Below, in pieces: positions 1 to 64,000 of a stretch of 64,000 bases of DNA (positions are counted from its first letter, which is position 1; every line of letters begins with the position of its first letter). Source of the DNA: Struthio camelus (taxonomy: Eukaryota; Chordata; Aves; Struthioniformes; Struthionidae); NCBI RefSeq assembly GCF_040807025.1, contig NC_090964.1, forward strand, positions 6,014,001-6,078,000. The letters run 5' to 3'. Below the pieces are notes generated by a model, which saw only the letters and a list, made by a program, of their open reading frames with translations, was not told the DNA's origin and did not search any database. Position numbers and translations under genes: made by a program.

Positions 1-716
1 TGAGACTACACTGGGGGAGAGCAGACCTGGGGCTTGTTCAGGATCTTGATTTCCCCCAAGGAAGAAACTTGCCCTTGACCACAGACAAGCCCTTCTCACT
101 GTTCACATGTATAGGTCTACGCCAGAACAAGATCGCATCAAGGACATTGCGCTTTTCAAAGTTATGTCTCCTCAAGCTAATCAGCATTAGCAGTGTTGTC
201 CTGCACGGTACCTGCTGTGCCTCTTGTCTAAGGTTAGATAAGATTTATGTACAGTGCTGCATACACTTCTCTGATACAGCACAAACAGATAACTGGCAGG
301 CCTGAAGAATAAGTACCCCTGCAAGGTACCAGCAAGTTGTCACAGAGCGATAACCAGATGAGCAACTGTGTCCTGAAGGTCTGCTCAAGCACGACAAAGG
401 AAGAGCCTCCTGTCAGTCGCCTGGTCCTGATCCTTCTCTTAGAGACTGGGTAGCAAAGAACAGGGAACAGCTCATTCAGAACAGGAGACAGCCACTCAGC
501 TGCCATATATAGTGCTTTACTTATTTCTCCGCAAGAACAACAGATTTATGCTTCAATTTGATTCATCTCTTCTGCCCTCCCAAATAAGGCATTGTATAAT
601 AACACCGAGTTTAAGAATAAAGCAGTCTGTTCCCAGCACCTTCCTCTGCTTTTCTTTCAAGTCTTTCCTCAGTGACTGACAGTACCTTGAGCACTTGAGC
701 ATGGAGCAGAGCTGCT

Positions 717-736
717 CTAGATATCTAGATATCTAG
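717..736. repeat. Perfect 20-bp palindrome
   Basis: The 20 bases from 717 to 736 read identically on both strands and consist of three CTAG blocks separated by ATAT. The site is AT-rich and isolated. It could be a short tandem slip of an 8-bp unit; no function is implied. Confidence 0.6.
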
Positions 737-1508
737 TCATCACAGTTTCTGGGAGAGGAGAGGACATTACTAGTGGGGTGAGATGGACAGGAAAGGGAAA
801 AGCTTAACAGCAGGATATTTTATATTTAAAACAAAAAAAGTCACTTAACAAAAAAATTCTGAAGTTTCCAGAGATAATCTCAGTGCAAAGAGACCCCCTT
901 CCTCTCCGCCACCCCAAACACACACACCTTATTATGACAGGCTTTAATACCTGAACAGCACCCCATGGCTAGGTTCAGGGGTAGACACTGAACCTTGTGC
1001 CGCTCTGCTAGGAAGAAAGATTAGAATCTAGCCCACAGAGACGATTTCCCCCCACGCAGAACAGGATCTCAGCGAGCACCAGCTGGAAACATCAGTGCCT
1101 GCTGCACTTCTTCAAGCTCGACATGCATTTCCTCTCCTCTCCTGCCAGAAGGGCCTCAGGCTCTTCTCTGTGCCCCGTGAAGCCCCGTCCCTCTGCAGGT
1201 TTGCAAAGGCGAAGCCAGCCCAGCACCATACTCTGGCCTTCGGATAGTGCCTTATATAACCACAGCCCTGACTTACCGTCACAGCTGTCAGGAGGAATCT
1301 GGGCACAAATAGGGGGCATTGCTTTTCACGCCCAAGAAAATTTGCACTTCCATTTGCTCACTTGCTGGTGCTAGGTGTCCTTTCGTCTGAGGGTCAGCAC
1401 TCAGCAGTCCAGGCCGGCAAGAACAACTGCTCTTGGGGGCCTTTTCATATTACAGTCTTAGCCTGGAAACTGCTAGATGAAGTGCTTTTCAGTATCCAAA
1501 ATCTTAAG

Positions 1509-1526
1509 ACACACACACACACACAC
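1509..1526. repeat. (AC)9 microsatellite
   Basis: Nine uninterrupted AC dinucleotides. Confidence 0.9.
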
Positions 1527-2288
1527 GAGAAAGCCTGCTGTTGGATAACAATCAGTGCTCTGAAGTTTAAGACAGAAGAAGCCAGCCAAACCATTATTTA
1601 AGCGATCCGTTTCAGTTATTCCCTCTTACTGATCTAAGAAAGCAGGTACTTACCCAGAGATGAACCGGCCGAGAAAACCACATAGGCGAGGCACCAAAAT
1701 CCATCATGGGGCAAGGTATAGAAGAGAAAAAGAAGAGACATTGGTTAATAAGGAGTTACAGTTAAACACAAAAACCCCCACATACCAGCCACAAAAATCC
1801 CTTGAGCCACAAAGCCAAGTGCTCTCACTTGTGTTTTATGGGAACTCTGCAATATGGTCAGTCCAAGTTTCCCCAGAACAGATGGCAGAACTGGAGGTTC
1901 GTATTGGGGTATTTCTTATAAATATAAAGATGAAGTGGGGGGAGGGAAAAATTCTCCCTCCGTTTTTTAATGCTGGTAATACTGCGAGCGGCGATGCAAA
2001 AGTCCTTCGTCCCTCACTCTGCAGCAAACACGACCGCCAGAGACCCGAACGGTGCCTTTGGAGGCACAGAACGGGTTGGACGCCACCAAGCCGAGGGCAG
2101 AGCCGGGCAGGAGAAAGAGCGAGCTGCAAGTGGAGGCTGCAGTCTGGCTCTGGCCACGCTTCTCCCCCGCCCCGGTCCGGCTCAGCCTGCCTTACATAAC
2201 TCTTCTTTTGAACTTCATCAGGCGCTGGCAGGGGATGGGGCACAACATACCAGCGTGTCTCCGTCCCCAACTCCAAAGGGCTTCCTGA

Positions 2289-2300
2289 GCCCTCTAGTGG
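2289..2300 (-). promoter_or_regulatory. CTCF-like core motif, minus orientation
   Basis: The 12 bases GCCCTCTAGTGG match the reverse complement of the core of the CTCF consensus (CCASYAGRKGGC) at every position. The three flanking positions of the 15-base consensus match poorly. This is a motif match only; occupancy cannot be read from sequence. Confidence 0.35.
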
Positions 2301-5300
2301 GCTTTGAAAACTCAACAAAACACCCATAGACTTAATTTAATTAACACTTTGCCAGAGGCCTCTAAACCCTAATCCTCCCAACAAAAGGATCATTAACTAA
2401 ATGAAGAGATTCAAGAGCACTGGCTCTCTAAGCCGCAGCGTGGCCAGGCGCGCACCGGCAGGCACGCGCCGGGGGTTCCAGCCCAACAGGGTGCCGAAAC
2501 GCAACCAGATCCTTGGCCCCTGCCCCAGCCCAACCCAGGGTCCGAGGACCCCCCCCACACAAGCGCTCGGGGCACGCACAGGAAGTCCAGCACGGCGCTG
2601 CACCGAGCTCAGGACCTCCTCACTCGGCACAAAGCCTGGAGCACCGTGATGGTCGAGGCTAGTCACGTTCTCGGAGATGTGGGGCTACTCATGGACACCA
2701 TTTCAGGGGAGACGAACCCCCAAACATTGCCTGCACCCCAGGCACTCTCTCGACGGGAACAGATGCTCCCAGCCCTGGATGCAGGGGCTGCAGGTCAAGG
2801 CAGCTCCAGGGCCTTCGGAGGCAGCCCATGGCTTTGGGACACCAGAAACCCAGATCCTGCCTAGTGCATTTTTCTGAGGGGTCTCTACAGTGCTGCGATC
2901 TCCAGTGAGATTGAACCCCAAAGATCTGAAACAGGAGAGGATTTAGCTGGAGTGTTGGTTGTTTTTAAGGGTTATCATCTATCTGCTCATGTCAAGAGCC
3001 TGGCAAGCAAGTGAAGAGCAGCTCTCTTTTCAGGGGAGAACATCTCCACCTAGCCAGACTCTGCCCGTATAAACGGCAGTAAGGATTTTCCTCGGTTAGG
3101 AAAGGTGGGGTACACACTGGCAGACCAATTTAGAGTATGCAAGGGTACAGTCCAGCACTGGAGGTAAGGCACAGCCAGAGAAAAGCCTTTAAAGTTAAAG
3201 GTTCCCAGCCAACGTGATTCCTCCCGAGACAGGGACACAGATTTGGGGTTGTCCCTTTGCAGGAGCCTCTCTTGGAAAGCATCTCTATTTCCAAGCTCCG
3301 GTTCCAGACCATCACGGCTGCACGGTGCAGATTTGAGAGACTACTCAGCAATATGGCAATCAGGAGCAGAACAGATTTTAATTACAGGCTAGAGAATGTT
3401 CCCTCCGGGTTCATCAGAGTCAGCAGGCGCCTCGGTGGAGGCTGCACTACCCCATGGGACAGGCAGTGCTTGGCAGAGCTGGGCCCTGAAGGAGGGCCAC
3501 ACATGGCTCTGAATTCAATCGAGTTAGGTGGTGCCACGGGAAAAACTCAAGTGCCAAAATATTGCCAAGCAAACCTACATAATGTTTCTGCCTCCCTCCA
3601 AGACCGCCGTTCAAGGCTCCTCTCTTCAAGCATTGCCCCCACAAAGCACTCCAGCACAGCCCAACCGCTCATCTCACCACGTCCCAGCAGAGACCACAGC
3701 CAGAGGACTCATCCTGAACAAGCTCAGCAACAGAGCTGGAGAAATGCTTTCAAGAGGCTCCCGGAGCTGCAAATGCATGGTTCCTGGCAGTAGCATTTCC
3801 TAGCACCTTGGCAGGCCCTGCTGAGTCACTGCGCCTCGGTTTCGCCCTCTCCAGGAGGGGATGCAGGTGTCACACTGCCCAGGGACAAGGCACGGCTGTA
3901 CTCACGTGCCAGCAAAGCTACCACAGCCCCTTGCGTTCAAGGGCATCCCCATTTTCAGCATGGGCCGCTTGCCCCTTCCCCCTCCCCTGTTCCTACATCT
4001 CTTGGGGATGCAGGGGCCTCGAGGACAGAGCTGATGCTTTGAGGACTCCATGCCTGAAGGGGATGGGAACAACTGCTCCCAGAGCTAATGAGGCTGTCCT
4101 GCTTTGACCTGGGGCACTTTTCGGCAGACGCGCTATAAGCAGTCCTCTCCATGCTCGCCTCCTGGAACAAATCCCAAGAGCTCCGGTCTCCCTAGCCCGA
4201 GCAAGAACACAGATGGTCACAGAGATTAAAACATACAGAGAATTAACCACCCCGTGCAAATGAGCTTCTTCATCCAGCCCGGCGCTGCCAGGTGGCTCGA
4301 GGTACGGCGCGAGGATATGATCATCACGGCTTGCTAAGTGCTGATAACAGACTCATATCGAGCAGAACCAGGGGCCAGAAAGGCAGAGTTTTAAGGCAGT
4401 TTGTAGGGATGGGGAGGCAAGATGCAAACTGCCAGAGCGAGGCAGCTGCCGTAACCACATTGGCCTCCCGCGACAGCAGTTAGGAAAAATAACTCGGAAA
4501 AGCCCCGGCCAACAGCGTGGATCGATTCTTCACTCAGATATCCTCGCGTTTGCCCACCGAAAGCCAGCTTGGATGGATTCAACATCACCCTAACCCCTAC
4601 CCAGGGCACACGCAGCACCGCGGGCACACGGGCTGGCAGCTGGGCAGCGAGGGAAACCCACCCTGGCCACTGCTGCCTTTCCTAGAAAGCTGAAGTCTTG
4701 GCACCCAGCGGAGGGCACAGGATCCCTCAGCACGACACACCCGAGGAAGACTGGACCATCACACGGAGCTGAGCGACCTTCCTGAAAAAGGCAGGTCCTG
4801 ATGGACAATTCATGCCAGGCGCCCTTCCGGGAACGCAGCTGCTCGGGGAGGAACCGTACCCTGCGTTCACGAGCATCACCAGCGACGTGCCTGAACTGCG
4901 TTTTATTTTTTAAAGACATCTCAGAAAAAAGAAAAAAAAAATCTGGAACAAATCTGAATTCTCCTGTTCAGCCAATTCCCAGCTGCCAGTCGGTTTTTGT
5001 AAGGAACAGGTTTCAAGTTATGTGATGATACAGACGACCGCGTTTGCTATTAAAAGCCTCCATTCTGCATCTGAGGAAATCCCCAAGCAGCGCTGACCCC
5101 ATCTGCCAGCCCGCAGCGAGGCTGCTCGCAGCCGCAGATTGGACGAGGCCAATCCGTACCATACAGGAGCGGTTTACCTCCACGTCAGGCCCACGTGCCT
5201 CAAGCTCAACATCAACACAGCCGGGGAAAGTCACGTTACAGCCCAACGTGGCTCGGGGCTGGGCCAGCATCTGCCCTCGATTCTTCTCGTGCGCTGTGTT

Positions 5301-8300
5301 CGAGCTGGCGCAGGGGCACAGAGGCAACACAGAACAGACGCTGGCCCTGTTTAAGACAAGCTCTTAGCGCAGGGAAGGAGCTCCCCAGAAGTTCTGCAAC
5401 GCCAATAAACAGCTTACCACGACTCCAAGGATTTTTTGGAGAGAGGATATGGAAATACAAGCCCTTAAAGACTGGTGTTGGCTGACCTGCAGCTAAAGCA
5501 TCGCTGCAATCGGGGGATGGCACCCAAGCAGGGAGCAGCTCACCTCAGTCATGTCACAAGCTCAGCCCAGACCTGGGCACCTCTGCAGCAGCACTGCCCA
5601 ACCAGCCTGACCAGTCTCACTTCACCAGCAACCGTCTCCTTCACCCAATTGCTCCACGTGGCCAGCAGCGTTTAAATACATGCATGAGCTGCGTTACCAG
5701 TGTAGCTAATGCCTACAACGATGCTTTGAGGCATCGGTCCTCCGGGGCTCCCACCCGCGCTGAGCAGGCGAAGGTCAGCGCCGAGACCAGCTTCACCAGG
5801 CCACGAGTAAGTTCAGAGCTTCCCCAAGGTCTCCCATCTCATTGCTGCGATGCGCTGGCTGTTTGCAACAGCCACAAGCCAGCTGTAGTGCCACCACGGT
5901 CAGAGCTTGGTCTCTTTGAGGATTCATGACACACATCAAGCCTTGCAGCCCTTGCTCAAATCCAGCTCAGGTCAACTGTGGCCAGAAGTAATTACCTCCA
6001 TGAAAGGAGCTAGAAGTCACCTTTAATAAGAGGATGTATTTGTACCATCAGGCCTAGGTTCCTCGTTCTGTTTTGCGGCTGACTGGAATGCCAAAACTGC
6101 AAAATGCATTAAGCGGACTGCAAGAAGGTAACCTCATTCCTTGCGACCAAACATGGCTTTCTCAGGAAGAGCAGGAAAAGGCAGGTTTCTTAGTCACCTA
6201 TTTACAAGCAGGAGCAGAGAACATTTTAATAGGATTCATTCATTTAATTGAATAGTGCACGGGATGTCAGTGGCTTTATTTGTGTTGGCAGAGGGATTTA
6301 GGATGAGCAAACGGAAGCACGAGGGCAGGCCCTCTGACTTCAAACACTTCCGAGGGGCCAGTCAACGCGACACCCGCGTCAGGCTGGCATTAGGTTGGGT
6401 TGGTTTTTAAATGGTCTCAGCACCCTCCCAAGAGCATTTTCCCAGATGCCTTCAAATTACCAAGGCGCAGGAAGAAGCAGAGGAGACAACTCCAGCCTAA
6501 GAGGCACGTCACCCTAAGACAACCAAAGGTGCCTTCCAATCTCTGCTTCCCTTGAAAATTGCAAGCAAAAGGCAGTGTTAAAGCCTTCCCTTTCCAAGGG
6601 CAGCAGGGTCCAACCAAGCCTCGTGCGAGGTTCAGACAACACAAAGCCATTCCTACCTGACGTTTTGTGACTCCGAGCAGACACTTGGGAGGGGAGCCCA
6701 GATGGTGCATGTGTGCGTGCCCTGCTCGCGGCGTGCTGTGCATGCACGTCTGGTATTTCAGGATTTTCTCGGGGGTATCAGGAGGGGACTAGAGACAAAC
6801 CATGCTAATTGGATAGACGAAGAGTCCTCTGCATCCCTATAAAGCTGGGAGCAGCTGCTCAAGACCTCTTGTGAACCACAAAAACAGTTTCATCTAAGGA
6901 GCAGGCATGGATTAAACCCCATAAACACTCTTTTCTCTTCACTGTGCAAACGCATTTTCCCCCCATTGCAGTCCCAAACTCAGACCCGGAGATCAAACCA
7001 GGAAGTTTAGCAAACTTTGAGCAGCAACAATAGCAGGAGGATTTTCCAGGCCTTCAAGCTTGTTTTGCAAGTCCCAGATTATGTAAAGCTCTGGGCTGCA
7101 TTGTAAGGGAAGCCACGCTGCCTGTTTGGCTGCCAAAGCCAGCTGGCACCGTGCGCTGCCCTTGCTTCAGTGCCTGTAACAGGGGCAATGGGGTCTTGTG
7201 CAACATCCCAGCCTGCTGTTTGAATTCCTTCTCAGACACCTTCGGCTGCAATTATTACCACGCAGCAGCAACTGTCTTTCATTTCACACGTCACTGTTAT
7301 GTGATTAATCATCTTCCCAGGGTCTGGGTTTGTTTTCCAAGACTCCAGGCTCCCATCCTGCCTAAATGTTAGGTACTAAACCAATGGCCCCGGGAGAACA
7401 GTCTCCTTTGTGTCTATAGGGCAGCTTTATCATGTTGTCACAGCTATGCCTAGGGGTCAAGTATTCCTTCCATCACTTCACTAATCCTTGGCTTTTCTGC
7501 CAGTTAGGATATGCTGGAGGGGTGAAGCGGCTATCATGGCACACGAATCCTCCAGGAAACAATACGAGAGGATAAACTCGCTCCCCACGTGGCACTCTGA
7601 GACGACCAGCTGGAAAAACCCCGGCAGCACCCCTGACCCAAGCGGGATCCGCGCTGGCACCCTCGGTACCGACTGCACGCACTCCCGCCTGCGGCAGAGC
7701 GGCGTCCCCTGGCAATCGCTTCGTGCACACTGTGAGTCCCCATGCATTTGCCTAATTGAGCCCTAATGAAGTGGGGAGATCTATTGTGGGCCTGAAAGGA
7801 GAGCAGATGTGTCCCTGAACCTCCCTGCTGCCAGGGAAGCCCGCTGGCGTCTCCAGGGTGATTCAGCAGGAAGAGCTCGCGGGGAAAACGCAGGCCTGGA
7901 TGCTCCGCGCAGCCACAGCCGCGGGCAGCGCTGCAAATTCAAGACCTTGACGCTCCATCAGAGCCAGGGAAAGAAAATGCTCTGTTCATCAGCAGCCTCT
8001 AGTGGGGAAAGCGCGCAGATGGGCCGACCGCTCCGCACAGCCCCCGTGAGCCCCGCGACCCGCAGCCCCCCGACCCGCTGTGCCCGGACCTCCCCTTGGC
8101 CAGCCCAGCCGGGGACGGCCCAACTCCGCTCAGCACACCCCCAGCACTCGTGGGCTCCCTGCCTTGCAAAGCAAACCGCCACAGCCTCGGCTCCGCGTCG
8201 GGCGCGTGGATGGGGTCTGCACGGAGGGGTCGTCCCCGCGTGCCACCCGGGGAAGCGGCACCAGCCAGGGCTCCACGACCAGCAAGCTCCCCCGGCGCTG

Positions 8301-11300
8301 GCCCTGGGCTGAGCACCTACAGCAGGCTGCAGCATCTCCCTGTGAAGCCTGACTCAGAGCCTCAGAGCAATCACTAGATGAAGAAAAACACACAAGAGGG
8401 ACTCTTGACACATCAAAATCCTTTCTGGGCAGTTCACTGAAAGAGAAATTCCCAGGTTGATGGTGGGTGAAGCCAGTCCCGTGCTGAATCATGCTTCGGA
8501 GAGCTCCCCTGCCTCCAACGCACAGCATCCAATGTGCCTAAGAGCCAGTTTTAACCCCAAACTTCCAGCCACCACATCTTTGAGCCTCGTCCTCCCGTGG
8601 TTAAGTGGGAACACGCCGCTGTGCTAAAATCACACGGAAAGGAGCATATCTGCCCTTTGGGGTAAGGAACATCTGCAGTCCGCTCTCCTCCCTGGGGAAC
8701 GGCTTATCGGCTTCCTGAAGCTCAGAAAAAGCTTCATTAAAATATCTTTAGGGTCACGCACTCGGGGAAAGGTTGATATTTCGCTTACCCTCCAAGTGAT
8801 CTTCATTGACCGGTGGCTTGGAAAGGCCGGGGCCCGGCGGGGCAGGCGCGACGCAGGGAGATGCTGCTTGCACACAACTCCCGGGATGGCCAAGCTGCGT
8901 GCCGGGAGGCGGCAGTAGCGCTGCCAGCGTCGGTACAGCCGCACAGCCGCGGATGAGAAGGCACTTTTGAGCCAAGGCAGGGCCTTCAAACCCTTTCGAG
9001 AAGGCCTGAAGTTTCCCTTAGCGAAAAGGCGGACCACGGCGCGCTAGCGAGGGTGCGTGTTCGGGGACGGGGGAGGCCCACGCCGCCGACAGAGCGGCTT
9101 GAACGCAACCACGGAAAAGCGGCTCGATGCATCAAATTCGCTGTTACTAGCTCGTTACCATCACGACACGCAGGAGCAGCACGTGCCTCGCTTTTGGGGG
9201 AGAAACACGCGGAACTGCTAACATTGAGATAAGCTGGGGGAGACCAGGCTAAGCAAGCTCAGAGCAAGCGCCCAGCACTCGGAGAGGAGCCGTGCTGCGC
9301 TGCGTCTGCGTTGCCAGCCCGCGCAGACCTCCACATCCAAGGGGTGAGTGAGTTTTGCTCTGCTCCCGAGTCATGGGAGCATCGGCCACATCTTTTTGGG
9401 GACAGGCACAGCACAGCTGCGTGACCCGTGTGCATACTTAGCACAAGCAGGGCAAAAGCTGCGGAGGAAGGATTAAGCAGAGCAGGGAACCTCAATCCCA
9501 TGTTACTTGCAACTCTCGTGCGGATGCCAAGTTACTCCCACATACTAGCCCAGTTACTCCAGCAGAAAGAGGATGTGGAGGGGAGCACGGGCACTCCCGC
9601 CCGGACTGCACGGGTGGGATCCCTGAGTCCAGCTCTCAGCCCCATCTGTGCTGTCCTTAAAGCCCTGAACACCCGCAAAGAGCAGGGCAGCAAAGGGCTG
9701 CAGATGGGTGCATCTTGCTAGAGATGGTTTCGGGGTGCACCTTGCAAGTGCTCCCACGCTTCAACCCAGCTTCTGCGTTCCTGGGTGAGAGAGGTGTAAA
9801 ACAGCGTGGCAGAAGTTTCTTTGCACCTTCCGCCTTCCCCATCTGCTACCGTATTCTCCAGCTTACCTTGCCTCGCTACCAGGCCACGGCAGAGTAGCAC
9901 TAGGGAGCTGCAGAGTCATTACCACTCTGCACGCCGAATCGCAGCCCTGTGGCGACACACACCTTTGCACGGCCTGACCTCGCGCAGGGGGAAGGGTGTG
10001 TGGTGCTTGACGTCAGCTCCCTCCCGCTGCCCTGCCGAGCTGGCAGAGCCAGCCAGCAGACTTGGCAGCAGCTTTGCTCCAGGCGCTCGCAAACACCGCC
10101 TGAGCATGGACTGGCCAGCCCCGGCGCGGGGGCCAGACCCGCAGCCCCGCTGCAGCCCCCCGGCACGGACCGCGCTGCAAGCGGGCACCGCGACGCCCAC
10201 ACACCCGCTCCCACCAACCGCAGCAGACGCAAAGCGAAGCAAACGCTTCCCGTACACGAGCCTCGGCGTAAGTCAATCCTGCAGCGAGGAGCAGGCTGTC
10301 CTGCAGCGCCGAGCCAAGGCACACCCCTGCGTTGCAACACAGCCCTAAAGATAGCGACCGTCCCCCTACAAGCCCGGCGAGCGCCTTGAACCCTGCAGCA
10401 CCTACGCTCTCCCTGCCCCACAGCTCTCAAGAGCCACCGCTGAGGTTGCAAAGGCGCCAGCCGACCTCAGAAAGAGGGGAAGGCAGAAGTCCCCGCTTTG
10501 GCACGCTTCACGAGCTAGCGAGCCGGTTTGCCGAGTGCCCCACGTGCTGCTGTAGGCTGCACGGCAGCGATATTCAGGAAGAGAAGAGGAGATTCCAGGA
10601 ACCGCCGAGGAGGCTCAGCCATGCCGCATGCTCCTCTGGTTGCAACATCAGCACAACGTGCCGCCGTCTAAAAGGAGATGTGGTGAGATAAATACCCCTG
10701 TTTGTACAAGAGGGCGGTGGAGACGGCACAGAAAGTCAATAGCAAGATTTTGAGCGCGGCCAGACTGAAGGCAGCATTGATCCGTGCTCGGGCAGGTATC
10801 GACAGGAGGGAGGAGTCCCCGGCGCTCCCGGCAGCCTGCTGCTGGGAGGTGCACGGAGGCACCGCGTCTGGCTCCGGAAAGGGCCTCAGAGGGCACAGCC
10901 AGCATCTCTGCGAGAGGGGAAACAGCGCGGCAGCTGCAAAATCCCCAGGCCAAGGACAGCAGAGTCCACGCACCACCCCGGCGAGCTGCAAGCGCCAACC
11001 ACCTCCGGGAAATAAGCGCTAGAGCCGCATGTCAAAACACGAGCCGCGCAGCCTTCACGCCGAGGGACAGCCAGCACCGCTCGCTGCGCAGCCGGGGCAG
11101 ACGGCCCCGCGAGACGCGCTTTAAGATCCCCCTGCAAAAGCCAAAACAGAAGCCAGCCGCTTAACGCGCCCAGCGGCGCTCACCCCGCGCGGGGCCGCGC
11201 CAGCGCCCGGGACGCAACCTCTCGGCTGCCCCTCGCGCGAGGTGCGGGCTGGCGGCCTCTGGAGGGACCCGCGTCCCCAAGGCTGCGCCCACCTTCTCCC

Positions 11301-11569
11301 CACTACGGGGAAACCCCCCAAGCGCCAGGGCCGGGCGGCCGCCCACCCGCGCAGGCGGTGGCCGGAGCGGCCCCAGCCGCGTTATGCAACGCTACAGGCG
11401 GCAGATTACCCCGCGCGGCCACTACCGGATTCTTCACCCCGCGACGCCCGGCGCAGCGGGTCGCCCGGCGAGGGGAGGCGGCCGCGGGCTCAATGCTGAG
11501 TAACGGCCCGCGGCGCGGGGCTCCCACCCCACTGGGGCACAGGCGGGACCCCGCGGCCGCCCCGGCCTG

Positions 11570-12120
11570 ACCCCGCCGGCACCCCCAGCGCGTCCCGCTT
11601 CCCCCCCGGCCCCGCGCCGAGCTGGGCCCCGCTTCGGCCCCCAGCTCCAGGTGCCCCCAGCACCGCCGTGTCCCCCCACGCCCAGCGCACCCCTCACCCC
11701 ACGTCCTTCCCCCCCAGCCCCATCCAGCCCCCGACCCCACTCAGCACCCCACTGCTGCCCCCACTCCCAGCCTGACCCCACCGAAGACCCCCCCAGCCCC
11801 AGAGCACCCCACATCTCCCAGAACCCCCCCTGCCCCACACCCAGCCTGGCCCCACTGGGGGGGGCCCCCAGGATCCCCCAGCCCACGTGACCCCATAACC
11901 TCCCCCCACCCCACACCCATCCTGACCCCACCGTGCCCCCCCGTAGGCAGCCTGGCCCCACTGGGGGCCCCCCCAAGCCAGAGCACCCCCACTCCCAGCC
12001 TGACCCCCTGCGCCCCCCAACCCCCCCTGCGCCAGAGCACCCCACTTCCCCCCTCACCCCCCCGCCCCACGCCCAGCCTGGCCCCACTGCGGCCCCAGGG
12101 TCCCCCCAGGCCCCCGCCGC
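11570..12120. repeat. Degenerate C-rich minisatellite
   Basis: The plus strand is almost purely C-rich pyrimidine blocks. The phrase AGCCTGRCCCCAC, or a near match, recurs near 11,768, 11,842, 11,918, 11,947, 11,993 and 12,072, with AGAGCACCCCAC recurring between some copies. Spacing varies from roughly 30 to 80 bases, so this is an old, degenerate tandem repeat. The minus strand carries many runs of three or more G. It begins just inside the intron that would follow the minus-strand splice donor at 12,131-12,130. Confidence 0.6.
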
Positions 12121-12131
12121 CCCCGGCTCAC

Positions 12132-12200
12132 CCGGGCCGGGCCCCGCCGGGCTCCGCTGCGCTCCGCGCTGCCCTCCACCTGCACCGCCTGGCCCCGCCC
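12132..12200 (-). other. Candidate non-coding first exon, minus strand
   Basis: Read on the minus strand, GC-rich DNA without an ATG ends in CCCGG followed by GTGAGC, a consensus 5' splice site with GT at 12,131-12,130. CRE-type sites and GC boxes lie immediately upstream on that strand, at higher coordinates. This fits a spliced 5'-untranslated exon of a gene running leftwards out of the window. The exon start is a guess, no partner exon was found, and the gene is not identified. A chance donor in CpG-island DNA is the main alternative. Confidence 0.35.
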
Positions 12201-12204
12201 CTTC

Positions 12205-12433
12205 TGACGTCAGCCCGCGCGCCCCGCCCCCCCGCGCCGCTGGCCGCGCCCACTGGCTGCCGGCACCGCCTGTCAGCCGGTCGCGGGGCGGGGCCGGCGG
12301 CGGCGCTGCAGTGGGCGGGGCGGGCAGGTGGCGGCGTGACGTCACGGGGGCTCGGAGGAGGCGGGGCTCGGGGGGGCACCCTACGGGGTGGCGCGGGGTG
12401 CATGACATCACGGCGAGCGCTGCCGCGACGTCA
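12205..12433. promoter_or_regulatory. Cluster of four CRE (CREB/ATF) sites
   Basis: Perfect TGACGTCA palindromes occur at 12,205-12,212 and 12,337-12,344. One-mismatch versions occur at 12,403-12,410 (TGACATCA) and 12,426-12,433 (CGACGTCA). CREB/ATF dimers bind this element, and CpG-island promoters with several CREs are often cAMP- or stress-responsive. GC boxes lie between the sites. The cluster sits between a minus-strand candidate exon and a plus-strand TATA-like box, so it could drive transcription in either or both directions. Confidence 0.6.
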
Positions 12434-12441
12434 CCACTCCG

Positions 12442-12448
12442 TATAAGG
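12442..12448 (+). promoter_or_regulatory. TATA-like box, plus strand
   Basis: TATAAGG lies nine bases after the last CRE-type site, placing a possible plus-strand start near 12,470. A possible donor (GCG then GTGAGAG) follows at 12,608, and a homopolymer junction of nine T and eleven G lies at 12,526-12,545. No coding sequence follows that I can recognise, so any plus-strand transcript would probably be non-coding. Confidence 0.3.
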
Positions 12449-14326
12449 AGCACCTGCTCCCTGCAGGTTCCCCAGGGCCCTCTGAGCGCCCAGAAGTATC
12501 CGGGGCCCTTCCAGGGGGAGGGATCTTTTTTTTTGGGGGGGGGGGAGGTGCAGAAAACAAAAGAATTAAGCCCAAAATAGCCGCGCTGTGCCGGGGCGAG
12601 CGAGGCGGTGAGAGAGGAACGCGCGCCGGCCGGAGCGGCTGCTCTGCGCCCGCCCAGCCGAGGCGCGGCCGCGCTGCTGGGGCGCCCGGTCACGCCTTTC
12701 GGAGCTTCGCCTCCGCGCGCCTCTTTCTCCGCCGCTCGGCTCAAAGGCCGAGAAAGCGATCGCCTCCTTTGGCTGCCGGATTTGGTGGCAAACGGTTGCC
12801 CGTGCCCCCTTCTTCGGTCGGTTTCTCACCCAGCAGATGAGCCGCGTTTCGTTCCTCCCCCCAAATCGGGGCCTTTTCCCCAAGCAGCCGCCGCCAGCCG
12901 GCGCGACCTCCCGGCCTCCTCCAGCCGCTTTCGGCGCCGTCGGGGGCCAGCGAGGCCTCCCCGCGGCCTCCGCGCTTATCAGCGCCGCGCACCAGCCTCG
13001 CCGGCAGCTGAGTCACGGCGGTGCCGGGCAGGACGGCTCCGGAAACGGGCCCGGCACGCGGGAGACACCCCGGCCCGGCGGGAGGCCTCAGGGTAGCAAG
13101 AGGGGCCAGCGAGAGAGGACGCTCACGCTCGTGACACGGATGCTTTTATCCAGCTCCCAGCATCTCTCTTGCCAAGTCGCCGGGAAGCAGCTCTGCTCCG
13201 GCGCCTGCTTCTCCCTCCCGCGCCGGCGAGCACCACCCGCCGCCCCCGGGTGCCGCAGGGTCTCCGAGCTGTCGCCCTCCCCGAACGCTGAACCGGCATC
13301 ACAAGCCTTTTTCTTCCGAGGGCGCGACGAGTTACGCATCCCACTTCGGCTTCCCGGCTCCTGCGGCAGTGTGATTACTCGCCAGGAACTTTTGGGGCAA
13401 AACAGGCAGAATAGAGGCTTTTTTTTTCTCTCCTCCCCCCCACACATTTTTATTGGTTATTTTTTAGGGAGGGGGAAAAGCTTTCGCTCCTGGTCGCGTT
13501 GGATCAAGACAACGGATGGGGCCGACTCGGCGGGCCGGTGGGAAAGCCGCCGCTCGCACCCAGCGCCCCACCTGCCCTTGGCAGCGCCGCCGCCACGTGA
13601 GAAGCCTGTCCGGGGCCGATAAGGGCCCGGCCGGCGGCGCGCGGGGCCGGCGGCATCGCCGGAGCCTCTCGCCTCTCTTGGGAGGCCGCCCGCGCGGCCA
13701 GGCCGGCCCGAAGGCGTCCCTTATCCCCGGCAGCCGGGGCCCGGGGACACGCCTGGGCTATCGCCGGGGCGCAGGCGGCTCGGCGGGCCCCGCTCCGGGC
13801 GATACGGGAGCAGCAGCCCCGCGGCACCCCACCTTGGGGACACCCGGCGTCCCCATCGCCTCGCCGCGGAGGTGGCTGGTGCCACCTAACGGCGGCCGCC
13901 CTCTCTCAAGGGACACCCGCGTCCCTTCGCCGCTGGCCTCCCCCAGGCGCTCCAGTACGCCCAGTACTCCCAGTAACACCCACCTGCCCTGGCTCTGGGC
14001 CACTTGTGAGGTGCTGGCAGGGCCCAGGGCCACCGCAGTGCCGCTGCCCTGCTGTCCCCAGAGAGGGCAAAGACCTCAGCAGACGCCCCCAAGTTTGGGG
14101 ACGGGACCGACCCCGCCGCAGGCTCCGAGTCTTGACCCCAGTTCTCCGAGCAATCGGGATCGCGGCGGAGGAAGAGGGGCCCCTCGCCCCCCTCCCCGTC
14201 CCGTGGGGTGCACCCAGGGCGCGTGGACCCCCGGAGCAGCGTCGCAGGACTGTCACCTCTCCCGAGTCCCCTGGACAGGAGGAGGAGGAACGGGCACGGG
14301 CTGCTGCACGGCGACAAAAAAACTTG

Positions 14327-14332
14327 AATAAA
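14327..14332 (+). terminator. Possible plus-strand poly(A) signal
   Basis: AATAAA lies about 1.9 kb downstream of the plus-strand TATA-like box. It would fit a short unspliced or non-coding plus-strand transcript of the CpG island. A hexamer alone is weak evidence. Confidence 0.2.
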
Positions 14333-15064
14333 AGCCCCCAGCTCTGCTCCTACTCCTCGTGATCCGCACGGAGCCGAAACGCTCCCGGAAACCCAGCGGA
14401 AATGAACGGTCGGAGCCAGCACGAGCGAGAGGGAACAGCTCAGCTCCATCCGGCGACGGGGTGCTCAGGAGGGCTCGTCCCCTGTCCCCCCCGGCCTCTC
14501 CCGGCGATCCCGCGGAGAGGAGGGGGCTTGGAAGGAGGGAGCAGCCAGCGCTCCGGCCGGCAGCCGGGTGGGAAGCGGGGAGCCCCCGGCTAATGCGATG
14601 AGACGGGCAGGAATCGGTAAGCCATTAAGCCGCCACAAAGCCCCTCGCGTTCTGGCCCCGTTCTCACCGATTTCTGCTCACATCTGCTCCCGGGGTTATT
14701 TTTAACCGGGTATTAAGGACTTCAGGGGGTTCTTAAGGAGGCAGAGGTGGCGAAGGGCAGGCGCTGCCTGCCACCCCTGAGCAGGAGCGGCGGTGCGCAC
14801 CCCTAGATGTGCCCGATAAGACACAGACACCAGCCCCACGTCACGTGGCGGGGGACAGGACCCCACGGGACCACCCTCTGCTCTGCACCCAGCTCGGCTT
14901 TGCAGAGGGTCAGGGTCAGCGCGTCGTTCCCAGGAGCCTGCTGCCGCTGCGGAAAGGTTGCAGTCGAAAAACAGCTTGGAGGAACGACAGTCGTACAGCC
15001 CGCTAGGGGCAAGGCTGGGAAGGGACACGGGCCACGCGGGAGCCTCGCACAGAGGGATGCTGGC

Positions 15065-17312
15065 AGGGATATAAAAAATAGAGTGAGCTTTATTAGTGTC
15101 GAGTAAAGTGCGACCCTCAGCTTAGTTTTACACTCAGAAGCCAGGTAAATGGCAAGAAAAAAGTTCAGGCCAGAACTGGAAGGCAAGGGGGGAAAAAAAA
15201 AAAAAAATCTACATCATGAAAGGACCCCAAGCAAGGTGATGATAAAAGGATACAAAAACTGTACAAAGGTCTTAAAAAAAAAAAAAAAAAAGAAACCAAG
15301 AGATAAATTATTTACAGTTCAAATTGATTACAAGTAACAGGAGGCTGAAGGCTCACGAGCATCTGCAGGCCAAGAGAGCAAGAAAAGAAGGGCTGACACC
15401 ATATGCATGCCCCGAACTGGCATTTCGGCATCCAACGCAGCGGTGACAAGTTACGGTCTGGATGCAAAGGGCAGCATCTATTAACGGCTTGGCTTGTCCT
15501 CCGACATGAAGCTCTGCTCCGAAACGGGAGTTGCGCTGGGGTGCAGCATCGCCCTTGCGGCTGCCTGGCTGGGACGTGAATTCATCATGATTTCCAGCTG
15601 ACCGAAAGAGCAAAGGCTGGAAAGATATTTAGGGATTGAGGAGCTCGGCCCCTTAGCTGGGCCCTTCTGCTAAAATGAGCAGAGACTAAATGGTAACGGA
15701 TAGTCTCTGGAGATAACACGGAGGTGCCGAGATGCTCAGCACAGGCTGTGTTTCAGCCTGGTGGGTGCTCTCAGGGAGGCGCCGGTGTTGGTCTGCTCAG
15801 GAGTTAAGGGCTGGTAACTGGGGCGAGCAGCGCATTCTCAATGGCAGTGACCCTCATCGCAGGTCTGGGGCAAGAAGTGAGTCCTGCAGCTGGAAGACCC
15901 TCAGCACCAAGCAGTTTTCCACAGCACTCTCTCAGTAACTCCAGATGAAATCTGCTCTGGTTACAGATATGGACAATTTTTCCTGCCAGTGCCTCCAACT
16001 CCTCGGAGAGATCCAAGCTGAACTATGTTCTTCCAACTCATGACCCACAAGCAACACAGATTCTAGAGCCGAAATGTAGTTGCAGCTCTACTGCAAGCGC
16101 ATGAGCCAGAGGAGCCCAGCTTCATCTCCCACTGAGGAACTGTTTCTAAAGTGATTATGAAAGGGGACAATAGGAAATATTCATCGCTGGCACCACAGCT
16201 GACATGATCAGGACCCACAGGGGCATGTTTCAGACTGACACCCTGACTCACCCTAATTCTGCACTGGAATTGCTCCTTGGACCTGTGTATATGAAATGGG
16301 CAGCAGGCCTGAGAACTGACCTGTTAGCGCTAGAGGCAGCAAAGCTACAGCCTGGCTGAATCTTTTCTCATATAAGGAAAGTCCTTCCCAGGCTCAGATC
16401 TTCTGAAGGAAGCCCTGAACCATTCTAGGTTTTTTTGCAATGACACTGTGCAACTCCCTGTTTCCTTGTACCTCTGTCTTTGCTGTCATCCTCATTGGCA
16501 CACAAGGCTAAAAGGAATTTAACAAGGAAAAAAAAAGACAGCCTAGCCTCAAGCTGCCCTGAGAACAGGTCACCCACCAACCTCTCCAAGAGCAAACTGA
16601 TCTGGAAAAAAAGCTGCTGATGGAAAAGTGTGTAGAAGGGAAAAGGGTGGGCAAAGGGATGGGGGAAGAGCTTTGCCAATTTTCTGGATCCAATTAGCCA
16701 AAAATAATTGCAAGGCTCAGCCTGAGCCCAGCACTGGGCCAGGACCACTTTCCTTGCTGAGATACTTTGCATCAACACACATCAGAGCCCCATTATGCTA
16801 GAAAACAAGCTGCAGAGCTCTACATCAGCTCAGACCTCCTGGATTTCCCCTTTGGTTCATGCTCTGGGTTCACTGCATGGTTCTGGCAGGCCAGCGGCCT
16901 TGGGGAATTGTACCCACTGCGCTCTCAGCTGGAGACAGGCTGGAGCCACATGGCTTCGATCCATTCTCCCATCTACTCTGTGGGAACATGGATCAAGTTT
17001 GTAGCTCAGGCCTGTTTCAGATCACCTTCCCAGCTTGGTGCAGGTTGTGTTTGAGGAACCTCAGCACGGATTCTTTCACTGACCTTTGCACAACTCTGGG
17101 TGTAGGCCAGCAGCGTGTGACTGAGGGGGCTGCTCCCCCATGTGCCTTAGCTTGTTAGCAAGGCCACTGAGACCGCTGGTGGTGAATGGTGCTGTTCCGA
17201 AGAGCACAGCCCCTCACAGAGGGGGAAGAGGCTGCATTGTCCTGGGACACAGCCACGAAAGCACTGCAGAGCCCTCTTGACACCTTGGCCTGTGGAGCTG
17301 GCAAAGAGAGGG
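15065..17312 (-). other. Predicted 3' UTR of the CCN gene
   Basis: After the stop codon at 17,315-17,313, the first AATAAA found on the minus strand is at 15,094-15,089, followed by a T-rich stretch. This gives a 3' UTR of about 2.2 kb. Near its end lie two homopolymer tracts (A at 15,193-15,207 and 15,274-15,291 on the plus strand, hence U runs in the transcript) and a TGTAAATA Pumilio-type site at 15,316-15,309. An earlier non-canonical poly(A) signal cannot be excluded. No protein-coding sequence is seen in it. Confidence 0.4.
15089..15094 (-). terminator. Poly(A) signal of the CCN gene
   Basis: AATAAA on the minus strand, followed about 10 bases later by a run of T. It is the nearest canonical hexamer downstream of the CCN stop codon. 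Confidence 0.45.
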
Positions 17313-17624
17313 CTACTGCCTCTCGGCCTTGACATGGTCTCCAATCATCCTCCTGTGGTACGTGGCCAAGAAGATGTCGTTGTCTCGGGGGCAGTCGTAA
17401 TGGCAGGAGCACATCTTGATGAACATCATCTTCCGCTGGAAGAAGTCCCCCTCGGGGCAGCGGAACTCCACCTCCACGGTGCTGGTGACGTATGGGGTGC
17501 AGCAGCGGCCGTCCGTGCAGCTCCCGCAGAACTTGGGCCGGTAGGAACGGCTGCTGGTGCAGCCCGAGAACTCAAAGTGGAGGCTCTGGCGTGGCTTTGG
17601 GGTCCGCACACACTTCTTCCCCTT
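17313..17624 (-). CDS. CCN exon 5: C-terminal cystine-knot module and stop
   Basis: The acceptor is CCTCTCCCTAG at 17,625, and the exon opens in phase 0 with KGKKC, the junction usual in CTGF and CYR61. It encodes residues 247-349 and the stop. Ten cysteines follow the CT pattern, including the paired cysteines of DGRCCTP and the CSCHYDC cluster. In known CCN proteins this module mediates heparin and integrin binding and dimerisation. The tail after DNDIF is a few residues longer than in CTGF and ends basic and polar (HVKAERQ). Confidence 0.93.
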   Translation of the reverse strand, partial: KGKKCVRTPKPRQSLHFEFSGCTSSRSYRPKFCGSCTDGRCCTPYVTSTVEVEFRCPEGDFFQRKMMFIKMCSCHYDCPRDNDIFLATYHRRMIGDHVKAERQ

Positions 17625-20600
17625 CTAGGGAGAGGGCAGGGTGAACAAGAATGCAAGAATCAGACAAAAGGTCCATCTAGCCCTGTGCCCTGTCTCCATC
17701 CCTGGGCCTTGGGGCACACAGGAAAAGGGGAAGAGCAGGGCAAACCTTGTGGGACAAGCTCATGCCTTACAGGTATCTAACTAAGCCTTCCCTGGCATTC
17801 GCTGTGTTGTGTTCCCTCCTCTCTCCCCAAACCAGTACCTTGGTTTTCTCCATAGGGAAATCGCAGGGCCGGACCATGCAGAGCCGAGTCTCCTTCTCCA
17901 GGCGGCACTGGGGGTTGTCGTTGGTTACTCGGGCAGAGATGCCCATCCCACAGCTCTTGGAGCAAGCGCTCCAATCAGTGGTCTGCACTAAGCAGTTCTC
18001 CTGCAGGTTATTCAGCTCCGGCTTTTGTGCTGGAGTCTCCCTGAAAACTGAGCCACACAGAGGAGACACAAGGCAAGGGTCAGGGCTTGAGACAGAGCAT
18101 GGCACAAAACCGGTCCGTGGGGCTGGACCATGGGGCTGCTCCCAACTTGGCCTAACTCTTCACAGACAGCAGCAAAGGACAACAGGAGACATCGATCAAA
18201 GATGCAACAGAGAGCCCCAATCCGAAGGCAGTTTGGCCTTATCTCCTATCCCCTAGCAAACAACTCCCACCCAACATGCTGATCACCTGCTCCTGTGCCT
18301 CCCCAGCCCTGTCCCGTCTGCCTCTCGCTCACCTGCCATGGCTGTTTCAAAGCGGTTTTCCTCACTGCCCTCCTCACAGATCCACTCCTCGCAGCACTTA
18401 TTGCGAAACTTCACCCGCCGGGGGTTGGGGCATTCGGGGGATGGCAGCCTCAGGTCATCGGAGCACAGAGGGATGCAGCCAATGGCCCCGTCCATGCAGA
18501 TGCACTGCAGCTTGCACGTGGGCTGGAAGCTCTCCCCGTTGTGGTAGATCTTGCCCAGCAGGTCACAAGTTGCCCCCTCGTGAGCTGCAGGAAAGGGGCA
18601 GAGGAGGAGAAGTTGAGAAAATAGCATGGGGCCAACAGCACGGCCTCTGCCTCCTGGGGCTACTTAGCCTCCTGATGTCCCCACAAGGGGCAAACACCCA
18701 TATGCAGCCTCTCCTCGACTCTGTGATCCCAGTGGTGGATGCAGCAAAAGTTAGCGCATTTAGTATTAGGCTCCCTGGACCCCAGGGTATTCCTGACATT
18801 GATTTTTGGAAGTTGGCTTCAGCCATGCCAGAACTCCCAGAGTGCACTAGCGAAATCTCTTCTCCACTTGGATGAACTGCGAAGTTGGACTTTCTCTTTA
18901 CAGCCTTTCAGCTTATAACCAGCCTGTTCCTGAGTCAGAGTTCTCCCTGCCAGACTCAATAAGCGCCCCTGGTCAGTGAGGTTGTGCAAGACGCATTCCT
19001 GACACAACGCATGAACCTGCGGCTTTGTTCCTAGTTATTCCTACTAGACCAAAAGGCAACATTCTTCTGCGAGCAGTTGGTTTCCCACATGTTTAAAGGT
19101 GACCTACAAAAGGAAAAACAACACATTGGGTTTATGACCTTTCTGGCTTCTCTGCGATACACAAATCTCTTCTTCCTTCCAGTCACAACTTTTTCTATTC
19201 CTGTCTGCTCAAGCACTCTGATCTCCAGATCTCTCATCTGCAGCCCTCCTCTGAGTCTTTCAGTCCTTCCCTATAAAACTTAAATGAGCAAAATGGAAAC
19301 ACAGTACCTTACACATAGGACCAATCCTTAGTCTGCAGGTGTGAACAATGCTCAAAAGTTTGTAATTCTGCATTGGCCAAAAGTTTTCTAGTGGAACACT
19401 TTGCCAGCAGAAAACTCTTACTTGGTTAAGAGTCTCCCAGGCCCATATCAATTTCATCAACTTTTTCAATGGGAAAATACTGAACCATTTTAATTTGATA
19501 TCAAAAGTTTCCTTTACACGCTTAACAATAGCTCACACCAAAACCAAAAATATTGCTGGACAGAACGCATAGCGGGAAACATTTTTATACACTATAATCA
19601 TCAAAATGAAACATTTTGATATACTCAAAGTGCAAAGTTCTGACCAATCCAAACAAGTATTCCAGGTAATTCATGGAAAAATTTGAGGTTATTTTTCCCC
19701 TCTCTTCAGCCTGAAATGAAATGTCAAAATCTCAGAGCTGTTCACAGGACAGCTTCTGGACAGCTCTAGTCGGCTGCCTCTTTCTGCATTTCTGACCCTT
19801 AAAAACAAAAAAAAATCGAAGTAAACTTCCATTGGGAAGTTACCAAAATGAGGGATTCTTGGCTGCTTGTGAAGGCTTACCAGGAAACCTGATCTATTTT
19901 CTCCTAGCCCTTCTTGCCCATGGCCTGGAACATTGTCTCAGGCAGAAAGCGTTTGGACCAAACAACAAGCGAGAGCTTAATTTCTTTCCACCTAGTCCTT
20001 GAGGGGACACAAATCCTTCCGGTCTGCTAATGCCTTGTTTCTAACCAGAGTTGGATCTCAACTTGCAACTCTTTTCAGTGCCATTGGTATAAAAATACTC
20101 CTGCTGTTCTTACTTGGAAGTTTCCTCACTTTTTCCATCAAAGTGGAAGCTGTCCACTTTCCTTCTACATGGCCATTCATACATATTTTTAAACCTTCTT
20201 TCACTGTTTTTTAGCCCAAGTCCTTGAACTGATCATGCCGTTCCCTCAGAAGCACTCCTCCCCACCCAAGGAATGGCAGCCTGCTCTGGGTTTTTATTAT
20301 GTTTTCAAAATCCAATCATTCAGTCATGCTTTTCATTACCTTAACAATGACTTCACTTTCCTGTTGACCTGATCCAATTAAAGCACCAAAATGGATTGCA
20401 CTAGCGGAGTGAGAGGGCTCTTTATTTACCATCTCCGTTTGGCACCACGGGCATCTCCTGCCTCCCGACACCAGTTCCAGCCAAGGAGACTTTTGCCCTC
20501 CTCTGCAAGGAATACGACAGAGCTCAAGCGATCGGCTCCGGCTGCTCAGCTCTGAAAGCTCCCTGCACCCACCCAGACGACCCTACTCCTGTGGACTCTC

Positions 20601-23600
20601 GCCCTTCAGAGTTACCTGGAGATCTTCCCCATCTTTCTGATACTCTGAGGTCTCCACAGAGGAATTCTTCCCTTGCTGCAGTATATAAAGTGCTATGTAT
20701 TGTGTTAATGTTAAACATATTTTCACTCTGACGCTTCTCTTCTGATACTGCCTTCAGGCTGGTACCCAGTCTACAAGCTTTCCCCTTGACATGTTAACAC
20801 CTCTTTGTTCCTTTCTGCTCCCATCATATTTTTCTCGTGTGGATACCAGTAAGCCCTCTTTTCTCCCTTCACAAAAACTGATCTGTCCCTTCGTTCTACC
20901 CATCACTACATTCTCAGCATCCTTTACCGCCTCCAAAATCCCCCATTTTTCAAGAAATCAAGGTGAACATTACAAAAATATCACCCAAGGACATTACAAC
21001 CCAAACCCTCAGTTCAGTATAGGGAGATATTCTGGTCTATACAAGTGGATCAGAAATTTTGCCATGAAAATCTTAATTTCTCTTTTCAAGGCTGAAAGGA
21101 CAATTGTGATCTTCAGCTCTGATTTTCCACATAACAGAGACCAAAGAATCTCACTCAAAAATCTTTGCATCAAACCCGTACCTCATAGTGAATGACACGC
21201 TTTTTAGAAAGGTGTCCGGTCCTCACGTGGACTCTTCAAAAAGCAGATTCCTCTACACTCCTGATTAAAGTGTTCCAACGATTTAGCTGCCTTTACTATG
21301 ACAAACATCTACCCCAGTTCCAGTCTTAATTAGCTTACAGTTGCTGGATATTATTACACCTGCACACTCCTTACTAAGCTTCAATCATCAGCTCTTAGGT
21401 GTATCAATTCCTACAGAAAGTAATGGGAAGCTCGTGCAATGGCCTCTAAAGGTCACAATAACTTGAAGAAGGAAAATTAAACAGATTAACAGATAACTAA
21501 GCAACAAAAGTCAAAAAAAATTTTTATTTTCTGACTGAAAAGAAGCCCCAGAATTAATTTAGAGAAAACAGGTTTGCATTTGTAGTTACCTGACTCAATA
21601 ATTCTCATTTCCTACATACACACTACTTTGCAAATGAATTGTTTACCTGTTTCTACCCACATGCTAAAGCCAGAAATATGGGTATGCCTCTTGCACGTAA
21701 GCAGTTGAGTGCAAAATGCCAGTCTCCAGTGCAATGCAATGAGATTTCGGGTGAGATTTTAAAAGCAAGATTTTAAAAGCAGCAGTCCTTTACAATAAAA
21801 ATCCAAACTGCTGACATTCACCCCCAGGCACTACAGGGTTAGAGGATCTCCCGCAACAGTGTCACAGGGATAAAGGGGAGTCCCAATCTCCCATATGTGC
21901 CTTTGGAAACACCCTTCACTACAGAAGAAAATACTTTGTGTGTGCATCAGTATGAGAGCATCTGCTGGCTCACAGGGGTGGCACAGACCTCTCAATGTGC
22001 CACTGGATGAATCTCTCTGAGTTTAAACACGGCGAGAAATTCTGCCAACGCTGTGGGTTTTCTGGGAGGTCTACAGGCACAGGACCAAAGGGGCTGCAAG
22101 CAAACCGCACAAAAACAAAACGCACAGCTCTCACCTAAGCAGATCCCGCTGCCTCTGTGGATTTTGGAGAAGTCGCAGTAGAGTCCCTTGTGATGATCAC
22201 AGGGTTTCTGAAGGGAGCAGAGCTCGCCCAGCTGCCTGGCGCACACCTTGCAGCAACCGCAGGCATCCAACACGTGGCTGGTGCCAGCAGGACACTGCAG
22301 AGGCTGGGAGGGACACTGGCAGGGATACGTGCAGGCCTGCGCTTCTACCTGGAGGGCACACAAGCCATGGAGAGAATGAGCCTCCCACAAGCCAACCAGG
22401 CAGAGACATGAAAAACATGAATCCGTTTCCAGCACAGTCACCCCGTCATCTCCAAGACCATCCCTAGCAGAGCATGAAGATCTACTTCTCCCTCCACCAA
22501 AGAGCCCTGTGGCAGAGGCCTGTGCATGCAGCTCCTCAGGACTCACATGACTAATCTTTTTCTCATCCCTAACTCATCTGGAGCTCAAGGAATAAAGATG
22601 CCTCCAGGAAACAGGGCCAAAACAAACAGGACAAGCAGTAGCTTGGAGCCCCTTGCACGGCTCAGCCCTCCTCTTCCCTGGAAGCAATACTATAGTAATT
22701 ATTAATAAGCAATCCCCAACTTTTACATAGCCCTATTCAGGAAAAAAACATCAAAGCACTCTGCAGTAGCATCATAACACCCAGGCTGAAGATGGAAAAA
22801 GCAAGACACACAGAGAAGCAACTTGCCCAAAATCAGCCAGCAGGACTTCGACAGAGCTGAAAACCACACCAAAGCCTCTCAAGTCCCATTTCATCTCCTG
22901 TACCTCATGCTTTCTTCAGTAATTCCAGAGATGTGCCCTCTTCCCCTCCCTTTTCTGGGGAACGTAACATAACGAACCTTCCTTGGGACCTTGCAAATCG
23001 ACAGCTGGGGCCCTTGGGACCCAGCAGTCCCAAGCTACAGCTTGGTAGTGTTTCAGTAGTGCTGGTCACCTCCTAAAATACACCCTTGGCTTTTATGCCC
23101 TTCAGATACTAAACAGGGGTAAGACTATGTCTGAAGGAGGGTCACCTTCTCTGGAAAAAGTAGGATGCTTCAAACGCTGCCACTGGTTTAGTAAGTGGCA
23201 TCCTTGTCCAGAACCAGCTTGGAACGGATATATCAGCCTCAGCTCTGGATGTATCCAGATTTGGGCAAGATGGAAAACCACAACTGTTAAAGGTGCACAG
23301 CACACGCTCTCTAAAGATCCTCTTACATCTCCTCTGAGAGAATCAGGGTGCTAATCCTAACCCAGATTCCCATTCAGCTTCTGCTCATTCAAACTCTCCA
23401 TGTAGTTTCAGAGGGGTGGAAGGGCACTACTCCGATTCCCAGCGCTCCCAGGCTGTGCCCTGCTAGACACAGGCCAGCTCCCCCCCCCCCAGGGTGGCTG
23501 CTGGTGCAGGGCTGATACGATCTCTGCCTGTAGATTATGGCAGGTGACACCTGCAAAACACTTTGAGATCCTGTATTGCTGCGAGTCCCTGCACAACACA

Positions 23601-26600
23601 CGCATCCATGCTCAGAAGTGCAGTGTGAAAGGGAAAGTGCCCGACAGGGCAAACACGCTGCGGCTCCCCTGCCAGACCTGGCTGCTGCCACCCAGGAAGA
23701 AGGATTGCAGAGCTGCAGCTGGAGAAAGCCTGGGGGAGGGTGAGAGGGGAACACCTGGAATAGAGAGATCCAGGAGGCAAAAGAAAAAGAAAAAAAAAGA
23801 AAAAAAAAGAAAAAATCTTGCTACAGCTCTGTTTGCACTTGTTATATCCTATCCAGCCCTCGCCTGATGAAACAGTTACCTTGGATATTGTGTTTTATCA
23901 GCAAAAACAGTAGTAAAACTCTTCCAGCTCTTTTGACTGTTGCTCGAAACAGCTGTTCTAACTTTAGCTCACGTGGGGTAAGAAGCTCTTTTTGTAACAA
24001 TCAGCACACTATGGCATAGGACAGGGAGCAGCCTAAATCTTTGCTCACAAGACCTCCCAGAGTTTTACCATGTTCAGGAGGAATCAGTATAATTCCCCTT
24101 GAAAACTCCTAGCTCAAAGTTTTCAGACATAAGCCCCTACTGCCTGTAGCCCAGCTGTCCTCGACTGCAGTCCTAGGACCACTTGCTGGGAGCTGGCATG
24201 TCACATGGATCTCTCCCCAGCTGCTACAGTGCATTAAAAGATGCTAAAAATACAGAAATGCTTTTCTGCTGGTTTTCATGTAAGCAACTGCTGCAGCTGC
24301 CAAGGGGACATGCTATTCAGCCATGAACGAAGGGGGTGGCGGGTACATGAGTTCCTAAAAGGGGCAAAGCCTTTCTAATGTGGGACCTGTATTAAGATGC
24401 AGTCCCCACACTGAAAAAAACAACAACAACGAGCATTTTCCAGCTCAGTGTTAGCCACGTGCCATATAAAGAAACCTTCCCAAAACGTCTCTCCTACTGG
24501 AGAAAACAAATGAAAACAACCTCTGTCAGGATAACATAGAACGCATGAGAATTAAACTCAGCTGAGTTTTCTCTCTCACCTTTATTTATCACTAGTGGTG
24601 CTGTTCATTTCCTTTAAGGACTCACCCAAAGAAACTAGGCCACCTGGTTTCACCTTGTTTATAGTCAGCTTCACTTCCTCATATTACAGCTACTTTCAGC
24701 GCATGAACATCTCTGTTGTGGTCTCAGATGCACCACAGACCTGCTGGGTGCCTTTATATCCCTGCCTCTTCTGTGCCTCATTTCCCCCATCCGCAAGCAA
24801 CAGCGTGGCTTCAAAGGCCCAATTCATCCACGTTTGCAGGGCTCTTTAATGTTTGGAGATCTGAAAAATCTATCAGCTCAGATACGCCTCTTTCCATTGC
24901 CCAGTCCACCTGGCCCCAGGACGCGTCGGGACTCCTGTTCGCTTGAGCAAAGTCAGCTCTTGCTACTTATAACTCCTGCTCCTCTCACTGGCCCAAGCGA
25001 GCAAAGAATGAGCTGAAACCTCTTTTGGCCTCGTGCACTCTCAGCACTGAATAACCGGCTGGCAAGAGCAACTTCTTGAGCAGAGAGCCGGCGTAGAACC
25101 GACTTCAGTCTAGAGTGCTGAAGGAGCACCCTCCGCCCTGCATTATTTTCAAGGACTGCTTCTAGGAGTTGTTCAATGCAGTGAAGGAGCTGCCCAGAAC
25201 ATCCCGAACAACAGCAGGGGCTCACATCCAGGGCTTTGCTACAGACCCCTACGTAACACAAGGGCTGACATTTCCGCATAATATGCCACAGCCCCGGGGG
25301 CAGAGGGAATCTACTTAGAAGTGTCTATCCCTAAAATTACGCTCTTCCACTCTCCACTAAGCAGGGTCTGTACATTAGATTCCCTATAGGCTCGATCTTG
25401 TTTCTGTCGAGGTTAACCGAATACTTCCACCAGCCTCAAGAGCAGCAGAACAGGACCAGCTCAGCGGATCAAGGCTATAGATTTAAGAAAGGGCTAAAGC
25501 CTGGAATATTCCTCTCCCTGCTCCTGGCTTTGCTGGCAGCTCTCATACTGATCACGAGCATCACGCGTGAATCTGCCCAAGCCGCGGCTGGAGCAAACAC
25601 AGCCTGACTAGAGGACTCCCATCTCTCTGCTCCACACGATCCCCCCCCACTGACTCCCCGGTCCCATCTGTTCAGCTGACAAGTCAAAACAAGCTGTCTC
25701 CCGACTGCCTGCACCGCAGGCTGAAACCCAACTACCTGGAGCAGGGGGGGGGGGGGGAAAGCTGAGCATGTTCTTTCTGCTTCACATTCATATCAGCCTC
25801 TCCCCACTACGCCCTCGTGAAGGCACGAGTGGGGGACACGAGCTCGCATCTCTGTGGCTGCAGGGGTCCGGTGGCACAGTCAGGGAGGAGTTCTTATTTC
25901 TGATCCCTCACCCAGGTCCATACGAGCCCAGGGAAGCAGCTAACAGGGCCAAACTAAAGAGGACTTTTAAAATGCACTGGGGCCCATGACTGCCTTGAAA
26001 AGGGGCTGGGAAAGGAGTGCTGTGAAGCTGAGCTAACTGTTTGCCAAGAGCTTTGGCAGCCAGGGGTTAATGCTGCGAGGTAAAGGTAATAGAATAAATA
26101 CATAATTGGTCCTCTTTGGCACTCCAGGACTGGCAGTGCATAACGCAGTCAAAACACAGCTATTCACGTACTCCAAACACCAAACTACCACGGCTCATAC
26201 CTGCTCCCTCCACCACGGGACCTCCAGGCACCGCCCCAACGCTGCTGCCGTACATTGTGCAACAGCCTATTGCGAGAGATATGAACCATTACTCCATTTC
26301 GCACATAGAGAACCGAGATGCGGAGATGACCTGACTTGCCCAGGTTGTAAGAGCTGTGCAGAGCTAAAAATAACGCCCAGGAATCCTGCTTCTGCTCTCA
26401 CCTCTGAACAACGTGGGAGGCTGGTTCGGGAGTAACAGCTCTCGTTCCCTTGCTCTATCCACTAAACACGACTTCCCTCTCAGAGCTGGGAATAGGAGAA
26501 GAAAGTCAAAAGTCCCGTTTCAAAGCATTCAGCAGAGTCAGGAGGAAAAAAAAAATGACCTCATTTTGGATAAAGTGTCACAGTGATGAGATTCACTGCT

Positions 26601-27571
26601 ATCATTTATAATGCTAGCATGATGCTGCCAGTGCTGGGTCAGTGCAAGAAACCAGAAAACCATCCCAAATCCCAGGAACTACCCTGACATCACTGCAGCG
26701 TTAGACGCGCAGAACACGCTTCCTGGCAGAAAAGGGGCCGGCGCATTTCAGCATGCCGCGAGGAACCAAACAGATCCCACCAGCCAGCAATTTATCGCAT
26801 GTATCAGCCCAATAAGCCTCACTCAGCGTAGCAGCTCACAGTGCGAATCTCGACTTCTTCACTGATCCAAAAGGCACTTACCGCAATTCAGATCTTATAT
26901 CAACAGATACATTAATGACTGCAACAATGTTCCTGCTATTATTGGTACTGCAGTAGCAGACAGAAGTCCTGAGCAGAATCAGAGCAGCTCTGTGCAAGTA
27001 CTTGTACTAGCACACAGGCAGACACAAACCCCAAACAAGAGAGGCTGCAGTTTAATCTCCTCCTCAGGATCACCGTTTCTGAGAACAAATGGGTGGGTGG
27101 GTTCAGTGGCAGCTGGCGGAGGATGGTGATGGTGAGGAACTGGGAGATGAGATTTTTATTCTTTACAGTGCCATAAACCTGGTGACTTCACCTCTCTCCG
27201 TTTTCTTCTTCCCTCTCGTAAACCAGGGCTGGCTTCTAACTCACCAGAGCAAAGCGAAACAAAATCCATTCACGGGTGCCAAGGGCTTTGAGATCCTCAG
27301 ATGACAGGCGGGACGCACGGTGCAGCTCTGAGCGTGCTTTGGTTACCCAGTGCCTCTGCACTGCTCTGCTAAAGCCAAACTTCTCTCAAAACCCCTCGGA
27401 GGCAGGTGGCAGCTGGGGGAGTTACTCAGCCCAAAGCACTCGCATGCATCAAAGCGAGAAGCTGCAATGCTCAGCCAGCAAACAGAGCTGCTGCAGTGCA
27501 ATACGTACCCAGCCAGGTGCAAAGAGGAGGAGGAACAGGGTCCAGGTCATGGTCCCCAAGCTGCCGGACAT
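17313..27571 (-). CDS. CCN-family matricellular protein, CTGF/CCN2-like (five exons)
   Basis: The coding sequence joins 27571-27509, 22348-22135, 18584-18333, 18047-17839 and 17624-17313 on the minus strand. Every intron has GT-AG ends and the frame closes exactly, giving 349 residues, the length of human CCN2. Order: signal peptide (about 1-26), IGFBP module (27-93, 12 cysteines), VWC (about 94-165, 10), hinge, TSP1 (195-240, 6) and C-terminal cystine knot (251-325, 10); all 38 cysteines are present. CCN proteins are secreted matricellular proteins that bind integrins, heparan sulfate and growth factors and act in matrix production, adhesion and angiogenesis. TSP1 and CT most resemble CTGF, for example [29 protein letters not shown] and DNDIF; the IGFBP module has CYR61-like touches such as [19 protein letters not shown]5 is excluded because the CT module is present. 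Which paralog this is needs a phylogeny. Confidence 0.93.
17625..17838 (-). other. CCN intron 4 with a CR1-like scrap
   Basis: A 214-base intron with donor AAG/GTACTG and acceptor CCTAG. About 17,655-17,700 on the plus strand contains GGTCCATCTAGCC and CCTGTCTCC, a phrase common near the 3' ends of old sauropsid CR1 elements. The fragment is short and diverged. Confidence 0.6.
17839..18047 (-). CDS. CCN exon 4: TSP1 module
   Basis: The exon encodes residues 178-246 plus two bases of codon 177. The acceptor used is GGCTCAG before TTTTCAGG; the next AG, seven bases downstream, would break the frame set by exon 3. The WSAC and CSKSCG motifs and six cysteines mark a thrombospondin type 1 repeat of CCN type. 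Residues 178-194 form the variable hinge between VWC and TSP1. Confidence 0.92.
18333..18584 (-). CDS. CCN exon 3: VWC module
   Basis: The 252-base exon starts in phase 1 after CTTTCCTGCAG and ends at CAG/GTGAGC. It carries ten cysteines in the von Willebrand factor C pattern, with [22 protein letters not shown] and [10 protein letters not shown], all close to CTGF and CYR61. In the family this module binds BMPs and TGF-beta. The last 12 or so residues begin the hinge. Confidence 0.92.
18585..22134 (-). other. CCN intron 2
   Basis: A 3,550-base intron with consensus ends (TTAG/GTGAGA and CCTGCAG). It is CpG-poor and partly AT-rich. A 13-base direct duplication (GATTTTAAAAGCA) lies near 21,755-21,780. 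I see no exon or recognisable mobile element in it. Confidence 0.75.
22135..22348 (-). CDS. CCN exon 2: IGFBP-like module
   Basis: The 214-base exon starts in phase 0 after GTGCCCTCCAG with VEAQAC and ends one base into codon 93. Twelve cysteines match the insulin-like growth factor binding protein N-terminal module, including CGCCKVC, the variant of GCGCCXXC found in CCN proteins. [20 protein letters not shown] matches the second half of the module in CTGF and CYR61. Confidence 0.92.
22690..22905 (-). mobile_element. Decayed MIR/CORE-type SINE fragment
   Basis: The plus strand shows CAAAGCACTCTGCAG, then a gap, then ACACACAGAGAAGCAACTTGCCCAAAATCAG in scattered order. This is the reverse complement of the old amniote SINE tail found in MIR and related elements. 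Heavy divergence implies great age. Boundaries are approximate. Confidence 0.45.
26283..26475 (-). mobile_element. Decayed MIR/CORE-type SINE
   Basis: The reverse-complement SINE order is visible: a CCATTT block, then CTGACTTGCCCAGGTTGTA, CAGAGCTAAAAATAACGCCC, AGGAATCCTGCTTCT and CTCTATCCACTAAACACGA. Each block corresponds in order to the MIR-type consensus. It lies in CCN intron 1. Confidence 0.5.
27509..27571 (-). CDS. CCN exon 1: signal peptide
   Basis: Two in-frame ATGs are possible, at 27,571 and 27,550. The first gives 349 residues and has G at -3; the second gives 342 residues and has A at -3. I chose the first because it lies upstream and reproduces the length of CTGF. Both give the same hydrophobic core ([10 protein letters not shown]) typical of a secretory signal. 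The exon ends in phase 0 at TGG/GTACGT, matching exon 2. Confidence 0.85.
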
Positions 27572-27663
27572 CCCGAGTAAAGGGAAGGGGGGATTCAGGC
27601 TGCCGACTGACTCGCTCACTCTCTCTAACTCCCTTTCTCCTTCAGAGTTTCTTGTCTCTCTTT
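27572..27663 (-). other. Predicted 5' UTR of the CCN gene
   Basis: If transcription begins about 30 bases after the TATA-like box, the leader is about 90 bases long and rich in GAGA-type purines. It contains no in-frame stop, so the reading frame stays open upstream, but that upstream part is promoter and not protein. Confidence 0.5.
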
Positions 27664-27688
27664 GGAGAAAGTTGCACACCAACTCCTC

Positions 27689-27696
27689 TTTAAATA
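27689..27696 (-). promoter_or_regulatory. TATA-like box of the CCN gene
   Basis: TATTTAAA on the minus strand lies about 118 bases upstream of the first ATG. TATA-containing promoters are usual for the immediate-early CCN genes CTGF and CYR61. Confidence 0.6.
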
Positions 27697-27775
27697 GCCT
27701 CCTGGAGGGGGCGTGCCCTGCCTTTGAGTGACAATCTGGAAAGCAACCCAAAATGGGATGCAACAGAAAGCATCC

Positions 27776-27992
27776 ACATTCCAGGGAACATGAGCAGATT
27801 CCTGTGGCCCTGGTGGTTACGGGGCTGCCGGTGGAGCCCGCAGCTCGCTTACATTCCACGTGGGTAAATCAAATCCCAGTAAAAAGCTCCAGAAGGATTA
27901 TCATCCTTTTTTAATTCTTCCCTCTTTAACTCCAAAAGTATGAAGCCTGGAACAGCTTCCTTGACTCCTCTTTCCCTACCTACATCCATTCC
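27776..27992 (-). promoter_or_regulatory. Three TEAD-type (GGAATG) sites in the CCN promoter
   Basis: GGAATG occurs on the minus strand at 27,782-27,777, 27,857-27,852 and 27,992-27,987, that is about 85, 160 and 295 bases upstream of the TATA-like box. The middle one abuts a CACGTG E-box at 27,857-27,862. Near-CArG sequences (CCAAAATGGG near 27,749 and CCTTTTTGG at 27,991-27,999) each miss the serum response element consensus by one base or one position. CTGF and CYR61 are established YAP/TAZ-TEAD and SRF targets. Confidence 0.5.
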
Positions 27993-29469
27993 TTTTTGGC
28001 TGCAAGAGCTGAGGACTTAAATAAGCACAGCAGCACAGCTTTGTGATGCTTTCCCCCCCCCCCCTTTGAACAGGAGGGAGAGATGGAAAGTTTAGCACTG
28101 TTGGGAGCAATTAGGTACCACAACTGCCTGCGCATCAGCAGCGCTCACAGTGCTGCCAGCTCTAAGAAATGAAAGCTTCATGACTACAGAGACTGATGTC
28201 TGGACTCCCACATCGTGGAGCTGCTTGTTTTCTGAGGCCATGAAAAGCTACAGGGTGAAGGTTGTTAAAGGACAGCAGTTCCCCACAGTGTTTTATTTGC
28301 ACCTCAAAATCGATGCAGGGTGTCACACATTCATATCCCAAGGCATTATCTTTTCTGTTTGCTGCCAAAATACATAACCAGGCTCCTACACAGCCAGGAA
28401 TTCATTAGAAAGACCTTTATAATAGGAAAAAAGGGTTGTTTTTTTTTTTTTTTAATATAAAAAAGAGTCATTTTGTTTATTCCAAGGAGCAAGCAGAACG
28501 CTGTCACGAAACTGAGTGCAGCAGAGGGCACTCTTAGTCCTTGCTGGCCTGGGGTGGGAACGGGACAGGACGGAGCCATGCCTTCGAGTCCGGGACCTTC
28601 CCAGGGTCAAAGCATTGTAACAGCTGCATCTTCGCCTTCCTGCAGCTCCAGGTACAGCGCGTGGGGCAGAAGCGTGCGCAGAGTGCACTGAGCCCCTACC
28701 GCATCCAAGCGGAGCGTGCTGGGAAGTGGGAAGGGAGGCGAGGAAAAACATAGGAAGCGCGCAGGGAGTCATTTGCATTCAGCCTCCTGCCTCCAAGTGC
28801 TGGGCTTGTTACCTGAGAATCAGGCCCCGCATTTTATTCGGGTCCTTTTAGGTCCTGATGCAACACCAGCTGAGCTTCCACTCTTCCCATGCCTCTGTTT
28901 GTCCGCTGCTGAAAGCGAACAATTCTCCTTTAATTAATCAGCACTTGGGAAGCCCCTTGGGATTGGGGGCTGGAAAGCATTAGCACAGCACAAATCACCT
29001 CATATGCACCTCCTTCTTTTCCTCTTCAATAAGATGAGGGATTTCACAACCATTTCCATAACAGCTACCTCTGATGTCACAACGAAGGATTATGTCTCCA
29101 CACAAAAGATTTAATATACTGGAGGTGGCATAAACATCCAATGCCCTAGAGCAGTTAGGAGCTAAAGGCAATCTGCCTGGATACAGATTCCTTGCCTTTT
29201 TGGAAGGCTTGGCACTTTAAGCTGTGTTGTTGCCTAAAATTAGCTGCTCACATTTTGCCAGGCATTTTCCCACTGCTCATAAAATGAGACAGGGATAAAG
29301 TGCTACACACCTCTGCTCTCGCTTTCCCACACAGCAAGGGTATAAACCACAGCTGAATTCCAAACCACGTGGGGCGCTTGAAGGTGTTATATTTGTGTCT
29401 TTTAAAAAGGAGAGTGTTTAATGCATGGCTCAATTCACACATCGTTCCTTGTCTGAGAAGCAGCAGTTG

Positions 29470-29605
29470 GACCTTGAGCCACGATCTTCCCAGTTCTGCT
29501 TCTAACATAAACCTGCTGCACGACCTTGAATGAACTGTTTAACCACAATCATAATACTCACTTACCTGTCAGGAGTTTTGTGGGGAAAATAAACCAGCAT
29601 TATGA
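29470..29605 (+). mobile_element. Decayed MIR/CORE-type SINE fragment
   Basis: Read on the plus strand: CTGCTGCACGACCTTGAATGA, then TTTAACC, ATAATACTCACTTACCTG and GGGGAAAATAAA in scattered order. This follows the MIR-type order of GTGACCTTGGGCAAG, TTTAACC and AATACCTACCT blocks. Divergence is high. Confidence 0.4.
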
Positions 29606-30260
29606 TGGCTTGGTTAAGTTTCTACCTAAAACAACAAAAATAAAGGATAATTCGATTATAAAAAAATCCTTATCAAGCTGCTCATCATCCATCTGGATGC
29701 CTTCAGCTTTCCAGGCTGGTAGCAAAGGGAAATACTGAGTTGCAGTCCTGCTTATCCTAAAAACCACCTTAGCTCTGCTGTTGCCTGCCAGTTTTCTTCC
29801 CCACCTTGCTAAGAGATGAGTGGCTGGATCCATCCTAGCTCCTCTGCTAGATAACAGAGCCAACACCCTGCCCCAGTCTCTTCACTGCAAAGTGCCAGGA
29901 GCATCCAATTAAGGGTTTCTGGGGGTGGAGGAACCCACCTTACCTCTCATGGCCTGGAGGAAGCCTGCCATAAAGGCAATAAACCTAGACTAAGTCACAG
30001 TTAGGAGAGAATATCTTTTAGACTGAGTAAGATACATGAATTATTTGGGCCCTCAAAATTCATGAGTGGCATCCCCTTTCCTGGAAACGAACCAGAAGAA
30101 AAGCCCAGCCAGATAAGCTCTACCTTCTTCAAGTAGCAGGACATGAAGGGCAAGTGCTAGCTGGAGATTCTTGTCTTCTGGGAGCCCCATACACTCATGG
30201 AGCAAGTTTTTCTTGGGCCATTGGGACAACTAAAACTACTCCTAGTGCTAACAACTAACT

Positions 30261-30275
30261 GTTCCCCCCTAGTGG
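30261..30275 (-). promoter_or_regulatory. Weak CTCF-like motif
   Basis: The 15 bases ending CCCTAGTGG match the reverse CTCF consensus except at two positions. Motif evidence only. Confidence 0.2.
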
Positions 30276-31390
30276 GCAAACCGCTTGCCACGAACCAGGA
30301 GAAGAACATGAAGGTTCAGCGCTCATAAAGATCAAAGGGAGGGAACACCCTAGTTAATGCCGATTTGTGTCTCTTCTTTTTGCCTGAGCTCTTCCAAGTG
30401 ACGGAATAAAGATGTCAACCCCGCTTAAAATCTCCCCCAAGCAAAGAATACTGGGCGTTTAATTCACCTTATTACGTTCTTCTGGGTTCACTTACCAGGT
30501 ACAGCCAACGGCTTTCCTGAATTTGTATTAATTAAAAAAAAGAAGACATGTAGATAATTGCTAAAAATCATGTAACACTGAGGAATAAAACTCATGCAAA
30601 TGAACACACAGTTTTTTGGCTCAGCGTGATCTCTGCCAGCACAGGCAGCATGCTAAAGGAAACCAGGCTCATCCTGTCCTCAATCAATTCAAAGCTGTCC
30701 CCCGCCTCATAGCTGCTTAGTGGTCCATACGACATGCTGGTGGCTGTCAGGGCAGCTCTTTGCAGGAACGTTTCCATTCTTGCAGCTGTCCAGCCTTAGC
30801 AAAAGTTACTGTCTGACTAGATCACAGGCAATCATTCTAAGTTGGCCCACTGGCATTATACAAAACATAAATTTGGCCCAGCAGAAATGGTGAGTTTCAT
30901 CTAGCTAGATGGTCCGAAACACGTGAGTTTTGTTTCACCGTTCCTTAGCCAACTAGTGATGCATCCTGCTCACGTGCTCAGGTTAAACTGATTGCCAGAT
31001 CTGGGGCCAAGAAGGAGTCCTGTCCCCTGCTTTTTTGCCTTCTTGTATAGTCTGGGGATGAGATGCGTGTCGTAAGATTGGGCACTTTCACCCAGCTTCC
31101 TCCCTGCTGTTAAGAAGGCTGCAAGATGTAAGCGACACTGTTTATTTCTCTGTGGTATAACACTACAAAAGAAAAAACCCTTCAACATTTATCAAGGCCT
31201 TGAATTTGCTGTGAGGTTTGGAAAGAGTTCTGCAGGTTCATGTGCTTTGGAGTAGAAAGGGAGAGGGGCCTCTGAAGGCTTTTGGCTAACATGGTTGCCT
31301 GAGACTTACTGGCTGAGATGGTCTCTTCCAGACCTGTGTTCCAGTTCAAGTTCAGTGCTAATTCAGCCTCGGTCTAGAGGAGCGTTTGGG

Positions 31391-31424
31391 ATCAGATCCA
31401 TCCCACCATCAGATCCATCCCACC
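31391..31424. repeat. 17-bp tandem duplication
   Basis: ATCAGATCCATCCCACC occurs twice in a row without change. Confidence 0.85.
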
Positions 31425-33969
31425 CACTGCTGCATACGAATCGGCTGCATCATGAGGTTAGCTGCTGTAAGTTGTCAATAGAGCTCAGCAGAGGGTAAAT
31501 ACAGCAGTATATCTGCCTCCAATCTGGATGGGAAAGGCTACCCTGCCCTACGGACGGAAAGGGCAGGAAAAGCCACCCCCTTCCACTTCAGCACAGCCTT
31601 GGGATGAAATCCTGACTGCACAGGCAACACCCACTGGCTTCAGCAGAGCGAGGATTGCCCTCTCGGCCTGGGCTTGCCAGATCCCGGAGCCCGAGGGCAC
31701 ACTATCCTGCCCATCTTTTGGGGGAGTTAAGCACAGAACAGATTTTGTTCCTGGCTGCAGAGTTCACTAATGAAGCCTACAGTTATTTTAGTACCGGGAG
31801 GGAACACTCCATTGTATTTGAAGATTTATTGTGAAATCAAGGTCTATCAAGGGGCGCCAGGCTTGCGATGGGTGGGGTGCCTGTTTATGTCCTTATAAAG
31901 GAAGTAAATACATAAAAACATGCTTGGCATCAAAAGTTCATAAAGAGCCAGTGCTTAGATACAGAGCTTGCCAGCAAAAGCACACATTCTCGTCTGGAAA
32001 AAATGCCCCCCTGGAGCCTGATCCTTGCAGGAGGCAAACAGCCAGTTCTGTGGCTTACTGAAGGGTATGCAACCAAGGGCACTCAGAGAGGCTACCAGGA
32101 AAGAAATTAAACCCTATTCATCAAGGCATAGGATTCCTGTTCCAGAGCAGGGGAAACAGCATGAAAGTCGATGCTTCTGAGGGCTGAGAAGCCTTCCCAA
32201 AGCTGAACACCACAGGTATCGAGTTCTTTGCAAAAACTAGGCCTTAGTTTTGGAAGGGAAGCGCTTGACAGTCTTCTCCCTCCTTCTCACTCTGTTTTTG
32301 TTCTGGTGAGAAGTCTGGCTAGTCTCTCCAACACAGGGCACCTTAGCCAGATGTGAGGCTTTCAGGCTAGCTAAGACCCATGTAATTATCTACCCTGACT
32401 TGCGTAACACAGGCAGGAGGATTTTGCCCAAATAACAAAGATCGTGCAACAAGAGCTTCTGTGGCCAGTTTCTATGCTCTGTCTCCTGGCAGGCTGCAGC
32501 CAGCTCTGAATCTGCCAAAGCTGCCACCTTCCCAAGCGTTCCTAGTTTTCTTGAAGGATCCCAGACATGGCAGGGCTGAAACATTTGTCAGCAGCTGCTG
32601 CAGGCAGATGACATATTTCTTTATCCAGGGCAGAAGTTCATGGACTGGACCCTGGACTAGAGCTCTGGGGAGCCTGCCCCAGCTCTCAGCCCTGCTGCAG
32701 ACTGTGTATGACACCCAGGCATGCTGCATCAGCTGTGGCTGCAGCCCCATCAAACAGCCATCCCAGGAAGGGCTGTGAGCACAGCTTTTGCCCTGACCTG
32801 ACCGTGCCTCAAGGCAGCATGCACCCGCCTGTGGGCAAACTCAGCACCAGGTATGCTTGGGCGGAGGGCTACCCAGGACCCCTGGGGCTCAGCCTCCAGG
32901 TTATTGGTCCAGACAGAGGATCAGGCCTTAGGGCAGCGCAGACAAAGCTATCAGCAATCTCTCTGCGCCTTGAGGCTTGTCAAGGTGGAACAACGACATA
33001 CCTGTTACCTGCAGACAAGCACAGGTCTCCACATGGAAGCATAATAATCAGTGATCTTCTGAGACCCCTGCCAACTACAAAATGTGGGTATGAATGTGAA
33101 TCACCATCACAGCCAGGAACATTTGTGCCTAGGCCTCGGCTTGCACAGAACAACTGCAGGAGGGACAGGTCCTGGGAGGAAAATCAGCTGTACCCACCTG
33201 TGAAATGGATGCTTCCTTGGGGTTTTTCCACTTCTTAGTTTGCAGCATGCTTAATTATCCTGAAAGAAAACTGCAGAGAGGGAGGGTGCATTTAATCAGA
33301 CTTTGAGCAGGCTCATTCAAGGAGGCCTGCCGATCTAACATACTCTTCTGGTGCACATCTCCAACATACCTGAGCGTCATCCCATCCTTTATGGGATTTG
33401 ATCCTCACAATGTCTCCAGGGATGAGGCACAAAAGGATTTGCTCAAGGTCATACGGCTTGTGAAAGAAGGGACTGAAGTGAGGTCTGTCTAGCCCTTGGC
33501 TCCTGCACTGATCCCTGGCTCGTTCTGCCAACTGAATACGCAGCTGCTCTGCCATGCTTACTAGGAGGCACTTCCAGCACATAAGCCAGGGGCTGCTATG
33601 ACAACAGTCATACCTGAAAAGGTACAAGGTACAATCCTCCACCAGATCCAGTCTCTCCAAAGACCCTCTGGCATCCCCCAGGGTAGCTCAAGTAATCTCT
33701 GCCCTGAAAATCCAGGGACTCAACTCCTCAGTCAGAACAGCTCTGCTGAAATTAGTGGGTCCTCCCTAATTTACACCAGCTGCACATCTCACACAGCATC
33801 AACAAGCAGCAACAGGTCTTGAAATTCTGCTAGGCTAGTAGGACCTGCAGGGGTGGGTGGTCTATTGGGACTTGAGTGTATCTCTCATTAGGGATTTGGA
33901 ATTACAGAGGGAGCTTGGCCACACCTTTCCCATTCTTAGAAAAAATCCAGTTCATTATACAGAATTAGT

Positions 33970-34035
33970 GAATAATTTAGGTTGGGAAGGACCATTGGCT
34001 CATCTGGTACCACCTGAGGCTGTTCCCAGCGGAGA
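33970..34035 (+). mobile_element. Possible CR1 fragment
   Basis: AGGTTGGGAAGGACCATTGG followed by CTCATCTGGTACC resembles the AGGTTGGAAGGGACCTCTGG and ATCATCTAGTCC phrases of avian CR1 3' regions. Only about 60 bases align by eye. Confidence 0.35.
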
Positions 34036-35268
34036 TGACAGAGGAGGGGGTGAGTTTCAGAGACTCAGAGGGAAGTGCAGGTCAATGGGATCTCCAAGCT
34101 CAGCGAGTTTACAGTGGTACAGACCAGCTGGTTACTGTGTGGCACAACTGAACCTCAATTCCAAGTCTGATTAGCTTTATAGCCCTTGGGGCTGTGATGG
34201 TGAGCCAGTCATAACACAGGGCTTGCACCTGTACAGAGGCAAGGACTTTTCTCAGCTGAAGGGAGTGTTAGTCCTGGAGTGGAATGAAGATAGCTGCAAA
34301 ATTAGCTTTAAAACAACTATTTCGCTGCTAATTGAAGAACTTGATCTTCCTCTGCAGGTCTGCACAGGCTACTACTACGATATAAAAGCAAAGATGTAAA
34401 ATAATTTGCAAATTGTTAAATATCAGACTTTCACTTGTGTGTTCTTAATTCTTTACTTTTTCTTACAGTCATATATGTCTCTGAGGTGAATTGTTTATAC
34501 TTGAATTTTTTCATTTTTTCCTCCTTAATAGAATTTTAATTTTGTCTGCTAAGAAGTTCCACAGACAAATGTTTAAGACTCAGCAAGACAAGTCCAAAGC
34601 TCGGTGAATGCCTTTGTTATAAGAATGGCACAATTTTACACAAAATTGATAAGGAAAGAGGCTGTATTTGCAGCCATTACTGCCTTCAGATAGACTACCT
34701 CACACAAGCCGAGGAAGACAAAGTGTTTCAGCAGGCTATAAACCTTCGTGTAGTGTAGTGTCTAGCGGGACTTGCACGTGAGCAGAGTCAATGCTCACAG
34801 GGCCAGGTGGTGGTCACCACTCCTCTGTCTGTACGATGGAAGATATCTACTGCTTCTCACCGTGACCTGCTGCTTCCCTCCTCCCTGACCCCACATCCCA
34901 AACGATTGCTCTAGTTGCCTTCCCCAGCAACCTGCGTGGTGATAGAAACCTACTTGATATATTGGAGGGACAGTTTTATTAGTCGGTAGTGCAAAACTAT
35001 TAGCGCTGCATACAAACGCTGCATTTTTCATACCCTTTTGCCTATAGCTCCAACAGCATGTTACAAACCTGCTTATACAGTTTAAAGTTCAGAGCCTTTA
35101 TTGTCAGTATGGCTTTTGCATATATTTGTCGTATGAAGTTTTAAAAATACACTATTACTGGCAAAGCAACCACTATGACAGAACACTCAAAGCTTTTATA
35201 GTTCAGACCATTTTACCCCAGAGACGCAGTGATACACATTTTCAGATTTGCAAAGCCTCAGTCTGCTG

Positions 35269-35284
35269 CTGTTGTTGTTGTTGT
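35269..35284. repeat. (GTT)n microsatellite
   Basis: Five GTT units directly after two CTG units. Confidence 0.8.
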
Positions 35285-38200
35285 TTAAGAAAGCTATCGA
35301 AACCAATAGTTTTCATCTCCATGGTTTAAATTTTCACCCCCAGAAGCATGATACCATTGTGGCATCGGAGGTCCACAGAAATGGGTTTGAAAGCACACTT
35401 TAGGTGAATAATGTTCACTTGTTTTTTTTCTAATTTGATCCCTGCAATACAGCCGTGAGTCAGGTAAAATAAAAGCTCTAGCTGGTTCAATTTCCTTGCC
35501 AGGAAAATAGCCCCAAATCATCTTTACTCTAATGCCTCTTTATGCAGTCATTTCACAATGTTCTCCCTTGTGCATTAGACTGGAAATTAATGACCTGCCT
35601 GGCAGAGATAGGCCAATCTGTTAGGTCAAGAGGCTTTGTTAAAAAACAGTTACTGGGGGTTCTAAAAGTTATAACGATTTTGAGTCCAAGGTATTCTGAC
35701 TTCGAAAAAGGGGGTAGGAAAAATGAAAACTAGGCACCCTGGCTATGTTTCAAGGAGGTAAGGAAAACCAAGAGACTTTTCCTGCCAGATCAGCTCTTGG
35801 TCACTTGGCACTCGACGCCTTCAAAAACCACAGAAATGTTCTCAACTCTGGCGTTAACTGTTAGAGCTCTGTGTGTCCCTGGTGTTCCAAGTGGGGAAAG
35901 GACCAAGTGGCTGAACAGACTCACCAGTGTCGTTGCCTTTCAGCTAAAACTGGGAAACTCACTCTTTCCATGTGCAAGCCCCCTAGAGTGGTGAAGTTCC
36001 TCCTCTTCTGGGCTCATCTTCCTTCAGAGGAAACAACAAGGGCCAGGACACTGCGCTGTCCCAGTGCACCACTCAAATACTAGCAAGCTCTGGACGCCCT
36101 TTCATTCTGCCCTGAACACGGAGGGCTGGCAAGGCCGGGTGGATCCCTTTCCTAGAACAAAGAAAACAAACAAAATTACTTCCAGCTCCACAAATTCTTC
36201 TCAAGCTAATATGTTGGCTTAGTCTGTACTGCTATCCTGTAACAAGAGTGTGGACAAACAGCAGGAATAAGACAACTTCCCATGCTCACACTGGGGCTAT
36301 TCATTTTACCAGAATGTACGTGGGAAAGAAGTTGGGAGATCAGTTTAAGCCCTAGGTGTGTTTGCAGGGGATCTCGGCTGAAGAGGCCAGGGAAAAGTCC
36401 AGTCTGCTGAGTCAGAGGGGAATCCCAATGAACCGGTTTCATGAGAAGGATCCAAGACTCCTTCACCCTTTACATGAACTAAAATGAGCGGTGAAAGAAA
36501 GAATATGTGACAGAGGGATCACCCTCTGACAAAGGGACTTTTAAGAACAGTAGCACAAGGTTAATTTGACACTGCGCTGACGTAACTCCAGCTAGAAGTT
36601 TGCCCCTAGCACCCCTGAGGCACCAGAGAGCCAAGCAACCACACAGTGATGTAGCTAATCCCTGGTGCTCACTGCAGGATGAATTTGGTGAATCAATACT
36701 CCTTCTGCACTTCTGAGGACACATACACTACTGGCAGTCACTCATTCTCCTGTTATTTGGAGAGTAACGTTATGGAAAGCCATCCCAAAGCTCAAACAAA
36801 GCATTAGGAGGTACAAAAGAATATTTAAGGCAGCATTGCTGTTATCAGCAAGATTACTGAAACGTTCTGGCTGTCAGCGTGGATACTGGTTACCTGCCAT
36901 TACATCAGTAGCAGCAGGTCTTCAAACCAAAGGTAGAAATCCCTGCAATGGCTGAGGCCATGCCAGCAGCAGGCAGCGAGCCTGACCCTTCCTGGAGAGG
37001 AACTCCCACAACTCCCGTCGATGGAGCTGGCTGGACTCAGTCCTGTCCCTTCATGCTGCCAGTTAGCACCAGGTTTCAGTGACCTAGTGCTGGACTCAGA
37101 TCTGTGAGCTCCAAACCAAACCTATTCTCCCCTCTCGGTCTTAAGGCCTGAAATGGTATTTACTGCACGGCCCCACACTGGGCTTGGCGGCTGCTGGTGC
37201 AGCTTGTGCCAGTGTCTGCTCACTGCTCCTTCCCACACTTTGAATCTCATTTCTGCTGTTCCACAGGCTACAGCAAAACTAGCCTTTAGGGGAGATGTGT
37301 CAGTGCCTGTTGGCTTGGTCTCATCTGCTGCCATGTGCTCAGTACAGCTTCTCCTCCCAAGCCAGCGCTGCAAGGTCATCGCTTGCTTTGGGTTCAAATG
37401 CCAGAAATACCCAACTGAGCAGTGATTTCTGGCTCAAAAGCTGCCTCTTCCATAGGAGCCTCTGGGGAAGGGAAAGGATAGGCTCTGCTTAATTGCTTTG
37501 TTTTTAAAGTAGCACTCTCTCATCCTATTTTTGTCCTAGGGTTATTTTAATTGGACAGCTCTAAAGCTCTTTGCAGCTCATTCAAAAGGAGGGAGAGAGA
37601 GCAGACCCTCCAGTTTTACAGACCCTTCCCTACAGAGGGATTGTTGCTGGTTCCAAGTCATCCCATGTAGTTATTTATCAAACAAAAGGGACAGCCCTTG
37701 ATCTGTGCCAATGACTCCAAAGTGATGCGGGGCTCAGCGGGGTTAGGAAGGAGACAGTGTGAAAGGGTTTTCTGTCTTCTCTCCTTGAGCTGCCTCCTGA
37801 AGTCATTATGCCCTGTGGATACCTTTATGCGAGGTGGCCGGCTTGGCAGGGAGGCAGCGCTGCACGACACACACAGTGCGCTTGGAAAGAGCAGGCTGAG
37901 TTGTAGCTGGAAGACAGAATATAGCAGCTCTGGAAAGGCCATCTTAAAATAATGTTGTCACTAGAGTCTCTCAGATGAGGCCATTAAATGAGCTTGGGGA
38001 ATGGCAACTCCCATCTTCTTGCAAAGTTTATTGCTTAATGGTGGTGATTGAGGTTTTTTTCTGAGCGCGGGTGTTCCTGTTTGCACAGTCCAGCAACATC
38101 TCCCATCAATTCATGGCAGAGTGAAGCTACAAGGAAACAACAAGCTTGCTCCCGATCTCATCAGCGCAGGCTTTACCTCAACACAGTCTCTGCAGTAGTC

Positions 38201-41200
38201 AACTTCTCCTAAACACAAGACCAGAACCAGGTCCTTCTCATGTCCTGAGAGAGAGACGTGCCTGCAACTGGGGCTCCAGGACAGACCACTGTATGTACAG
38301 ATTTTAAAGGCAGGAGCTACTAATTTTGGAGTAGCCAGGGTTGTCTTGCCCCAAGAGGAGAACTTGACAGGCAGTGTAAACCTCTGGATTGTGGAAGGCA
38401 TCAGCAGAGCCATAGCAGGAACATCTGGCAACCATCAATTCCCCATGGCTTCTTCTCTATCAGACTTTCTCCTCAGATGACAAGAGGGACCAGGCACGAG
38501 GGAGGGTCTATTTTAATGTTGTAGATGCTGGAAAGTTGAACTTGAGGGAGCCTGCTTGTCTCATGCAGGCTGACAATAAGTTGCTCTACAGGAACAGCTC
38601 TTCCCAGGTATCATACGCTTGCCCTTTCCCTAGGGAAGAAGGGTGCAGAGGGCACTGAACAACCGCAGCCCTTGCACCAGCAACTGCACTGCCTCAAGCA
38701 GTCTGCTTGGTAGCTGCCGGAAAACAAAGAGCATCTTCAGTGCTGAGGGTAGGAGCAGGCCCAGACGCAAATCCCGATCCTGCTTCGTGGCCATACAATA
38801 TACATGTCTCACAACACCTAAGGCCAGCAGCTAGCATGATTACGGCTTATGCTTGCTCCAGCAAGACAGCCTTTGGGGGAAAATACTACTGATATCATAC
38901 TAAGTCCCCACATCTGGGGCCCAGAATGCTCCTAGCAGGATTTGGGCTTTCCCTAGGGCAGGAAAAGGAGCGGTAAAGTATTTCTTCTGTCTTTCCCTTT
39001 CCTATGCAGCATGGAAGAGCAGCCAGGATCTGACTCTGCTCTTCCAGTCCTAGTGAAGTGAAATAGCCCTAAAAGCATATGCGTGAGATATGAGTGAATG
39101 TGAGGGAGGGTAGGGGCTCTACAGCAGTTGTGTTATTCTTCCACATCCTTTACCGGAAGATATTCACTCCATAAATATCATGGGTTATGGCTGGGCCTGG
39201 AGTTCATGCTGAGTTTAATGGACTGTGCTAAGCAAGCAGCGTGCGTGTGAATGTGCATGTGTATTTCTTCTGTTTTGCTGGAGGGAGCTCCCCACACCTG
39301 ACTGACAGCTCCCAAATCAGTGAACTCGGCACCTCAGCTCAGGCTAACTGGATGTTTCAAACTAGTGCTGGGGGGTTTGTGGAGGGGAAGCAAGGCAAGA
39401 CTGTCCCTGCAGACTTTTGCCAAGTTAGAGCTCCCTATCCTCCTCCTGCAAAGACTTCAGGGAGGACAACTTTTGTCTCTCCCCCTATCCTGTACCAGCG
39501 AACCCGGAGTGCATCCATGAGGGCTACAGGAACCTGGGATCTGGAGAGAGCTGGAACGCACTGGCCAGAGGTGGGCCCTGGAAGGAGCTGACCAGTTGAC
39601 ACCAGTTGAGGATCTGACCTCAATTCCCTTCGGGATTTTGGCACCCAAACCGCTAGGGTGCTTTTGAAAATAATTCTAAGCTGTGTATCTTTAGACCCCT
39701 ACCTACTTACAGTTCAGCACAGAATCTCAATTTCTTCTGACAGTTAGGGTTGTTTTGATCACAATTTTGGCCTGGCTGAGGGCTCAGAGCCAGCAGAGAA
39801 GCCACCCTCAGCATCCCCAAAGCTCGAACCCTCCTCTCTGAGAGCATCCTGCCCCTCCACATACAAAGTCCAACCTGTCACACGTCCCTGGTACTGCCGT
39901 GAGCGTGGCAGGGTGACTCTCCAGTCACACGGCCACAGGAAGGGTCCTGTTGTAGTCCCCCATGGCATTAATCAACATGCTCCCTCCGAGGGTTCCTTGT
40001 TTACAAACTAGAGAAACCCAAATTCTTGAGTTGCTGAGAATTTCCGCTCAGCTGTGGGTCGCATTTTAAGATTCCTCTGTTTTTCTTCCCAAGTAACAAC
40101 TGTTTGTTTTGCTGAAGAAAAAGGGATTGATTCTGCTCCACTCAGAGAGGTGTAAATCAGGAGTAGTTCCACTGAATCCAAGGGGCCAGGAGTGGGGAAA
40201 ACCCAGCAGGAGAAGTGTGTCCTGCCCAACTGTATGAGCATATGAAGGCCAGATTTCTTAGTTCCTTTACCCTCCTGCTGCTTTTTTTCTCTTCCCACCC
40301 TTACCCCGTCTCCCTGTTAGAGAGAATGTCATGACTGAGATGTCAAAGAGTAGTTATCACTAGATGTTTGGTTGTTTTTTCAATAAATATATGATGTGCT
40401 CCAGATGCTCAAGAAATGAGTATGCTTCCGATGATCGCTTCTGCTCTCATTTAAATCCTGAGTCACTCTGCTTACTCCTTCAGACTAATGCCAGATGCAA
40501 ATGAAGGAAGTAAGATCAGCATCCAACCTTGAGTTACTAAAAGCAAACTGTCCAATTACACTTCTTAGAGAAAGACTTCTGCAATGATTAATGACAGCCA
40601 GACAAACAAAAGAAGGGCCTTGGGACATATTTCACAGCAATTTTCACTTAAGCAACTGGGACATTTTTTAAAGCTCAAAACAAGAAAGACAAAACTATTT
40701 GCTGCGCTCAACTGACCTAGTTTATTTTTTTTTCTTTTTTAAGAAGATACATGCTTACTGGGAACATGAATGAAAAGGTCCCGTTCACAACTTTGCCTTG
40801 ACATTGCTTGAACGAAATAGCCGCTTGGGTTCAAGTCAACATGAGTCAGGCATCAGGTTCCCACAGCCCCAGATCAGGAACTGGTGCCCTTTAATACACC
40901 TCGTTTTGCTCTCAGTAGTTCAGATAGAGTCAAAGGAGCTTTTCTAGATTTATGCAACTACTGCTGTTACCAGAACTGGTAGTTCTGAGATCCGCCTGGT
41001 AACATGGCGTTTGCTCTCCTGGGTCCTGTTATGTTGCAGCTGTATTTTAGTTCAGTTTCAGTGGGCCAGTTTTAACATTGGTTAGAATCTGGGGATGTGG
41101 GGGGGCACTTAATGGGCAAAAGCTGTGCAAGAAGGGCTTTGTAACCCTCCCAAAGCATGGCTGGGAAGCAGAGTTTTCCATGCAAAACATCCATTTTTGC

Positions 41201-42260
41201 ACAGTTATCCAACTCCTAACAACTGCAAAATACACTGTAAGATCACCTGCACATTTTTTCTGACTAATCTAGGTTGAATGTATGATTAAGTCTCCTAGTT
41301 ATGTCACTTCTGAAGTAAATCCTGGATATTTGTGCTGTGTTGATATAAATTTATGGACAGAGCTATTTGATTCTTCAAACGGCTCCCAGATCCTGTTTAC
41401 AAATTCTTTTATATTTTAGGTCAGATGTGTCAGCATGAGCCAGGCCACCTTTCATCGTTCTGATAGTGCAAAGCAGCCATAAGCCCAATTTAGTCAGCCA
41501 GTTAAAGTGGATTTAGTGGTGCTTTGGACTTGAAGCTACTCAGACAGGCAGAGGATATCAGTGAATACTGTCTGCACGTGGCACATTTCAGATGGATCCT
41601 TACAAAAACTGCATTACTTTCCTACGAGAGACATTTGTGACACTCCATGCTCTTCCCTCTGTAAACATGGTGCATTTTATTGAAAACAGCTGGATTTACA
41701 CGAGTGTCGACGAGATTAAGGTCTGTGTTGATTTTGTTCTGACAGTCACAGGTGTCAAAGACGGTCACTAAAGGACTTTTTCCTTTGAAGGTGCAAAATG
41801 GATGTGGCAACAGAACTGCATTTTTAGATACACACACAACCTCTTATACTGGAGTGTCTGGGCATGTTAAAATCTTTTTCACATGGCTTAGTGTTTACTG
41901 GTGTCAGAGGTGGATAGCCTCAGAACAGCTGTTTGGCTCATTAGCTCTCAGACATGGAGAATGTTTGTCCTGGGAACAGTATTTATAACCTTCCTAGCCA
42001 GCGAGAGCCAAGATATTTCAAAACATGGTTTGTACTGGAGTGATATCTCCCCTCCTGAATACCTCAACGCAAATGTTTCTAACTAGTCACTGGATAACCG
42101 AGACAGCAGGCAATCTAGCAGGAAAAGAGCATTCAAGACTTTGTAGACCAATTCTACTTTGGCAAATAAAGAATAACTTTTTTGAACCTACAGATCTGCA
42201 GTGTTGTATGACCAAAGTAAGGCAGAAGGGAATCAGTTTCCATTCCTCTTTTATGAGAAG

Positions 42261-42311
42261 AAAGTTGTGGTAGTGGGAGAATCAGAAAAGTTTTGGTAGG
42301 GGGAGAATCAG
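42261..42311. repeat. Two-copy tandem duplication of about 25 bp
   Basis: The phrase GGTAGTGGGAGAATCAG and its variant GGTAGGGGGAGAATCAG follow each other, each preceded by AAAGTT. This is a recent-looking local duplication with little divergence. Confidence 0.7.
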
Positions 42312-44689
42312 AAAGGACCATGTGCTAATTCACTTCTTGATGAAAAGAGTTTACAAGATGTCTCAGATAAGGCTTTCTAAAGTACTGCAGGAACCTATTT
42401 GCACTACTGAAGTCATTCAGATCTGAGCAATAAACACTTATGTAACAAGTCTGGGAAGAAAAGGATTTTCTGCAGAATCAGTCACTTTCCTTTATTTCCC
42501 TTGCCTTCCTCAAGATTCAGGTATTTCTTACGGCCCAAAGGAGAACTAATTTCACTGGCAAGTATCTCTTTGGAGATCCTCTGGCAAGTTTTACAGTACC
42601 ATAGGGTTTCTTAAAAAGCTTTTCCACTGCCTGAGAGCAGGTATTTTCTCACCTGCAGCAAAACACCAGCTATTTGACATCTCGTTCCTCAAGGTGCCTC
42701 ATTCCCGCTACACTAACATCATATCTCCGAATGACTGGGACTACTGCGACTGATTTCTGTGACCAGCATTACCCAAGCAGAGGGAGCCACCAGGCTTTCC
42801 CAGAAACCTGAAATGGTCACATCCAAACATCTCCACGCACTATCCAAAAGCAAGTAAGTACCCCCCCACACTTTTACAGGTGAGAGATAAAGCACGTAAC
42901 AGCCATTCTCAGGGCTATGTAGTACGACAGTGGCAGCTGTGAAGATAGGATTTGACTCAAATCTGCACATTTTCAATAGCAGCTACTGATTTAGGGCATT
43001 TCTAATATTGTGATATGAGGATGACTTTTTAATGCTAGACACCCATCTTGCAAGAAATCACCCCCAATTTAAAATTACTCTTTTCAAAACTGGATCTCAA
43101 GTCTTTCATGTCTTACTCCCTTCTTTGTTCTAACCATTAGGGACACACTGCCACAGCGAACGGACTCCACATGTCCTTTCCTACGTGCTGAGACAAATCA
43201 GAAGAACTCAGAAGACCACCCAGCTATGCCATGGTGAAACTGGTGCAGGTAGTGCAATGAGGTAATTCCCACTCAATATTCCTGATTTGTTTTCCAACTG
43301 CACAAGATGGTCCTGCCACTTCACCTTGGCCTCAAACACTCTGCTTTTGGTGCTTCTTGACCCGATTCCCACACGTGTGACTTTTAAACTCTATTGTAAC
43401 CTCTCAGGATTAGCAGGGATGGGATCAGACAGGAACAATCTGCCAGTACTTCATTCAGAGGGATATGGGTTGCATTGGGCTAGAAGGCATGATAAGATAG
43501 GCAGATGATCAGGTCCTATGAGATGCTGGAAAAAGCTGCAAGAAAGAAAAAAAAATGGAGCAGCAGAAGAGAAAAGCCTGTGTCGTGAAAGCGCTGAGGC
43601 CAGCTTGTTGGAGTTTCTGGGGCCCGTACATGGATCTGTATATTTTTTCATCAACATCTGTCCAAGACACATCCTTCCTTGTAGGTGCCCTGCTGTAGGG
43701 AATTTCCATGGACACACTGATTCACAACTGCTTTCCCTCTGGCCCCTGAAGCAAAATGTTTTGCTGTGTCCCTTGGATGCCTTTGACCCGTGCAACATGA
43801 TTTCAGAGAACGCTTAAGAAAATCTTGTCGCTCCCCAAGCTGCTTGTAGTGTTCAGGTGTAGCAGGAACTATATGGTTACTTCACACGGTCGCAACGAGA
43901 ACAATGTCCCAGGTTTTCATAGATTTAGGCTTTGCATAATGTTTTCATTTTATGAGACAATCAATGGGATGTTTCTGATAAGGAGAAATCTGAAAGTGGT
44001 TCCCATATTTATACTAGCGGAAAACAGCAGCGTGCCCTTAGGTCCAAGTTTCTGTCCATGATTTCTCACTCCTACCTCAATTTTGCTTCTGCAAAGGGAA
44101 AGAAGTCCTTGAATACCAGTGGACTACCTGCATGCCAGGAGACTTGACAGCAGTGTGCAGAACAGGTCACAAATACGGCACTTCGCACAGGGTGGCCAAA
44201 GCACTGTGGCCTGACTCACTCTTTTACCACTCTGATCCCACGTCGTCTGCCCGTCTGCTCCTGCCTCCTGTTACGCCCTTGCCTGGACTGCACAAAGTTC
44301 TTCAGTTCTCTGTTCCTCTAGCCTGAGGCACCTCACACAGCCATCGCTGTGCCTGAAACGTGAATCATGGAGTAACAAAGCCAAAATTTGAACTCACAAT
44401 ACGGTAAAAAGAAGGAAAAGCATTTCAGCTTTCACTGCGTGTAAGAGAGGACCAGCCTGCCCCCGTGTAACCTCTGACCGTACCCAGCCAGCCTGTTCCT
44501 CTGTTTCATTTCCCACTTACATGGCACCTGGAAATTTTCACTGGGGGAAAAGAATTCTGTCTTATATTCTGTCTGAAGGTGACCTTTCAGCTGAACTTCT
44601 CAGCCCCGTCTCATCTTTTGAATCATACGTAATTATACTAATATTGAACATTTACCAATTCTGTGGCCTTCCAGCCCCAAAACACCTTG

Positions 44690-44885
44690 CAAAGTGTAAA
44701 ACCTCAGGCACATTCCCCCAGGGAGACGGCTCTCTATCGCTGACCTCAATGCACACAGGAGGAACCTTAGTCCAGAGGAGAGAGGCAACTTACTAAGGCC
44801 ACACAGCAAGTCGGCAGACGAGCCAAGAGCCAAAGGCAGCTCTGCTCACTCCCTGCTCTGAGCGCGAACCAGCCAGTGCTTTTTC
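44690..44885 (-). mobile_element. Decayed MIR/CORE-type SINE fragment
   Basis: The plus strand contains AGAGAGGCAACTTACTAAGG then CCACACAGCAAGTCGGCAGA, and then GAGCC and CTGCTCACTCCCTGCTCT. This is the reverse-complement order of the old amniote SINE tail. Confidence 0.5.
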
Positions 44886-45304
44886 ATCAGCACTGACAGG
44901 ACAGATATCCTAGTGATTTCAGCGAACAAAGACGGCCCTCTTTGAGCTGCCGTGTGCTGCCATGTGTTTCCCTGCTGTCAACGATTATCCATGGGATTCC
45001 CAACAAGGACCTACAGTCACTGGCAACATCTGCTGCGGGGTTTCTCAAGGGGCTGAGGACGGGCTGTTTTTAGCCTCTGTTTATTTGGACAAGTCCGTCG
45101 TTTGCCAGAAGTGCTCCCCCCATGGCACGCACATACACACACCCACACGCTCCTTGGAGCCAGAGAGCAGGGGACCTTCCATCCCACACAGACGGCTTTG
45201 TAAGGCCTGGCTCTGCAGGAGGCCATTCCTCTCTTCCCCCTTGGAGCTGGCTGCTTAAAGTGATGCTGAGATCAGACAAAAGATTTCACCAAGCAAGTCA
45301 GTCT

Positions 45305-45480
45305 GGGGGAACACAGGGATTGTTGTCCCAGGTCAGACCACTGACCTGATAAACCCAGCATCCTGCTTCTGGCAGTATCCAGCCCTTGATGTGTTAGAGG
45401 AATGCGATTTCCTCTTCCCCAGATCTAACTAGCCATGCGATGCCTGCTGTGGGTGCACGGATAAAGGTTTCCTTTCCCTA
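45305..45480 (+). mobile_element. CR1-type LINE 3' fragment
   Basis: The blocks CAGGTCAGACCACTGACC, CCCAGCATCCTGCTTCTGGC, AGTATCCAGCCC and GGTTTCCTTT follow the order of the sauropsid CR1 tail (ggtcagaccaatggtcca, cccagtatcctgtct, agtggccagt, ggtttc). It is considerably diverged, so old. Confidence 0.5.
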
Positions 45481-46443
45481 TAGCCAAGAAAACAGAAGAA
45501 GACTTAGTTTCTGCTGTCCAGTTTTACCCCACAAGTCCCAAATACTGGTTTCAGATAGAGCCAAGGTGATATGCTCAGAGTGGAATGAGGCCTTAAACTT
45601 CCACACGGACCAAGGAGGGAGAGACCCAGATTCAGAGATGTTGGAGGATGTTGGAAAAGCATCCTCTTACCTGTCTGCCTCCTGTATGTTTTTACTTGTC
45701 TCCAAAACTCTCCTGGAAGGACTCTCTAGACAGGAGCCCTCTGGTGCACTCAGCCCTTGACCTCAGCACTACAGCTACCAGCAAAGAAATCAGCTAGTGG
45801 TGAAAGAGAAGAGTTAGCTTGGTGGGACAGGGAGCACACATCCTCCTGGGAACTCAGCTGAAACTGCATCTTGCTGTGTCCTCTCTGTATCATCCTCCCT
45901 AATTTGTGAGGGGCCAGTAGGAAAAGGTTGGAGCTGCTACTGGGAGACTGAGTCATCAAAAGGTCCTGTGAGGAGGTCCAAGGGGTCATATGCACCTTTG
46001 GTCTTCTTCCTTTACGTTTCATGGTCCTCAAAGGCATCAAGGAGCACAATTACCAGGCGGAAATGCATGGGACCTTCCCATCCTCCTGCAGAAGAGGATG
46101 TGACTCCTGGATGTTCTCTTCTCTTCGCAGTGGCCTGCCACTCTTTCTTTCCTCTCTGCGTCACGAGAAGGGCAGAGCACATTCCCACAGTCCTAGGTAC
46201 TAACTCGTTTCCTCTGACAGATAAAGAAAACTCAAAGGGCCAGTTCATGGGTCTTTAGGGAACTCAAGTGCTCACTTTCCCTCCCAAGTTTAAAAGTGTA
46301 GCCACTACAAAGTCACACTGGGACCAGAACTAAGCCTTTCTATTGCAGAGATTTAGCTCACTTGTGCCTGGAACAAGTTATTTGGAGATTGAGGAATGTC
46401 TTAAGGTGATGTAGATGAATTCAAAACATCTCCCACTCATTTA

Positions 46444-46468
46444 ACACACACACACACACACACACACA
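46444..46468. repeat. (AC)12 microsatellite
   Basis: Twelve and a half uninterrupted AC units, the longest pure dinucleotide run noticed in the window. Confidence 0.95.
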
Positions 46469-47029
46469 GTGTTTGTGCAGAATTCTTGTCCAGCTGCAAA
46501 CCCCAGGCCTCCACGCATTCATGGCTTCTTTCTTTGAGGGAGCGCTGTCAAGAACACAGAAGCTTGGAAGATTTGGACTCTGTTCTCATGTCAGATACTG
46601 GATGTTCCAGCAGAGATCCCCTTGATCACAATCCACTGGCTTGCACTTGATCCCAAATTCATCATTGTCACTCTGCCTGGAAGCAAGCCTGCCCTCAGGG
46701 CTTTGGAGGCTGCTGGTTGTAGGGAGATTCAAGCCTGGATTAACCCTCACTGACAGTCCAAATGAATATTCATGACCCAAATCATTTGTGCCATTCATTC
46801 TCGTGGAAGTGTCACTCAGCTGACATTGAGCCCTTGGCAGGGTGGAGTTCCTCCTGGTGATGCCAGCTACAAGGACAGCTGTGGTTAGACTAGTAGAGTG
46901 TGAATGCTTCAGTGCGATTCGCAACATCTTATCCAACAAACAGGATACATGGATTTGGGACATAAAAAGTGGTGGACTCTGGCTTGCTCCATAGCTCTAG
47001 CTCCCTAAAACAAGCACTGGTCCTCAGTA

Positions 47030-47120
47030 AGTCAAATAAGTCTCTCTGTACCTCAGTTTCCCATATATGCAAAATGGGGATAATGCCATTCTGGAAAACG
47101 CTTTGCAATCTTTAGCTGAA
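47030..47120 (+). mobile_element. Decayed MIR/L3-type SINE tail
   Basis: CTGTACCTCAGTTTCCCATA, GCAAAATGGGGATAATGCCA and AACGCTTTGCAATCTTTAGC follow in order. They match the amniote phrases CTCAGTTTCCCCATCTGTAA, AATGGGGATAAT and GCGCTTTGAGATCT. Confidence 0.6.
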
Positions 47121-50100
47121 AGCAAAAACACAAGCACAACAGATTTTTTCCCTTTCTTACAAAGGGCATTCTTCGTGATTAAAATTCAGTCTTCACTTTA
47201 CTGCCAGCTGGCTCCATGCTCCTGACAGGCCATGCCAAGAGTTAACTGTCATGCCCCCTCTTCCCATGACATTTAACAACAGAAGTCAGAAGTCCAGATC
47301 TTTTTATGCACCCTGATCATTGGTAGAGACGGTCTCAGGCACTGGTGGGAGGGCTCAGGCTGCTGGAAAAGGAAGAGGTGGCTAAAAGAGTGGTTGAAGA
47401 GGTGGGTGGTGCCTGTTCTGCACAACAAGGTATCTTTGTAAGAATCATTCCAGGAGAAATAAGGTTGAAAGGAAACACAAATAATCTTCAGCCTTTTCTA
47501 CGGTGGGAATGACAGCACTGGAGACATCCCCTCGCGTTGCCAGGGCTCTGCACGACCCTTTACAGAAGAAGAAAAAAACAGGGCTGGCTCTGAGCTGCTT
47601 TCCTGGGGAGAGGAGGAAAATGCAGCATGAGAGCAGAGGGCAAGGAAGGACACAAACATACCCTCAGGAAATTCAAGAAGACTTCTTCTTTGGGTCATAT
47701 TATTTCTTTTAGTTGTGAAGTCAAGGGGCCAGGCAAAATTTCCTCACTAGTGAGGATGACTGAGGGAGGAGGGGTCAACCAGCACCCACAGGATCAAAAT
47801 ACAACCCACCTCAGGGTGGCACTGGTACAGTGCAATGCTTTGTTTGTCCAGCGCTCACATAGGAGTCAATATGAGTAGACTGGCTACATTTAGATATATT
47901 CCAGGCGTATTTTGCAGCTCTAAGCCTTAGCACATGGGGCTGCACCTTAGCTGATCTCAGCAGTTAACTGGGATCTAAGCAACTAACAGATGGAAACAAA
48001 ATCTGACCTCTAAGAAACACTCGTGTGCTGCAGCCTTTGGTGCTGGTAATTCATTACTAACACACTTCCCAATCAGTCTTAGCGACTTCTGCAGTAATAC
48101 TGCAAGGTCAGGGCATGCTCTGGGGTTGTCAAGTTGACACAGCAGTTAAGAGTGAAATGAAGGTCAAAAGAGACGTCAGGAGAAAGGAAGCCTTGTTATG
48201 GCTCGAGTTTGGTCCCAGGAGGGAACTACAGTTGCTCTCCAAGGCATAAAGAAATCAAAAAAAGGAGAGATTCAGCCTGATCATAGAGAAAGAATGTTTC
48301 TGATCTCCCCCTCTTCCGCGCAGCAATGCACCACTCCACACAATAGAGAGGAAGGATGGATAAAGGAAGCTTATGTCCTGGGCACCTAATAAAGGGATTT
48401 GGTGGGTCCAGCCCCAGAGAGTAACCCTGGATTTGTTTGCGTTGTGCAGGGTTAAGGGTTCTTGCTCTCACTCTGCATTGGAGGCAAGACTAGCTTGTAT
48501 TCAGGGTGGCTGTTCAAAGCTCATGTTCTGCTGTGGCTATTGTTTGGCGTGACAAGCACAAAGCACACAGTAAGTGAAATTACACGTTGGGCTTATTTTT
48601 AAAAGCACTAACATTTGGCAAAGACTAGGAACTCCTACCACTTTGGGCTAAGTCTTAAAAACGGAGAAAATAAATAAGGACAGCCTTCACGCTCATACTT
48701 TCCTAGGAAGAAAGTTGTTTACAATACATATTACACTCCAGAATAAAGCTGGAATAAACAAAGCTGAACTCTTACCCATCTCTGTACTTTTTCCTGAGAA
48801 AAGTCTTCTCAAGAGAGAATCAGCCCACCACCTCGTCACCCCATAAACCCTATTTAATTCCTTGTGAATAGAGTGGCTCAGATACTGTGAAGTGGCTCAC
48901 CATCCTGTGATGATGATCAAAGCACTCAGCCATGCTAGTGCTTTCCAAATGCTCCTTCCATTGCTTGGCTAGACAAAACGCACCTTCTCCTAAACACAGC
49001 AGACTGGCTCCCTACATGGCTCCCTACATGCGAGCTGCAGATCTGTCCTGGTAGGTACCAAGTACCAGTGACTCCAGCAGAAAGCAGGAGAAGGTGAAAT
49101 CAGTAGTTTGCAGGAAGTGCTTAGCACATTTCAAGATTAGGTCTTCTCTTCCTTACATCAGAACAGTTGTCTCCCAGAGATCTTGTGAGGACACCTTGCT
49201 GGGTTACCTGATAACCACCCAAATGTTGTCCCCTCTTGGATCATTAGTCAGGTTTGTCTGATATTCTGTCCAGGATGATAACTAGTTCCTTTCCTCCATC
49301 AGCACATGTCCCCACCTTACGCAAACATATGCACTTTAGAGAATTAAAAGCAACGCACTCATTTTTGAGTGAGGAAACCTTATTTTAAAAAGTCACATTC
49401 TTTCTGAAATGTGGTGAATCTAAGACTTTCCGGTTTCCATATAACCCGTTCTTTCTCTGCACACTTAGAGCCAGTCTGCAGGACTGTTGACCATGGCAGA
49501 GTTTTATGCCCAACAAACAGCAGAGCTTTCTACCCAGGGACCAGACACTGAAGACATGAACTGTGTCCTTGGACACAAACACCCAACCACACGTGTATCT
49601 TGCTCCCTGCTGCAGCCAAAACACACTCAGAGGTCCTCGTGACTCACAGGCGGGCCAGAAGAGAGCTCCTCTTGATCTGGGCTTAGCCTCTAGTTTCACA
49701 AGCATTCGTTTCAGTGGAAGCGCTGGCTTAAGTAGCTCCCATATTTGCCCTCCTTGTTACACTGCCACTACAACTTGGTTTTGTAGCTGAAATAACCCTA
49801 CCAAAAAAAGGGAAAGTGTCTTTTTTTTCCTTTTTTTTTTTCTTTTTGTCTCAATTGAGATCAATTCCCTAGCTGGTTTGTGCAAAAGTTACAACAGGAT
49901 GACAGAGAGGAACAGCATAGGGGCAGGAATGGCCAGCCAAAGTGAGGAGAAAGTGACTGCTTTCCGGAAGTTCACCACTGCTGGAAGAAATGCTTGTGAA
50001 ACAAAACCCCGAGCTGTGCTAAGCCTGTCCCAGTTTGGAGCTATTTGTTTTGCACAGGAGACTTCAGAGTCTGTCCAGTTCTGACCGAGAACCTTCCATA

Positions 50101-51094
50101 AGGCGAAATCCCCACTTGGCTTCCCGTTAGCGTGAATGGATTGTTGAATCCTTACACTGCCACATTGTTGGGTCCGACTCTGACTACTTCGAACACAAAC
50201 AACCTGAAGGTCTCACATGAAGAAATATCTTGGTTGACAGAAGAAGAAAAACATAAACCTGCTAATGTAACTAGCGCTATTAATAATCTTTATACACCCC
50301 AGCTGAAACTTGGGTAAGGCCCACAGGAAGCCAAGAGGCAAGTTCCAGGTCCTTGTGGTTCACGAGAATTTCCTGTCTTGTCAGTGCACATTTCCTCTGC
50401 TTCGGGGAGGGATGGAGTCCAAGGCAAATGGCATTCCTTTTACTCACCGACCACGGCATCGTCCGAAGGAAGGGGCGGCTGAGGAGCTCTCATGCTGACA
50501 GATGGCGGTTTTGAAATTGAACCGCCGGGAGACCCAGGCCAAATCAGATATGGGGCCTCAGGGATACTGGTGGTAACTCCAGTAAGGATGTGCAGCCGGC
50601 TATTACTCAAATTAATTCTGACTGCTGCTTTCCTAAGGAAGCTGTATCCAACGAGGCGAGGAGCCTTTCTGCACCCCCTGGAGACCCCCGATTGCACGTA
50701 CTGACTAAGCTGATCGTTCCCCACCTTCCTCTTTTGCAGCTGCCTCTCCAAATGCTGCAACGGAGCCACAGCATTCGTAGCACTGAAGCCTGCGGGGATT
50801 ATATGTTACTGCTGGGGAGCCGGGGGGAGCCTGTGAAACTGGCTGCGCTAAGTGGCAGGATCCCAGTGGGAGGGAGTCCTGTGATCACTCTGTTTTCATA
50901 GTTATGTCCAGTGACAAAACACTCCTTATCGTGTTCTTTTGCATCAGCGGACAAACTTCTGGAAATCAGACCGTTCTCAATTAGATGCTCACACGTGGAT
51001 TTAGGAATCTGGGCAATCAGGTTTGTAAATGTTTAGGGCAGGATTTTTCAAAAGCTTTTGAATCGCACACTTGTGAAAATCTGCTCGCTAGCAG

Positions 51095-51310
51095 TAAAGA
51101 CCTCAAGGTGCTGTAGAAATGACCTTTAATTAGTGCATGCAATTTGTGAAGCTGAATTATTTCCTTAGCCCCATTTTATAGATGGGAAAGCCAAGGTACA
51201 AATGAGGCAGCACGTTTCCCAAGGCTACATAGCGTGTTAGTGCCACAGCCAAAAACAGACCCTACTGCTTCTGACTCCCAGTTTCTTGCTCTAATTACCA
51301 GAAAATTCCT
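51095..51310 (-). mobile_element. MIR/L3-type SINE, best preserved copy
   Basis: Reading the plus strand gives the reverse-complement order: CCTCAAGGTGCTGTAGAAAT, CCCCATTTTATAGATGGGAA, CCAAGGTACAAATGAGG, CCCAAGGCTACATAGC, GTTAGTGCCACAGCC and CTGACTCCCAGTTTCTTGCT. All are recognisable parts of the old amniote element. It is isolated in intergenic DNA. Confidence 0.6.
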
Positions 51311-54300
51311 CTCCTCCATGGCACAGCCAACTGGTTCCAATAATAAATCCAAGCTGTCGCAAAGATCAAGTCCATTTTTTCACTGCTTAAACCAAAAAAA
51401 TATTTAATTTTCAAAACACAGGTTTGGCTTTTCATCAGAAAAAGGATTTGTTTCTCATCATTCATCTGTTTTTTGTTTTTTTCTCTCTTTTTAAAAGCCA
51501 AACATTCAATCACTCTGTTCAATATAGAGTTCCTAAGTAAGGAACACTGCAACTATCGTTACCCTATAAATCTTCATTATTCTTACTATAAATACACTTA
51601 TGTATTTTTCATTTTGTTATTTCTATGACTAAATATGGCACCTTTAGCAAACCTCAAAATGCTTTCCAAAATTAAGAACTTTGAACCAAATCCTGTAGCC
51701 CTTGTTTCTGAGAAGCAAAGTTTTTGAAAAAATTGTAACATTCCTTGGTATGCATCCAAAGCAATAACCTAAACCTATGGCTTTTCAACACTACTTTAAT
51801 TATGCCAGTCTATGTTGGTAAGGATAATACTGCCTTAGCTAGACACAGTCATCTTGCTACAATGGTACTTTATGTTACCTATTCCTGTATGGGAATAAGC
51901 CAAACCAAGCTAAAACATTTTTTCTTTACTGTACCCACTATAGGTGTATCAGAACAAAACCTGTGTGAAGACGCCTTAATGGTAAAAATGACTTTTAGCA
52001 TGCACAATAATCACTGCTAAGCTGAAAAGAAGACTGGCCATTTTCTAAAGAGGCAGGATATTCTTTCTAGCTTTGCTTTTTTGTTTGTTTTCCTAAACTG
52101 GAAATTCAGATTCTGTGGAGGCTGGAAGATTCTCAGATGACTAGAAACTAAGCGAAAATAGTTTTATCCCAGGGTTTATGAGTGTAAAGACTGATCTGTT
52201 GAAAGGGGAAGCGAATGTTAATTAGATCCTTTAACTCTGTTTCGCATTCCCAGTTTGGCACAAATGAGTAATTAACATTGTGGAGAAAGGATGTTTTTGT
52301 TAAAGAACTAAATCCCACAGACTCTTCCCACCTTGTCCAAGAACTAGTAACTCACTATAAATAGGAGAACAAAAGGGTGGCAAAAATGACTGAATCCATC
52401 CGCCTTTGATCTGTGCTCCCCCTGTGGAACTGTATCTGTTGATAAATCAGTCACACTTCTCACATGAACCTCCCAATAACACCCAGGACACTCAAAGCAC
52501 TGGAAATGATTGACCGAGATTTGCAATTCTTTGCCAAGGACTTTGATTCCACTGTCAGCAGCAGCCTACAGAATAACATGACCTGCCTATTCTTTTTCAC
52601 CACATAAGCTGGGCTTGTCCACAGTTAACTTTCCAGCCCACGGAGGCAACCGGAGTAACGAATGGCTTGGCTTCTTCATGGGCAGTGGCAACTTTAAAAC
52701 TAGATACCCTTATGAGCCTTTTAGTTCTATTTCCTTAGGTCTAGAGCCTTGTGCTGAGCTAACAGGCACAAGCTCCAAAAGCAACACCACTCAGTGGAGA
52801 ATCAAAAAGCTTTATGGCTTGCAAACGGTTCAAAGGCAAGTGACGAGATCAAAGGTGCTCACTGTGTGCCAGCTGCAGCAATGGTGGCACCTTCAGCCTC
52901 TCTGCCACACAAAAGGAGGAAATTAATCTTATTTTTCCCTCGATGCTTTTGATATGGGCATTAGCTCTCTCTCATCAAAGCCAAAGAATACCTGGAAAAC
53001 TGCTTCAGAGGATTTAAAATTATTTCAATATATCTTCAACACATAGAAAACTGAAATGGGAGAAACTGGCTGAGTTTGAAATTAAAAAACAAAAAACAAA
53101 CAAAAAGATATGAACTCTTGCTGCAAAACTCAAGCCCACGAAAACCCTCACCTATTAAGCTTTTAGACTGAAAAAGAGGGGACCTCTACCTTCCTCTGAA
53201 TTTTCAGCACTTACTAAAATGAGAGCAAGCTCAGGAAAAGTCTTCTCAGTGTATTTCTGTCCCAGTATGAGCAGAAATGTGTAAACTACAGTGTTTACTT
53301 CTGGAAGCATGCAACCCCAAGGCAAAGAGGTCAGATAGTAAGGTTTTATCCTCTTTAAACTTAGGAGAAAATTCTTTAAGATTCCCAACCTAATTCCCTG
53401 ATTTATGTTTTCTGGAATCTGAGTAGAAATCTAAATGTTTGACTGATTTCCCCGAAGTTTTCAGGACTCATTCATCACTAACAAAGAAACTTGGTAAACT
53501 GCACTGCTGGCAACCAAGAACAAAAATACTAGTGGCTACAGGCTCTCTGCTCACTCTAAGAATCAGTTCAACTGGTTCCTTTGGAGCAGAACACCCCTCA
53601 TCCAAAAAATGGCTACAGCTCCATTAAATTCAATGACTTTCAGGCATTTACAGCATTTATTATACCTAGATGTTCTCAGGTCAGCCTTACAGATTTTACA
53701 TACCCTGCAGTACGTATGCAGTATCCAGCAAAAATACAGGTATCCCACCCTGGGAGAGGTGTGAATACCATCTTATCTCCCCTTCCCTTCCTCATTCACT
53801 AAGAAAGGTTTATTTTTGAAGCATAAAGTTTAGATTCTTATGAAATCCTCTTGAGATTGTATATCTGAGTAATTATAACTCTGGCAGTCTCATTCACAGA
53901 AATGATCAGTTCTTTTTTTTTTCCTTCATTCTAGGTAAGCTCTTGGCTTCTGTAGAGTTGGTTTCAGTGCTACGCTGTAAACCTGAAATACTACTGGAGC
54001 CAATGGGAGACATCAACATTTCTGGAAGGCAGCTCCCTGTATGACAACACACCTTTTCCACCTACTTAAATTTGCTGCCTCTCAACGTCACCAAATGTTT
54101 CTGTGCTCCAAGCATTCAGGAAGAGCAATCTTTCCCATTCTCAAAGAAATGATCCAGTCCCCCCACGTGCATTATCAAGCATAAGTATAACCACGTGCAG
54201 GGGTTTGTCTGACTTACTTATAAAACCACCCAAAAGTTCCCAGATGAAGTCCGCTGCCTAATAAGAAACCTTATGCAAAAATCTCATTGAAATGTGTTTT

Positions 54301-57300
54301 GCTGGACGTTAAGCAGCTTTCTTTCTGTCCTGCCTAGAGCAGAGTTAGAGGATAACTGATTGCAACCCTCTCACCTTTCACACTTTGGAAGACTGTCCTT
54401 AGCAAACCCTACCCTTCATCTTTTATTTCTGTATTAAACACATCCAGTTCTTTCAGTTTCTTTCCTAGGTCCAGAGTTTTAGACCTCTGGTCGTTCTTGC
54501 TCTGCTCAGGGCTCCAGTGTGTACTTCTCTTCTTTAAAACGTAGCGCTCAAAGCTGGGAGCACCAATACCTACCAGAGAGGCATAATTACTCTTGTGTCT
54601 CACGTGACTTTCTTGCTAATACATGCTCAGTCTTTTTTACAAAGCGTCAACTGATGAATCGTATTCAGCTTGTGGTCCACTAAAACCCCCACATCCTTCA
54701 CTGCTATGCCACCACTGAGCTATTCCCCACCCTTTATTTGTACGCTGTTTTTCCTTGCTGTTGGAACAGTTGTCTAGGAGAGCCTAATCTACCTTCTCCG
54801 CACTTGTAGGAAGAAATGTACTGACAGTAAAGGCTAATTCAAGTACTTACGCACCTGGAGAGAGAGAGAGAGAAAAGTCAAGTGAGCTCTGACATGTTCT
54901 CTGAGAGGCCTCCTTGCTAGTTTTCCAGCAAAAGCAAGGATATGATTTGTAACTACTCTAGAAATGAACCCACGAGTCCCTCACATGCCACAACTACACA
55001 TACACTATTCTTCTGATCCGTGACAATTCGTGGGGCTGGGCAAAAGTAATTTCCAGCAATCTCCCGTTGCTGCTATGTTTTCAGTTCAGTTTTCAGAGTG
55101 CAGGTGACAGACAGCACTGAGAGGAGCCAGATATAACACAGTCGAGACCAAATCACCACATGCTTCTTCCACCCAATGGCCAGCTTTGCCTTTGCTTCAC
55201 GACATGGGTTTGACATCCCCCATCCTATTCCAGATCTTAACTTTACAGCAACAGAGTGCAACAGACACGCTCAGGGAAGATTAAACTGAACACCTCAAAT
55301 GCTGCTTGGAGCATGGTAAGAAGCTGTTGCAGGGATGACTGCCGAACTGGCACTGCCACCCTCCACTGTGCTGCACCCAAGATAGAGAGCTTGATGAGGC
55401 TGTCGTCCCTCCCCGTTCAGGTGTGAGGCCAATGACCCATGCTGCACAGCCTCTACCTCTTCTCCTCTTTCCCTGGCAGCTGCTGGGTCCATTCAAATAA
55501 GGCATTTGAAGGACCTACAGGGTTTTCTGTTGGGCTGCACATGAAATCAGACAGTATTCATCTAACTGAACTGGTGCTTCTCTTTTCAGAAATATCAGAA
55601 GTGTTCATACTGAGTCGTTAGCATAACTGCTTTTCGAGTTACAAAATGATCTCACCAATGAGGTAGAGAAGACCTGAGGCCTATTTATTCATTTTACTTT
55701 AAAACGTCAGCAGCATAAGATCACACAGCTGACTCTGTATGGAATACAAACATACTGGCAGATGCCCCAAGAGCTGCTTTCAAGCAAATACCCCAAATCA
55801 GGCTTAATTCTGTCCCACGAGATGCTTATGGAGGAGGTAAACAGACAAGCCCTGCCAGCTAGTAAATTATTACTGCAAACATCCGGAACACTCTTATTTG
55901 ACTTATTGACATTTTCATAAATTCTCTGAGGCAGAATTCCCTGTAGTACCAAGGGAGAAAATAAGAAACAGACTTCTTATTTTCTGACCCATTCCTGGTC
56001 AATGACATCCGCAGTCTTTGATGGCCCTTGCTGAATCAGTGGTCTATTATTTGATCCCTGTGTGCATAGATGAGGCCTCCAAAGAAATCCTCTCAAGAGA
56101 AATGGGCAAGGACATCCCTCAGCAAAAATATGATGTGGATAAAAGCTACGAAAGAAAGGGATCGACTGATGGCATGGCAACAGGAATGTAAAACTAGCAA
56201 GGGGAGCACAGATGCTCACTGAGGGGAGAACTGACAGGCCTGGGAATGGATTCCTCTAGCCCCGCTTGCTCGTTGATGTGCTAGACTATACAGGCATTCT
56301 CCACACTGAACTCTACATGCTGTTGCTTACAACCATTGAGCTTGGAAGGCACTCATAACTTCACAGCTTGGAAAATATTCCTTTAAAAGCATAGGAATGG
56401 AGTGTCCTTGGCCTATTCAATCTTGGCTTTGTTCAGGAGCCTTACAAAACCCACAGGACCAGAGAAATATGAGCACAAGGGAGAATCACATAAGTTTCTC
56501 CTTCCTTTTTTCTTAAATACAATGCAGTATGCCGAGACTCTCCTTGTAGGTACTCCAAGAGTCCAGCCAACACCCACACAGATACAACATGCCACCCTGA
56601 ACATTATTAACAGCAGGACAGATCTGTCTCTGAGAGAGCATCAGGTCTCCACCACAGACTGGTGTTGATATACAACAAACAGGGTCTGGGTAAGAAGCTA
56701 GCACATACATAGGTACCAATAATGAGCTTTTACCACCACTTCCTTCAAAAATACCACTTTTTGTGGGAGCCAGAACGCAGTCACAAATTATTTTTATTTG
56801 CTGTGAGATCAAGATAGGAACAGCAAGTTTTATCAGTAAATGAATAGAATGTCAAGCCTACAATAATTTCTAAATGTTATATGGAAAAAAAAATTCTCAG
56901 TTCTATGGATCACTTCAAGCTGTGTTATCTTCATCATATAAAAAAAACTGCTTTTGATCAAATATTAAGACTTACCATCTCATGCAATAATAGAAAACAG
57001 ATTTCATTGCATGTTTTCTCCTGGATCACTTAAATTACTTTCAGAATGTCAGAAACCACTCCAAGCCCAAGCTTTTGCTTTATGTATCTTCATTTTGTTA
57101 TTTTATTTATTATTTTAATTATCCCTGGCCAAATTCACCCCGATCTCAGTCCATTGGCTACAGTTATCTTAAGATCGAAGATGGACTTGGCGCCTGTGAG
57201 ACTAACAATAGGGAAGGCTCTAACACACTAACACAGTATCAAAGGCAGAAAAACTATTTGAATCAGTTTCAAGCTCATGCTAAAAATAGCAAACTCAGAT

Positions 57301-57477
57301 TAAAATCTCCCAGGCCAGATTCTCATGCTCAAACTCATTAATTTTAAACACTGAGACCACTCAGGGCCTCCTACTGGGAGGTACTGAGTGACCCTTAACT
57401 CCAATCAAAGTTATTGAGAGTTGAAAGAGCTCTGAAATTCATAGGACTGGGCCCTTCAACTAGCCAGGTTCCTGGAG

Positions 57478-57550
57478 GGTTCCACAAAAAGAACTGGAGG
57501 TTCCACAAAACCACAAAAAAAGAACTGGAGGGTTCCACAAAAAGAACTGC
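57478..57550. repeat. Three-copy imperfect tandem repeat
   Basis: GTTCCACAAAAAGAACTGGA occurs three times in a row. The middle copy carries an internal 9-base partial duplication (CCACAAAA). Confidence 0.75.
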
Positions 57551-60533
57551 ATCGCCCACTCCTTTGGGGTGCTGAAGGATCACACCTCCAGTGGACACCA
57601 GTCAACGGTAATTGGCATTTACTCAGCAGTTTTCAGGGCCAATTTCTTAAAGGAAAAGGTCACTACCATCCCAACAAGGTGACAAGATATACAGGTGTTT
57701 CAGCACACAGGACAGAGGAATCCTCACTTCTTCCTATTATAACTTGCTGCTTCTTTGCCAATTCACACATTTTTCAAAGAGAATAAACAGTTTTTCAGGT
57801 AATAGTATTCTTCTGGCAGTGTTTTTGCTGTGTCACAAGGTTAGGTGCATAAACAGCAGTCATTTCAGAAATAGCACAGAACATAAAATTCTTACCTCCT
57901 GCTTGTCCAATGAGATCCCATGATCCTGGCTTCCTTCTGCATTTTCATTGCCCAATATCCATCTCTATGGATTATCCCAGGAAAAAGCAAGTTCTGCATT
58001 ACTCAGCTGGAAAGAAAAATGGAAAGAAATTTTTAAAGATACTGGACTCACTTCATCAAACAACAAAGAAGAAACTACTGGCATTTAAACGTGCTTTGAG
58101 TAGTTGTAAGGTAATCACACAGGATGAGTGACAATTCTGTGGGCTCTGCAAAACAAAGTGCAGTGCTAACCAGCGGACGAGTCACCGAGTTGCAAAAACC
58201 CACCCTGAAAGCTACCTCTTGAAAGGCAATCTCAGCGGGATTGCAAGGAGAAGGCTTGGCCTCAAGGAGAGGCTTCTTGCCTGCAAGAAGCCAGGTTGCC
58301 AGTGACACCTCGGCACAAAAAGTGCTACTTAACTACCGAATGTCTTTATTCTATAGTTATCAGTGGTGGTTTCTCCAGCTGAGATATATCTAGGGGGAAG
58401 GGTGAGGGAAAAGATTGCTTTATTGCTGCTCAGACTTTACTTTATATATGGACAGTAGGCATCAGGTAGCAGGGTTGTCAAGTGCTACCCTTCATAATTC
58501 TTGATCAGCAACAATACTGATTGTCTGACAATTTTAGCCCTGCTAACTGTCTTGATTTTATGCCAGATTTTGTAATGTTGCAAGAAGAGAATGGAAACAT
58601 GACCTGAGGGTGCCCTAGAGGCTCAAAAATTGGAAAGCAAATAAATCAAAGTGTAAACATGTTTTTAATCTCACGAGTCTTACATCACTCATGCTTTCCA
58701 AAGAGCAGTTATTCTGGAGCGCTCAGTATCGGCCATACTGCAGAAAGATGACAGAGATACAGATCCTGCTCAGCATGAAGGTGAAGGATTTGCACAGTCT
58801 TCTGCAAAAATGTAGTAAGGGTCAATGTTCATTATACTTTTCAACTGCAAGGAAAACCAGCACGATTAATTTTTTGTTCTATTCCTGGTTGGTTGGTTTC
58901 ACATATTATTCACTGGAATTAGGATGCTCCAGGGCAAAGTTTAAGTGAACATTCACACATTGTTTCACAAGAAGTTTCAGAGGATTAGCTCCTCTGACCT
59001 GTGCCGCTCGGATCAGGCTATGAGGATGCCCGACATCAGCACTTTGAAACCTCCAGACAACATCTCCTGGCCTTGTGCTGCCCTCTCACGGGTAGCAAGC
59101 AGCAGAGCAGCAATACCTCTGCTCGCTGAGACCCGGGAGCCACAAAGACAGCAGTACAGAGGGTTTGGACTGTCCCTGTCAGCAGCAGCTTGGATTTATG
59201 GCATGCTACAGTGACTGCACAACCACAGCCAGTGCCTTAGCAGCTAATGCCCTATGCCTGGTTTTCCATCAGAGGGTACAGGGCTCGCAAAGCACAGTTC
59301 CTGTGACCAGAACTGCTGGGTTGGGTGACACCGAAATACCAACCAGCTCGCAACCACGCAGCTGACAGTACTTTGGGAGTTCTGACATTTGAACTGCTAG
59401 CAGTCGCGTTCGCTCCAGGACCTGCCACCTTTGTTGTCAAGGACCTGGCAGAGTACAGCGGAGAAGAGGTAGAATTACACCACACCCAATCCAACCCCGC
59501 ATGCTGGACTGAAAACTGAAGACTCAGTCTCCAGGCTGCTGGTGAAGAGGCAGTAGTCTAAACTCGCAGACACTGCAGAGCCGGGGCAGGCCTGGTGCGG
59601 ACGGGATGAGCTGCACGGCTGCTCCCAGACAGGGTCCAGAGCACATACTCTGCACTGGTGGTCCTAGAGCAGGATGGAGGGGAGTAGGGGTTTTGGCTCT
59701 GTCATAGCAAATTATTTGGGTATACAACAAGTTTCCATTATGTTTATGCAATGCCTATCACAGCAGAGTCTTGTGTACCACTAGGAGAAGTAATTAGGGT
59801 TTTTTTTCTTCATTTAAAAGCCTCATTAATTTTTAAGCCAATTCCATGGGGCCTAGGTTGTCAGTTCAGAGTGCTACAGAGAATTCAAACCCTCTATCTC
59901 AGCAAAGAAATGGATTTTTTGATTAGGAAATTTGGGGTTCATTTCATTTGTCTTCTCACCTCCGAAACGAGTATGGAATTAATTTTTTTTTTTTTGGCCT
60001 TTCTCTAGTACTTAAGGGGCTGGAAACTCACTTTTCCTTTTCAGGAAGAGTGGAGGCCCTCGGGAGCGACACAGCTCCAGGAGCGGAGGTGTTAAGGGAG
60101 ACACCGCTACCGCAGGCGGTGGCTGCACCACGTCCGCTCCGAGCTCCAGTCGAAGCAGCCGGCCCAGGCGCCGGCAGCCCTCTCCCTGGCCCAGCGGGCA
60201 GCCTGCCCAGCACTGCTTGACCAATTTTCGGCGATGAACCTTCTCCAGCGGCTGCCATCGCCTCCTGCCCCAGCTCCCCGCGCCTCTACCCCCTTCGCCA
60301 GGGGCCGTGGCCCCTGCGGGTTTCTCCTGCCCCCACACAGCCTCGCAGGGGCCTGACCCGTCATCCCGCCCCACGCTCGCCTCGCCTGGCCGCCCTCCCG
60401 GCCCGGCACCCCTCGGCCCTCACCTCCTCCTCCCTCTCTCCAACCCTTTCTCCCCACCTGGGCCCTCTCCTCCTGCCCCCCTCAGGCCTCCTCACAGGGC
60501 TGGGCCTGGCTGGTCACCTCCTGCCTCCTGGTG

Positions 60534-62142
60534 TCCCCGCTCCGGGGGGCTCCCAAACCTCCTCCCAGAGCCCCGTCCCCGCTCCGGGGGCTCCCAAACC
60601 TCCTCCCAGAGCCCCGTCCCCGCTCCGGGGGCTCCCAAACCTCCTCCCAGAGCCCCGTCCCCGCTCCGGGGGCTCCCAAACCTCCTCCCAGAGCCCCGTC
60701 CCCGCTCCCGGGGGGCTCCCAAACCTCCTCCCGCCGCCCCGTCCCCGCTCCGGGGGCTCCCAAACCTCCTCCCAGAGCCCCGTCCCTGCTCCCGGGGGCT
60801 CCCAAACCTCCTCCCGCCCCCCGTCCCCGCTCCCGGGGCTCCCAAACCTCCTCCCGCCCCCCGTCCCCGCTCCCGGGGGCTCCCAAACCTCCTCCCGTCG
60901 CCCCGTCCCCGCTCCGGGGGCTCCCAAACCTCCTCCCGCCGCCCCATCCCCGCTCCCGGGGGGCTCCCAAACCTCCTCCCAGAGCCCCGTCCCCGCTCCC
61001 GGGCTCCCAAACCTCCTCCCGCCCCCCGTCCCCGCTCCCGGGGGGCTCCCAAACCTCCTCCCAGAGCCCCGTCCCCGCTCCCGGGGGCTCCCAAACCTCC
61101 TCCCAGAGCCCCGTCCCCGCTCCCGGGGGGCTCCCAAACCTCCTCCCAGAGCCCCGTCCCCGCTCCCGGGGGGCTCCCAAACCTCCTCCCGCCCCCCGTC
61201 CCCGCTCCGGGGGGCTCCCAAACCTCCTCCCAGAGCCCCGTCCCCGCTCCCGGGGGCTCCCAAACCTCCTCCCAGAGCCCCGTCCCCGCTCCCGGGGGGC
61301 TCCCAAACCTCCTCCCAGAGCCCCGTCCCCGCTCCCGGGGGGCTCCCAAACCTCCTCCCGCCCCCGTCCCCGCTCCCGGGGGGCTCCCAAACCTCCTCCC
61401 GCCCCCCGTCCCCGCTCCGGGGGGCTCCCAAACCTCCTCCCGCCGCCCCGTCCCCGCTCCCGGGCTCCCAAACCTCCTCCCGCCCCCCGTTCCCGCTCCC
61501 GGGGGGCTCCCGAACCTCCTCCCAGAGCCCCGTCCCCGCTCCCGGGGGGGCTCCCGAACCTCCTCCCAGAGCCCCGTCCCCGCTCCGGGGGCTCCCAAAC
61601 CTCCTCCCGCCCCCCGTCCCCGCTCCGGGGGGCTCCCGAACCTCCTCCCAGAGCCCCGTCCCCGCTCCCGGGGGCTCCCAAACCTCCTCCCGCCCCCCGT
61701 CCCCGCTCCCGGGGCTCCCAAACCTCCTCCCGCCCCCCGTCCCCGCTCCCGGGGGGCTCCCGAACCTCCTCCCAGAGCCCCGTCCCCGCTCCCGGGGGGG
61801 CTCCCGAACCTCCTCCCAGAGCCCCGTCCCCGCTCCGGGGGGGCTCCCGAACCTCCTCCCAGAGCCCCGTCCCCGCTCCCGGGGGGCTCCCAAACCTCCT
61901 CCCAGAGCCCCGTCCCCGCTCCCGGGGGGGCTCCCAAACCTCCTCCCAGAGCCCCGTCCCCGCTCCCGGGGGGCTCCCAAACCTCCTCCCAGAGCCCCGT
62001 CCCCGCTCCCGGGGGGCTCCCGAACCTCCTCCCAAAGCCCCGTCCCCGCTCCCGGGGGGCTCCCAAACCTCCTCCCGCCCCCCGTCCCCGCTCCCGGGGG
62101 AGGCTCCCAAACCTCCTCCCGCCCCCCGTCCCCGCCTCGCGC
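60534..62142. repeat. GC-rich minisatellite, about 38 units of about 42 bp
   Basis: I count 38 occurrences of CCAAACCTCC or CCGAACCTCC between 60,550 and 62,136, a mean spacing near 42 bases. Each unit has AACCTCCTCCC, then a variable block, then GTCCCCGCTCC and a run of three to seven G. Two unit types alternate: A has CAGAGCCCC, B has GCCCCCC or GCCGCCCC. Unit length varies through the G run and the variable block. The consensus has no stop codon in any frame on either strand, which creates very long open frames of proline-, serine- and arginine-rich (plus) or glycine- and arginine-rich (minus) sequence that are not credible proteins. It ends just before the TRNAU1AP promoter. Confidence 0.97.
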
Positions 62143-62150
62143 TCCTCCCG

Positions 62151-62165
62151 CCGGCAGGGGGCGCT
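62151..62165 (+). promoter_or_regulatory. CTCF-like site at the minisatellite/promoter border
   Basis: CCGGCAGGGGGCGCT matches the 15-base CTCF consensus CCASYAGRKGGCRSY at 14 of 15 positions. It lies about 10 bases after the last minisatellite unit and about 200 bases upstream of the TRNAU1AP start codon, in plus orientation. Confidence 0.5.
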
Positions 62166-62365
62166 GCGGCCGGCCGGGCCCCCCCCGGCGGCGGGGGCGC
62201 CGCTCTCTCCGCCCGGCCGGGCCCCGCGCAGGAGGCGGCGGGGAAGCGCGGCGGCGGCAGCGGGCCGCGGCGGAGCGCGGGGCAGCGCCGGCGGCGGCGG
62301 CGGGGCCGAGGCGGGAGGCGAAGCCGCGGCCCCGCTGAGCCCGCGCCGGGGCCTGCGGGAGCAGC

Positions 62366-62392
62366 ATGGCCGCCAGCCTGTGGATGGGGGAC
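62366..62392 (+). CDS. TRNAU1AP (SECp43), coding exon 1 only
   Basis: ATG at 62,366 begins MAASLWMGD, identical to the start of vertebrate TRNAU1AP as I recall it, followed by a consensus donor GAC/GTGAGT at 62,393 in phase 0. The full protein is an RNA-binding protein of about 290 residues with two RRM domains; this exon reaches only the first strand of RRM1. It associates with selenocysteine tRNA and takes part in its modification and in selenoprotein synthesis. The other exons lie to the right of the window. The start sits in the unique part of a CpG island, as expected for a housekeeping gene. Nine residues are little evidence alone, but start, donor and island agree. Confidence 0.85.
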
Positions 62393-62536
62393 GTGAGTGT
62401 CCGGCCGGGACCGGCGCGGGGCTTTGTGAGGCGGGCAGCGGGGCGGCCTGGCCGGCGGCGCGGGGGGCACCGCCGCGGCACCCCGGCTCCGCGCCCCGGG
62501 GCGGCCGCGGCCGCGGGCGGGCTCGGGCGGGCTCGC

Positions 62537-62568
62537 TGACTGACTGACTGACTGACTGACTGACTGAC
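62537..62568. repeat. (TGAC)8 microsatellite in TRNAU1AP intron 1
   Basis: Eight perfect TGAC units, about 145 bases after the exon 1 donor. A length polymorphism is likely. Confidence 0.95.
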
Positions 62569-62569
62569 A

Positions 62570-63880
62570 GACACCCGCGCGCTGCCTGACACCCGCACGC
62601 AGACGCACTTGTATCCACGCGGCGACACACGCTCGCGTTGACCCACGCCGGCTGCCGCGCTCGGGGCCGCTCCCCGCCAGACGCGCTTACCCGCCTCGGA
62701 GTGCCCCGCGCTGCCTGCCCACCCTGGTGGTCCCCGGCACGCGTGGGCGCTTGCACACTCGTGTTCCTGCCCTCTGGGCGCTTGCACGCTCGCTCAGACG
62801 CTCTCAAACTCGCAGGCACTGGCATGCTCAGCGGCTTATGTGCTCACAGCCTTGCAGGGGTGTACGTACACACATACCCGTGGGGGCTCGTCTACACACT
62901 CACATGCCGTAGGTGTTTATGCACTTAAAAGCTTAAGCTCACAGTTAAAGGCACTTGTACACTCGCCCTTGTGCTCACGCTCCTAGGCCCCTGCCCAAGA
63001 GCATGCCTCGCTGCCTGCCTCACACACACGCGCACGCTCACACTTGTAGCATTTTACACTCTCATACATGCCCACAGAGGCACTAAGTCGCCCCAGAGTT
63101 TCCCTCACTGCTGCCTGCGCTGGCCCCTGGGACCACAGCCACGTTCGCCGAGGCTTATTCACTCTCGTGCCTCTCTCGCTGCCTGCTCACATACCCTCCC
63201 GGCGACGCTCGCACAGCGATGCACTCCCCTGAGCCTCTCTCGCTGTCTTTCCTTCCCACGGGCTGCGTACACACTCATGCTTCTCCGCCTCAGTGTCCCT
63301 CACTGCTTGCCGGCGTACACACATCCTCGCGTACGCGCTCACACGCGCGTACTCGCCCTCAGTGTATCAGTGTTCTGCTATCTGCCACCCGCACACACAC
63401 ACCTGTATGGGTGCTCACATCAGTATATTGTAGCGTCTCCGCTGTCTGCTACTTGTACGCAGCCACATATGCAATCACACCACGTATCACAGTGTCCTTG
63501 CTGCCTGCCACATGCCTATATACGCCTGCATGCACATACTCGCATATGCGGTTAAGCCCATACTCGCATCAGCCCATAGCATCCCCCCGGCCTGTTTCTT
63601 ACAGACCCCGACCAGCGTATCATGGAGTCCCCCGCCGCTTGCCCCTTGCGCACACTTGAATGCCGTAGTCCGTCACAACCTCTCTTTTGTGTGTGTACAC
63701 ACACAGACCAGCATGTTATCGAGGACCCTTGCCGTCTTCCTCTGTCCCATATCCATTCCAAGTCTCCCATTGCGTTGCACGCATACGCTGGCCCTTCAGA
63801 GGGTCTTCCACTGCCTGCCACTCATGCAAACACATGCTAGAGTCGCTATGCACTGTCTCTCTTACCTGAACAAAGGGTTA
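62570..63880. repeat. Degenerate CA/CG-rich tandem repeat in TRNAU1AP intron 1
   Basis: Motifs such as CACTGCCTGCC, GTGTCCCTCACTGC, TACACACTC and GCTCACAC recur in loose order roughly every 60-80 bases, for example near 63,100, 63,290, 63,370, 63,440, 63,500 and 63,810. This suggests an old minisatellite decayed by mutation. It includes alternating purine-pyrimidine runs, notably 63,328-63,352. Open frames through it (such as the 194-codon one from 62,971) are rich in His, Thr, Cys and Leu and have no homology I recognise. Confidence 0.5.
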
Positions 63881-64000
63881 TCTCCCATCTCTCCACCGTA
63901 AGGTCATCTTCCTTTTCAAACAAATACTCACCAGAACAGCACAGTTACCTCCCTTTCCCTCTCTCACAAGCTACCCACTGCTGTTTGAAATACACATGTA

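Follow-up and report, generated by a model that had tools for sequence, protein, structure and literature searches.

CCN2 (CTGF) has been described as a proprotein from which metalloproteinases, by cleaving the hinge, release an active TSP1-CT fragment (PMC9860493), and both CCN1 (CYR61) and CCN2 act via integrins, heparan sulfate proteoglycans and LRPs (PMC4579636). A 2019 paper on the evolution of the family counts nine CCN genes in zebrafish and six each in human, mouse and frog; in its excerpts, land vertebrates consistently have six, in a sampling that includes no bird or reptile (PMC6610741). Zebrafish has a second CTGF-type gene on chromosome 19, ccn2b or zCTGF-c19 (PMC3133677), which at one antibody site is 61% CTGF-like, as against 81% for ccn2a (PMC4305327), and which is upregulated in a ccn2a mutant line but not in ccn2a crispants (PMC11711675). 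In catshark, the probe for a transcript named "CCN family member 2-like" stains the spinal cord/neural tube (PMC13188829).

In chicken, a gene with the symbol CTGFL is lower in the trachea of unvaccinated than of vaccinated virus-challenged birds (log2FC -2.60), where epiphycan and aggrecan fall together with it, and in the excerpts of that study it stands outside the top-20 list for the comparison with uninfected birds (PMC11802539). It is induced in tracheal organ cultures infected with a vaccine strain (PMC11792554), and it is listed directly before EPB41 and TMEM200B among the candidate genes for one trait, in a list that pools several regions with 50 kb on either side of each hit (PMC12993601). 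A pig paper, in the part consulted, lists CTGFL beside WISP2. The excerpted text of a 2026 chicken cartilage study reports the detection of CCN1-5, never mentions CTGFL, and takes CCN6 as being without an annotated chicken ortholog (PMC13240526). Among the matches listed in a search of the open-licence literature, we found no paper that treats chicken CTGFL as a CCN member with an origin as a CCN2 ohnolog.

The window analysed here is a stretch of 64,000 nucleotides from the ostrich, Struthio camelus (positions 6014001-6078000 of contig C23, in an assembly of 1.45 Gb and 262 contigs). It contains a CCN gene, hereafter the C23 CCN gene, which runs on the minus strand from 27571 to 17313 and whose five coding exons form one open frame. 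The exons, in window coordinates, are the following:

27509..27571, minus strand: coding part of exon 1, with the start codon and a hydrophobic, signal-peptide-like segment; donor GT, phase 0
22135..22348, minus strand: exon 2, IGFBP module (PF00219, residues 27-79)
18333..18584, minus strand: exon 3 (252 bp), VWC module (PF00093) and start of the hinge
17839..18047, minus strand: exon 4 (209 bp), end of the hinge and TSP1 module (PF19035, residues 195-238)
17313..17624, minus strand: exon 5, CT cystine-knot module (PF00007) and stop codon

The predicted product has 349 amino acids, including 38 cysteines, and contains no internal stop; all four introns are GT-AG, with phases 0, 1, 1 and 0. 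The first-pass annotation, made from the letters of the window, had given the same five exons, residue and cysteine numbers and coordinates, all of which proved exact. As judged by eye, the N-terminus is hydrophobic and signal-peptide-like. Exon 1 has two in-frame ATGs, 7 codons apart, of which the second has, again by eye, the better start context (ACCATGA).

The Pfam search recognised the IGFBP (45.8 bits), VWC (32.8), TSP1_CCN (71.5) and Cys_knot (45.8) modules, each above its curated cut-off, so that the earlier claim of all four CCN modules is borne out. Their order, IGFBP, VWC, TSP1 and CT cystine knot, is that of the CCN family, as is the exon layout with one coding exon for the signal peptide and one for each module. 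Exon 3 is equal in length to the 252-bp vertebrate VWC exon, and exon 4 measures 209 bp as compared with 212 bp for the TSP1 exon in the vertebrates examined (PMC6610741). Each of the 38 cysteines has a counterpart at the aligned position in human CCN1, CCN2 and CCN3 (38/38 in each case), and exon 5 retains the CCN2-type tail DNDIF..Y.R.M.GD. The search against solved structures returned four sequences, two of them CCN3 domains (VWC and TSP1) and two of them weak thrombospondin-type matches. At the level of sequence, the four modules with their 38 matching cysteines are no chance match, and the C23 CCN gene is a real, intact member of the CCN family.

In order to place this gene within the family, the whole assembly was searched with the CCN-specific TSP1 model. 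With 150 of 182 candidates scored, nine matches were obtained. Seven are strong, scoring 67-77 bits (two exons each on C3 and C2, one each on C8, C18 and C23); the remaining two, at C2:31.73M and C5:26.14M, are weak (30-33 bits) and were taken for other thrombospondin-type proteins. The labels CCN1-CCN6 were assigned by position and by exon matches to human CCN proteins, each human protein being compared with one locus; the human CCN sequences and the marker genes used throughout are not database copies. On this basis, CCN1 lies on C8, CCN2 and CCN6 on C3, CCN3 and CCN4 on C2, and CCN5 on C18 (7.995M), where no match to the CT module was found. Each ostrich CCN1-CCN6 pairs with its human namesake at 97-100 bootstrap in a tree of 13 rows, confirming the labels, and the corresponding identities are, from CCN1 to CCN6, 84, 91, 75, 67, 69 and 76%. 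CCN6 was found at C3:61434732-61435577 as four matched stretches with 65-81% identity to human CCN6.

Because CCN1-CCN6 are all present in the same genome, the C23 CCN gene is, on this evidence, a seventh CCN gene of the ostrich. The first-pass annotation had proposed either a seventh paralog, an old duplicate of the CCN1/CCN2 branch, or a translocated CTGF or CYR61. The former stands in the light of the six other CCN genes and of the trees described below; the latter is excluded, as CCN2 on C3 and CCN1 on C8 are both present. In the tree, the partner of human CCN2 is the ostrich CCN2 on C3, and that of human CCN1 is the ostrich CCN1 on C8 (100/100), so the C23 CCN gene is the ortholog of neither. 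CCN5 under its old name CTGF-L was also considered and rejected, since a CT module is present in the C23 CCN protein and CCN5 is found separately on C18.

Comparison of the C23 CCN protein with the other family members gave identities of 57-59% to CCN2, 49-52% to CCN1, 47-50% to CCN3 and 44-55% to CCN5, which has no CT module. Among CCN1, CCN2, CCN3 and ostrich CCN5, CCN2 is the closest in all four modules: for CCN2 versus CCN1, the values are 59-60% and 49-51% in IGFBP, 63% and 60% in VWC, 79% and 70-71% in TSP1, and 62% and 48% in CT. The TSP1 module is the best kept part of the protein and the hinge the worst, with only 15-19% identity to CCN2. Over all columns that separate CCN1 from CCN2, the protein is CCN2-like at 43, CCN1-like at 20 and like neither at 39. 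Parts of the IGFBP module had been thought to resemble CYR61; this was rejected by the count of separating columns within that module (CCN2 9, CCN1 3, neither 7). With CCN1, the C23 CCN protein shares the four modules, the 38 cysteines and the GSC.DGRCCTP stretch in CT, but it is without the long CCN1 hinge. With CCN2, it shares the modules, the cysteines and the CT tail motif; it differs in being encoded by a separate gene on another chromosome and in its diverged hinge. Its closeness to CCN2 could come in part from slow change in CCN2. At seven columns where both CCN2s share a residue, the protein instead keeps the residue of CCN1/CCN3, and at the columns where human and ostrich CCN2 differ it sides equally with each (4 versus 4).

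Phylogenetic trees were built from human and ostrich sequences in sets of 13, 9 (CCN5 and CCN6 omitted) and 8 rows (CCN4, CCN6 and human CCN5 omitted), in which the ostrich CCN1-6 rows are without exon 1, CCN4 also without the IGFBP exon and CCN3 without the start of IGFBP. The human and ostrich CCN2 pair excludes the C23 CCN protein in all three, with support of 97/97 (13 rows), 87/84 (9 rows) and 67/91 (8 rows). Forcing the protein together with ostrich CCN2 was rejected in AU tests at p 0.006 (13 rows) and p 0.019 (9 rows), and was not rejected with 8 rows (p 0.146); a position inside the CCN2 or CCN1 orthologs, which would have argued against a separate paralog, was thus not observed. The position outside the CCN2 pair is common to the three sets, which together do not settle on one sister for the C23 CCN protein. 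In the 13-row tree, joining it with the CCN2 pair (p 0.18), CCN1 (p 0.145) or CCN5 (p 0.128) was in no case rejected; joining it with CCN3 was rejected with 13 rows (p 0.016) and not with 9 (p 0.168). A grouping with CCN2 has support of 33/0 in the 8-row tree and is absent from the 13-row tree. Taken together, the seven columns in the CCN1/CCN3 state, the even division of the columns at which the CCN2s differ, and the AU tests with 13 and 9 rows agree with an early split, in which the C23 CCN gene would have separated from CCN2 before the bird-mammal ancestor.

The best evidence on the origin of the gene is the gene order. To its right in the window lies the first coding exon of TRNAU1AP:

62366..62392, plus strand: TRNAU1AP coding exon 1 (MAASLWMGD), read by its start; the sole TRNAU1AP exon inside the window

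Taken alone, this exon matches the probe at E 0.28; seven more stretches matching human TRNAU1AP follow at C23:6079180-6091143, beyond the window. The two genes lie head to head and are divergent, with about 34.8 kb from ATG to ATG, in agreement with the distance of about 35 kb noted in the first-pass annotation. Further to the right are two RAB42-like copies and then TAF12. The RAB42-like copies are in tandem (C23:6100995-6104485), each with two stretches of 57-58% and 42-50% identity to human RAB42, which is presumably a single-copy gene. To the left, FERM exons at C23:5.965-5.975M on the minus strand, from which EPB41 was named, place the C23 CCN gene between EPB41 and TRNAU1AP, both of which we take to be at human 1p35.3. 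Within 244 kb surrounding the gene, no match at E < 0.001 was obtained with probes for OPRD1, YTHDF2, RCC1 and a GMEB domain, presumably neighbours at human 1p35, and the local order is therefore not identical to the order presumed for human 1p35.

Elsewhere in the window, CpG-rich DNA at 60-64 kb marks the TRNAU1AP promoter, and directly before the TRNAU1AP start lies a G+C-rich minisatellite (60533-62135), in which a 43-bp unit is repeated about 38 times. A second CpG-rich region on the EPB41 side (8001-15000, up to 75% G+C), in which no coding exon was recognised by eye, is possibly the EPB41 promoter. Eight probes for other protein genes in the window gave nothing at E < 0.01, and Rfam gave no match at gathering scores. 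Of the 89 open stretches of at least 110 amino acids outside the CCN gene, 60 were viewed by eye, and the longest are G+C-rich or repeat-born.

The neighbourhood was then compared with those of the other CCN genes. A genome search with the protein 4.1 C-terminus model yielded 11 matches, in four places, on C23, C3, C2 and C18. The MAM model gave 42 matches, four of which were labelled by identity to human sequences, as PTPRU on C23 (84%), PTPRK on C3 (92%), PTPRM on C2 (80%) and PTPRT on C18 (92%); the names EPB41L1, EPB41L2 and EPB41L3 were assigned on the assumption of synteny. Two of these places contain a tight block:

C23, all on the minus strand: PTPRU at 5.757M, EPB41 at 5.934M, C23 CCN gene at 6.031M
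C3, all on the minus strand: PTPRK at 69.85M, EPB41L2 at 71.09M, CCN2 at 71.62M

Thus, a PTPR gene of the R2B type and an EPB41-family gene accompany both CCN2 and the C23 CCN gene in equal order and on equal strands, as would two ohnologs. The CCN genes of C2 and C18 are separated from the PTPR and EPB41-family genes there by 3-47 Mb, and the tight PTPR-EPB41-CCN block is common to C3 and C23 only. The best reading is that the two blocks descend from a single ancestral one, which was copied when the genome was duplicated in early vertebrates.

We therefore regard it as highly probable that the locus is a functional seventh CCN gene, likely the ortholog of chicken CTGFL, and a CCN2 ohnolog from the early vertebrate whole-genome duplications, on a chromosome that matches human 1p35. 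A bird- or sauropsid-specific duplicate of CCN2, fast-evolving after a move next to TRNAU1AP, would account for CCN2 being the closest protein by identity, and with 8 rows it is not rejected. Such a late origin is nevertheless improbable: it is rejected in the 13-row and 9-row trees, the protein has no lean to ostrich CCN2 and keeps the CCN1/CCN3 state at seven columns, and a random insertion would not be expected to arrive with EPB41 and PTPRU in the places that EPB41L2 and PTPRK occupy beside CCN2. That the C23 CCN gene is decaying or has lost its function we consider very improbable. The branch leading to it from the split with CCN2 is indeed long (0.53, as compared with about 0.29 on the CCN2 side, in the 13-row tree), but the frame is open, all splice sites and all 38 cysteines are in place, the upstream region has TATA-like and GGAATG sites, and chicken CTGFL is transcribed (PMC11802539, PMC11792554).

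A wider version, which overlaps with the reading as a CCN2 ohnolog and which we hold only tentatively, is that CCN2, CCN3, CCN5 and the C23 CCN gene form a set of four copies of one ancestral gene, produced by the two genome duplications, to which CCN1 does not belong; the closest sister of the C23 CCN gene might then be another gene than CCN2. PTPR R2B and EPB41-family genes are indeed found on C2, C3, C18 and C23, the contigs of CCN3/4, CCN2/6, CCN5 and the C23 CCN gene, CCN1 is apart on C8, and in the best 13-row tree a branch separates the four proteins from the others (74/85). Against this, the branches are short and unstarred, and the distances on C2 and C18 leave the tight block to C3 and C23. 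C2 may also join two paralogous blocks, since CCN3/4 presumably belong to human 8q but PTPRM and EPB41L3 to 18p.

Returning to the C23 CCN gene as a CCN2 ohnolog, its upstream region contains the following elements:

27690..27696, minus strand: TATA-like element TATTTAA, 125 bases upstream of the ATG
27777..27782, minus strand: GGAATG (TEAD-type) site 1, from the motif count
27852..27857, minus strand: GGAATG (TEAD-type) site 2, from the motif count
27987..27992, minus strand: GGAATG (TEAD-type) site 3, from the motif count

A second TATA-like element lies 452 bases upstream of the ATG. The motif GGAATG, which we take to be a TEAD site, occurs three times in the 500 bp upstream, as compared with 0.36 expected, and 10 of 1000 dinucleotide shuffles reach this number, so the excess appears modest. 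Ostrich CCN2 likewise has three sites (0.11 expected; 0/1000 shuffles) and ostrich CCN1 two (0.17 expected; 15/1000 shuffles). CArG, SMAD, SOX and AP-1 motifs were each absent from the 500 bp upstream of the C23 CCN gene. The three sites suggest, from the DNA alone, that the gene could be under mechanical (YAP/TEAD) control, like CCN2.

By analogy with its family, the protein would be secreted as a matricellular protein and would bind integrins, heparan sulfate and growth factors. The hinge between VWC and TSP1, presumably unstructured, would probably be cut by metalloproteinases, a guess from CCN2; the TSP1-CT fragment so freed may signal via integrins, heparan sulfate and LRP-type receptors, and the N-terminal half would serve to place or shield it. 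The best kept TSP1 and the worst kept hinge fit such an arrangement, with a conserved effector half behind a free linker.

Chicken CTGFL is probably next to EPB41, as is the C23 CCN gene, and is probably its ortholog; both adjacency and orthology are inferred from the gene list and the symbol, and not from sequence. CTGFL is, in addition, presumably an old alias of CCN5/WISP2. In published chicken data, CTGFL is expressed alongside cartilage-matrix genes. Since the two are inferred to be identical, the C23 CCN gene apparently already bears a symbol: it belongs to a known family, outside the accepted six, under a name that apparently already exists in chicken. Zebrafish ccn2b is comparable as a second CTGF-type gene on a chromosome of its own and as the less CTGF-like of its pair at the antibody site, but it has been named as a ccn2 duplicate, and is likened here to the C23 CCN gene by description only. 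A loss of the seventh gene in mammals would agree with the six genes published for human and mouse, and the gene is left out of the usual six probably because mammals no longer have it.

The gene order fixes an ancestral duplication that is beyond the reach of the protein tree alone. It may be, although we put this somewhat below even, that the original CCN set of jawed vertebrates numbered at least seven genes, the seventh being kept in birds, and probably in fish as zebrafish ccn2b, and lost on the line to mammals. If so, the pairing of ccn2a with ccn2b would not be specific to teleosts, and in the ccn2a mutant line the rise of ccn2b would amount to compensation by a gene absent from humans. 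Similarly, should birds possess a seventh CCN gene, similar to CCN2 and active near cartilage, chick-limb models of human CCN2 would hide a possibly redundant gene.
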